Source of the DNA: Arthrobacter sp. Br18
GTDB taxonomy: Bacteria > Actinomycetota > Actinomycetes > Actinomycetales > Micrococcaceae
Length of the DNA stretch: 41,094 nt
NCBI RefSeq assembly: GCF_000520555.1
Contig: NZ_KI914852.1
Coordinates: 13,556-54,649 of the forward strand
Direction of reading: 5' to 3'
Shown here: in pieces, positions 1 through 41,094 of the stretch
Position numbering within the stretch: position 1 is the stretch's first letter
How the letters are laid out: each line of letters opens with the position of its first letter
Position numbers and translations under genes: made by a program
The notes under the pieces: generated by a model
Told to the model about the DNA's origin: nothing
The model's database searches: none
Seen by the model: the letters and a program-made list of their open reading frames with translations, nothing else

Positions 1-30
1 CATCCGGTAGCGCGCACCTGCCGTGGCAGA

Positions 31-53
31 CCTGCCGGACACGCGCCGGCAGG
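31..53 (-). terminator. Hairpin downstream of arsC1
   Basis: A perfect 8-bp inverted repeat, CCTGCCGG and CCGGCAGG, is separated by 7 bases and begins about 43 bases past the stop of the minus-strand arsC1. There is no clear U-tract, so it is a possible GC-rich actinobacterial-style terminator only. The rest of 1-95 shows no gene. Confidence 0.4.
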
Positions 54-95
54 CGCTGCGCCCGGTACCGCTCGTTCCTCCGGCAGACCCCAGGC

Positions 96-518
96 CTATG
101 GCTTCGCCAGTTGGTTGAAGAGTGACCTGACACGCTGGTCGATGTCGTCGCGGACCAGACGCATCCGTTCCATGCCCTCGATGCCGCGGCGGCTCGGATC
201 GTCGGTTTCCCACCACTCGTAGCGGGTTCCGTCGATCGCCTCGAGTTGGGCTTCAGCCCCGAGGATAATGACGACGTCGGCCGCTTTCTGCGCTTCCAAA
301 CTGACACTTTTCGGGAACTCGCCGCTGAGATCCACGCCCACCTCGGCGAGTGACGAGGCTGACAACTGGTTGATGGCAGTGCCGGGTTTCGTGCCGGCCG
401 ACGCGACGGTGACGGCATCTCCCGCGACCTTCCGCATGAGCCCTGCCGCCATCTGTGACTTGCCCCCGTTCTTCACGCAGACGAACAGGACAGCGGGCTT
501 GCTGGCCTTGTATCTCAC
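96..518 (-). CDS. arsC1: Arsenate reductase, mycothiol-transferase type (ArsC1-like)
   Basis: This 140-residue protein belongs to the low-molecular-weight phosphatase fold of arsenate reductases. The active-site loop near residues 12-22 reads [11 protein letters not shown]: the nucleophilic Cys14 is present, but the usual CX5R arginine is Lys20. From memory, the mycothiol-dependent ArsC1/ArsC2 of Corynebacterium glutamicum share this NGGKSQ loop and the downstream SAGTKP, NQLS and MERMR segments seen here. In that family arsenate is attached to mycothiol by ArsC and then released as arsenite by mycoredoxin. The ATG at 518 overlaps the arsR stop in an ATGA arrangement, so arsR and arsC1 form a translationally coupled minus-strand operon. 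The acidic DDPS segment near residue 107 would hold the general-acid Asp. Product class is well supported; dependence on mycothiol is inferred from family resemblance. Confidence 0.88.
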
Positions 519-904
519 GCGGGTCTCATTTCAGGGGTGGGGCAGGACTCGCTGAGGACGCCGGCGAGGGTGTTCAGCGCTCCGGGTACAACCGAATAGT
601 ATGCCCACACTCCGCGCTTCTCGCGGTGCAGGATCCCCGCGTCCACCAGGATCTTCAGGTGGTGCGACACCGTCGGCTGCCCCAGGTCAAGCGGCTCGGT
701 CAGGTCACAGACGCACGCTTCACTGCCGGGGCTTGAGGAGATCAGCGAGACAAGGCGCAACCGGTTGGGATCGGCAATCGCCTTGAACTGCTTCGAGAGT
801 TCAAGGGCTCGTCCTGCGCTCATTGCCGGCGAACCCGAAGGAGTGCAGCAGGGCGTGGGGTCAGCAACCAGCAGTCCAGGAGGAACTACGGAAATCGTGG
901 TCAT
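515..904 (-). CDS. arsR: ArsR-family arsenite-responsive repressor
   Basis: This is a 129-residue winged-helix ArsR/SmtB protein. The recognition helix segment is [15 protein letters not shown] (about 76-90), followed by the wing [10 protein letters not shown]. The metalloid site appears split: Cys19-Cys20 lie in the N-terminal arm and Cys64/Cys66 lie in the CVCDL motif. In C. glutamicum ArsR, arsenite is bound by an adjacent Cys pair in the N-terminal arm plus a Cys in the equivalent helix, so the same trigonal site is likely. I chose the ATG at 904 (MTTISVV); a longer reading from TTG at 931 would run into the operator. It is expected to repress both its own operon with arsC1 and the divergent acr3 operon until As(III) binds. 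Confidence 0.92.
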
Positions 905-920
905 CCACCCATTATGCACC

Positions 921-977
921 GACATTGACAATCATCGATATCTTTCGCCATACTCGATATCGATAAGAATCAATGTC
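921..977. promoter_or_regulatory. Divergent ars operator (22-bp inverted repeat)
   Basis: Two 22-bp arms (921-942 and 956-977) form an inverted repeat with 18 of 22 matches and a 13-bp spacer. The outer 8 and inner 9 bases of each arm match perfectly. Each arm holds its own imperfect dyad of ATCGAT/ATCAAT type, resembling known ArsR sites, so two ArsR dimers could bind. It lies between the arsR start (904) and the acr3 start (1021), where both promoters must be. Confidence 0.75.
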
Positions 978-1020
978 TGCAATCTCGGGGGCGCACCCAG
1001 TCCCTCCATGAAGGAGCACG

Positions 1021-2145
1021 GTGAGCACCGACTCTCTATCCGGCCCACGGATCGCCGCCGCCCGCGGAAAACTTTCCACCCTTGACCGGTTCCTGCCGGT
1101 CTGGATCATCACCGCCATGGTCGCCGGCCTGCTGCTGGGCCGCTTCGTTCCCGGTATCGCCGGAGCACTCGACTCGGTGAAGGTTGCGAATGTTTCCCTG
1201 CCCATCGCCGTGGGGCTGCTGATCATGATGTACCCGGTCCTGGCGAAGGTCCGGTACAACGAAACCGGCACGGTGCTGAAGGACCGCAAGCTTCTGATCG
1301 CCTCACTGGTCCTGAACTGGCTGGCCGCGCCGGCTCTGATGTTCGCGCTGGCCTGGATCTTCCTGCCCGACCTGCCCGAATACCGCACCGGGCTCATCGT
1401 CGTGGGGCTTGCCCGGTGCATCGCCATGGTCATGATCTGGAACGACCTCGCCTGCGGTGATCGCGAAGCCGCAGCCGTCCTGGTCTTTCTCAACTCCGTC
1501 TTCCAGGTCCTCGCCTTCGGTGCCCTCGGCTGGGTGTACCTGCAGTGGCTGCCGAACCTCCTCGGACTGCCGACCACCAGCGCCGAATTCTCCTTCTGGA
1601 CCATCACTGCCAGTGTCCTGGTGTTCCTCGGCATCCCTCTGCTCGCAGGCTATCTGACCCGCACCCTGGGTGAGGAAGCCAGGGGACGCCAATGGTACGA
1701 GGAGCGGTTCCTCCCCAGGATCGGGCCATGGGCGCTCTACGGGCTGCTGTTCACCATCACCCTGCTGTTCGCGCTCCAGGGCGACGAAATCACCTCGAAC
1801 CCGTTCGACGTCGCACGGATCGCGCTGCCGCTGCTGGCCTACTTCCTCATCGTGTTCGCCGCAGGCATGATCCTCGGCCGATTCCTGAACTTCGGATACG
1901 CCCGCACCACCACGCTTGCCTTCACCGCTGCAGGCAACAACTTCGAACTGGCCATCGCTGTCGCCATAGCGACTTTCGGTGTCACCTCCGGTCAGGCGCT
2001 CGCCGGCGTGGTCGGCCCCCTCATCGAAGTGCCGGTCCTCGTCGCACTGGTCTACGCCGCCCTCTGGGCCCGCACCAGGTTCTTTTCCGCAACTGACGCC
2101 CCCATCCATCCCAGGATCGCTGATCCTGCCACCACGAAGGTATAG
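1021..2145 (+). CDS. acr3: ACR3-family arsenite efflux permease
   Basis: This 374-residue polytopic membrane protein has about ten hydrophobic helices and carries arsenite out of the cell using the proton-motive force. The family signature GLARCIAMVMIWNDLACGD (about 129-147) includes Cys133, the position essential in Corynebacterium Acr3, and the late helix has the conserved GPLIEVPV segment with its Glu. The GTG start at 1021 follows an AAGGAG ribosome site at about 1011-1016. It is first in the plus-strand ars operon, with arsC starting 3 bases after its stop. The length is normal for the family. The divergent operator upstream implies ArsR control. Confidence 0.95.
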   Translation: MSTDSLSGPRIAAARGKLSTLDRFLPVWIITAMVAGLLLGRFVPGIAGALDSVKVANVSLPIAVGLLIMMYPVLAKVRYNETGTVLKDRKLLIASLVLNWLAAPALMFALAWIFLPDLPEYRTGLIVVGLARCIAMVMIWNDLACGDREAAAVLVFLNSVFQVLAFGALGWVYLQWLPNLLGLPTTSAEFSFWTITASVLVFLGIPLLAGYLTRTLGEEARGRQWYEERFLPRIGPWALYGLLFTITLLFALQGDEITSNPFDVARIALPLLAYFLIVFAAGMILGRFLNFGYARTTTLAFTAAGNNFELAIAVAIATFGVTSGQALAGVVGPLIEVPVLVALVYAALWARTRFFSATDAPIHPRIADPATTKV

Positions 2146-2147
2146 CC

Positions 2148-2615
2148 ATGACTGAATTCCCCCTTCCGGCCTCCACACCCCCTGATCGCGCCGAGCCCGG
2201 GAAACCCTCCGTGCTGTTCGTCTGCGTCCACAATGCCGGCCGGTCGCAGATGGCCGCCGGACTCCTCGCGCACCTCTCCGAAGGCCGCATCGAAGTCCTT
2301 TCGGCCGGCTCGCAGCCCGCCGACCAGATCAACCCCTCAGCTGTCGAGGCGATGGCCGAAGAGGGTATCGACATCACCGCGGAAACCCCGAAGATCCTGA
2401 CCGACGACGCCGTCAGGGCCTCCGACGTCGTCATCACCATGGGCTGCGGTGATGAATGCCCGTACTTCCCCGGCAAACGCTATGAGGACTGGGTGCTCGA
2501 GGACCCGGCGGGCAAGGGCGTCGACTCCGTGCGCCCGATCCGCGACGAGATCAAGACCCGGATCCAGCAGTTGATCTCCGAACTGCTTCCGGCCGGAACA
2601 CCCGCCCGCTCGTAG
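2148..2615 (+). CDS. arsC2: Arsenate reductase, low-MW phosphatase type (CX5R)
   Basis: This is a 155-residue arsenate reductase. The loop FVCVHNAGRSQMA supplies Cys26 and Arg32 of the CX5R(S/T) phosphate-binding loop, and EDPAG (about 118-122) supplies the general-acid Asp. A Cys100-GDE-Cys104 pair followed by PYFPGKRYEDW is placed where thioredoxin-coupled ArsC proteins carry their redox cysteines. It therefore probably uses an intramolecular disulfide relay, unlike the Lys-loop enzyme at 96-518. It starts 3 bases after acr3. About 20 residues precede the core fold, slightly more than in many homologues. Confidence 0.92.
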   Translation: MTEFPLPASTPPDRAEPGKPSVLFVCVHNAGRSQMAAGLLAHLSEGRIEVLSAGSQPADQINPSAVEAMAEEGIDITAETPKILTDDAVRASDVVITMGCGDECPYFPGKRYEDWVLEDPAGKGVDSVRPIRDEIKTRIQQLISELLPAGTPARS

Positions 2616-2663
2616 ACCGGCACATCGACACTGTTGCACCGCACCCATCGAGGAGAACGCCCC

Positions 2664-4121
2664 ATGCCTGAGAACACAGCACTTCCCGTTGCCGTCATCG
2701 GCGCCGGCCCGATCGGGCTGTCCGCCGCCGTGCACCTCCTCGAACGGGGGATGACGCCGTTGATCTTCGAACAGGGAGCCCTGGGGGGAGCGGCCGTCCG
2801 GCAGTGGGGGCACATCCGCCTGTTCTCCCCGTGGCAGTACAACATCGATCCCGCGGCCCGCCGGCTCCTGGAACTCACGGGCTGGTCCGAACCCCGCCCC
2901 ACCGCCCTGCCCTACGGGCAGGAACTCGTCGAGGACTACCTCGAACCCCTGGCAGCCGTTCCGGCCATTGCTGACGCGCTGCACGTCAACACGCGGGTCC
3001 TTGCAGTCACGCGGCTCGGGATGGACAAAACCCGGACGAAGGACCGCGACGAGCAACCGTTCCTGATCCGGGTCGCAGGACCCGACGGCGTCCGGGACCA
3101 CCTGGTGCGGGGCGTCATCGATGCATCCGGCACCTGGAGCCAGCCCAACCCGCTGGGTCAGGCGGGCCTGCCCGCACTGGGTGAAGACTCCGCAGCAGAG
3201 TTCATCACCGCTCCCCTGCCGGATGTGATCGGTGAGCTGCGCAGCAGGTTCGCGGGCAAGCGGGTTCTGGTGGTCGGTGCCGGACACTCAGCAGCCAATA
3301 CCCTCATCAACCTGGGCCGAGTCGCCAGAGCCGCACCAGGAACCTCGATCGTGTGGGCGGTCCGGGGAACCGGGTCCGCGGACCGCCTCTACGGAGGCGG
3401 GGACCTCGACGGGCTGCCGGCCCGTGGGGTCCTCGGAAACCGCCTCCGGGCACTGGCCGAGGGCGGCGTCGTCGACCTGCTGACCTCGTTCACCATCACG
3501 GAGCTGGAGGCCGGTGGGAAGGCCCTGGCAGTCACCGCCACGACTGGGGCCGGGCAGCGGACGCTCGAGGTGGACGTCCTCGTCCCGGCCACCGGTTTCC
3601 GCCCCGACCTCGGCATCCTCCGTGAACTGCGCCTCGAGCTCGATCCTGCCGTCGAAGCGCCCCGCGCCCTGGGCCCGCTGATCGATCCCGAGTTCCATTC
3701 CTGCGGAACCGTACCCGCCCACGGCGCCGATGTCCTCGCCCACCCGGAGAAGGATTTCTACCTGGTCGGGATGAAAAGCTACGGGCGTGCTCCCACGTTC
3801 CTGCTCGCCACCGGCTACGAACAGGTTCGTTCCGTCGTCGCATCCATCGCGGGAGACCATGCGGACGCGTCCAGTCTGCATCTCGAACTGCCTGAAACCG
3901 GGGTCTGCAGTACTGACCTCGGCGGTTCCTGTGACGCGCCCGTCCCTTCTGCGCCTGCACCATCAACGGCAGCGGCCGTCGCAGCGCCGAACTGCTGCTC
4001 ATCCTCCACTCCCGAAGCCGACGCCCAGGTAGCCGCACCGCCCGCCGATGAGTCGGCCGGCGACTGCTGCGCGGGTCCACAGCTCGTCAGCATCGGGATT
4101 CCGACGGGCACCGCCCACTGA
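2664..4121 (+). CDS. ArsO-like FAD/NAD(P) flavoprotein with Cys-rich tail
   Basis: This 485-residue flavin monooxygenase-like protein has an FAD-binding GAGPIG loop (about 13-18), a second dinucleotide loop VVGAGHSAAN in the middle, and an ATG-type segment (VPATGF) before the C-terminal part. The ATG at 2664 is preceded by GAGGAG at 2650-2655. Flavoproteins of this type recur in ars operons, where they are called ArsO; their reaction is not firmly known to me. The last roughly 70 residues are unusual: a Pro/Ala/Ser-rich, probably disordered tail holding Cys415, Cys423, Cys444-Cys445 and Cys468-Cys469. Vicinal Cys pairs suit As(III) binding, so the tail may sense or buffer arsenite. The family assignment is fairly sure; the tail function is inference. 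Confidence 0.8.
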   Translation: MPENTALPVAVIGAGPIGLSAAVHLLERGMTPLIFEQGALGGAAVRQWGHIRLFSPWQYNIDPAARRLLELTGWSEPRPTALPYGQELVEDYLEPLAAVPAIADALHVNTRVLAVTRLGMDKTRTKDRDEQPFLIRVAGPDGVRDHLVRGVIDASGTWSQPNPLGQAGLPALGEDSAAEFITAPLPDVIGELRSRFAGKRVLVVGAGHSAANTLINLGRVARAAPGTSIVWAVRGTGSADRLYGGGDLDGLPARGVLGNRLRALAEGGVVDLLTSFTITELEAGGKALAVTATTGAGQRTLEVDVLVPATGFRPDLGILRELRLELDPAVEAPRALGPLIDPEFHSCGTVPAHGADVLAHPEKDFYLVGMKSYGRAPTFLLATGYEQVRSVVASIAGDHADASSLHLELPETGVCSTDLGGSCDAPVPSAPAPSTAAAVAAPNCCSSSTPEADAQVAAPPADESAGDCCAGPQLVSIGIPTGTAH

Positions 4122-4209
4122 CCGCCAGCCTCCGCACTCCTTCCCGGCTCCACCGACCGATGGCTGCAGTGACCCTGAGGTCAGAGCCTGCGGATGGGAT
4201 ACTTGCTCA

Positions 4210-5376
4210 ATGCCTACGGTCCGCTTCGTTTCTGATCAGTTCGACACCAATACCCTCACCAGCCGCTTCACTCGGTCCGGTCAAGTGAGGTGGGCCGCAT
4301 TCTCCTTCGTGGCGTTGCTGCTGACCGGGTGTGGGTCGGATTACCCGCTGGGCGAGGAGCAGCGGAGTGCCGCCGAGCAGAATACCTCGACGTTGGAAGG
4401 CAGCACCACAGGCGGCGGTTCAACGGCACAGAACTCCGCGATGACGGCCTGGCGGGCAGGGTTCAGTTCCCTGCACCCGAAGGTACAGGTCCAGTATGCG
4501 TCCGTGGGATCCGGAGCCGGCCGTGCTGGCCTTATCGAAGGCGCAACCCAGTTCGCCGGCTCCGACGCATATCTGCAGGACGAGGAAATCGCGGATGCGC
4601 AGCAAACCTGCGGAGCTGACGGTGCCATCAACATCCCTGCCTATATCTCACCGATCAGTATCGCCTTCAACCTCCCGGGTATCGACGATTTGAACTTCGA
4701 CGCTGAAACCATCGGCAAGATCTTTCGGAGCGAGATCACCCAGTGGAACGAACCGGACCTTGCTGCCCTGAACCCGGATGTGGATCTGCCTGACCGGCGG
4801 ATGACGGTGGTGAGCCGGTCCGATGACTCCGGAACGACCGAGAACTTCACCGAGTACCTGCACGAAGCCGCCCCGGACGTGTGGACTGATGACCCGGACG
4901 GGACATGGCCGGGCAGCCTGCGCAATGAGAACGCCCAGGGAAACACCGGGGTCGTCAGCACTGTGGTGCGCACCGAAGGCGCCATCACCTACGCCGACGA
5001 TTCACTGGTCGACGACACCCTGGGCAAGGGGACACTGAAGGTCGGCGAGGATTTCGTACCGGTCAGCGCGGAGGCCGCCGCCGCCGCGGTCGCCGTCTCC
5101 TCGCGTGTGGAGGGACGCGGCGAACACGACATCGCGCTTGAGCTGGACCGCACCACCACCGCACCCGGCGCGTATCCCCTCGTCCTGGTGTCCTACCTGA
5201 TCTATTGCAGCGAGTACATCGACCCGGCCGCGGTGGAACTGGTGAAAACCTTCGGGTTGTATGTGGTCAGCCCGGAGGGCCAGCAGCTCGCCAGCGATTC
5301 GGCCAAAAGCGCACCCATGCCGGAGGCGTTGGCGGCAGAAGCCAAAGCGGCCGTCGAATCCATCGCGGTACGCTGA
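4210..5376 (+). CDS. pstS: PstS-like phosphate-binding lipoprotein
   Basis: This is a 388-residue solute-binding protein of the PstS family, which captures phosphate outside the membrane for the Pst ABC importer. A basic, hydrophobic segment ends in the lipobox LLLTGC (Cys41 from the ATG at 4210). The N-region before it is long, and a GTG near 4286 would give a conventional short lipoprotein signal. The ligand motifs include GSDAYL, ISPIS and SRSDDSGTT. No pstC, pstA or pstB follows, so this copy is separated from a Pst operon. It sits 88 bases after the arsenic flavoprotein in the same direction. PstS-like genes are common beside ars genes; discrimination between phosphate and arsenate is a plausible role, but only inferred. 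Confidence 0.85.
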   Translation: MPTVRFVSDQFDTNTLTSRFTRSGQVRWAAFSFVALLLTGCGSDYPLGEEQRSAAEQNTSTLEGSTTGGGSTAQNSAMTAWRAGFSSLHPKVQVQYASVGSGAGRAGLIEGATQFAGSDAYLQDEEIADAQQTCGADGAINIPAYISPISIAFNLPGIDDLNFDAETIGKIFRSEITQWNEPDLAALNPDVDLPDRRMTVVSRSDDSGTTENFTEYLHEAAPDVWTDDPDGTWPGSLRNENAQGNTGVVSTVVRTEGAITYADDSLVDDTLGKGTLKVGEDFVPVSAEAAAAAVAVSSRVEGRGEHDIALELDRTTTAPGAYPLVLVSYLIYCSEYIDPAAVELVKTFGLYVVSPEGQQLASDSAKSAPMPEALAAEAKAAVESIAVR

Positions 5377-5525
5377 CCCGACAATTTGGCCTGCGACACG
5401 GCACGGAACCTTCGGATCCCCACCGACGGCGCTCCGGCAGGAATCGGCTACAACGACGGGCTGTTCGCGGTCACCTTCGACGGGGCCGAACGCGGACGGG
5501 TGAAGCCTTCCCCGACCTGTCCTAC

Positions 5526-5609
5526 GCAGAGGAAAACCCCGACGCACCGGGTTCGGGGAACAGCCCGATCGAAACCGTCAGGGGTGTCGGATACCGTATG
5601 GCCCTCTGA
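5526..5609 (+). pseudogene. C-terminal remnant of an OmpR-type response regulator
   Basis: The last residues of this reading, AEENPDAPGS followed by PIETVRGVGYRM and a stop, match the end of OmpR/PhoB winged-helix response regulators, whose final strand normally reads (I/L)xTVRGxGYR(F/M). Nothing upstream in this frame resembles the rest of the domain or a receiver domain. Only the tail of the gene survives. Its position just after pstS suggests that a PhoB/RegX-like two-component gene was once here, as two-component regulators often accompany pst genes. Confidence 0.6.
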
Positions 5610-5786
5610 TGTGAAATACGCTGGGTGGAGGTTCCGGGGACATCCCGTTGATCCGCGGCCGGGCCGAAGCCCGCCGGGGTCAGCTGGAGAAACACTCCAG
5701 GGTTCCCGAGGGTGCCCGCAGGCTCGGGACGGTCAACGGGCGGACTGGCGTGGGAAGTGTCCTCCGTCGGCGTGCCAGATTCAATC

Positions 5787-5803
5787 ATGAGAGCAATTCT
5801 CAT
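5787..5803. promoter_or_regulatory. 17-bp palindrome upstream of the ATP-grasp gene
   Basis: ATGAGA and TCTCAT form a perfect inverted repeat around GCAAT, in the AT-richest part of the local intergenic region about 100 bases before the gene at 5903. It resembles Fur/Zur-family operators (TGA-rich arms) but is not a clear consensus match. Confidence 0.35.
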
Positions 5804-5902
5804 ACTTTCCCGATAGCGTTGAGCCCGGGCAGGGGTGGCCCGTCGTTAATCGCCAACCGACGCTGCGCTCAGCAGCACCGAGATCATGTTTGAGGTTCGA
5901 GT

Positions 5903-7102
5903 TTGAGAAACACCGATGACGAGGCGCCCGCAGCCGACCCCGCGGTGCGGGACAAGGCCGCCGGGCGTGCTCAGCGGAAAGCACTGATCGTCAGCACAGG
6001 CCGCGACCGCGGGGCGCTGGCGGCAGCCCGGTCGCTTCGCCGCGATGGGTGGTACGTGGGGGTCGGCACGCCCGATTCGGGTGGGATGCTCGCTGCCTCG
6101 CGCGCCTGCGACGCACGCCATCTAGTGCCCCGCGCGCGCCACGACGGTGCAGGTTTCGTCGCGGGCGTCCGCGAAGCCGTGGAAGCAGGCGGCTACGACG
6201 TCGTATTCGGCGGCGGCGACGACTGGATGGCCGCCCTGGCCGCGTATCGGTCCCAAATTCCCACACTCGTCGCCCATCCCGAGTCCGACGTGGTGGAAGC
6301 AGCCCTCGACAAGGTGCGGCTCGCATACTCTGCAGCAAAGGTGGGGCTCGCCGCCCCCGTCACCAAGCCGGCCACGGAGCAGGCGATGCGGGAGTGGCAG
6401 GGCCCGGTCGTGGTCAAATGCCGCGAACACTGGTCGCCCGGCCAGACCCGGCCGCACCGCATCGAGGCCAAGCTTTTCCCCGGCATCACGGCCGCGCAGA
6501 AGCAGATCGACCGGATCCGGCAGGCCGGAGCCGAACCGGTGCTGCAGCAGGTGATCCACGGCAGTCTGGGCGCACTGATCGGCGTCTTCTCCGGGGGCCG
6601 CCTCAGCGGCCGGACGCAGCAGGTATCAACACGGCTGTGGCCCACGCCCAACGGCGCGTCGGCGCGTGCGGAGACCATTCCGGTCGATGAGGAGCTCGCG
6701 CGCAGGACCGAGGCGCTTCTTTCCGAGCTGGGCTGGCACGGTCTGGTCGAGCTTCAGTTCCTCACGGGCGAGGATGGCGTGCCGCACCTGATCGACCTCA
6801 ACGGTCGCTTCTTCGGCTCGATGGCGCTGGCCAATACTGCCCGTCCGGGATTGACGGATGCCTGGGGCCGGCTGGCGATGGGCGAGTCCGTGGACCACCT
6901 CGATGATGCCGAGACCGGGGTGCGCTACACCTGGCTGGCCGGGGACCTGCGCCGGGCCAGGGTGGAGCGGCGCGGAGGCCTGGTCGCCGACGTCGTGAAT
7001 ACCCTGGGATGGTCACGGGGTGCCCAGCACAGTATCTGGGACCGCCGCGACCTGGGCCCTACCCTGAGCCTTGCGGCGGGGCGTTTCGCGCGCGGCTCCT
7101 GA
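5903..7102 (+). CDS. ATP-grasp domain protein (carboxylate-amine ligase type)
   Basis: This is a 399-residue ATP-grasp enzyme. A Rossmann-like N-terminal third (ALIVSTGRDRGALAAARSL, about 28-46) precedes the ATP-grasp core, with the ATP-binding lysine in GPVVVKCREH, the VELQFL strand and the metal-binding LIDLNGRFFGS segment. Such enzymes join a carboxylate to an amine or thiol through an acyl-phosphate. The substrate is not evident. The start is TTG at 5903, about 9 bases after TGAGG; there is no better upstream ATG. The gene converges on the MurJ-like flippase, 21 bases between stops, so the two are not an operon. A role in cell-surface or secondary metabolite assembly is possible but not shown. 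Confidence 0.8.
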   Translation: MRNTDDEAPAADPAVRDKAAGRAQRKALIVSTGRDRGALAAARSLRRDGWYVGVGTPDSGGMLAASRACDARHLVPRARHDGAGFVAGVREAVEAGGYDVVFGGGDDWMAALAAYRSQIPTLVAHPESDVVEAALDKVRLAYSAAKVGLAAPVTKPATEQAMREWQGPVVVKCREHWSPGQTRPHRIEAKLFPGITAAQKQIDRIRQAGAEPVLQQVIHGSLGALIGVFSGGRLSGRTQQVSTRLWPTPNGASARAETIPVDEELARRTEALLSELGWHGLVELQFLTGEDGVPHLIDLNGRFFGSMALANTARPGLTDAWGRLAMGESVDHLDDAETGVRYTWLAGDLRRARVERRGGLVADVVNTLGWSRGAQHSIWDRRDLGPTLSLAAGRFARGS

Positions 7103-7123
7103 CTCCCGGTTCTCCTGGCGAGC

Positions 7124-8515
7124 TCACTTCCGCCGGGCGGCGCGCAGCATATCCAGGGGAACGTGGCGCTCGGGGGCGCGCAGCACCAGAAGCCCGAGAA
7201 TGTACAGCCCGCCCACCGCCGCTCCGATCGCGCCGGCAAGGACCGCAGGATGCTCGCCGTCCAGCAGTCCGGCCACACCGTACCCTGCGCCACCGGCGAC
7301 GGCGGCAAGCAATGCAGCACGTCCCACCAGCGCTGCGGCAGCACCGGCGTCGAGCCCGGCATGACGGCGGTGCAGCAGCCAGCCGTTCAGAACCGCCGCC
7401 CCCAGCAGTGACGCGCTCGTAGCGGCGGCGATTCCTGCAAGCCCGAAGATGGGGGCCAGCAGGATGTCCCCCACCACATTGACCAGCATCGCCGCCACCG
7501 CCACGAGAACGGGCCCCTTCGAGTCGCCGACGGCGTAGGACGCGCTCACCACCACCTGGCGGCACCCGAGGGCGATGAGCGCGGGAGCGTACCAGATCAC
7601 TGCGGTGGCGGTCGCGGCGGCGTCCCCGGCATCGAAGGCGCCGCGCCCGAATGCCAGGTCGACGAGCGGGGCGGCCGCCAGGGCAAGAATCAGGCATAGC
7701 GGGGCGAGGACGGTCACGGTGACGGCGAGCCCGCGGCCCACCAGCCGCCGCACCTCAGCCGGGTCTTTCGAGGCAGCGCTGAGGGCCGGGTACAGCGGCA
7801 CCAGGAGTGACGCGATGAGGAGGGTCTCGGGCAGGTTGACCAGGCGCCAGCCATAGGAAAGTGCAGTGATGGCGCCTTCCTCGAGGGTGGACCCGACGGC
7901 GCGGTCCACCAGGGTATTGATGTTTCCGATGGCGCTGCCGACCAGCAGGGGCGGCACCAACCGGGCGATCTCGCGGAAGCCCGGGTCCCGCAGGGCCAGG
8001 CTCGGCCGTATCCGGGTGCCGAGTGCACGCAGCGGCGGGAGCTGGAGCAGGAGCCGCGCTCCCGATCCGACGACGAAGCCTACGGCGAGCGCGGTGATGC
8101 CGTACCGGGGCCCGAAAACTCCCGCGGCGCCGATCATGATGATGTTGAAGGGGACGCCCTGCAGGGAGGACCACACCACCCGTCCGTGCGCCTGCGCCAC
8201 TGCGGCAAGGAGGTCGGTGCCCGCGATGAGGACCGTAGCGGCGAGGACGATGCGCGTCAGCTGCTGCGTCAACTGGGCCTGGGAACCCTCGAAGCCCGGA
8301 GCGATCAGCGAAGTGACCGGGCCGGCAAAGATCCCCATGACGATCGCGCCGAGCCCGAGGACCACCATGGTGACGGTGAGCGCCACATCGAACCCTGAAT
8401 GCCGCGTGCAGCCGTCTGCTTCGGCGGCAGCTTCCCGTGCCGTGACCGGAATGACGGACCGTGCCATGGCATAGGCGATGAGTCCGAGCACGATGTTCAT
8501 GAGCCCCTGCGCCAC
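7124..8515 (-). CDS. MurJ/MviN-type lipid flippase
   Basis: This is a polytopic membrane protein of the MOP superfamily with about a dozen hydrophobic segments, matching the MurJ family that flips lipid II or polysaccharide-linked lipids across the membrane. From the GTG at 8515 it has 463 residues and lacks the first helix. The missing N-terminus is still readable in frame upstream to about 8689, including TLFGFLRDVVIAAVYGAG and SLDAYLVAQ, a hallmark of the family, but no ATG, GTG or TTG occurs in that frame before a stop at 8693-8695. It follows terC on the same strand. Either translation starts at a rare codon, or a small indel has separated the gene from the ATG at 8696. Confidence 0.75.
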   Translation of the reverse strand: MAQGLMNIVLGLIAYAMARSVIPVTAREAAAEADGCTRHSGFDVALTVTMVVLGLGAIVMGIFAGPVTSLIAPGFEGSQAQLTQQLTRIVLAATVLIAGTDLLAAVAQAHGRVVWSSLQGVPFNIIMIGAAGVFGPRYGITALAVGFVVGSGARLLLQLPPLRALGTRIRPSLALRDPGFREIARLVPPLLVGSAIGNINTLVDRAVGSTLEEGAITALSYGWRLVNLPETLLIASLLVPLYPALSAASKDPAEVRRLVGRGLAVTVTVLAPLCLILALAAAPLVDLAFGRGAFDAGDAAATATAVIWYAPALIALGCRQVVVSASYAVGDSKGPVLVAVAAMLVNVVGDILLAPIFGLAGIAAATSASLLGAAVLNGWLLHRRHAGLDAGAAAALVGRAALLAAVAGGAGYGVAGLLDGEHPAVLAGAIGAAVGGLYILGLLVLRAPERHVPLDMLRAARRK

Positions 8516-8696
8516 GAGATAGGCGTCGAGGCTTGCTCCCGCGCCGTAGACCGCAGCGATGACGACGTCGCGGAGGAATCCGAACAGGGTCGATACTGCT
8601 GTCAGCGCGGTGACAAGGACCGCGGCGCGTGAGACGCTTCCCCGCCTAGCGATGGCTTCCGCAGCCGTCGGGGTTCGGGATGAGAAGAATCTTCAT
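8516..8696 (-). other. Out-of-frame N-terminus of the MurJ-like gene
   Basis: Fifty-nine sense codons (8692 down to 8516) continue the flippase reading upstream and encode its conserved first transmembrane helix, yet none is a standard start codon. An ATG at 8696, only 6 bases after the terC stop and ideally placed for coupled translation, lies in another frame and meets a stop after 16 codons. A one-base deletion-equivalent change between about 8650 and 8690 would join it to the flippase frame. Confidence 0.6.
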
Positions 8697-8702
8697 GGAC
8701 AG

Positions 8703-9899
8703 CTAGCGGCCCGGTTCGCGTTCGAGAGCGCGGTCATGCTCCACATGTGCTTGCCGGATGAGCTCCATGAACTCGGTCTCGTTGCGAATCAGGCGCTTGT
8801 ACTTCTCGGGAAGCTTCTGCAGGTCAGCTTCCTCGGCACACATCTTCTCGAAGATCTTGTCCCGCTCCGCAATATCGGTCTCGTAGTTGAGGTCAAGGTA
8901 CTCCTCCGCGTGCCGTTTGGCTCCCGAGACGGCGTTCTTCGCCTTCCCCTTCGGGCTGAAGACGGAACCAAGGACGGTGATCAGCAGGACGCCGAGGATC
9001 ACGCTGAGGGAAAGTCCCGTGCTGATTTCGACCACAGGCACCGGCTCGCCGTCGTTGATGAAAGGCAGGTTGTTCTCGTGCAGGGCGTGGAGGATCAGCT
9101 TCACGCCGATGAACCCGAGGATCACGGCCAGCCCGTAGGAGAGGTAGATCAGGCGGTCGAGCAGTCCGTCGATGAGGAAGAACAGCTGACGGAGACCCAT
9201 CAGCGAGAACGCCGTTGCGGTGAAGACGATGAAGGTGTTCTGGGTGAGGCCGAAGATCGCGGGAATCGAGTCCAGGGCGAAGAGGATGTCCGTGCCGCCG
9301 ATGGCCACCATGACCAACAGCATGGGGGTGAGGACACGCTTGCCGTTCTCGACCGTGAACAGTTTGTCGCCGTCGTAGTGTTCGGATGCCGGGAGGAAGC
9401 GCTTGGCGAGGCGGACCATGAGGGTCTGGCCGTCGTCGGAGTGGGCGTGCGGCTTCAGCAGGTTACCCGCCGTTATCAGCAGGATCAGCCCGAAGATGTA
9501 GAAGATCCACGCGAAGCTGTTGATCAGCGCAGCTCCCAGGAAGATGAATCCGGTGCGGGCGATCAGGGCGAAGACGATGCCGAACAGCAGTACTTTCTGC
9601 TGATCCGCGCGCGGCACCTTGAAGGTGGACATGATGATCAGGAACACGAAGAGGTTGTCCACGGACAGTGCCTTTTCGGTGACGTATCCGGCGAAGTACT
9701 CCGTGCCCATGGTGGGGCCGCCGAAGATCAGCACCCCCAGACCGAACACGAGGGCGAGGCCCACGTAGATGGAGGACCAGATGGCTGACTCGCGCAGGGT
9801 GGGCGTGTGGGCCTTGCGGACATGGAAGAAGAAGTCGAAGAGCAGCAGTCCCGCGATGCCCACGATGGTGAGCATCCAGACGTAGAAAGGTACTTCCAT
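8703..9899 (-). CDS. TerC-family integral membrane protein
   Basis: This is a 398-residue TerC/Alx-family protein with about nine membrane helices. Family landmarks are EKALSVDNLFVFLIIM, which carries the acidic residues of helix 3, and GGTDILFALDSIPAIFG in the second half. TerC-like proteins are linked to tellurite resistance, manganese export and metalation of exported enzymes. The cytoplasmic C-terminus (about 310-398) is long, charged and helical, ending in a Glu/Arg-rich segment, which is longer than in minimal TerC. The ATG at 9899 has a strong AAGGAGG 7 bases upstream. An ATG-initiated 33-residue extension is possible but lacks a ribosome site. Confidence 0.9.
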   Translation of the reverse strand: MEVPFYVWMLTIVGIAGLLLFDFFFHVRKAHTPTLRESAIWSSIYVGLALVFGLGVLIFGGPTMGTEYFAGYVTEKALSVDNLFVFLIIMSTFKVPRADQQKVLLFGIVFALIARTGFIFLGAALINSFAWIFYIFGLILLITAGNLLKPHAHSDDGQTLMVRLAKRFLPASEHYDGDKLFTVENGKRVLTPMLLVMVAIGGTDILFALDSIPAIFGLTQNTFIVFTATAFSLMGLRQLFFLIDGLLDRLIYLSYGLAVILGFIGVKLILHALHENNLPFINDGEPVPVVEISTGLSLSVILGVLLITVLGSVFSPKGKAKNAVSGAKRHAEEYLDLNYETDIAERDKIFEKMCAEEADLQKLPEKYKRLIRNETEFMELIRQAHVEHDRALEREPGR

Positions 9900-9999
9900 C
9901 CTGCGGCCTCCTTGGTGATTCGATCGGTTCCTACCCCCAACGCTAGTGTGTCGGGGCCTAAACTGGCGCAGGGCTTTCTTTTCGAACAGGGGACACACG

Positions 10000-11136
10000 A
10001 TGGAAACGATGATGCGCAGCGCCGTGCTCTACACCGCAGGAGCATCGCGTCCCTATGCGGGAAGCAATCCACTGCGGGTCGAGAACGTGCCGATTCCCCA
10101 CCCGCGGGCCGGGGAAGTCCTTGTCCGGATCGAACGGGCGAGCCTCTGCCACTCGGACCTGTCGGTGATCGACGGCTCCCGGGTGCGGCCCCTCCCGATG
10201 GCCCTCGGCCACGAGGCGACCGGGGTGGTCGAGACCGTCGGCCCGGAGGTCCGCGACGTGGCGGTCGGGGATCACGTGGTGCTGGTTTTCGTCCCCTCCT
10301 GTGGACATTGCAGGGCGTGCAGTGCCGGCCGACCCGCGCTGTGCTACCGTGGCGCCGCGGCCAATGGCAGTGGTGACCTGCTGCATGGCGACGCCGTCCT
10401 TCGCACGGACGGAGGCGCCAGGATCAATCATCACCTGGGAGTCTCCGCCTTCTCCGAGTACGCCGTGGTGGCCCGCGAGTCGGTGGTAGTGATCGACGAC
10501 GACGTCCCGTTCGACGTCGCGGCCATGTTCGGGTGCGCAGCACTGACCGGGATCGGCGCCGTCCTCAATACCGCACAGGTGACCCCGGGGCAGTCTGTGG
10601 TGGTGTTCGGACTCGGAGCCGTCGGCCTCATGTCCGTCATGGCCGCGGCCCAGGTACCCGACGTCACAGTGGTGGCCATCGATCCGCTCCCCGCCAAGCA
10701 GGATCTCGGGCGACGGTGTGGTGCCCACGCGGCAGGTTCCCCCGAGGAGGCAGCTGATCTCCTCGCCGGGCTGACCGGGAACGGGGAGGGCGCCGACGTC
10801 GTCATCGAAGCGGTGGGCAGCGCCCGCGTCATGGAGGCCGGTCTGGCATTGCTGGCACGGGGCGGCGCCCTGGTATCGGTGGGCCTGCCCCATCCTGACC
10901 AGGAGCTCACGGTGCAGGCCCTGCAGTTCGCCGGCACCGGCAAGCGACTGCTGGGTTCCTACATGGGGGATGCGGTGCCGTCCCGGGACATTCCCGCCTA
11001 CCTAGGGATGTGGCGGTCCGGGAACCTGCCGGTGGAACTCCTCCACACTGATACGCGTCCGTTGTCCGAGCTCAATGAGAGCCTGGACGCGCTCGCTGAC
11101 GGGCGCGTGGTGCGGCGCATCTTCACGATGGACTGA
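10000..11136 (+). CDS. Zinc-dependent medium-chain alcohol dehydrogenase
   Basis: This 378-residue NAD(P)-dependent dehydrogenase has an N-terminal catalytic domain with zinc ligands Cys50 and the His71-Glu72 pair. The structural zinc lobe has Cys101, Cys104, Cys107 and Cys115. The coenzyme domain contains GLGAVGL near residue 205. The ATG at 10000 follows AGGGGA. It most resembles class III-like and aryl-alcohol dehydrogenases of actinobacteria; the substrate cannot be named. It is divergent from terC and has no co-directional partner. Confidence 0.9.
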   Translation: METMMRSAVLYTAGASRPYAGSNPLRVENVPIPHPRAGEVLVRIERASLCHSDLSVIDGSRVRPLPMALGHEATGVVETVGPEVRDVAVGDHVVLVFVPSCGHCRACSAGRPALCYRGAAANGSGDLLHGDAVLRTDGGARINHHLGVSAFSEYAVVARESVVVIDDDVPFDVAAMFGCAALTGIGAVLNTAQVTPGQSVVVFGLGAVGLMSVMAAAQVPDVTVVAIDPLPAKQDLGRRCGAHAAGSPEEAADLLAGLTGNGEGADVVIEAVGSARVMEAGLALLARGGALVSVGLPHPDQELTVQALQFAGTGKRLLGSYMGDAVPSRDIPAYLGMWRSGNLPVELLHTDTRPLSELNESLDALADGRVVRRIFTMD

Positions 11137-11142
11137 GCAGCG

Positions 11143-11358
11143 CTAGTAGCTCTTCTCGTGCGTGACCCCGTAGGGAACATCGTGACTGAGGGAGACCGTG
11201 TAGTAATCGGGCCGTACCCTGTCGATCAGGATTCCCTGGGAGCGGGCGCCGCTTGCAACGTGCTGGAGATCCTCGACGGCCGCATTCAGCCGCTCCTCGA
11301 GGTGGAGTACGTTGTCGGCCCGGATCTCGATCGGGCTGCCCGTGTTGGTGCTGTTCAT
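11143..11358 (-). CDS. Small conserved actinobacterial protein
   Basis: This 71-residue protein begins MNSTNTGSPIEIRADNV and ends GILIDRVRPDYYTVSLSHDVPYGVTHEKSY. The C-terminal pattern (GIL, R, P, YTV, LS, VPYG) recalls a family of small hypothetical proteins I associate with Micrococcaceae. No catalytic motif, signal peptide or membrane segment is visible. It converges with the alcohol dehydrogenase, stops 6 bases apart. The ribosome site is weak, so support rests on codon bias and the familiar pattern. Confidence 0.55.
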   Translation of the reverse strand: MNSTNTGSPIEIRADNVLHLEERLNAAVEDLQHVASGARSQGILIDRVRPDYYTVSLSHDVPYGVTHEKSY

Positions 11359-11528
11359 TGATCTGTGGCTTTCATAGTGGGTTTCGTGCTGGTGAATTTT
11401 CGTTCGAGAGGGTCAGGCCGGAAGGGCAGGACACCTCGGCGATGAGGAATCCATCTTACCGGGCGGATAAGGCCGCGGGGTGCTAACGTCGCGATCCTGT
11501 GACCAAAGCGATGACCGGGAGGTGCGGA

Positions 11529-12014
11529 ATGGCCGGCAAGCAGTACCTCCATCTTTCGATGCTCCTGGGCGGAACGCTGGCCGTGGCGGGTTGCGGTATC
11601 TCGATCCCCACCGATCCGGAGGGAACACTCGACCGCATCTCGGGCGCAACGCTGCGGGTCGGTGTCACCGGGAGCGGCGAATGGGTTCAGCTGGACGCCG
11701 GTCAGGATCCGGCAGGCATTGAACCGGACCTCGTTCGCGACTTCGCGGAGTCGGTGGATGCGCAGCCGAGATGGATCCCCGGAAGCGAACACGAACTCGC
11801 CGAGGACCTCAAGAACGGCGAACTCGATCTGGTCATCGGCGGACTGGCGGACAACACGCCCTGGTCGACACATGCCGGCATGACCCGCCCCTACGCCGAG
11901 AGCACGGACAAACGGGGTGAGGCCGTTCGACACGTGATGCTTGTCCCACGGGGCGAGAACGCGTTCTTGTTGGCGCTCGACCGGTTCCTCCTCGAGCAGA
12001 AGGTCACCCCGTGA
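11529..12014 (+). CDS. Short family-3 solute-binding lipoprotein
   Basis: This 161-residue protein has a signal peptide ending in the lipobox LAVAGC (Cys22) and a domain starting TLRVGVTGSGEW, typical of amino-acid-type (SBP_bac_3) binding proteins, with GIEPDLVRDFAE and NGELDLVIGGLAD. Family members usually have about 230-280 residues; this one appears to keep mostly lobe 1 and a return strand (VRHVMLVPRGENAF), so it may not close round a ligand normally. The ATG at 11529 has GGGAGG upstream; a GTG at 11499 is less likely. Its stop overlaps the start of the CDF transporter, so the two are translationally coupled, and no amino-acid permease is nearby. Confidence 0.75.
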   Translation: MAGKQYLHLSMLLGGTLAVAGCGISIPTDPEGTLDRISGATLRVGVTGSGEWVQLDAGQDPAGIEPDLVRDFAESVDAQPRWIPGSEHELAEDLKNGELDLVIGGLADNTPWSTHAGMTRPYAESTDKRGEAVRHVMLVPRGENAFLLALDRFLLEQKVTP

Positions 12015-13039
12015 GCAAGCCCGCTCAGGAGACCCCGGACACGAGAAAGGCACCCAGGTTCGGGCACACGGAACTGCCCGACGAGCAGGAGAAGGCACTC
12101 CGCAGGGCGAAGAAGTTCGAGTGGATCACCCTTGCCTTCCTGGTGTTCTCCACTGCGCTGGTCTTCGCCGTCCTCGGGAATTCCCAGGCCATGAAAGCGG
12201 CCTGGATCGAGGACCTCCTTTCCTTCCTGCCGCCCATCGCCTTCCTGGTGGCGACGCGGGTCATCCAACGCCGCCCCTCCGAGGCTCACCCCTACGGCTT
12301 CCACCGTTCCGTGGGAATCGCCCACCTGGTGGCCGCCGTCGCCCTCGTTGTCATGGGCGCCTACCTTCTGGTGGATTCCGGGATAGGGCTGCTCAGCGCT
12401 GAACACCCCACGATCGGAGCGGTCCAACTGTTCGGGCAGACGTTCTGGCTCGGCTGGCTCATGATGGCCGCCATGCTCATCACCGCCGGACCGCCGGTGT
12501 ACCTGGGCCGGGTGAAGATGAAACTCGCGGAAAAACTCCACGACAAGGTCCTGTATGCCGATGCGGACATGAACAAGGCCGATTGGATGACGGCGCTCGC
12601 CGCCGCCGTCGGAGTGGCCGGCATCGGCGTCGGGCTGTGGTGGGCGGACCCGGTGGCGGCCCTCATCATCTCCTTGAGCATCCTGCGCGACGGCGTCAGG
12701 AACCTCAGCGGTGCCGTGCGCGGTCTGATGGACGCCCGCGCACGGACTTACGACGATGCGGAGGCCGACCCGCTGACGGACATCATCGACCGGTATCTGC
12801 AGGAACTGGACTGGGTGGCCGAGGCGCGTTCCAGAATCCGGGATGAAGGCCACGTCTTTCACGTCGAATCCTTCATCGTCCCGAAAGGCGGCCGCCTACC
12901 GCCCCTGGAATGCCTGGAGGAAGCCCGCGAAGGCTGTATCGACCTGGACTGGAAAGTGCAGGACATGGTCCTCATTCCGGTGGCGGAACTTCCGGAAGAG
13001 TTCCTCCCTGGCGTTGCTGCTGCCGGCGGGGCTCGCTGA
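12011..13039 (+). CDS. Cation diffusion facilitator transporter
   Basis: This 342-residue CDF-family protein has about six membrane helices and a cytoplasmic C-terminal domain. Helix 2 reads IEDLLSFLPPIAFL and helix 5 DADMNKADWMTALAA, the two places where CDF proteins carry metal-coordinating acidic residues; HPYGFHRSVGIAHL follows helix 2 as usual. The family exports Zn, Fe, Mn or Co in exchange for protons. The binding tetrads here are not the textbook HD-HD, so the metal is open. The GTG start overlaps the stop of the lipoprotein gene (GTGA) and is preceded by AGAAGGT. Transcription probably ends at the hairpin at 13128-13168. Confidence 0.88.
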   Translation: MSKPAQETPDTRKAPRFGHTELPDEQEKALRRAKKFEWITLAFLVFSTALVFAVLGNSQAMKAAWIEDLLSFLPPIAFLVATRVIQRRPSEAHPYGFHRSVGIAHLVAAVALVVMGAYLLVDSGIGLLSAEHPTIGAVQLFGQTFWLGWLMMAAMLITAGPPVYLGRVKMKLAEKLHDKVLYADADMNKADWMTALAAAVGVAGIGVGLWWADPVAALIISLSILRDGVRNLSGAVRGLMDARARTYDDAEADPLTDIIDRYLQELDWVAEARSRIRDEGHVFHVESFIVPKGGRLPPLECLEEAREGCIDLDWKVQDMVLIPVAELPEEFLPGVAAAGGAR

Positions 13040-13127
13040 GTTCCACCGGCAGCGGCAGGGAATCGATCGGGTCCGCGCCGTGCGGCATGGACCTGATGTG
13101 CACGGGGTTGTACAGTGCCAGAGAGCC

Positions 13128-13168
13128 CTGACCGGGCCGGGTTTGTCCGCTTTTCCCCGGCCGGTCAG
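13128..13168. terminator. Bidirectional hairpin between convergent genes
   Basis: CTGACCGG at 13128-13135 pairs with CCGGTCAG at 13161-13168, and CCGGG pairs with CCCGG inside, leaving one bulged G and a T-rich loop of about 14 bases. It sits between the CDF gene ending at 13039 and the minus-strand gene ending at 13195. TTTTT follows at about 13188-13193. Confidence 0.65.
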
Positions 13169-13194
13169 AGCTTCTTCCTCGGACCAGATTTTTC

Positions 13195-13752
13195 CTAGGA
13201 CCAGAAGTGGGCGACGTCCACGACCAGACGCGACCCTCCTCCCGGAACGTCGAGCACGAAGGTTCGGAAGGGAAGCCGTGCACGGACACCCAGCCCGATC
13301 AGAGTCTGCCCCTCGTAGCTGCCGGCCCAGGCGAGCTGCCGGAAGGTCTGGTAACCGGCCACGTTCGCCAACTCGGAACGATCGATGATGGGGTAGGTTG
13401 GTTGCCCCTCCCTGTCGTATGACGGGGCATCCATGATCAGCCGCAGATCCGCGTTCCCGCGAAGAGGGATGGGATGGCCCGACCCGATGCCATGCAGGGG
13501 GGCGTACTTGACGCTGTAGCTGGGGGCCTTCCCGTCAAGGTCGACCACCATCCTGTCGAAACAGTCATGCCTGCCGGTCCGCACGTTCGCGACCTGCGCG
13601 GAGGACGACGCACTGCCCGCCTTCGGAAGCGATCCCCAGGTGGTTCCGCATGCCGCGGAAGCAGGGGCGGTTCCGGCGATACCAAGGCTCGCAACGAGTG
13701 CGAGTGTGGCGAGTGCGGCAGGCAACTTCCCTGCCACGCGCGAATGGATCAT
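13195..13752 (-). CDS. Secreted AMIN-like domain protein
   Basis: This 185-residue exported protein has a Sec signal peptide (about 1-33), with APASA just before the mature N-terminus ACGTTWGS. The mature part resembles the AMIN-like domain seen in many actinobacterial secreted proteins: VRTGRHDCFDRMVVDL, a beta-rich core, and VLDVPGGGSRLVVDVAHFW at the end. Cys35 and Cys57 could form a disulfide. AMIN domains are thought to bind peptidoglycan or envelope polymers, which is inference here. The ATG at 13752 has GAGGTGG 5 bases upstream. Confidence 0.82.
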   Translation of the reverse strand: MIHSRVAGKLPAALATLALVASLGIAGTAPASAACGTTWGSLPKAGSASSSAQVANVRTGRHDCFDRMVVDLDGKAPSYSVKYAPLHGIGSGHPIPLRGNADLRLIMDAPSYDREGQPTYPIIDRSELANVAGYQTFRQLAWAGSYEGQTLIGLGVRARLPFRTFVLDVPGGGSRLVVDVAHFWS

Positions 13753-13857
13753 GACGCACCACCTCAAATTTGCTGGATAGGTGAATCTATGGTAGGAGCT
13801 TCCTTGTAAAAAGGACCGGCGGCCGGCAAGGTGTGGCCGAATTGTTAGGGTTCTCCC

Positions 13858-14550
13858 ATGACAAAACTCCCCGTTGCCCTGGTCACCGGAGCTTCCCGCG
13901 GTATCGGGCTCGCGATCGCCCACGAGCTTGCCCCGACACACCATCTCCTGCTGGGCGGACGGGACGGTGGGGACCTCGCAAGCCTCGCCGCCGGTCTGCC
14001 CTCCGCAGAACCGTTTGCCGCCGAGCTTCGTGACCCGGTCCGTGTGGACGAGGCCTGCGCGGGCATCGAACACCTCGACGTCCTCATCCACTCGGCGGGA
14101 GTGCTGCGCATGGGTACGGTGGCAGACCTTTCGGAGAACGACTGGCGCGAGAGCTTCGAGATCAACGTCTTCGCCGTCGCCGCGTTGACCCGGACACTCC
14201 TACCGGCCCTTCGGACGGCGCGGGGACAGGTCATCGCCATCAATTCCGGCTCCGGCTACAGCTCGGGCGCCGGGTCCGCTGCCTACAGCGGCACGAAGTT
14301 CGCGCTCCGTGCGCTGACGGACGCCCTCCGGGAGGAGGAACGCGGCAACGGGGTACGGGTCAGTTCGATCCATCCGGGCCGTGTTGCCACCGACATGCAG
14401 CAGGAACTGCACGACTGGGAGGGCAAGGACTACGCTCCGGAGGCCTGGATCCGCCCGGAGCAAGTAGCGAAGGCCGTCCGACTCGCCGTGGACGCGACCC
14501 GCGAATCGACGATCGAAACCCTCAGCATCCGGCCCTCCGGAATCCGTTAG
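13858..14550 (+). CDS. Short-chain dehydrogenase/reductase
   Basis: This is a 230-residue classical SDR. TGASRGIG (about 10-17) binds the coenzyme, HSAG (about 77-80) matches the NNAG position, and YSGTK (near 141-145) supplies the catalytic Tyr and Lys. The substrate is unknown. No ribosome site is visible before the ATG at 13858, and a TAGGGT element 9 bases upstream suggests a leaderless transcript. The stop overlaps that of the convergent DUF2071 gene by 4 bases. Confidence 0.88.
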   Translation: MTKLPVALVTGASRGIGLAIAHELAPTHHLLLGGRDGGDLASLAAGLPSAEPFAAELRDPVRVDEACAGIEHLDVLIHSAGVLRMGTVADLSENDWRESFEINVFAVAALTRTLLPALRTARGQVIAINSGSGYSSGAGSAAYSGTKFALRALTDALREEERGNGVRVSSIHPGRVATDMQQELHDWEGKDYAPEAWIRPEQVAKAVRLAVDATRESTIETLSIRPSGIR

Positions 14551-15314
14551 AAGTTCGGCCGGCCCGCGTGCACAACCCGCGGCTTCCCGAACTGGGTCTG
14601 GACACCCGGCGAGAACAGCACCGAATCCGGCGGCCCGTCCACGTGGAACTCCGCGGCGCGCAGGAGTCCGTCGTCGAGCTCCGTCACGTCGGCGGGATGC
14701 AGCGGCCAGGGCGTATGCGTGTTGGGGATGTAGAGCGTCCGACCACCGACCCTGCTGTGCAGGCCGAAGCGGGCCGTCAGCTCGAGTGACACGGCGTCGT
14801 CCGCCGTGCTCGTGGTATCCGGTTGCACCGCGAACCTGGACGACACCTGTCCGCGGTATCGTTCGACGTCGTACCCGTAGGTAGCTGGTTGCGCCGTCAT
14901 CGCTGATTTTGCCGTCGTCATCGGGCGGCAGCGCGACCACACATACGGAATGCCGCCGGCCCGCGCTGCGAGCACGACGGCGAGCCGGGAGGCGTCGAGC
15001 GTCACGAAGACCACCCCCCTGGTGCCGTCCTGTTCCCGGGAGTAAAGACGTACATTGATCTCCGAGAAGGAGCCGAAATAAGGAACGGGAATCCCTTTCC
15101 CCAACCCGGCGCCGACCATGCGGAAACCGATCAGCCCCACCCAGGCCGACCCATCGATCTCGTCGGGAACGACGCCCGGCGGCATGAAGCGCGCAACCGA
15201 GGACATCGGAATGCGCCAGTGAAGAAAGACTGCGTCGGCCCAGAACTGGTCCATGATGACCGGGCGCGGGAGCTCCGGGGAGCGCGGCCACGGGCCGCCT
15301 GGTGTGAGCGTCAT
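14547..15314 (-). CDS. YqjF/DUF2071-family protein
   Basis: This 255-residue protein fits the DUF2071 (YqjF-like) family: DQFWADAVFLHWRIP near the N-terminus, PYFGSFSEINVRLY in the middle and a late VHAGRPNF end. The fold resembles acetoacetate decarboxylase-like proteins, but no function is established. The ATG at 15314 follows GGGGAAG. The gene lies just downstream of the spore-photoproduct-lyase-like gene (10 bases between) in the same direction, so the two are probably cotranscribed. Confidence 0.82.
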   Translation of the reverse strand: MTLTPGGPWPRSPELPRPVIMDQFWADAVFLHWRIPMSSVARFMPPGVVPDEIDGSAWVGLIGFRMVGAGLGKGIPVPYFGSFSEINVRLYSREQDGTRGVVFVTLDASRLAVVLAARAGGIPYVWSRCRPMTTAKSAMTAQPATYGYDVERYRGQVSSRFAVQPDTTSTADDAVSLELTARFGLHSRVGGRTLYIPNTHTPWPLHPADVTELDDGLLRAAEFHVDGPPDSVLFSPGVQTQFGKPRVVHAGRPNF

Positions 15315-15324
15315 GAAGCTTCCC

Positions 15325-16392
15325 CTAGAAGGCATACCGGATGCGGCAGTATGGGATGGTGTCCCTGGCCAGCGCCAGGAGCGTGTCGAGATACCCGCGC
15401 TTCTCATAGGCAATGTACCGCACATTCGTGAACCCGTTACCGGACTGCTTGACCTCCTGCAGGTCCGGACGCCACAGGATTTCCTCGGCCTGCGGGTGCC
15501 AGCCGAGATTCACCTCGTGCAGCTGCTGGTTGTGGGTCAGGAAAATCACCTCCGCTGCGAGCTGCGCCTTCGCTGCGGGTGACAGCGCTGCGTCGAGCTG
15601 CAGGAACAGCTCCTTCCATTCCTGCAGCCAGCCGGGAGTGACGATCACGGGAGAGAAGTTCACGTGCACCTCGTAGCCGGCCTCGACGAAGTCATCGATC
15701 GCGGCGATCCGCTCGCCGACCGGCGAGGTCCGGACGTCGACGGCCCTGGCAAGCTTCTCCGGCATCAGGGAAAAGCGGACCCGCGTCCGCTCCTGCGGAT
15801 CCCACGTCAGCAGCTCCCGGTTCACGTACTTGGTGGCGAAGGACAGTTTGGCGGTGGGCAGGGTCCGGTACAGCTCCACCAGATCCTGCACGTTGGCGCT
15901 GACCAGGGCGTCGACCGAGCAGTCACTGTTTTCCCCGATGTCGTAGACCCAGGCGGAATCGTCGCACTGGTTGGGTTCGAGCTTCATGCCCTGCCGCGCA
16001 ACGTGGCGTTCGAGGTAGCCGCTGATCTGCTCGATATTCGCGAACACCGTGATGGGATTGCTGTAACCCTTATGGCGGGGCACGTAGCAGTAGGCGCATG
16101 CCATGGCGCAGCCGTTCGCCGTCGACGGCGCTATGAAGTCCGCCGACCTCCCGTTCGGCTTCGCGTTCAGGGATTTCTTGACCCCCACCACCAGCGCTTC
16201 GGTCTTGATGCGGACCCAGCGCTGGACGTTGGCCTCATCGCCGGCCAGTTCCGGGATGCGCCAGTGGCTGGCCACCTCGACGACGTCGGCCGCGGGCCAG
16301 CGCGCGAGGATCTCCTGCCCGCGGGGCAGCGCGGCTGCTGCCAGCTCGATGTAGATGCGGCTGATCTGCAGCAGCTTGTTGGCCTGAAGCAT
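15325..16392 (-). CDS. Spore photoproduct lyase-like radical SAM protein
   Basis: This is a 355-residue radical SAM protein of the SPL type. Cys95, Cys99 and Cys102 in GCAMACAYCYVPRHKGY form the CX3CX2C cluster that binds the 4Fe-4S centre and S-adenosylmethionine. Downstream segments SFATKYVNRELL, RVRFSLMPEKLA and VHVNFSPVIVTPGW match the barrel of spore photoproduct lyase family proteins. True SPL repairs the thymine photoproduct of spores; an actinobacterium without endospores would use this protein for something else, possibly another photolesion. The ATG at 16392 lacks a clear ribosome site. It is 10 bases upstream of the DUF2071 gene. Confidence 0.85.
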   Translation of the reverse strand: MLQANKLLQISRIYIELAAAALPRGQEILARWPAADVVEVASHWRIPELAGDEANVQRWVRIKTEALVVGVKKSLNAKPNGRSADFIAPSTANGCAMACAYCYVPRHKGYSNPITVFANIEQISGYLERHVARQGMKLEPNQCDDSAWVYDIGENSDCSVDALVSANVQDLVELYRTLPTAKLSFATKYVNRELLTWDPQERTRVRFSLMPEKLARAVDVRTSPVGERIAAIDDFVEAGYEVHVNFSPVIVTPGWLQEWKELFLQLDAALSPAAKAQLAAEVIFLTHNQQLHEVNLGWHPQAEEILWRPDLQEVKQSGNGFTNVRYIAYEKRGYLDTLLALARDTIPYCRIRYAF

Positions 16393-16537
16393 GCGGCCTT
16401 TCGGGGTTCGGAGCGTGTTTCCTACCCCTTCAGGCTAACCAGCGCCTCTGACAAAACAGCATGACCGCTCCTGCCTTGTCGTGGCCGAGCGCGACAACCG
16501 GATGGGTTCACGCGATTCCAGGCGGTAGCCTTGCTGC

Positions 16538-17149
16538 GTGCGCAAAGAGACCCTGTGGGAAATCCACGTCCGCGAGAACCCGGGACATTCCGCCCGCTAC
16601 ATCGAACGTTTCGAGGATCTCAGGTCAGCGGGTGCGGACCTCCACGGCGAGGCCCGCCTGGTCGATGCGATGGTGGGTAGGAACAGCCGCATCCTCGACG
16701 CGGGGTGCGGCCCCGGCCGGGTCGGCGGCGAACTGGCAAGCAGGGGGCACAACGTCGTCGGGGTGGATCTCGACCGCGAGCTCATCGCCGCAGCGGTTCG
16801 GGAGCATCCCGGCGCCGCGTGGCACATGCGGGACCTCGCGCAGCTCGACCTCCTCGATGAGGGCCTCGCCCGGCCGTTCGACGTCGTAGTCAGCGCGGGC
16901 AACGTTCTGGCGTTCCTTGCGCCGGGCTCAGCCGGCGAGGTACTCACACGCTTCCGGGAGCACCTGCGGCCCTCCGGCCGTGCGGTGATCGGCTTCGGCA
17001 GCGGCCGCGGCTATGCCTGGGACACCTTTTTCGAGGATGCGGCGCGGGCGGATCTGACGGTAGATTCCGTGTTTTCCACCTGGGACCTGAGGCCCTGGAC
17101 CGAGGACAGCGAATTCCTCGTGGCAGTGCTGTCGCCGGGCGGCCGCTGA
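16538..17149 (+). CDS. Class I SAM-dependent methyltransferase
   Basis: This 203-residue methyltransferase has motif I as ILDAGCGPGRVGGEL (about 47-61), the acidic end of strand 2 as VVGVDLD, and a motif IV-like VVSAGNVLAFL. The substrate cannot be deduced. The start is GTG at 16538 with no ribosome site; TAGCCT 6 bases upstream suggests a leaderless mRNA. The gene is divergent from the SPL-like gene. Confidence 0.87.
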   Translation: MRKETLWEIHVRENPGHSARYIERFEDLRSAGADLHGEARLVDAMVGRNSRILDAGCGPGRVGGELASRGHNVVGVDLDRELIAAAVREHPGAAWHMRDLAQLDLLDEGLARPFDVVVSAGNVLAFLAPGSAGEVLTRFREHLRPSGRAVIGFGSGRGYAWDTFFEDAARADLTVDSVFSTWDLRPWTEDSEFLVAVLSPGGR

Positions 17150-17175
17150 GCCTCCCGCCCCAAGCTCCCGTACCC

Positions 17176-17240
17176 GCCTGCGCGGAGCTGTCTGCGGCAC
17201 CGCCTGCGCCGCGCTGTCCACGGCACCGGCCTGCACCTCA
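17176..17240. repeat. 26-bp imperfect tandem repeat
   Basis: Two adjacent 26-base units (17176-17201 and 17202-17227) match at 22 of 26 positions, and a short third start (GCCTGCACC) follows. It is just past the methyltransferase stop and does not seem to be coding. Confidence 0.5.
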
Positions 17241-17352
17241 TTGAGGAAACCATGGCGGGATGCAGCAGGACATCACCCTTGATCACGAGGCCGTGCTCGA
17301 TGTCTGATCGGTGGTCCCTGAATTCCCACCCGCCGACAACCGGGCACGCGGT

Positions 17353-17382
17353 GCTGCAACCGCAGGTGCCTGCGGCTGCAGC
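17353..17382. terminator. Hairpin between convergent genes
   Basis: A 14-base arm starting GCTGCAAC pairs with a following arm ending GGCTGCAGC at 13 of 14 positions with almost no loop. It lies between the methyltransferase (ends 17149) and the minus-strand gene ending at 17402. There is no U-tract. Confidence 0.45.
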
Positions 17383-17401
17383 ATTCCCGGGTGCGGGACG
17401 C

Positions 17402-18046
17402 CTAGATGGTCTGGCGGGACCGGATACCGGCTCTGCCCATTGCGTCACGGTAGGCGGCGTGGATCTCGCCGAGCCAGATCTCCTGGTTGGCGGGCGTGCC
17501 CTTGAAGGCGCGCTCCCCCATGGACCGGACCTCGTAGATCTTGAAACCCCGCTTCTGGATGGCGCGGTTCTCGAGCTTCATCAGGCGGCGTGCTGCCTTG
17601 TGGGCATCGGCGCCATGGGCGACAAGCGCGGAAGCCCGCGGCACCTGCTGCAGGAAGCTGAGCAGGGGCTTGACGCCGTCGGCAATCTGGTCCATCGAGA
17701 GGGCGCGTTCCTTGCCCTCGGGGAGGTACCAGGGATAGGCGTTCCACGGCATGACCTGCTCGGGAAGGATGCCCACAACGTCATAGATACTTGCAGCGCG
17801 GATGGAGCCGGGGTCATCGTTTTCGAACGAAACGAAGCCCGAGGGCAATTCTGCTCCCGGGCTTGAGAAGAGACTGACGATCTTGCAGGTGTCCACATCG
17901 TGGGCTGGATCAATGTAGGGTACACCGAAGTCCGGCTTCATTTCGGATAGGGTGTCGCACAGCCGGTTCACGTCTTCGATGTTCGGGTCGTAGCGCCGTT
18001 CCCACTGCTGGGCCTGATATGAAGGGTCCGCCATACGTTGTACCAA
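17402..18046 (-). CDS. Uracil-DNA glycosylase-superfamily-like protein
   Basis: This 214-residue protein carries segments that recall the UDG superfamily: IVSLFSSPG (about 56-64), SFENDDPGS (about 73-81), where many actinobacterial homologues read SPENDDxTA, VMPWNAYPWYLP (about 98-109), and LVAHGADAHKAARRL near the C-terminus. I do not see the activating Asp/Asn of motif A in its standard form, so enzymatic activity is uncertain. The TTG at 18046 is chosen because AAGGAGG lies 5 bases before it; the next in-frame ATG at 18034 is too far from that site. It stands alone on the minus strand. Confidence 0.6.
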   Translation of the reverse strand: MVQRMADPSYQAQQWERRYDPNIEDVNRLCDTLSEMKPDFGVPYIDPAHDVDTCKIVSLFSSPGAELPSGFVSFENDDPGSIRAASIYDVVGILPEQVMPWNAYPWYLPEGKERALSMDQIADGVKPLLSFLQQVPRASALVAHGADAHKAARRLMKLENRAIQKRGFKIYEVRSMGERAFKGTPANQEIWLGEIHAAYRDAMGRAGIRSRQTI

Positions 18047-18199
18047 TTCAGCCTCCTTGCGGGCATTACCTGGAGTGGTCAAAACTAGTCCGCTTGATTC
18101 AAGCTTACGCCGATCGTGGCGCTCACCCCGCGTGTCCCCTTTCGCGCGCGTTGCTGGTGCCAATAGGTGGCCGGTGAACAGCGGTCCCACCCGTAGCAC

Positions 18200-18233
18200 G
18201 ACGTCGGCGTGTCGCCGGGGACGCGCCGACGTC
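18200..18233. repeat. GC-rich hairpin
   Basis: Two 14-base arms with 13 matches flank a 6-base loop. It lies about 150 bases upstream of the UDG-like gene start and 10 bases from the first 62-bp repeat. Function is not evident. Confidence 0.45.
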
Positions 18234-18243
18234 CTGCTCCTCC

Positions 18244-18305
18244 GATCGAGTGCGCAGCACTAACGGCTTTTCGGCCCGACACCGGTAACTGCTGTGCAAT
18301 CGATC
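18244..18305. repeat. 62-bp palindromic repeat, copy 1
   Basis: The element starts GATCGAGTGCGCAG and ends CTGCTGTGCAATCGATC; the two ends are near-complementary so the whole can fold into one long hairpin. It shares 13 left-end and 23 of 24 right-end bases with copy 2, while its centre differs. It resembles repeated extragenic palindromes that I associate with Arthrobacter genomes. Confidence 0.75.
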
Positions 18306-18370
18306 GGCGGTGTGCATGCGGATCGGGCCCGGCCAGATGGGAGGCCCAGCCCTCCCCTATCCCTGTACCC

Positions 18371-18432
18371 CATCGAGTGCGCAGAAATAACCCCCAACCG
18401 GCCCTGAACCGGTAACTGCTGTGCACTCGATG
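18371..18432. repeat. 62-bp palindromic repeat, copy 2
   Basis: The element starts CATCGAGTGCGCAG and ends CTGCTGTGCACTCGATG, is exactly as long as copy 1, and has the same orientation 127 bases downstream. The outermost base pair is swapped relative to copy 1 (G-C there, C-G here), a compensatory change that keeps the stem. Confidence 0.75.
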
Positions 18433-18497
18433 GAGGGTTGACACCCCGAGCGGGTTCCAGTCCCCGACGACGGCGACCGGGCAGCAGCGCACGGACC

Positions 18498-19157
18498 TCA
18501 GCCGCGCGAGGACAGCGCTTCCACGATGTCGGCTACCTCGGTCCGGGTGGTGTAGTCGACGTGGACGTCGACGAAGCGCACCACACCCGAGGCATCCACG
18601 ATGAGCACGGTGGGGAAGGGGATGGCCGCAGTTGAGTCGGCATCGCTGTCGGCGACGTCGAATCCGAGTTCCGTATGCGCTGCGCGTGCCTGGGCACTGG
18701 GAGCCGTGACAATGCCCAGCTGCTGTGCCAGCAGGTTTCCTTCATCTGAGAGGACCGCGAACTGCAGTTCCCCGCCGTCCACCGCCGCGGCTGATCGGTC
18801 GGCAGTCTGGGGGCTGATGGCGATCAGGGTGTCACCGCGCTGCTGGAGCAGTGGAAGCAATTCCTGCTGGTAGGTCCTCAGCGTGATGTTGCAGTACGGG
18901 CACCAGGCGCCACGGTAGAACACGAGGACGGTGGAGCCAGTGCCGAGGAATTCGAACAGGGTGACCGCTGTCCCGTCGGCTCCGGTCAGTTTTGCGTCGG
19001 GAAGCTTGTCACCAACCGAAACTGCTTCTCCAGGGGTCCCTACCTGGCTCAGTTCAGCCTGCTCGCGGTTGAAGACCCCGGAGAGGCTTGGCCCGATCTT
19101 CCGTGTGAAGTCTGCGTTGAACGTTCCAACCTGGGTTGCGATGCTGCTCGTAGCCAC
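18498..19157 (-). CDS. Peroxiredoxin-like (AhpC/TSA) protein
   Basis: This 219-residue thioredoxin-fold protein has VFYRGAWCPYCN (about 79-90) with Cys86 and Cys89, the pattern of the peroxiredoxin-like AhpC/TSA subfamily, in which a CxxC pair replaces the usual lone peroxidatic Cys context. A long N-terminal helix region (1-45) precedes the domain. It probably reduces peroxides in the cytoplasm using a thiol partner. GTG at 19157 is preceded by AAGGGA at an 8-base spacing. Confidence 0.87.
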   Translation of the reverse strand: MATSSIATQVGTFNADFTRKIGPSLSGVFNREQAELSQVGTPGEAVSVGDKLPDAKLTGADGTAVTLFEFLGTGSTVLVFYRGAWCPYCNITLRTYQQELLPLLQQRGDTLIAISPQTADRSAAAVDGGELQFAVLSDEGNLLAQQLGIVTAPSAQARAAHTELGFDVADSDADSTAAIPFPTVLIVDASGVVRFVDVHVDYTTRTEVADIVEALSSRG

Positions 19158-19628
19158 TTCAGTAGTCCCTTGTTCGAGGTTCAGGTGATCGTGCTCCGTT
19201 TCAGGCTAGAAGGCCGCACCGTCACGGACGATTCGGCAGTAATGAGCGGACACAAAACGGGGAACCGTCGGAAGGTCAGCAGGCACCGAGCCCATGGACG
19301 TGTCGCCGGGATACGGCCACGGAAACTCAGGATCCCTGGCCGCCATCGATGTGCAGGACATCCCGTCCCAGTGGGGTAGCGCCAGAGGAAGTGATATTGA
19401 CCCTCGAACCGCCGAAGCTTTCTCGGCGAATGACGCGGGTACGCTTCGCACACATGTCCGTCGGAGTGTGGCCGAGGCGGGTATCCCCGCATCCCTCCTT
19501 GCCTCCATCACCACGCGCTCCTGCTCGATCCGGGGACCGTCTGCATCACGAAAATTTGCTGCGGGCGGCGTCCCTCATGCCGGAGGCGCGGGGAAGACTG
19601 ACGACTGTTTTCACCTCCTCAGAAAGCG
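19158..19628. other. Intergenic region, no recognised gene
   Basis: About 470 bases between two minus-strand genes. Open readings exist on both strands but none shows a ribosome site, a known motif or the expected codon bias. It must hold the promoter of the peroxiredoxin gene. Confidence 0.6.
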
Positions 19629-20927
19629 TTAGCCGACAATCGTCGAATAGAGCTCGGACCCGCCCAGATATACGAACAGCAGGACAATCAGGACCAGGAG
19701 CGTGTTATTGATTTTTCCACTTCGGTACTCAGGGTCGACCCGCTTGGAATTCAGCAGGTAGAGGAGCCCGATAGAGAGCAGGGGCATGAAAATCGCACCC
19801 ATAATCCCGTAGGCGAGGACGATTGCCAGCGGCCTCTCGATCAGCAGGAGCAACATCGGCGGGAAGGTCATCCAGGCAAGATAGATCCGGAAGTAGGGAT
19901 CCTGTTCTGTGATCGACTGATGGGAGCTTGTTTCTTTTCGTTTTGCGTCCCGAATGATTCGGACGAAGTCGGCGAAGAGGAAGGAAACACCGTGCCACGG
20001 CCCAAGAATCGAGGTGAATATCGCCGCCCAGATACCAATCAGGAGGGCCCAGCGCGCGGTCGAACCAAACCTGTCGCCGTAGCTGTCCGCAAGCCCCACG
20101 AGACCTTCGTTGCCCGCGATGGTAATGCCGGAGCCGAAGAGGAGTTCGGCAGCGATAATCAGGACGGAGACCGCGAAAATGGACGTGATGATGTAGGCGG
20201 AGGTGATGTCGAACCGCATCATCGGTATCCACTGCTTGCCTATCCAGCCTTTGGCGTGGATCCAGTAGGAATAGCAGGTCAGGGTGATGGTTCCGCCCAC
20301 ACCGCCGATCACTCCGAGAATGCGCAGGAAAGAGCCTTCGGGAACCGACGGCGCGAGACTGTAATCGACGGTCCCAAGATTCGCGAGGATCACGACGGCT
20401 GAGCCAACGACCGTGACGAACATCAGCGCCACGAAAATGGTCATTGCTTTTTCGAGGACCGCGTAGCGGCCGAACCAGACGAGGAAAAACCCGGCGAGCG
20501 CTGACAGGATCGCCCATAACCAGAATGGTGGGCCGGGGAACATCGCGGTCAGTATCAGCGCGGATACTGCCGGGAGCGCTGCACCGTAGATCAATCCGAA
20601 AACGACGACATAGATGCCGAAGTATCCGGTGGCCACCCACCCGAGCGAGTGCCATCCCTCTAGGAACGTCTTTCCTGTTGCCAGATACCAGCGCCCGATG
20701 CCCTCGGACAGAATGAGCTTGATCGCGGCGCCGCCAATGATCGCCCACATCAGGGCCCAGCCGAATTCGGCTCCGGCGAGGGCGGACATGATGAAGTCGC
20801 CGGCACCGACGCCTGTTGCGGCCACGATGAGGCCGGGGCCGATGAATTTCAGCTTTCTTGCAAAGGTGGTCGGTGGCTGTTCTGAGCCCCTAGGCGTTTC
20901 GTCGAGATCGTTACTCAAGGCTTTCAC
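19629..20927 (-). CDS. Nramp-like permease lacking metal-site motifs
   Basis: This 432-residue protein has about eleven membrane helices and the LeuT-like fold of the Nramp family. Where Nramp metal transporters have DPGN in helix 1 this protein reads TGVGAGD (about 38-44), and in helix 6 the MPH motif is replaced by TCYSYWIHAKGW. The coordinating Asp, Asn and Met are therefore not in place, so divalent metal uptake is unlikely. Divergence from a MocR gene and the adjacent transaminase suggest uptake of an organic solute such as an amino compound. GTG at 20927 has only a weak purine-rich site (GAAAGAAA). Confidence 0.8.
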   Translation of the reverse strand: MKALSNDLDETPRGSEQPPTTFARKLKFIGPGLIVAATGVGAGDFIMSALAGAEFGWALMWAIIGGAAIKLILSEGIGRWYLATGKTFLEGWHSLGWVATGYFGIYVVVFGLIYGAALPAVSALILTAMFPGPPFWLWAILSALAGFFLVWFGRYAVLEKAMTIFVALMFVTVVGSAVVILANLGTVDYSLAPSVPEGSFLRILGVIGGVGGTITLTCYSYWIHAKGWIGKQWIPMMRFDITSAYIITSIFAVSVLIIAAELLFGSGITIAGNEGLVGLADSYGDRFGSTARWALLIGIWAAIFTSILGPWHGVSFLFADFVRIIRDAKRKETSSHQSITEQDPYFRIYLAWMTFPPMLLLLIERPLAIVLAYGIMGAIFMPLLSIGLLYLLNSKRVDPEYRSGKINNTLLVLIVLLFVYLGGSELYSTIVG

Positions 20928-21095
20928 TTTCTTTCAACCGTTGCATGGTGGACCCCGAATTCCGGAGTTTCGTTCAGCGGTGAGCAGTTGCGGGTCAATG
21001 CACCTCCGTCGTCGGCGGGCCGGAACATGCAACATCCTCTACGCAATATTGTGAGGTCGATCACGGACAACGATAGGTGACGTCGAACACCATCA

Positions 21096-21119
21096 CAATA
21101 GGTGCTTTGTTACAGTACT
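21096..21119 (+). promoter_or_regulatory. Candidate MocR operator, site 1
   Basis: A 24-base element (CAATAGGT, four bases, then TGTTACAGTAC) lies directly upstream of the MocR start. The same element occurs inverted at 22473-22496 before the transaminase, with 18 of 24 matches and identical half-site spacing. A further ATAGGTG lies at 21073-21079, 25 bases from the one inside this site. Confidence 0.65.
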
Positions 21120-21134
21120 AAGGTGACTGAATCG

Positions 21135-22466
21135 ATGATCGAACTTGGTTGGGCGCCGGATGAACCGACGGCCCGCGGCGTGGCACACGCAGTCAGCCGG
21201 GCCATTCGTGATGGCCTCCTGCAGCCGGGAACGAAGCTGCCCTCCATTCGCGCCGTCGCAACCCGACTGCAGTTGTCGCCGACCACCATCAGCGCCGCCT
21301 GGTCCTTGCTCGCCCGGTCCGGAGCTATTCACACGGACGGGCGGCGCGGCACGAGGATCGCTGACATGGGCCTTGGATCCACCCGCTACAGCCAAACCCT
21401 GAATCGCCAGAGCCTCTTCCCCCTGGACCTCTCCACCGGTGTACCCGACCGCGACCTCCTGCCGGATCTTGGGCAAGTGCTGAAAAATCTGACGAGCGCT
21501 GTCACCCCCGGCAGCTACCTTGATCCACCGGTGGTACCGGAGCTGATCGAGGTATTGCGGCAGGACTGGCCTTATGACGCCGAGACCTTTGCAATTGTCG
21601 ACGGCGCAATGGATGCCCTTGAATTAGCCACCCGTGCGTTGGTCAGGTTCGGAGACCGCGTTATCGTGGAACACCCGACGTTTCCCCTGCTGCTCGACCT
21701 GCTTGAAGCTGCAGGAGCAGAGATCGTAGGGGTACCCATGGATGACCAGGGCATGCTCCCCACCGACCTGGAGCAAGCTCTTGCCACCTCTGCTGCGGCC
21801 GTGATCCTTCAACCGCGAGCACAGAATCCGACGGGAATTTCCCTGACGTCTCCACGCGCCGAGCACCTGTCCAGGATCATTGGTGCTGCGGACGTCACCG
21901 TTCTCGAGGATGACTCTGCTGGCTATGTTGCCTGGACGCCGGCGATCAGCCTGGGGCAGTGGCTGCCGGAGCGGACGCTGCATGTGCGGAGTTTCTCCAA
22001 ATCGCATGGCCCGGACCTGCGGCTCGCGGCCATGAGCGGACCTGCGACCATCATCAACGAGATCATCTCCAGGCGCCAGCTTGGCCAGGGTTGGACAAGC
22101 CGACTCCTGCAACGGATCCTGCTCGGCTTGCTCACCGAGAAACCTGCCGTCGAACACATCGATCATGCCCGCCATGAGTATCGGCGCCGCCGCGAGGCAG
22201 TCGTCACCGCCCTGGCCACACACGGCGTGCAGGTCAGGGGAACGGATGGCATCAATATCTGGATCCCGGTTGCCGACGAGTCGGCCGCAATGGTGCGACT
22301 CGCGAGTCAAGGGATCGGAGTTGCCCCTGGTGCCCCATTCGCCGTACTCCCCCTGCAGCAGGGCCACATCCGGGTCACCATCGGGGCTGTTTCCGAATCG
22401 GTCTCCGAACTAGCGGAGTTGATAGCCCAGGCGGCACTCGCCGGGAGTTGGGCCGGCGGCCGGTGA
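21135..22466 (+). CDS. MocR-type regulator (GntR HTH plus aminotransferase domain)
   Basis: This is a 443-residue MocR/GabR-class regulator. Residues up to about 75 form a GntR winged helix (LQPGTKLPSIRAVATRLQLSPTTISAAW), and the rest is a fold-type I aminotransferase domain with NPTGISL and SFSKSHGPDLR, whose Lys would bind PLP. In this class the PLP and an amino compound act as effector, and the target is often a neighbouring transaminase gene, here the class III enzyme at 22595. I choose the ATG at 21135, 9 bases after AAGGTG; GTG at 21123 or 21102 is possible, but the latter falls inside the candidate operator. The divergent Nramp-like gene may be a second target. Confidence 0.9.
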   Translation: MIELGWAPDEPTARGVAHAVSRAIRDGLLQPGTKLPSIRAVATRLQLSPTTISAAWSLLARSGAIHTDGRRGTRIADMGLGSTRYSQTLNRQSLFPLDLSTGVPDRDLLPDLGQVLKNLTSAVTPGSYLDPPVVPELIEVLRQDWPYDAETFAIVDGAMDALELATRALVRFGDRVIVEHPTFPLLLDLLEAAGAEIVGVPMDDQGMLPTDLEQALATSAAAVILQPRAQNPTGISLTSPRAEHLSRIIGAADVTVLEDDSAGYVAWTPAISLGQWLPERTLHVRSFSKSHGPDLRLAAMSGPATIINEIISRRQLGQGWTSRLLQRILLGLLTEKPAVEHIDHARHEYRRRREAVVTALATHGVQVRGTDGINIWIPVADESAAMVRLASQGIGVAPGAPFAVLPLQQGHIRVTIGAVSESVSELAELIAQAALAGSWAGGR

Positions 22467-22472
22467 ATTTTT

Positions 22473-22496
22473 TGTACTGTAACATTTTACCTGTTG
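22473..22496 (-). promoter_or_regulatory. Candidate MocR operator, site 2
   Basis: Read on the minus strand this gives CAACAGGT, four bases, then TGTTACAGTAC, matching site 1 in both half-sites and their spacing. It lies 7 bases after the MocR stop and about 100 bases before the transaminase start, where it could control that operon. Confidence 0.65.
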
Positions 22497-22594
22497 TCAG
22501 GGGTTAACGCCCGACGTAGTGTTGCAGGGTCAGCTCTCACCGACTGATCGACGCAATCGATCTGGTCGATCCAGCCACACCCAGAGGATCCCAC

Positions 22595-23968
22595 TTGCAG
22601 ACAACTACCGCGGTAACCCGAACGGACGCTGAGAACGGCGCGGAGATCCGGCGCAAGGACAGGGCACACGTTTTTCACTCCTGGTCGGCCCAGGCGCAGA
22701 TCGACCCACTACCCATTGCCGGAGCGCTCGGTTCCTACTTCTGGGACTTCGACGGAAACCGTTATCTCGATTTCTCGTCGCAGTTGGTCAACGTGAATAT
22801 CGGGCACCAGCACCCCAAACTGATTTCAGCGATCCAGGAGCAGGCAGGCAAACTCGCCACTATCGCGCCGATTTTCGCCAACGATGCCAGATCTGAAGCA
22901 GCGCGGTTGATCTCAGCGCTGGCTCCCGGCGATCTCAACAAGGTCTTCTTCACGAACGGCGGTGCGGAAGCAAATGAGAATGCTGTCCGGATGGCACGCC
23001 TTCACACCGGCAGGTCCAAGGTGCTCGCCGCATACCGCAGCTATCACGGGTCCACCGCTGGCGCAATCGCCCTCACCGGCGATCCGCGGCGGTGGCCTTC
23101 GGAGCCCACTATGACCGGCGTCGTCCGCTATTGGGGTCCCTACTCCTACCGGTCCGCTTTCCACTCAGCCGACGACGGCGAGGAGTGCGAGCGAGCGCTG
23201 ACGCACCTGAGGGACATCATCGCCGTCGAAGGACCGCACACCATAGCCGCCATCATTCTCGAGCCGGTCGTCGGCACGAATGGCATTCTCGTCCCACCGG
23301 AAAACTATCTTCCCGGGGTTCGGGCGCTCTGTGACGAATTCGGCATTGTGCTCATCGCTGACGAAGTGATGTCGGGTTTCGGCCGTTGCGGCGAGTGGTT
23401 TGCCGTCGACCACTGGGAAGTGACGCCGGATCTGATCACCTTCGCCAAGGGATCGAACTCCGGCTACGTTCCGCTGGGCGGCGTCATCATTTCGGAGCGG
23501 ATTGCGCGAACCTTCGATGAGCTCCCCTATCCGGGCGGTCTTACCTACTCGGGGCACCCTTTGGCATGCGCTTCGGCAGTAGCCTCGATCAACATCTTCC
23601 ACGAGGAAGGAATTGTCGAAAATGCCCGCGCTTTGGGACAGGACGTCATCGGGCCACAATTGAGGGCCCTGGCGGAACGCCACCCGAGTGTGGGAGAAGT
23701 TCGCGGTCTGGGCGTGTTCTGGGCGCTCGAACTTGTCGTCGACCGAAAAACCCGGCAGCCCCTGGTGCCGTTCAATGCCGCCGGAGCCGCTGCAGCACCC
23801 ATGGTCGAGTTCGCTAAGGCCTGCAAGAGCCGCGGTCTGTGGCCGTTCACGCACTTCAACCGCACGCACGTTGTTCCGCCCTGCACCACAACGGCCGGGG
23901 AAGTCCTCGAGGGAATCGATATTCTCGACGAAGCACTCACGGTCGCCGACAAGTACTACACCGGCTGA
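22595..23968 (+). CDS. Class III (omega) aminotransferase, taurine/beta-alanine type
   Basis: This 457-residue PLP enzyme is a class III transaminase. Lys285 (ITFAKG) forms the Schiff base, Asp256 (LIADEVMSGFGR) contacts the pyridine nitrogen and NGGAEANENAVRMAR (about 121-135) is typical. The start HVFHSWSAQ and FSSQLVNVNIGHQHP recall transaminases annotated for taurine, which commonly accept beta-alanine and other omega-amino acids. The acceptor would be pyruvate or 2-oxoglutarate. TTG at 22595 follows AGAGGA at good spacing. The GGT-family gene follows after 44 bases, and the MocR gene and its site lie upstream. If beta-alanine is the substrate, the product is malonate semialdehyde. Confidence 0.9.
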   Translation: MQTTTAVTRTDAENGAEIRRKDRAHVFHSWSAQAQIDPLPIAGALGSYFWDFDGNRYLDFSSQLVNVNIGHQHPKLISAIQEQAGKLATIAPIFANDARSEAARLISALAPGDLNKVFFTNGGAEANENAVRMARLHTGRSKVLAAYRSYHGSTAGAIALTGDPRRWPSEPTMTGVVRYWGPYSYRSAFHSADDGEECERALTHLRDIIAVEGPHTIAAIILEPVVGTNGILVPPENYLPGVRALCDEFGIVLIADEVMSGFGRCGEWFAVDHWEVTPDLITFAKGSNSGYVPLGGVIISERIARTFDELPYPGGLTYSGHPLACASAVASINIFHEEGIVENARALGQDVIGPQLRALAERHPSVGEVRGLGVFWALELVVDRKTRQPLVPFNAAGAAAAPMVEFAKACKSRGLWPFTHFNRTHVVPPCTTTAGEVLEGIDILDEALTVADKYYTG

Positions 23969-24012
23969 ACCGGCGACGCTGCCGTCGTATCCCCAACAAG
24001 GAAGGCTTTTCG

Positions 24013-25821
24013 ATGAGCTTTACTACCCGGCCGGAACTCGCCGGCACCTTCGGCATGGTTTCATCGACCCACTGGATTCCGTCCCAGGTCGGAATGGGAA
24101 TTCTGGAGCGCGGTGGGAACGCTTTCGACGCCGCCGTCGCAGCTGGTTTCACCCTGCAGGTCGTTGAACCGCACCAGAACGGCCCGGGCGGGGATCTTCC
24201 GCTGATCTTTGCGCGCGCTGATGACAAAAAGTCGATGGTGTTGTGCGCCCAGGGTCCAGCTCCCTCCGCCGCAACGCAGGAGGCCTTCGCCGATCTGGGC
24301 CTGGACATGATTCCCGGCACCGGCCTGCTGGCCGCGGCCATTCCCGGAGCCACCCTGGGATGGCTGACTTTCCTGCGGGACCACGGAACGGTCAGTCTGG
24401 GCGACGCCTTGAGCATGGCCGAGAGCTACGCGGAGAATGGTTTTCCCGCTGCCCCGAAGGTCGTCGAATACATTCGCCGTGTGGAATTGCTGTTTCGTGA
24501 GCACTGGAAGTCGTCGGCGGACGTCTACCTGCCGTGCGGCAAGGTGCCCGAGCCGGGCCAGGTGCTCTTCAATAGGGCATTGGCCAGGACCTATCGTCGG
24601 CTGATGGATGCCGAGAAGCAGGTCCTCGCCGACGGCGGAACACGCACGGCAGGCATCGACGCCGCCATCCAAGCGTGGACGGAAGGATTCGTGGCGGAAG
24701 CGATCGAGGACTTCGTTGGCATCCCGTGTCGGGACTCATCGGGCCAGGACCACGCCGGGCTGCTGAGCCGCGACGATCTCGGGTCCTGGCGCCCGCACTA
24801 CGAGGAGCCGCAAAGCCTGACGTTCAAGGGGCACACCGTCTGCAAGGCGGGTTTCTGGAGCCAGGGGCCGGTGTTCCTGCAGCAGCTGGCCCTGCTCGAT
24901 GGGCTCGACGTCGAACCTGGCACCGCGGACGGCATCCACAAGATCCTCGAGGCTACAAAATTGGCGTTCGCCGACCGGGACGCCTGGTACGGCGATGTCA
25001 GCGACGTGCCAGGCTCCACTCTCCTGTCCGCCGACTACGCCGCACAACGTCGGCAGCTCATCGAAGACACCGCCTCGCTCGAGATCCGGCCGGGCAGCCC
25101 GGACGGCCGGACTCCCGTCCTCCCGAATCTAGAGGTGAAGCCAGGTTTCGATGCAGCTGGGCTCACCGGAGTCGGTGAGCCGAACGCCGTCGCCGCACTG
25201 CTGGACTCCGGTCCGGAGCCCACCGGCGAGGCACGCACCGACACCGTCCATGTCGACGTCGTGGACCGCTGGGGCAACATGGTCTCCGCGATGCCCAGCG
25301 GCGGCTGGCTGCACTCGTCGCCGATCATCCCTGAACTCGGTTTCCCCCTGGGCACCCGCCTGCAGATGGCGTGGCTGGAGGATGAGCTGCCCAACACCCT
25401 CGCGCCGGGCAAACGCCCCCGGACCACGCTCTCCCCCACCCTCGTCATGAGAGGGAACGAACCGGTGCTAGCATTCGGGTCACCTGGTGGAGACCAGCAG
25501 GACCAATGGCAGCTTCACTTCTTCCTCAACTTGATTCTGGGCGGCATGAATCTGCAGGAGGCTATCGATGCGCCGGCGTTCAACAGCACCCATTATCCGA
25601 GCTCTTTCTACCCCCACGAGCATCAGCTCGGGGTGGTCCTCATCGAGCAGCGGGTGGGGGACGACGTCCTGGCCGGGCTGAGAGCCCGCGGCCACCGGGT
25701 AGGGGTCGCCGGGGACTGGGAGATCGGACGACTGTGCGCGGTCTCCCGCGAACCCGACACCGGCATGCTCCACGCGGGCGCAAATCCTCGCGGCATGCAG
25801 GGGTATGCGGTCGGGAGGTGA
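24013..25821 (+). CDS. Gamma-glutamyltransferase-family Ntn hydrolase
   Basis: This 602-residue protein is in the GGT family of self-cleaving Ntn hydrolases. The predicted cleavage and nucleophile residue is Thr411 in DTVHVDVVDRWGN, matching TTHYSVVD of classical enzymes, and GSPGG (about 510) fits the oxyanion loop. Upstream NGPGGDLPLIF matches the glycine loop of the large subunit. No signal peptide is visible, unlike secreted GGT, so it should act in the cytoplasm. The ATG at 24013 has AAGGAAGG upstream. Next to a transaminase, it probably releases an amine or amino acid from an amide. Members outside classical GGT hydrolyse diverse acyl amides, so the substrate need not be glutathione. 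Confidence 0.85.
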   Translation: MSFTTRPELAGTFGMVSSTHWIPSQVGMGILERGGNAFDAAVAAGFTLQVVEPHQNGPGGDLPLIFARADDKKSMVLCAQGPAPSAATQEAFADLGLDMIPGTGLLAAAIPGATLGWLTFLRDHGTVSLGDALSMAESYAENGFPAAPKVVEYIRRVELLFREHWKSSADVYLPCGKVPEPGQVLFNRALARTYRRLMDAEKQVLADGGTRTAGIDAAIQAWTEGFVAEAIEDFVGIPCRDSSGQDHAGLLSRDDLGSWRPHYEEPQSLTFKGHTVCKAGFWSQGPVFLQQLALLDGLDVEPGTADGIHKILEATKLAFADRDAWYGDVSDVPGSTLLSADYAAQRRQLIEDTASLEIRPGSPDGRTPVLPNLEVKPGFDAAGLTGVGEPNAVAALLDSGPEPTGEARTDTVHVDVVDRWGNMVSAMPSGGWLHSSPIIPELGFPLGTRLQMAWLEDELPNTLAPGKRPRTTLSPTLVMRGNEPVLAFGSPGGDQQDQWQLHFFLNLILGGMNLQEAIDAPAFNSTHYPSSFYPHEHQLGVVLIEQRVGDDVLAGLRARGHRVGVAGDWEIGRLCAVSREPDTGMLHAGANPRGMQGYAVGR

Positions 25822-25930
25822 GAGCGTTTGCGCCCCTTCCGACAGTCGTGGATGGGCCGGGTGACTAGGAGGTCGGGAGCCCCTGGTGCCCGTTCACACC
25901 AAAGGCCTGGGCCCACCCGCCTCAGCAAGG

Positions 25931-27103
25931 TTACGGACCGCCCTCTGAAACGGCGGTCCGCCGGCTTGTTCCGCGCGGCGTCGAAGATGCCATCTCCGCG
26001 AGATCCTCGATGACGGACTGACCCGGAATACGGGCGAAGGATCCGCCTTTCCTGACTGCCGCGGCGATGGCATGGCCCACCTCGGCAGTGCTCATGCCCA
26101 TTGCAGCACCGGACAGGGCAGGCAGCGATGCCAGTAGATCCACGGTTGCCGCTTCGATGGCAAGGGCCGCATCCCGTTCGCCCAGGTGCGCCAGGCACAT
26201 CGCGGTGGACAATACCGTGCCGGTCGGGTTCGCCCATCCTTTGCCCGCTATGTCCGGAGCAGACCCGTGGATGGCTTCGAACATGCTGGGAGCTGTCCCG
26301 TCGATATTGAGGTTGGCGCTGGCAGCGACGCCGAGACCACCTTGGATCACGGCGCCCAGATCCGTGATGATGTCACCGAACAGATTGTCCGTGACCACCA
26401 CGTCGAAGCGCTCGGGCGTCAGTGGCAGATGGAAGCACATCGCGTCGACGTGGACGTAGTCGACGTCGACGGCCGGATAACGGGATGCAAGATCATGCAC
26501 CGTGTCCTGCCAGAGGGTTCCGGCTTCGATGAGGATGTTCTTCTTGTGGACAAGTGTCAGCCTTCCCCGCCTCCGCTCTGCCAACCGAAAGGAATAGTCG
26601 ACGACCCGTTCCACGCCGGCACGGGTATTGATCGATTCCTGCACGGCTACGGCATGGGGCGTGCCGGCGTGGACAGTGGAGCCACGGCCCACGTAAGCAC
26701 CCTCCGTGTTTTCGCGGAGGATCACCAGATCACAGCGTTCTGATGTCAGCCCTACTATCGGCGTTGCCACGCCGGGGTAGAGTTTCACCGGCCGGAGGTT
26801 GACTGCCTGCCGAAAGGCCTGACGCATCGCCAGGATGAAACCCCGCTCCAGAACTCCCGGCTCCACTGCTGGGTCACCCATCGCACCGAAGAGTATCGCG
26901 TCGTGGGTGCGCAGGTTCTCCTCAAGCTCCGCCGTCCACAGCTCGCCTGTGCGGAGGTAGTGCTGGGCGCCAGCTGGGGTGCGCTGCAGATCGGCAGAGA
27001 ATCCATAGGTGGATCCCGCAGCGGCGAGCACTTCCAGTGCTGCCTCGACCACCTCGGGACCGATACCATCCCCAGCGATGACGGCTATGCGATGTGTGTT
27101 CAT
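25931..27103 (-). CDS. LeuB-like beta-decarboxylating dehydrogenase
   Basis: This is a 390-residue enzyme of the isopropylmalate/isocitrate/tartrate dehydrogenase family, which oxidises a malate-type 2-hydroxy acid with NAD and removes the beta-carboxylate. Conserved parts are GDGIGPEV (11-18), NLRPVKLYPG (102-111), Tyr137, Lys187/188 in HKKN, Asp220, Asp244 and Asp248, and the NAD loop HGSAPDIAGKG (279-289). Actinobacterial LeuB, from memory, reads REGTEGPY and VDAATIFL; here these are RENTEGAY (130-137) and VDAMCFHL (219-226), so the side-chain pocket is changed. ATG at 27103 overlaps the GntR stop (ATGA) and has GGGGAG upstream. A catabolic role on a substituted malate, for example 3,3-dimethylmalate, is inferred; D-malate or tartrate is an alternative. 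Confidence 0.88.
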   Translation of the reverse strand: MNTHRIAVIAGDGIGPEVVEAALEVLAAAGSTYGFSADLQRTPAGAQHYLRTGELWTAELEENLRTHDAILFGAMGDPAVEPGVLERGFILAMRQAFRQAVNLRPVKLYPGVATPIVGLTSERCDLVILRENTEGAYVGRGSTVHAGTPHAVAVQESINTRAGVERVVDYSFRLAERRRGRLTLVHKKNILIEAGTLWQDTVHDLASRYPAVDVDYVHVDAMCFHLPLTPERFDVVVTDNLFGDIITDLGAVIQGGLGVAASANLNIDGTAPSMFEAIHGSAPDIAGKGWANPTGTVLSTAMCLAHLGERDAALAIEAATVDLLASLPALSGAAMGMSTAEVGHAIAAAVRKGGSFARIPGQSVIEDLAEMASSTPRGTSRRTAVSEGGP

Positions 27104-27762
27104 GCTGCAACTCCCCTGCTTCTCGATAATCTCAACAGATCGCTCTGTAGGTGGCGGAGTGACGCTTGTTCTGCTCGCCCCGGGTCTGAATCGCGGATCG
27201 CGTCCACGATGGCGGCGTGCTCGCGCAGAGCCGCACGAGCGGCGTCCGTCGTCATCAGGCCGGCGCCACCCAGAAGCTGCTCTCCCAGGCGAACCACGCT
27301 CAGTTGGCGTCGAATTCTGCTGTTGCCCGACGCATCCAGCAACAGGGTATGGAAATGTAGCCCCAACCGGTGGAAGCGCTCGGATTGTCCGCTCTCCTGC
27401 GCCCGATGCTGATCCGCAACTACCTGATGAAGGTCTGACAGAATTCCTGGGGTTACCCGCGAACAGGCGAGCCGCACTGACATTCCTTCCAGCGCTTCAC
27501 GCAGTTCGAAGATCTCCCTCATCTCTCCGATGCCGGGAGAGAATACCGTCGCGACTCCCCCTGCACTGGCGATGACCAGACCCTCCTGCTCCAGAATGCG
27601 GAGTCCCTCCCTCAAGGGTGTCCTGCTGATACCGAGTTCAGAGGAAAGCAGGGCCTGAGGAAGCCGCACGCCGGGCGGATAGTATCCGGTGAAAATCCTT
27701 TCGCGGATAAGCTCGGCGGTCTGGTCCACGAGGGATACACTGCTGCGCCATTCCGTCGGCAT
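27100..27762 (-). CDS. GntR-family regulator with FCD domain
   Basis: This 220-residue repressor has an N-terminal winged helix (RLPQALLSSELGISRTPLREGLRILEQEG, split here by no gap) and an all-helical FCD ligand domain from about residue 80, with the metal or carboxylate site helices (FELREALEG; FHRLGLHFHTLLLDASGN). FCD domains usually sense small carboxylic acids. It is cotranscribed with, and overlaps, the LeuB-like gene, and is divergent from the aldehyde dehydrogenase operon. ATG at 27762 follows GGAAGGA at 5-base spacing; a TTG one codon earlier is also possible. Confidence 0.9.
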   Translation of the reverse strand: MPTEWRSSVSLVDQTAELIRERIFTGYYPPGVRLPQALLSSELGISRTPLREGLRILEQEGLVIASAGGVATVFSPGIGEMREIFELREALEGMSVRLACSRVTPGILSDLHQVVADQHRAQESGQSERFHRLGLHFHTLLLDASGNSRIRRQLSVVRLGEQLLGGAGLMTTDAARAALREHAAIVDAIRDSDPGRAEQASLRHLQSDLLRLSRSRGVAA

Positions 27763-27879
27763 CAATTCCTTCCCTCACGTTTGACTCCGACCACGGGATC
27801 CCTTCACCTCGACCCAATGATGACTGTTCTCCGAGCCCTCGAAAAAGTCAATGTCATGGCAGGAGTAGGGATCACACCA

Positions 27880-27909
27880 TTGACCGCGTACTACGAGCGA
27901 AGCTAGTGT
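27880..27909 (+). promoter_or_regulatory. Possible promoter of the aldehyde dehydrogenase operon
   Basis: TTGACC (27880-27885) and TAGTGT (27904-27909) are spaced 18 bases. A transcript would then start near 27916, placing the palindrome at 27918-27932 right at the start point, as expected for a repressor site. The match at -10 is weak. Confidence 0.4.
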
Positions 27910-27917
27910 GAAGCGTT

Positions 27918-27932
27918 ACTGGTCTGACCATA
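27918..27932. promoter_or_regulatory. FadR/FCD-GntR type operator
   Basis: ACTGGTCTGACCATA matches the palindrome ACTGGTC-N-GACCAGT at 13 of 15 positions; the inner 11 bases (TGGTCTGACCA) are a perfect dyad. It ends at the likely ATG of the aldehyde dehydrogenase. A closely related site lies at 37737-37751. Confidence 0.65.
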
Positions 27933-29413
27933 TGAATCCGTTGATTGCAGGAGTATCCACCGACGTGACCCCCTACCGAAATCGCTACCCGGACGGCCTA
28001 CCCGTTGGCAACCTCTGGGTTGATTGCACCGAGATGGCGCCTGTGGTGTTCCCCTTCGATGGCTCGGTCATCGCACAGTCTCCTGTAGGCCACGTGGATC
28101 ATGCCCTGACGGCCCTGAGCGCTTCAGAGGATATCAAGGGGGAAGTCGCAGCCCTTTCCGCCGGCAGGAAACGAGCGGTGCTCTTGGCCGTACGTGATGC
28201 CCTCGCAGAGCGGCAGGCCGCATTCGAGGAACTGCTGGTGCTGGAAACCGGTAAACCGTTGGTCGACTGCCGCACCGAAGTAGCGAGAACGCTCACCACC
28301 TGGGCTGCCGCTGCGGAGGCGGTAGCGCACACCCATGGTGAAACCGTGCCACTGGACCTCCAGCCTGCGGGCGAGGGGATGATCGGCTACTGGACCCGCA
28401 GGCCGGCCGGAATAGTCATCGCGATCGCGGGATTCAACTACCCACTCCTTCTGGCCAGCCATAAGATCGCTCCCGCCATTGCCGCCGGTTGCCCTGTCAT
28501 TGTGAAGCCCGCACCGAATACCCCGTTGGCAACGCTGTGGGCGGTTCACCTGATCCGCACTGTTCTCGCTGCACACGGCATCTCCGAGTCCGCCGTTCAG
28601 TTGGTGACCGGAGGAGTGGATGTCGGTGAGGCCCTCGTGGCCGATCCTCGTGCCACGGTCGTTTCCTTCACCGGCTCGGCAGCAGTTGGCCACCGTATCG
28701 CCAAAGCTGCCGCACCACGCAAGGTGGTTCTCGAGTTGGGGTCGAACACAGGCTTGATAGTCGCAGCCGATGCGGTCGTGTCGGAAGCTGTCGACGCCGT
28801 TGTCCGCGGCGGCTTCTATGCCAATGGCCAGGCCTGCATCTCGGTGCAGCGGGTGATCCTGGTCGAGTCTATTGCGGATGAGTTTCAGCATGGGCTCCTG
28901 GAGCGCCTAAACGAAGTTGTTTCGGGGGATCCGCGGGAAGAGTCCACCCGGTTGGCTCCTGTCATCAACACCGGATCCGCGCAAAGGATCACGGGATGGA
29001 TCGACGATGCGGTTCACCGAGGTGCGCGGGTGCTGGCCGGCGGCTCGGCTCGGGGTGCTGCCATGGACCCAACGGTCTTGACGGACGTCCCGCAGGACGC
29101 CGATCTCTGGTGCGAAGAGATCTTCGGCCCGGTGGTCTGCCTGCACCGGGTGCGGGACGTCGGTGCGGCAATCCAGCTGGTGAACCGTTCAAGGTACGGC
29201 CTGCAGGCCGCCATCTACACCAAGTCGCTCGAGTCGGCGTTCGCGGCGGTCAACGAGTTGGATGTCGGCGGCGTGGTGGTCAACGAGATTCCGGGGTTTC
29301 GATCCGACATCATGCCCTACGGCGGGGTGAAGGATTCCGGTATCGGCAGGGAGGGTCCCCGTTACGCGATCGAGGAATTCACCGTCACCCGCATGGCCAT
29401 GATTCGGCCATGA
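27932..29413 (+). CDS. NAD(P)-dependent aldehyde dehydrogenase
   Basis: This 493-residue enzyme of the ALDH superfamily oxidises an aldehyde to a carboxylate. The nucleophile is Cys302 (NGQACISVQR), the general base Glu268 (VLELGSN), Asn169 (AGFNYP) stabilises the oxyanion, and SFTGSAAVG is the coenzyme motif. It resembles the broad glyceraldehyde/lactaldehyde-type branch more than CoA-acylating enzymes. I take the ATG at 27932, since the GTG at 27908 overlaps the predicted -10 and the operator would fall inside the gene. It starts an operon with the SDR and a FadR-type regulator. In the pantoate hypothesis it would make 3,3-dimethylmalate from 4-dehydropantoate. Confidence 0.9.
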   Translation: MNPLIAGVSTDVTPYRNRYPDGLPVGNLWVDCTEMAPVVFPFDGSVIAQSPVGHVDHALTALSASEDIKGEVAALSAGRKRAVLLAVRDALAERQAAFEELLVLETGKPLVDCRTEVARTLTTWAAAAEAVAHTHGETVPLDLQPAGEGMIGYWTRRPAGIVIAIAGFNYPLLLASHKIAPAIAAGCPVIVKPAPNTPLATLWAVHLIRTVLAAHGISESAVQLVTGGVDVGEALVADPRATVVSFTGSAAVGHRIAKAAAPRKVVLELGSNTGLIVAADAVVSEAVDAVVRGGFYANGQACISVQRVILVESIADEFQHGLLERLNEVVSGDPREESTRLAPVINTGSAQRITGWIDDAVHRGARVLAGGSARGAAMDPTVLTDVPQDADLWCEEIFGPVVCLHRVRDVGAAIQLVNRSRYGLQAAIYTKSLESAFAAVNELDVGGVVVNEIPGFRSDIMPYGGVKDSGIGREGPRYAIEEFTVTRMAMIRP

Positions 29414-29439
29414 CAAACGCAACCGAAAGAAGGCCAGAC

Positions 29440-30213
29440 ATGGACTATTCAAAGCTCTTTCACTTCTCCGGCAAGCGGGTTCTCGTGATCGGCGCCGGCA
29501 GCGGCATCGGACGCGAATCAGCCCGCGCGTTGGCAGCGCATGGCGCGACTGTCATCTGCGCCGACAGCGACGAAGCGAAGGCCGAAGCGACGGCGGCACT
29601 GATCGGCGGCACCGCGGCCGCGAAGGTTCTCGACGTATTGGACCATGCAGCGATCCGCGCAGCCGCAGATGAGTTCAGTGACATCTCCGCACTTGTCTTC
29701 ACCGCTGCCACGAATGTGCGCAAGCGCATAGTCGACTACACCATGGAGGAGTTCGACCGGGTCATGAACCTGAATCTCCGGTCTTCCTTTGCCCTGATTC
29801 AGGCGTTCGCCCCAAAAATGGCAGATAGAGGCGGCGGCAGCATCATCGGGTTCTCCTCCATCCGGGCAGTCACCGTCGAACCCGGGCAAGGAGTCTATGC
29901 GGCGACCAAGGCAGGCCTGGTGCAGCTTGCACGCACCGCTGCAGCCGAATTCGGCCCGAAGAACGTGCGTGTCAATATGATCGCCCCCGGAATCGTGGAA
30001 ACGCCACTCACGGCCCAGATTCGGAACAATCAGGACTGGTACAACGCCTATGCCCAGAAGAGCGCGCTCGGCCGCTGGTCCACGCCGGAGGAATTGGCTG
30101 GTGCCGTTGTCTACCTTGCCTCGGACGCCTCTACCTTCGTCACGGGCTCAGTACTGATGGTCGACGGAGGCTGGACTGCTGTGGATGGCCGTTTCGATCC
30201 GCCGAACTCCTGA
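29440..30213 (+). CDS. Short-chain dehydrogenase, candidate alcohol-oxidising step
   Basis: This 257-residue classical SDR has GAGSGIG (18-24) for NAD(P), Ser139/140, Tyr153 and Lys157 as catalytic residues, and NLNLRSS at the structural Asn. A C-terminal MVDGGWTAVDG is standard. It is placed between the aldehyde dehydrogenase (27 bases upstream) and a FadR-type regulator whose start lies inside its end, so it is in the same operon. Oxidising a primary alcohol to the aldehyde that the preceding gene uses is the simplest role. ATG at 29440 has AGAAGG 6-7 bases upstream; an ATG at 29410 overlapping the aldehyde dehydrogenase stop is an alternative start. Confidence 0.88.
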   Translation: MDYSKLFHFSGKRVLVIGAGSGIGRESARALAAHGATVICADSDEAKAEATAALIGGTAAAKVLDVLDHAAIRAAADEFSDISALVFTAATNVRKRIVDYTMEEFDRVMNLNLRSSFALIQAFAPKMADRGGGSIIGFSSIRAVTVEPGQGVYAATKAGLVQLARTAAAEFGPKNVRVNMIAPGIVETPLTAQIRNNQDWYNAYAQKSALGRWSTPEELAGAVVYLASDASTFVTGSVLMVDGGWTAVDGRFDPPNS

Positions 30214-30988
30214 ACCGGTGGAGGGAAAACGGGAGCAAACGCGCCGCGCCTTCGAAAGCGTGGTTGACCACGTGGAGCAGTCGGTCCTGGAGGGCAAGCT
30301 CAAAGCCGGGGACCGACTTCCGAGCGAACGTGAGCTGGTCAACCGTTTCGCGGTCAGCAGGTCTTCGGTACGTGAGGCGATGCGCGTCCTGGAAAGCAAC
30401 GGGGTGCTATCCACACGGCCCGGCGATCCCCGCGGTGCGGTCATACTCGCTCCGACCCCCGACCCTTTGCGCAGGCTGATGACCAGGTTGGCTGTTTCCT
30501 CGAGGAGCAGCCTTGCAGACCTGCTGATATACCGCATGACCCTGGAGTCGGCTGCCAGCTCGCTCGCTGCCACCAGGAGGTCCGCCGGGGACCTCCTGGA
30601 GTTGGAGAAGGCCATGGCACGGATGACGCAGTGCCTGGAACTGGGATTCGAGGAGTTCAGCCGGGCGGACCTGGACTTCCACGATGTGGTGGCGCGAATC
30701 AGCGGGAACCCCATGATCCAGATCTCGGGCGAGGCGGTACGGGAATCCATCGAGGGACTCATCAGGGGCTACCTGCGCGAGCATGGCGCGGACAGGGGCC
30801 TGATGCGCCGTACTCTTCACCACCACAGAGAAGCTTTCGAAGCCATCCGAAACCGGGACGCCCATCTGGCGGAACATCTAGCCCGCAGCAGCATCTTCGA
30901 GTATTACGGGCACCTCTTGGGTGATGCGGACCGGCGAGCAATCGCGGCCCTGGCATCCTTCGGAACGCCCGTTGGTTCAGTCCAGTGA
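30185..30988 (+). CDS. FadR-type GntR regulator (FCD domain)
   Basis: This 267-residue protein has a winged helix (DRLPSERELVNRFAVSRSSV, continuing REAMRVLESNG) and a C-terminal FCD domain with SRADLDFHDVVARISGN and the later HHREAFEAI, including likely metal-binding His residues. It overlaps the SDR gene by 29 bases in another frame and its end overlaps that of the convergent amidase gene by 12 bases. It is clearly paralogous to the regulator at 37830 (same domain order; similar LPSEREL and ADLDFH segments). FadR-type members bind TGGT-N3-ACCA operators, as found at 27918 and 37737. Confidence 0.9.
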   Translation: MAVSIRRTPEPVEGKREQTRRAFESVVDHVEQSVLEGKLKAGDRLPSERELVNRFAVSRSSVREAMRVLESNGVLSTRPGDPRGAVILAPTPDPLRRLMTRLAVSSRSSLADLLIYRMTLESAASSLAATRRSAGDLLELEKAMARMTQCLELGFEEFSRADLDFHDVVARISGNPMIQISGEAVRESIEGLIRGYLREHGADRGLMRRTLHHHREAFEAIRNRDAHLAEHLARSSIFEYYGHLLGDADRRAIAALASFGTPVGSVQ

Positions 30989-32386
30989 CGTCCAATCCGG
31001 GACCGCCGACTGGGGGCGGACGGTTTCGTACCACGCCGCGGCCCGTAGCACCAGGGCGTCAGCACCCACTCTCCCTGCCAGCTGCACACCGATCGGCTTT
31101 CCCTCGACGTTGAACCCGCAGTTCACCGTTGCGGCGGGTTGTCCCGACATGTTGTACGGCACGGTGAAACCGATGTGCCCCATGGTCTGATCTGGATCAT
31201 TGACCGGCATCGGTTCCTCCGCCCGGAAGGCAACCATCGGCGCCACGGGAGAGAGAACGACGTCGTAGGCCGCAGTAGCGGCGATAGTTGCCCGCTGGAT
31301 TTCGTCGATGCAGTGGAGATTGCGGATTGTCTCCGCCCCGCTGAAAGCTGCTGCACGGCTGCACCATCGCACAATGTAGGGCAGCACTTTTTCCTGGTGA
31401 TCGACCGGCAGTGCCTGGTAGTCGGCCCAGGAGCGGGTTCGCCAGAAGTTGTCGAGTCCGTCCAGCAGATCCTGGTTGATGAACGGGCCTATCCTCGTGA
31501 CCTGGGCACCAGCCTCCTGAAAAAGCATCGCAACTGCCTCTACGGCCGCTAGGACCTCCGGGTCGACCTGGGCTCCGGTTCCGGCCTCGGTCTGCAGGGC
31601 CACGCGGAGTGATCCTGCATCACAGCTGAGGTTGCTCCAGTCCTGCGCCGGATAGGGACGCGTGCTGTAGTCGCGGATGTCAGGTTGGCTGAGTATGCTC
31701 ATGAACAACGCCGAGTCCGCAATGCTTCTGGTCAGGGGCCCCGCAGCGCGCCCCCTGTAGGGCGCATCCAGCGGCACCAGCCCGGCGCTCGGCTTGAGGC
31801 TTGCAAGTCCCTGCCACCCGGCCGGCAGACGGATGGAACCTCCGATGTCGGTACCGACATGTAGTGGCCCGTAGCCTGCCGCGGCGGCCGAGCCGGCTCC
31901 CGCACTGGAACCGCCGGTAGTCCAATCCGGGTTCCATGCACTGCGGGACACCCCATGGAGGCTTGAGACGCCGGAAGACAGCATTCCCCAGTCCGGCATG
32001 GTGGTCGAACCCAGAATTACTGCCCCGCTCTCCAGGATGCGGTTGGTGATCGGGGCATTTGCGGCGGCGATCCTCGGATGGGGTAACGCGGTGCCGGAGG
32101 GCATCGGTACGCCGGCCCGTGCGATGTTCTCCTTGACCGTCACCGGCACGCCGTCCAGGATGCTGCGCTGGGTACCGTCCCGCCAGCGCCGCCAGCTTGC
32201 CACGGCATCAGCCCGAGCAGCCTTCGGGTCGAAGAGATAGAGGGCGTTCAGCACCGGCTCCCGCCCTTCGATACGTGCGATCACAGCCTCGACCACGTCC
32301 ACCGGCGATAGCCCTCCGGAAGCGTACGCAACGCCGAGTTCATGTGCGCTGAGCCCGTGAAGTTCCTTCGATGGCGTGACTGACAT
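30977..32386 (-). CDS. Amidase-signature hydrolase
   Basis: This 469-residue member of the amidase-signature family has the Ser-cisSer-Lys triad as Lys85 (PVTVKENI), Ser160 (TTGGSSAG) and Ser184 (GTDIGGSIR), with the normal 24-residue spacing between the serines. It hydrolyses a carboxamide, cytoplasmically since no signal peptide is seen. It is the last gene of the ABC-importer operon, so the imported solute is probably its substrate. ATG at 32386 has AAAGG about 10 bases upstream. A pantothenate-type amide is proposed; a simple N-acyl amino acid or aliphatic amide remains possible. Confidence 0.9.
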   Translation of the reverse strand: MSVTPSKELHGLSAHELGVAYASGGLSPVDVVEAVIARIEGREPVLNALYLFDPKAARADAVASWRRWRDGTQRSILDGVPVTVKENIARAGVPMPSGTALPHPRIAAANAPITNRILESGAVILGSTTMPDWGMLSSGVSSLHGVSRSAWNPDWTTGGSSAGAGSAAAAGYGPLHVGTDIGGSIRLPAGWQGLASLKPSAGLVPLDAPYRGRAAGPLTRSIADSALFMSILSQPDIRDYSTRPYPAQDWSNLSCDAGSLRVALQTEAGTGAQVDPEVLAAVEAVAMLFQEAGAQVTRIGPFINQDLLDGLDNFWRTRSWADYQALPVDHQEKVLPYIVRWCSRAAAFSGAETIRNLHCIDEIQRATIAATAAYDVVLSPVAPMVAFRAEEPMPVNDPDQTMGHIGFTVPYNMSGQPAATVNCGFNVEGKPIGVQLAGRVGADALVLRAAAWYETVRPQSAVPDWTSLD

Positions 32387-32414
32387 GAGTGGTGTGCCTT
32401 TCAAGTGGGGCGAA

Positions 32415-34223
32415 TCAGTGGGCGGCGGCGGCAGCGCGTGCCGCCAGCTCGGATCGCAGGGACATGGAGGAACTGACCAGCGTGCGGGTGTACTCGTGCT
32501 GGGGGTTCTCGTAGATCTGGGCGGTGCTACCCGCTTCCACAATCTCGCCCTGGTTCATCACCACGACGTTGTCACAGATCCTGCGCACCACACCCAGGTC
32601 ATGGGAAACGAAAATCAGAGTGAGCTGATATTTGTCCACCAGGTCCGCCAGCAGGTTCAACACCTGCGCCCGGACGGACACATCAAGCGCGCTCACCGGC
32701 TCATCCGCGACCAGCACCCGCGGCTCGCAGACCAGCGCACGGGCGATGGAGATGCGCTGCCGCTGACCTCCGGAGAACTGGTGCGGGAAGCGGTCCGCAG
32801 CATCCGCGGGAAGTCCGACTGCGGCCAGCATCTCCGCTACGAGCTTCCGCTGCCGTGTGCTGTTCACCTTCTGCCCGGGGGCACGCAGCGGTTCGGCGAT
32901 GATGTCCTGCACCCTCATCCGCGGGTTCAGCGATCCCATCGGATCCTGAAAGACGATCTGCAGTTGCTGCCTGAGCTGCGTAAGGTCGCGTTCCTTGGCA
33001 CCGGCCACCTCATTGCCCACTACACGAACACTTCCAGCCGTCGGCTGGTCCAGCCCGGCGAGGATGCGCAGGAGGGTGGATTTCCCGGATCCGGACTCGC
33101 CCACGACGCCGAATCGTTGCCCCGGCATCACGTCAAAGGAAATGCCCCGCAGCGCCCGTACCTCAGTCGGCGTGCCGAACAAGGACGTCCGGCCGCGCTG
33201 ATAGGTGCGCGTGAGGCCCTTGACGCTGATCACGGGTTCGACGCCGGGGATCGGCCTGGCCACCGAAACTGCCTCGACCGGCACGGCAGGGGCACAATCC
33301 ATCAGCTGCGATCCCGCGCCCTGCCGCCCGGCATGGTCCCCATCCAAAATGGGTGGCACGTAAGCGGAGGCGGAAGCCACAGTGAACAGGCGTCCGTTGC
33401 TGTCGCTGGCGTCGAGGTCGGAGGCAGCCAGCAATCCTCGGGTGTAGGGGTGCTGCGGACGGGAGAAGACATCCTCCGTAGTCCCTTCCTCCACAACCAC
33501 GCCATCGTTCATGACCAGGACCCGGTCGCAGACGTTCGCCACAACGGCGAGGTCGTGGGTGATGAAAAAAAGGCCGGTGCCACGCTGCTGCACTGCTTCC
33601 AGCACCAGATCCAGAACCTGGCGCTGGACTGTCACATCCAGGGCAGTCGTCGGTTCATCACACAACAGCAGGGCGGGGTCGTTGGCCAAAGCCATCGCCA
33701 ACATGACCCGCTGCCGCTGTCCACCGGACAGCTGGTGCGGGTAGGCGCGTGCCGCCTCCGCAGGGTCAGGGAGCCGGACGCTGGCCAGCATCTCGACGGC
33801 TCTCGCCCTGGACGCGGACCTCCCGGCGACCGTTTTGTGCTTGAGCATGATCTCCGCCACCTGCGGTCCCACCTTCATGAGCGGATTCAGCGCGGTCAGC
33901 GGCTCCTGGAAAACCATGGTCATGTCATTGCCGCGGATCTTGCGCATTTGTCTATCGGTCGACGTCACCAGATCGGCCTCCCGGCCGGCCAACCGTATGG
34001 AGCCGGTGGCGGAAACACCTTCGGGAAGAAGTCCCATCAGAGCCGTGGCGGTCATCGATTTTCCGGAACCGGATTCACCGATCAGACCCACACGTTCACT
34101 GCGGTTCATGGCGAGGTTGAAGCGCTCTACGAGCGGCCGGTGCGGGGTCGCGACGGTGAGGTCATCGACCTGCAGAAGCGGCCCGCTGACCGGACTCTCA
34201 AACGCGCGCTCGGGGACACCCAT
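32415..34223 (-). CDS. Peptide-type ABC transporter ATPase, two fused domains
   Basis: This 602-residue protein has two complete ABC ATPase domains fused head to tail, equivalent to DppD plus DppF. Walker A GESGSGKS appears twice (near 50 and 375), with signature motifs LSGGQRQR and FSGGQRQR and Walker B LLCDEP and LVADEP. The oligopeptide-transporter-specific C-terminal segment HPYTRGLL follows the first domain and HEYTRTLV the second. The linker of about 60 residues is Pro/Ala-rich. It energises the importer whose permeases lie just upstream, and is followed by the amidase. Confidence 0.94.
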   Translation of the reverse strand: MGVPERAFESPVSGPLLQVDDLTVATPHRPLVERFNLAMNRSERVGLIGESGSGKSMTATALMGLLPEGVSATGSIRLAGREADLVTSTDRQMRKIRGNDMTMVFQEPLTALNPLMKVGPQVAEIMLKHKTVAGRSASRARAVEMLASVRLPDPAEAARAYPHQLSGGQRQRVMLAMALANDPALLLCDEPTTALDVTVQRQVLDLVLEAVQQRGTGLFFITHDLAVVANVCDRVLVMNDGVVVEEGTTEDVFSRPQHPYTRGLLAASDLDASDSNGRLFTVASASAYVPPILDGDHAGRQGAGSQLMDCAPAVPVEAVSVARPIPGVEPVISVKGLTRTYQRGRTSLFGTPTEVRALRGISFDVMPGQRFGVVGESGSGKSTLLRILAGLDQPTAGSVRVVGNEVAGAKERDLTQLRQQLQIVFQDPMGSLNPRMRVQDIIAEPLRAPGQKVNSTRQRKLVAEMLAAVGLPADAADRFPHQFSGGQRQRISIARALVCEPRVLVADEPVSALDVSVRAQVLNLLADLVDKYQLTLIFVSHDLGVVRRICDNVVVMNQGEIVEAGSTAQIYENPQHEYTRTLVSSSMSLRSELAARAAAAAH

Positions 34224-34225
34224 GA

Positions 34226-35146
34226 TCAGCGCTCTCCGTTCAGCTTCGGATCGAAGCGGTCGCGCAATCCGTCACCCAGCAGGTTGAAACCCAGCACGGC
34301 AATGGCGATGGCAACACCTGGCCAGACAGCGAGCATGGGATATGTGTCCAGGAACTGTTGGGACTCCTGCAGCATCCGGCCCCAGGACGGCGTCGGTGGG
34401 GGTGTCCCAAGCCCCAGGAAGGACAGCGCTGCCTCTGCCAGCACGGCGATCGCGAAGGACACCGAGCACTGGACCACGACGATTCCTGCGATGTTGGGCA
34501 GGACGTGGCGGACCGCGATCCGGAAGGCATTCTGGCTCGCGGCTCTCGCCGCCAGCACATACTCCGTGCTCATGACCTGGAGAGTTCCGCTGCGGGCAAC
34601 CCGGGCGAATCCTGGAATGGTACCGATTCCAATGGCAACCATCGCAGTTGTGGTGCTGGCACCGAAGACAGCGCCGAACATGATGGCAACCAGCAGCGCA
34701 GGGAAGGCCAGCAGGATGTCTGCAGCACGCATGCTGACTTCCTCAGTGAACCCGCCGCGCATTCCGGCGAGGATCCCCAGCGGCGTGCCGATCAGCAACG
34801 CGATGCCCACGGCGATCAACCCCACCAGCAGGGTGATGCGCGCACCGTACAGGATGCCCGAGAAGACATCGCGTCCGTACCGGTCGGTGCCCATCAGGTG
34901 CCCCGGGCTGGAGTTCTGCAGCCGATCTGCTGGAAATGCCTGCACCGGATCATACGGCGTCCAGAAGAAGGACACGAGCGCTGACAGCACGACGACGGCA
35001 ACCAGCGCGCCGCCAATCATCAGTGTGACCGAGGGCTTTCCCCGACGTCGTCCAGCGGTCGCCGGTGTGACCTCCAGGGGTGGAGCCTCCGGAACCAGCC
35101 CCGACGCGGGTTGGGTCACGCGCTCAGGTTGACTGTGGTCGGTCAT
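34226..35146 (-). CDS. ABC transporter permease, DppC type
   Basis: This 306-residue permease has a proline/arginine-rich cytoplasmic start, one anchor helix and five further helices. HLMGTDRYGRDVFSGILYG is the DppC/OppC hallmark, and an EAA-type loop (YVLAARAASQNAFRI) docks the ATPase. ATG at 35146 is one base past the end of the upstream permease gene, and its stop is 2 bases from the ATPase start, so the operon is tight. Confidence 0.94.
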   Translation of the reverse strand: MTDHSQPERVTQPASGLVPEAPPLEVTPATAGRRRGKPSVTLMIGGALVAVVVLSALVSFFWTPYDPVQAFPADRLQNSSPGHLMGTDRYGRDVFSGILYGARITLLVGLIAVGIALLIGTPLGILAGMRGGFTEEVSMRAADILLAFPALLVAIMFGAVFGASTTTAMVAIGIGTIPGFARVARSGTLQVMSTEYVLAARAASQNAFRIAVRHVLPNIAGIVVVQCSVSFAIAVLAEAALSFLGLGTPPPTPSWGRMLQESQQFLDTYPMLAVWPGVAIAIAVLGFNLLGDGLRDRFDPKLNGER

Positions 35147-35147
35147 G

Positions 35148-36095
35148 CTAGGCCTTCTTCCTGATACGCGGATCCAGCACGGTATAGAGGACATCCACCA
35201 CGAGATTGATGATCAGGGTGATGGAGACGAGCACCATCACCACGGACTGGACAGTGAGCAGGTCACGATTCCCCACCGCGTCCAGCAGCATCGATCCGAG
35301 CCCTGGGATCACGAAAACCCGCTCAATCACGACGGCACCGATAATCAGTGCCGCGAGCTGGACGCTGGTGACGGTCAACACCGGAATCGCGGCATTTCGC
35401 AGCCCGTGGCGCGCCAGGGCTTCCATTCTGCCCAACCCCTTGGCCCGGGCTGTTCGCAGGTAGTCCTCGCTCATCACCTCGAGGACAGCCGAGCGGACAT
35501 AGCGGGTCAGAATAGCTCCCTGGACAGAAGCGAGGGCCACCACCGGCAGGATCACCCGTCGGATGAAATCGCCGGGGTCCTCGCCGGGTGGCGTCCAGCC
35601 GTTCGCGGGCAACCAGCCGAGTCCCACCGCGAACACCACCACCAACAGGATTCCCGCCAGGAAGTTGGGAAGAGCCACCCCCACCTGGCTCAGTCCGCTG
35701 ATGAGGATGCCGCTGGGGTTCCGGTGCCGGACGGCGGCGAACGTGCCGAACGGGATCGCGATCAGCAGTGCCACGATCATGGCGAGCACCACCAGGATCA
35801 GGCTTACCTGGACCCGATCGGCCACGAGCGGGCTGATGTCCTGGCGCGTGACGTACGAGGTGCCGAAGTCACCGATTGGGAGGCCGGCCACCCAATCGAA
35901 GTACTGCACGATGAGCGGCCGGTCGGTGCCGAACTCCCTGCGGGTCGCTTCGAGCAGCTCCGGTGTGGCGTTGACGCCCAACGCGACCTGCGCCGGATCG
36001 CCGGGAATCGCTCGCATCACGAGGAATACGAGCACGGTGGCCACAACATAGGTGACGATGAACCTGATGACGTTGACCAGCAACCGGATTGCCAC
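35148..36095 (-). CDS. ABC transporter permease, DppB type
   Basis: This 315-residue permease has six membrane helices. The N-terminal VFLVMRAIPGDPA and the loop YLRTARAKGLGRMEAL are typical of DppB/OppB. GTG at 36095 has an AGGCAGG site about 8-10 bases upstream. It forms a heterodimer with the DppC-type protein in the next gene and receives substrate from the lipoprotein in the previous gene (40 bases away). Confidence 0.94.
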   Translation of the reverse strand: MAIRLLVNVIRFIVTYVVATVLVFLVMRAIPGDPAQVALGVNATPELLEATRREFGTDRPLIVQYFDWVAGLPIGDFGTSYVTRQDISPLVADRVQVSLILVVLAMIVALLIAIPFGTFAAVRHRNPSGILISGLSQVGVALPNFLAGILLVVVFAVGLGWLPANGWTPPGEDPGDFIRRVILPVVALASVQGAILTRYVRSAVLEVMSEDYLRTARAKGLGRMEALARHGLRNAAIPVLTVTSVQLAALIIGAVVIERVFVIPGLGSMLLDAVGNRDLLTVQSVVMVLVSITLIINLVVDVLYTVLDPRIRKKA

Positions 36096-36135
36096 GTATG
36101 AACCTGCCTCTAGGTGTGCCTGCTGATTCTCGTGG

Positions 36136-37653
36136 CTACTTCCAGCCGATGGACGTCAGGTCCAGCGCCTCAGTGACGGAGTTCGCGGGAATGTTGTCGA
36201 CTCCGGCCTTCGCCACCACGATGTTGGGGAACAGGAATAGGACATTCGCCGCGGCGTCGTCGGTTACCGTGCGGACCGTTTCCTGCATTCCCTCGATGTA
36301 GCCTGCTTCGTCAGCGGCGTCCGCCTCGGCTGCAAGGCCCTGGATCTTGGAATTGTCGTAGCCCAGGTAGTAGTCGGGGTTATTGAACATTGCGAGGAAA
36401 TCGCGGCTTTCAACTGCAAGCACAACGGACATCTGGTAGTTCTGCTGCGTGAAGACGGTGTCCAGCCAGACTGCCGGGAACTCCGCCGACTCGATGGTGG
36501 CGTTGATGCCCACCTCGGCCAGCTGCGAAACCACGATTTCAGACACGGCAGTGGCGTAGGGACGGGTAGGAACGGTGAAGGTGATGTCCAGGTTCTCCAT
36601 CCCCGCCTCCGCGAGGAGGGCGCGGGCAGCATCCGGGTCGTAGGGGTATACGTCGTTGAGGTCTTCATAGTAAGGATCGGTGGGAGGGACGGCGGCACCG
36701 ACCATGGTCCCGTAGCCGCTCCACGCGGTGTCGATGACGGCCTGGCGGTCGATCGCGTGCATGACCGCCTTCCGAACCCTCACGTCGTCGAATGGTGCCA
36801 TCTCATTGTTCATGGACAGCACGATCTCGCCGTTCGAGGTTCCATCGAGAACCTGGAACGCATCGTCGCTCTCGAAGGAGGACAGCAATTCGGGTGCCTG
36901 CGTGTTGTACACGACGTCCACGTCGCCGGAGCGTAAGGCATTCGTGGTGGCTATGGCGTCAGCGAAGTACCGCAGCGTTGCGGTCTCCACCTGCGGAGCC
37001 TCGCCCCAGTAGTCCTCACGAGCGGCCAGATCGATGGATTCGCCACGGTTCCAGGCCTCGATCGAGAACGGTCCGGTACCGATCGCCGTGTTGGCGAGGT
37101 CATCGACACCGCTGGGATCGAACATGGCACCCACCAGGGTGGCCATATCGAAAAGCCATGCATTGCTCGGTTGCGTCAGAACGACTTCCACTTCGGTGTC
37201 GCTAAGGACGTTGACTGAATCCACGACGTTCATCTTCGCCTTCAGACTGGAGGCCCACGCGTCCGACTGCACACGCTCGATGCTGAACTTGACGTCCTCC
37301 GCCGTGAAAGCCTCGCCGTTCGAGAACGTCGCGCCCTCCTGGAGTGCAAAGGTATAGGTGGTTCTGTCGTCGCTGACCTCCCAGGACTCTGCCAGCAATG
37401 GCTCGATCTCACCCTCCTGATCCAACTTGACCAGTCCCTCGTAGACGTTGGTCATCAGTGCTTGCGGGATTGCCGCGCCGGCAGTCGTGGTGAAGTCGAG
37501 GTTGGTCGGCTCGCCCGTCAAGGCGACCGTGATGGAGCTGGTGTCCGCCTCCGCCGTTTCCGTTGACGTGGATCCTGCAGAACAGGCTGAAAGGGCGAAC
37601 GTTCCCGCCGTGAACAGAACTGCAGCACGAACCGTGCTTTTCAAGCGGCGCAT
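36136..37653 (-). CDS. Family-5 solute-binding lipoprotein
   Basis: This 505-residue extracellular lipoprotein starts with a basic signal peptide ending in the lipobox ALSAC (Cys24), followed by a Ser/Thr/Glu linker. The body is SBP_bac_5 type (peptides, nickel or small organic amides): LAESWEVSDDRTTYTFALQ, SNGEAFTAEDVKFSIERV and DIGTGPFS-like IGTGPFSIEAWNRG. The binding site cannot be read from sequence. ATG at 37653 has GGAGA 5 bases upstream. It heads the operon SBP, B, C, fused ATPase and amidase, with a FadR-type operator at 37737. Confidence 0.92.
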   Translation of the reverse strand: MRRLKSTVRAAVLFTAGTFALSACSAGSTSTETAEADTSSITVALTGEPTNLDFTTTAGAAIPQALMTNVYEGLVKLDQEGEIEPLLAESWEVSDDRTTYTFALQEGATFSNGEAFTAEDVKFSIERVQSDAWASSLKAKMNVVDSVNVLSDTEVEVVLTQPSNAWLFDMATLVGAMFDPSGVDDLANTAIGTGPFSIEAWNRGESIDLAAREDYWGEAPQVETATLRYFADAIATTNALRSGDVDVVYNTQAPELLSSFESDDAFQVLDGTSNGEIVLSMNNEMAPFDDVRVRKAVMHAIDRQAVIDTAWSGYGTMVGAAVPPTDPYYEDLNDVYPYDPDAARALLAEAGMENLDITFTVPTRPYATAVSEIVVSQLAEVGINATIESAEFPAVWLDTVFTQQNYQMSVVLAVESRDFLAMFNNPDYYLGYDNSKIQGLAAEADAADEAGYIEGMQETVRTVTDDAAANVLFLFPNIVVAKAGVDNIPANSVTEALDLTSIGWK

Positions 37654-37736
37654 AGGGTCTCCATCAGTTGGCAACGGCGCACTCCGTCGGTGTGATCCAT
37701 CTAACAACATAAACCTATCCGATTTCTACCGGGTGA

Positions 37737-37751
37737 ACTGGCCAGACCAGT
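37737..37751. promoter_or_regulatory. FadR/FCD-GntR type operator in divergent promoter
   Basis: ACTGGCCAGACCAGT is a 15-base dyad with one mismatch to ACTGGTC-N-GACCAGT. On the minus strand its core TGGTCTGGCCA differs by one base from the site at the aldehyde dehydrogenase start. It lies between the ABC operon (start 37653, minus) and the regulator at 37830 (plus), so it could control both. Confidence 0.7.
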
Positions 37752-37829
37752 GAACTTCCCCAGCGCTTTTCGACTCCCCCGCGCTAGGCTTGCTCTCAAA
37801 GCCCCTGATCCGCAACAAAGAGGTGTCGC

Positions 37830-38591
37830 ATGAACAAAGTGAGCTTCAGCCGCGCTGTTCCCGTTCTGACCTACGAGCGCGTTGTCGAACAGATAGAGCA
37901 GGCAATTGTGTCCGGAGAAATCACACCCGGCCAACACCTGCCGAGCGAGCGCGAACTGATGGTGCAATTCTCCGTCAGCCGCCCTACGGTCCGCGAGGCG
38001 CTGCGCGTACTCCAAAGCCTTGGACTCATCGCTTCCAAACCGGGGAGCCGCAGCGGTCCCGAGGTGTTGTCGATGTCCTCGGAACCTTTGGGCCGGTCCT
38101 TCGCCACCATGGCCAGGATCGCGTCGCTCTCCCTGACGGAGCTCGTGCAGTTCCGCATAGTCCTCGAAAGCTCGGCCTGCCAGCTTGCAGCGGCGCTTCG
38201 AAATGGGGAGCAGCTCGAAAAGATGCAGAACGCCGTTGAACGGATGGAGGCTGAGGTCACTAACGGCTCCGATAGCTTCAATCGCGCGGACCTCGATTTC
38301 CACGCCTCCATCTGGGAAGCCAGCCATAACGATCTGCTGAAGGTCTGCGGGCAAGCGGTCTCAGGTTCCATCCTGAACCTGATGAACGAGCGGATGGAAC
38401 GTTCCGCGGACACCGCCGGTGCCATGCGGGAATCCCTGGAGCGGGACCGTGCCATCTACAGCGCTATCGCATCCGGTGACAGTGTTGCCGCCGGAGACGC
38501 GGCCCGGAGCGCCATCTCCCGATACTTCGCAGAATACCTCGACGAGGACGGCGTCAGGGGGCTGCGGGCGCTCGCTCCTGAACTGGCATAG
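37830..38591 (+). CDS. FadR-type GntR regulator (FCD domain)
   Basis: This 253-residue regulator has a winged helix (HLPSERELMVQFSVSRPTV, continuing REALRVLQSLG) and an FCD domain containing FNRADLDFHASIWEASHND. ATG at 37830 has AGAGGTG 5 bases upstream. It is divergent from the ABC-importer operon and its likely target is the dyad at 37737. It is paralogous to the regulator at 30185, so cross-control of the two operons is plausible. Ligand unknown; FCD proteins usually sense organic acids. Confidence 0.92.
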   Translation: MNKVSFSRAVPVLTYERVVEQIEQAIVSGEITPGQHLPSERELMVQFSVSRPTVREALRVLQSLGLIASKPGSRSGPEVLSMSSEPLGRSFATMARIASLSLTELVQFRIVLESSACQLAAALRNGEQLEKMQNAVERMEAEVTNGSDSFNRADLDFHASIWEASHNDLLKVCGQAVSGSILNLMNERMERSADTAGAMRESLERDRAIYSAIASGDSVAAGDAARSAISRYFAEYLDEDGVRGLRALAPELA

Positions 38592-38626
38592 GGCACACCC
38601 GTCCCTTCCGGTACCCCTGGTGGCCA

Positions 38627-39091
38627 TCATTCCTCGGTCGCGAGAAGCCCCGTTGTCCGGTAGGGAATGACCTCGCGCAGATACATACTCGTCGAGGTGC
38701 GAAGAATACCCGGGCACAACCGGATGACCTCGCTGACGCGGTACAGATCGTCGGGACTCCTGGCCACCACACGACACAGGAGATCGGTGTCCCCTGCAGG
38801 TGCGTGGCATTCGAGCACCTCCGGGATACTACGCAGCGCCTCAATCGCCTCATTCAGCTTGGACTGGTCCAGCTCGGCCGACACGGACGCCAGAACAGCC
38901 CGTCCAAGGGCCGCGGGCACGATCCGGGTGCTATTCGGGCGGAGCGAACCGCTGGCCAGCATCCGCTCCAGTCGTGCCTGAACTGTTCCGCGGGCCAATC
39001 CCAGCTTCTGTGCCAACGCCATCACTGGGGCTCGCGGATCATCGTCCAGTGCAAGGAGGATCCGCCGGTCGATTGCGTCAAGTTCCCGCAC
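38627..39091 (-). CDS. Lrp/AsnC-family regulator
   Basis: This 154-residue protein has an N-terminal helix-turn-helix (LDAIDRRILLALDDDPRAPV; TVQARLERMLASG) and a C-terminal RAM domain (APAGDTDLLCRVVARSPDDL) that binds amino acids. GTG at 39091 follows AGGAAG at 8 bases. It converges on the GntR gene, 35 bases apart. An amino-acid-responsive regulator at the edge of the cluster could tie it to nitrogen or branched-chain amino acid status, which is inference. Confidence 0.9.
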   Translation of the reverse strand: MRELDAIDRRILLALDDDPRAPVMALAQKLGLARGTVQARLERMLASGSLRPNSTRIVPAALGRAVLASVSAELDQSKLNEAIEALRSIPEVLECHAPAGDTDLLCRVVARSPDDLYRVSEVIRLCPGILRTSTSMYLREVIPYRTTGLLATEE

Positions 39092-39840
39092 GTTGACTAC
39101 TTCCTGCCGGCGAACCCGTCGGCAATTGATCAGATTGACTTACCAAGAGCGTACCCGTTGCTCGGTCTGCCTTCATCCTGTCTACTGGGAGCGGAAGCCG
39201 TGATCGCCACAAGCGCAAACGGCAGGCACCGCAGGGCAGCCACAAGCTCATCTGACGGAACGACACTCACAGGTGTCCGCCGATACTGGATCATCGAGCC
39301 CCTCACCTGCCTGCAGTCGCACACCGGTGAGGGGCATCCATCCCTTTCGTGTTCCTGCTTCACTGCCATGATTCAGAGCCGGGCCGAGCCAGGCTCCGCC
39401 GTCCGCCGCTGCGCCGCATCCTCGCGGTGCCGAGCCGAGCCCCACGGACTGCGTCTCCGCCTACCGCCGCCGAGCCTCACCTCCCGCGTCACCGCCCGCC
39501 GCCGCGCCTACGGCCGCGTCTGCGCGTATCCCATCTGCTCAATGACCAGCCGGGTGGCGGCCGACTACTTGTCGAGCGGACAGCCGTTTCTAACGAACAG
39601 GCGTGTGATTGAGGAGCGCAGCTTCGCCCTGATGTCGTCGCGTACTCGATATTCAGGGAAGCCCTTTATTGTCCTCCCCTGAGGGAACGCCGAGGAGTCG
39701 CGGATTCCCCTGTCCTCGCGACGCAACTGACGCCGCATCATCACGCTGTATGCTCAATCTGCTGCGCGGCTGCTCCGGTCTCACCTTTCGCCGATGGATC
39801 AGGCCGCCGGCACCACACTCGACTTTCTCTGGGGGAGACT
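39092..39840. other. Intergenic region, no recognised gene
   Basis: About 750 bases without a supported gene. A hairpin at 39105-39124 (TGCCGGCG paired with CGTCGGCA, 7 of 8, loop AACC) lies just upstream of the Lrp-family start. Open readings here have no ribosome site and no familiar motif, and I found no tRNA. This may be decayed coding sequence. Confidence 0.5.
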
Positions 39841-40209
39841 GTGTCCACTGTTCAGGCGTACTCCGCCGCCCAACCACCATTTCCGCTGACCGGATTCCCT
39901 TCCGACCAGCCGATCTACCAGTTCCGGGGTGGCGCAGCGACCTGGTTCGGCACGCAACTCCTCGGCGTTCTCGTCACGGTCTTCACGCTCGGCATCTGCG
40001 CGCCTTTCGCCGTCGTGCTGGTTCAGCGCTGGCACGCGAAGCACACCACGCTCATGGGGCGGCCCCTGAAGTTCGTCGGCTCCGCCCGGGGGATCTTCGG
40101 GCGCTGGCTCGTCTGGCTGCTGCTCTCCATTCTTACGCTCGGCATCTACACCTTCTGGGTGTACCCGCGCATGACGCAGTGGATCGTCGAGAACACGGTG
40201 CTCGCATGA
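39841..40209 (+). CDS. DUF898-like small membrane protein
   Basis: This 122-residue protein has two strong membrane helices (about 38-64 and 88-112) within a DUF898-like repeat: FRGGAATWFGTQLLGVLVTVFTLGICAPF, then WHAKHTTLMGRPLKFVG and TLGIYTFWVYPRM. DUF898 proteins are of unknown function; the unit here is a single short copy. GTG at 39841 has GGGGGAG 4 bases upstream. Its stop overlaps the start of the thermonuclease gene (ATGA), so the two are coupled. Confidence 0.75.
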   Translation: MSTVQAYSAAQPPFPLTGFPSDQPIYQFRGGAATWFGTQLLGVLVTVFTLGICAPFAVVLVQRWHAKHTTLMGRPLKFVGSARGIFGRWLVWLLLSILTLGIYTFWVYPRMTQWIVENTVLA

Positions 40210-41094
40210 GCAGGCACCAGGTGCTGCGGCGCGTCGCACTCCTCGTGACCGCCGCGCTCGTAGCCCCGCTGGCGGGCTGCACCGAAGCACCCGACGGCGA
40301 GATCGGCACCGTGGTCCGCGTCATCGACGGCGATACCCTCGTCATCAACTTCGATTGCGTGGACCAGCGGGTCCGCCTGCTGAACGTCGACACGCCGGAG
40401 ACGAAGCACCCGGACAAGCCCGTCGAGTGCCTCGGTCCGGAGGCGACAACCTTCCTTGAGAACCTCACACCCGCAGGGACGAGGGTGGGATTGGATTTCG
40501 ACGTCGAACGCACCGACCGGTTCGACCGCGTCCTCGCCGCCGTGTTCCTCGAGGACAGGACTCTCGTCAACGCCGAAGTGGCACGCAGCGGGCTCGGCGT
40601 CCCGGTGGTGTTCGAACCGAACCGGAAGTATTTCGACGAGGTCCAGGCGGCCTACACGGAAGCCTCCGATCAGCAGGTCGGCCTTCTCGATCCTGCCGCC
40701 GAATGTACGCTTCCCGTCCAGGCTGCGCAGGCGGTGACCGGCCTCGCCGAGGCCACCGAAGCCGCCGCGACGGTGTCGACAGCCGGCGGAAGTGTGGCTG
40801 CGCTTGCTTCGGCAGCGGCAGGTGTCGCCGTTGCACTTGGCACAGCCAAAGCCCTTCGCGAAGCGATTTCGGCCGGAAGGAACACCGTGCTCGGCATGGC
40901 CCTGACAGCGGCTGTCGCGGACAGGCTCTTGGTGAACCTGTCGTCCGCGATCAGCTCGGGGGAAAAATCCCTTGCGTCGACCCAACAGGTAGTCGCCGAC
41001 CGCGAGTCGGCCGAGAAAGCCGTGACCGATGCCGCTGCCGCTGCCGCTGATGCACGGGCAATGACCGAGGCTGCAGCCGAAGCAGAGGCGACGG
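40206..41094 (+). CDS. Thermonuclease-family lipoprotein (partial)
   Basis: This reading runs off the right edge after 296 codons. A signal peptide ends in the lipobox PLAGC (Cys25). The staphylococcal-nuclease-like domain (about 33-165) has RVIDGDTLVI, RVRLLNVDTPETKHP with the catalytic Arg and Glu, and DRFDRVLAAVFLED with the second Arg, so hydrolysis of DNA or RNA outside the membrane is likely. After residue 165 the protein is very Ala/Glu-rich and probably helical or coiled, which is unusual for this family; the end is not visible. ATG at 40206 overlaps the DUF898-like stop. Confidence 0.85.
   Translation, partial: MSRHQVLRRVALLVTAALVAPLAGCTEAPDGEIGTVVRVIDGDTLVINFDCVDQRVRLLNVDTPETKHPDKPVECLGPEATTFLENLTPAGTRVGLDFDVERTDRFDRVLAAVFLEDRTLVNAEVARSGLGVPVVFEPNRKYFDEVQAAYTEASDQQVGLLDPAAECTLPVQAAQAVTGLAEATEAAATVSTAGGSVAALASAAAGVAVALGTAKALREAISAGRNTVLGMALTAAVADRLLVNLSSAISSGEKSLASTQQVVADRESAEKAVTDAAAAAADARAMTEAAAEAEAT

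Follow-up and report, generated by a model that had tools for sequence, protein, structure and literature searches.

We identified, in a 41,094-nucleotide stretch of the Arthrobacter sp. Br18 genome (the window), a locus that we read, at odds of roughly three in four, as a gene set for the import and catabolism of pantothenate (vitamin B5) in which the pantoate half is converted to 2-oxoisovalerate. This reading builds on gene families, gene order, conserved neighborhoods and the association with pantothenate genes seen elsewhere among bacterial genomes, all directly observed. In the biochemical pathway, pantothenate is cleaved to beta-alanine and pantoate (EC 3.5.1.22), and pantoate is converted successively to 4-dehydropantoate (EC 1.1.1.106), 3,3-dimethylmalate (EC 1.2.1.33) and 2-oxoisovalerate (EC 1.1.1.84). 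Bacterial pantothenate breakdown has been known since 1966, as cited in passages of PMC10393543 and PMC9426600; a passage of the former stated in 2023 that the protein behind pantothenase activity was unknown. EC 1.1.1.84 and 1.2.1.33 were among the validated orphan activities in a 2007 survey. The literature matches listed contained no prior gene assignment for the pathway; most subscription journals lay outside the search, and earlier publication is possible. If correct, our reading would provide the first genes for four old EC numbers, and a concrete gene set would open all of the pathway's steps to testing together. Many genomes could then have labels such as '3-isopropylmalate dehydrogenase' corrected, with a bearing on the recycling of vitamin B5 and coenzyme A remains in microbial communities.

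Gene content and predicted pathway

Pfam searches placed an amidase, an SDR, an aldehyde dehydrogenase (ALDH), a LeuB-like dehydrogenase (LeuBx) and FCD regulators where the first-pass annotation had described them, and also recovered the class III transaminase that it had reported 2 kb to the left (Table 1). That annotation had drawn the cluster from 25931 to 32386; the genes inside these limits are real, but the edges were too tight and missed a dipeptide-type ABC importer (32415-37710, minus strand) as well as a third FCD regulator. The importer comprises a two-domain ATPase, two permeases and a family-5 binding protein in one run, and the amidase is the last gene of the resulting five-gene run. 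The 405-aa ORF of the SDR begins too early, the true start being 29440 or 29410.

Table 1. Features of the candidate pantothenate locus and its left flank, in window coordinates.
Feature	Coordinates	Strand	Family evidence and remarks
MocR-type regulator	21102-22466	+	GntR + Aminotran_1_2; precedes aminotransferase
Class III aminotransferase	22595-23968	+	PF00202; PRK06062 above cut-off; candidate beta-alanine transaminase
Gamma-glutamyltranspeptidase (GGT)	24013-25821	+	PF01019; 44 bases 3' of aminotransferase
LeuBx, LeuB-like beta-decarboxylating dehydrogenase	25931-27103	-	PF00180 (Iso_dh) 2.3e-84, Pfam; candidate (R)-3,3-dimethylmalate dehydrogenase, EC 1.1.1.84
GntR/FCD regulator	27100-27765	-	PF07729, PF00392; 4-base overlap with LeuBx start
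ALDH	27908-29413	+	PF00171 (Aldedh) 8.1e-128; candidate 4-dehydropantoate dehydrogenase, EC 1.2.1.33
SDR	29440-30213 (start 29410 also possible)	+	PF13561; candidate pantoate 4-dehydrogenase, EC 1.1.1.106
GntR/FCD regulator	30185-30988	+	PF07729, PF00392
Amidase-signature amidase	30977-32386	-	PF01425 1.1e-76; candidate pantothenase, EC 3.5.1.22; closes importer run
ABC importer ATPase, two ATPase domains	32415-34223	-	PF00005 in two stretches, oligo_HPY
ABC importer permease	34226-35194	-	PF00528
ABC importer permease	35148-36095	-	PF00528, PF19300
Family-5 (dipeptide-type) substrate-binding protein	36136-37710	-	PF00496
GntR/FCD regulator	37830-38591	+	PF00392, PF07729; divergent from importer run

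The proposal that each of the four reactions has one gene of a fitting class was borne out by Pfam and NCBIfam. In the pathway that we envisage, the importer would take up pantothenate or a pantothenate-containing compound, and the amidase would release beta-alanine and pantoate. The SDR would oxidize pantoate at its C4 alcohol, the ALDH would form 3,3-dimethylmalate, and LeuBx would oxidize and decarboxylate this to 2-oxoisovalerate, which could enter valine-type catabolism. Beta-alanine would be consumed by the transaminase together with a methylmalonate-semialdehyde-type dehydrogenase (MMSDH) encoded elsewhere in the genome. The reaction of each enzyme, transport and induction are predicted from sequence, above all SDR action at C4 (not C2) and LeuBx action on 3,3-dimethylmalate. 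The window has one fitting gene for each reaction of the Pseudomonas fluorescens pantothenate pathway; the enzymes there are without genes, whereas those here are known from genes alone and in another phylum.

The amidase passed the amidase-signature family test (PF01425 over its cut-off) and scored 635 bits against NF005450 (cut-off 458); a Ser/Ser/Lys motif of the kind characteristic of the family was spotted by eye. This amidase family is found also in purine-catabolic and other settings. Among the matches listed for the ALDH (25 of 42), no NCBIfam model reached its cut-off.

Conservation of the gene neighborhood

The expectation that the same gene families co-occur elsewhere held in the 47 loci around LeuBx relatives, with an SDR near 42, an ALDH near 43 and an amidase near 34. 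LeuBx, SDR and ALDH occurred together in 41 of these loci, a grouping that exceeds chance, and all five parts lay within the fetched flank in 28. Ensifer and two further plasmids carry the same gene classes in one run. The transaminase adjoined LeuBx in only 2 of the 47.

Other clusters have a different composition. Three genomes (G030, G931 and G860) have amidase-importer-ALDH-SDR clusters without LeuBx, the best match being LeuB at 51-53%; G030 has one additional match at 36%. Thirteen of 40 SDR loci had no partner, save a weak ABC ATPase match in two, and one SDR locus (L155) stops at a contig edge with no clear partner. Some Bacillales loci lie by TRAP- or symporter-like genes, and such genes were seen by eye in L051 and L067.

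Pantothenate genes near SDR and amidase relatives

The first-pass annotation had argued for pantothenate from enzyme classes alone. Support for this substrate now comes independently from other genomes: in several lineages, SDR or amidase relatives have as neighbors panC/panB, genes for a PanT-like ECF component and for a ThnT-like hydrolase of the pantetheine-cleaving kind, and beta-alanine-type genes. SDR relatives at 54-71% were those of the L153 run M20-SDR-panB-panC, of locus L156 and of the f58 loci. On an Arthrobacter plasmid, a single regulator gene separates panC from the SDR, with ALDH and LeuBx also present, and an Agrobacterium plasmid has the run amidase-FCD-panC-panB. Locus L156 reads M20-SDR-PanT-like-two ABC ATPases-EcfT-panC. 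A PanT-like gene was present in 13 of the 15 f58 loci fetched, whose two ABC ATPases we take, by context only, to be ECF ATPases; near the SDR of f58 there was no LeuB-like gene, no amidase and only one ALDH-type gene. Five SDR loci contain an S58 hydrolase whose best solved relative is ThnT, the thienamycin biosynthesis hydrolase (6e-103; next family 3e-41). The window itself holds no panB, panC, PanT-like or ThnT-like gene; its genome has one panC. An E1-alpha gene in locus L152 was called by eye.

At a little over even odds, a broader reading is a modular, multi-phylum pathway that would scavenge and consume pantothenate and pantetheine (and so coenzyme A remains). Its amide-cleaving hydrolases (amidase, M20 peptidase, ThnT-like S58) would be interchangeable, and its dehydrogenase may have been recruited separately from more than one LeuB/DmlA branch.

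Relationship of LeuBx to LeuB and tartrate dehydrogenase

LeuBx scored 448 against the NCBI 3-isopropylmalate dehydrogenase model NF002898, above its cut-off of 393, but fell below the cut-offs of TIGR00169 (LeuB; 235 against 353) and TIGR02089 (tartrate/D-malate dehydrogenase, TTC; 342 against 470). Its best solved relative is the actinobacterial 3-isopropylmalate dehydrogenase LeuB (1w0d), of the same family. LeuBx differs from this LeuB in fixed changes, among them N in place of G at 132 and I in place of L at 90, in its catabolic neighbors, and in forming its own clade, to which actinobacterial LeuB is nearest (joined at 92/78). We regard LeuBx as an extra copy, since a second LeuB (L002) is encoded in its genome, ahead of an ilvE-like gene (ilvE judged by eye). 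At seven positions LeuBx shares a residue with the genome's TTC-like protein, unlike canonical LeuB; that protein is encoded by a separate tartrate-dehydrogenase-like gene (L003) after Tct-like genes, neighbors likewise judged by eye. Six plasmid regions matching LeuBx were examined and five set aside as TTC kin: these matches, named tartrate dehydrogenase, lie in other settings with no annotated amidase.

Alternative interpretations

The most serious alternative, itself unlikely, keeps pantothenate or pantetheine as substrate but has the SDR act at C2, as a ketopantoate reductase or pantoate 2-dehydrogenase, with 2-oxoisovalerate arising via reversed PanB or another route and with other roles for ALDH and LeuBx. 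The SDR might act at C2 because one distant genome (G562) pairs it with pantothenate genes in the run M20-SDR-panB-panC (L153), without an ALDH or LeuB-like gene, and the genome search found no match there to the ketopantoate-reductase-type families PF08546 or PF10728 (the latter taken by us as a marker of a ketopantoate reductase); G453 also matched neither. Against this, four of the six f58 genomes searched do have a PF08546 gene, and the association of SDR with ALDH and LeuBx in most window relatives is explained by oxidation at C4, not C2. Degradation of some other 2,4-dihydroxy acid, such as 2,4-dihydroxybutyrate, or of its amide would follow the same enzyme logic, and Bacillales loci combine a DmlA-like gene with SDR and ALDH but have no amidase match; this substrate is improbable, as it leaves the panB, panC, PanT-like, ThnT-like and beta-alanine-type neighbors unexplained.

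Slightly less probable still is that LeuBx is the LeuB of leucine biosynthesis, or a tartrate/D-malate dehydrogenase, located here by chance. The clade may keep isopropylmalate activity, because its gene is the sole LeuB in 4 of 16 tested genomes, once (G971) by leuCD/leuA-like genes, in addition to the NF002898 score. In those four genomes the gene lies away from SDR and ALDH. Against this rival, all 12 of the genomes tested in which LeuBx adjoins ALDH carry a separate canonical LeuB; the Br18 genome has its own LeuB and tartrate-dehydrogenase-like genes, and LeuBx is under the TTC cut-off. The leuA, leuC and leuD assignments in locus L224 were made by eye, without a family search. Counting against the main reading are the clusters that lack LeuBx, the SDR loci with no partner, the f58 loci with neither a LeuB-like gene nor an amidase near the SDR, the wider occurrence of the amidase family and the rarity of the transaminase beside LeuBx. 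We prefer pantothenate catabolism with oxidation at C4 as the probable role of the locus.

Possible beta-alanine branch and regulatory DNA

The best solved relative of the window transaminase is a taurine:2-oxoglutarate aminotransferase, and both the window enzyme and its Thermus counterpart passed the PRK06062 cut-off. A transaminase and MMSDH lie by the gene set in L021, G030 and Thermus, and the Br18 genome has an MMSDH-type gene elsewhere (61%). By family, the window transaminase would fit a beta-alanine role, yet it shares a run with GGT. The GGT gene, absent from the first-pass annotation, sits between the transaminase and LeuBx and had no tblastn match in the other fetched sequences, the window's own stretch (L001) excepted.

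The two divergent promoter regions shared no 10-mer, allowing up to one mismatch, that could serve as a common operator, and a promoter scan found 0 against 2.8 in shuffles. One imperfect palindrome was present, upstream of the binding-protein gene only.

Gene content of the window

All the genes that the first-pass annotation had assigned to pantothenate or pantoate breakdown were found at or close to the positions it gave, but the start of the SDR is 29440 or 29410 instead of 28996 and the set is bigger than it described. The amidase is the final gene of a five-gene minus-strand run that encodes, in order, a family-5 binding protein, two permeases, a two-domain ATPase and the amidase. A plus-strand run to the left of the set comprises a MocR regulator, a class III transaminase and, directly 3' of this aminotransferase, a gamma-glutamyltranspeptidase (GGT) that had no match in the other loci compared.

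Features of the window with their coordinates and strands
Feature	Position	Strand	Remark
Spore photoproduct lyase family protein	15325-16392	-	PF20903, 3.5e-33
Nramp-like transporter	19629-20927	-	PF01566
GGT	24013-25821	+	
LeuB-like dehydrogenase (LeuBx)	25931-27103	-	proposed (R)-3,3-dimethylmalate dehydrogenase
Aldehyde dehydrogenase (ALDH)	27908-29413	+	proposed 4-dehydropantoate dehydrogenase
SDR	to 30213	+	proposed pantoate 4-dehydrogenase
Amidase	30977-32386	-	proposed pantothenase
Third FCD regulator	37830-38591		divergent from importer-amidase run

An Nramp-type gene also adjoins the amidase on an Aureimonas plasmid, which is probably coincidence. The genome carrying the spore photoproduct lyase family gene looks like that of a member of the Micrococcales, bacteria that are not known to produce endospores.

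LeuBx is an extra copy in a separate clade

LeuBx is an extra copy in its genome (G000; 3.54 Mb, 120 contigs), being one of four LeuB-type matches. Of the others, one at 50% on contig C88 precedes an ilvE-like gene and one at 43% on C26 comes behind Tct-like genes (both sets of neighbours identified by eye); the last is a partial match at 41%. In a midpoint-rooted tree of 45 rows, LeuBx fell inside a clade with support of 100/99, whose nearest neighbour was the canonical actinobacterial LeuB clade (100/100), the junction (92/78) being no firm branch. Twelve LeuBx rows differed from 12 canonical rows (one canonical row, L231, having been excluded by a motif filter) at fixed positions including 90, 93, 99, 132, 155, 156, 250 and 292, and LeuBx shares its residue with the tartrate-dehydrogenase-like protein of G000 at 99, 132, 155, 156, 250, 263 and 292. 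The family's active-site Arg, Tyr, Lys and Asp can be recognised by eye.

Using the canonical LeuB of G000 as query, we searched 16 genomes with a LeuBx-clade gene (14 from the 47 close loci described below, plus G971 and G195). Twelve encode a separate canonical LeuB (65-83%), and in all 12 LeuBx adjoins the ALDH and, except in L008, the SDR. Canonical LeuB was absent from the other four (L043, L044, L046 and G971), which also had no SDR or ALDH match beside the clade's gene; in G971 (L224, 9850-15056) this gene adjoins leuCD/leuA-like genes, by eye. Some clade members may therefore serve leucine synthesis. The L048 copy is in two pieces and apparently broken.

Conservation of the gene set

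Among 73 named loci, 47 were close (at least 62%; L005-L049, L076, L077). Within the retrieved flank, the SDR was near LeuBx in 42 of the 47, the ALDH in 43, the amidase in 34, the binding protein in 28 and a permease in 31 (among the 39 loci spanning 18 kb or more: SDR 35, ALDH 36, amidase 31). LeuBx, SDR and ALDH occur together in 41, the exceptions being L008, L043, L044, L046, L047 and L077. The co-occurrence in other genomes that the first-pass annotation proposed to look for was found for SDR, ALDH and amidase, and SDR, ALDH, amidase, binding protein and permease are all present in 28 of the 47 flanks. LeuBx itself is rare: at E 1e-118 it matched 2 of the 394 genomes searched from the class, one of them being G000.

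The 26 remoter loci (38-44%, L050-L075, mostly Bacillales) had SDR and ALDH matches of at least 28% beside DmlA-like genes in 20 cases, which weigh less because these families are so large. FCD regulators and, judged by eye, genes of TRAP- or symporter-like type accompany some of them, none had an amidase match, and they perhaps use free pantoate or another hydroxy acid.

The same gene classes also occur with other LeuB-type enzymes. An Ensifer canadensis plasmid carries, in one direction, genes for GntR, ALDH, SDR, a binding protein, two permeases, two ATPases, an amidase (49% to that of the window) and a LeuB-type protein, an order repeated on Ensifer adhaerens and Sinorhizobium chiapasense plasmids (tblastn). 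As the LeuB-type protein, SDR and ALDH of this plasmid reach just 29-32% against their counterparts in the window, this set seems, from sequence comparison, to be assembled from different members of the same classes; its LeuB-type protein exceeds the TIGR00169 leuB cut-off (444 vs 353) and may be a true LeuB. Between importer and amidase, L171 (G1107) has a third LeuB/DmlA-type gene (45%, long branch, below all cut-offs shown). Amidase, importer, ALDH and SDR are also present in G030, G931 and G860, but at E 1e-20 the search there for LeuBx gave no more than a LeuB at 51-53% and a single further match at 36%.

SDR relatives and pantothenate genes

Used as a tag at E 1e-65, the SDR had matches in 22 of 396 genomes from the phylum and in 36 of 396 from the order. 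Besides G000, 55 genomes matched, and contexts were taken for 40; 13 of the 15 left out belong to genus f6/g14, and all 13 loci taken from that genus (L176-L188, SDR 50-56%) had no partner gene, apart from a weak ABC ATPase match in two. Family f58, a distant group of actinobacteria, was sampled in 15 of its 17 genomes with a match (some contigs short). There, genes near the SDR encode an M20 peptidase (13/15, in one case at no more than 31%), a PanT-like ECF S component (13/15), EcfT (10/15), 2-oxoacid dehydrogenases (6/15), panC (3/15) and panB (1/15); an ALDH-type gene was found in one, and LeuB-like genes and the amidase in none. L156 (5480-11634) reads M20-SDR-S component-two ABC ATPases-EcfT-panC and L153 (2638-6577) M20-SDR-panB-panC, with PF01546, PF12822, PF02361 and PF02569 confirmed in the former and PF02548 in the latter. 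The sole PDB sequence match of the S component up to 0.01 was 4rfs chain S (3e-7), named ECF-PanT of Levilactobacillus brevis in PMC11521937.

Probable substrate of the pathway

Further neighbours bear on the substrate. On an Arthrobacter dokdonellae plasmid, LeuBx (64%), ALDH, SDR, a FadR regulator and panC follow one another, and a DUF2520 protein flanks them at the opposite end. Farther off come genes for an acyltransferase, an acyl-CoA dehydrogenase and the methylcitrate cycle, and the annotated genes of the region include no amidase. The Agrobacterium leguminum Ti plasmid places a dipeptide ABC importer, the amidase (49%) and an FCD regulator beside panC and panB, a link that could be chance because plasmid-borne panCB is already known in Rhizobium, as the title of PMC3082293 indicates. 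The amidase family alone is no diagnostic marker, since it also occurs in L088, L092, L094, L095 and L096, where neither the SDR nor a LeuB-type gene was matched. An S58 hydrolase occurs in L150, L173, L174, L175 and L085, the L150 copy, the only one compared, matching ThnT at 6e-103 (next family 3e-41).

A transaminase with a methylmalonate-semialdehyde-type dehydrogenase (MMSDH) lies by the set in L021 (MMSDH 680 vs cut-off 448) and beside the amidase in G030 (70% and 73%), and a Thermus thermophilus plasmid has the order PucR-MMSDH-transaminase-SDR-M20-importer. The window transaminase is 49% identical to the Thermus one, both exceeding the PRK06062 cut-off, and L173 and L175 have relatives of the window transaminase (62-67%) close to the SDR. 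Because the best solved relative of the window transaminase is a taurine:2-oxoglutarate aminotransferase, taurine is by family alone a possible substrate.

Taken together, these neighbours point to an imported amide, one half of it beta-alanine and the other an acid linked to panB, panC and an importer of the pantothenate type. This description suits pantothenate (pantoyl-beta-alanine), and pantetheine would be in keeping with the ThnT-like relatives. The known pantothenate route, defined by EC numbers, proceeds through oxidation of a primary alcohol, oxidation of an aldehyde and malate-type oxidative decarboxylation; the alcohol, aldehyde and decarboxylation steps proposed for the module are what this route demands. 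The C2 configuration of D-pantoate also agrees with the 2R-malates used by the LeuB/malate-type family.

The main alternative is that the SDR could act at C2 and that panC in the f58 operons signals salvage or synthesis, not breakdown. Those operons are without the later pathway steps. Of the ketopantoate-reductase-type families, PF08546 was present in four of the six f58 genomes searched and PF10728 in none; G562 (genome of L153) and G453 have neither. On the reading as pantothenate import and catabolism, the pathway itself is known and its genes would be new: Table 5 of PMC1940265 gives both 1.1.1.84 and 1.2.1.33 as orphan activities that have been validated, and no gene assignment for the pathway's activities was found among the literature matches listed. 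The f58 runs, M20-SDR-ECF(PanT-like)-panC and M20-SDR-panB-panC, represent a separate pantothenate system that deserves its own study.
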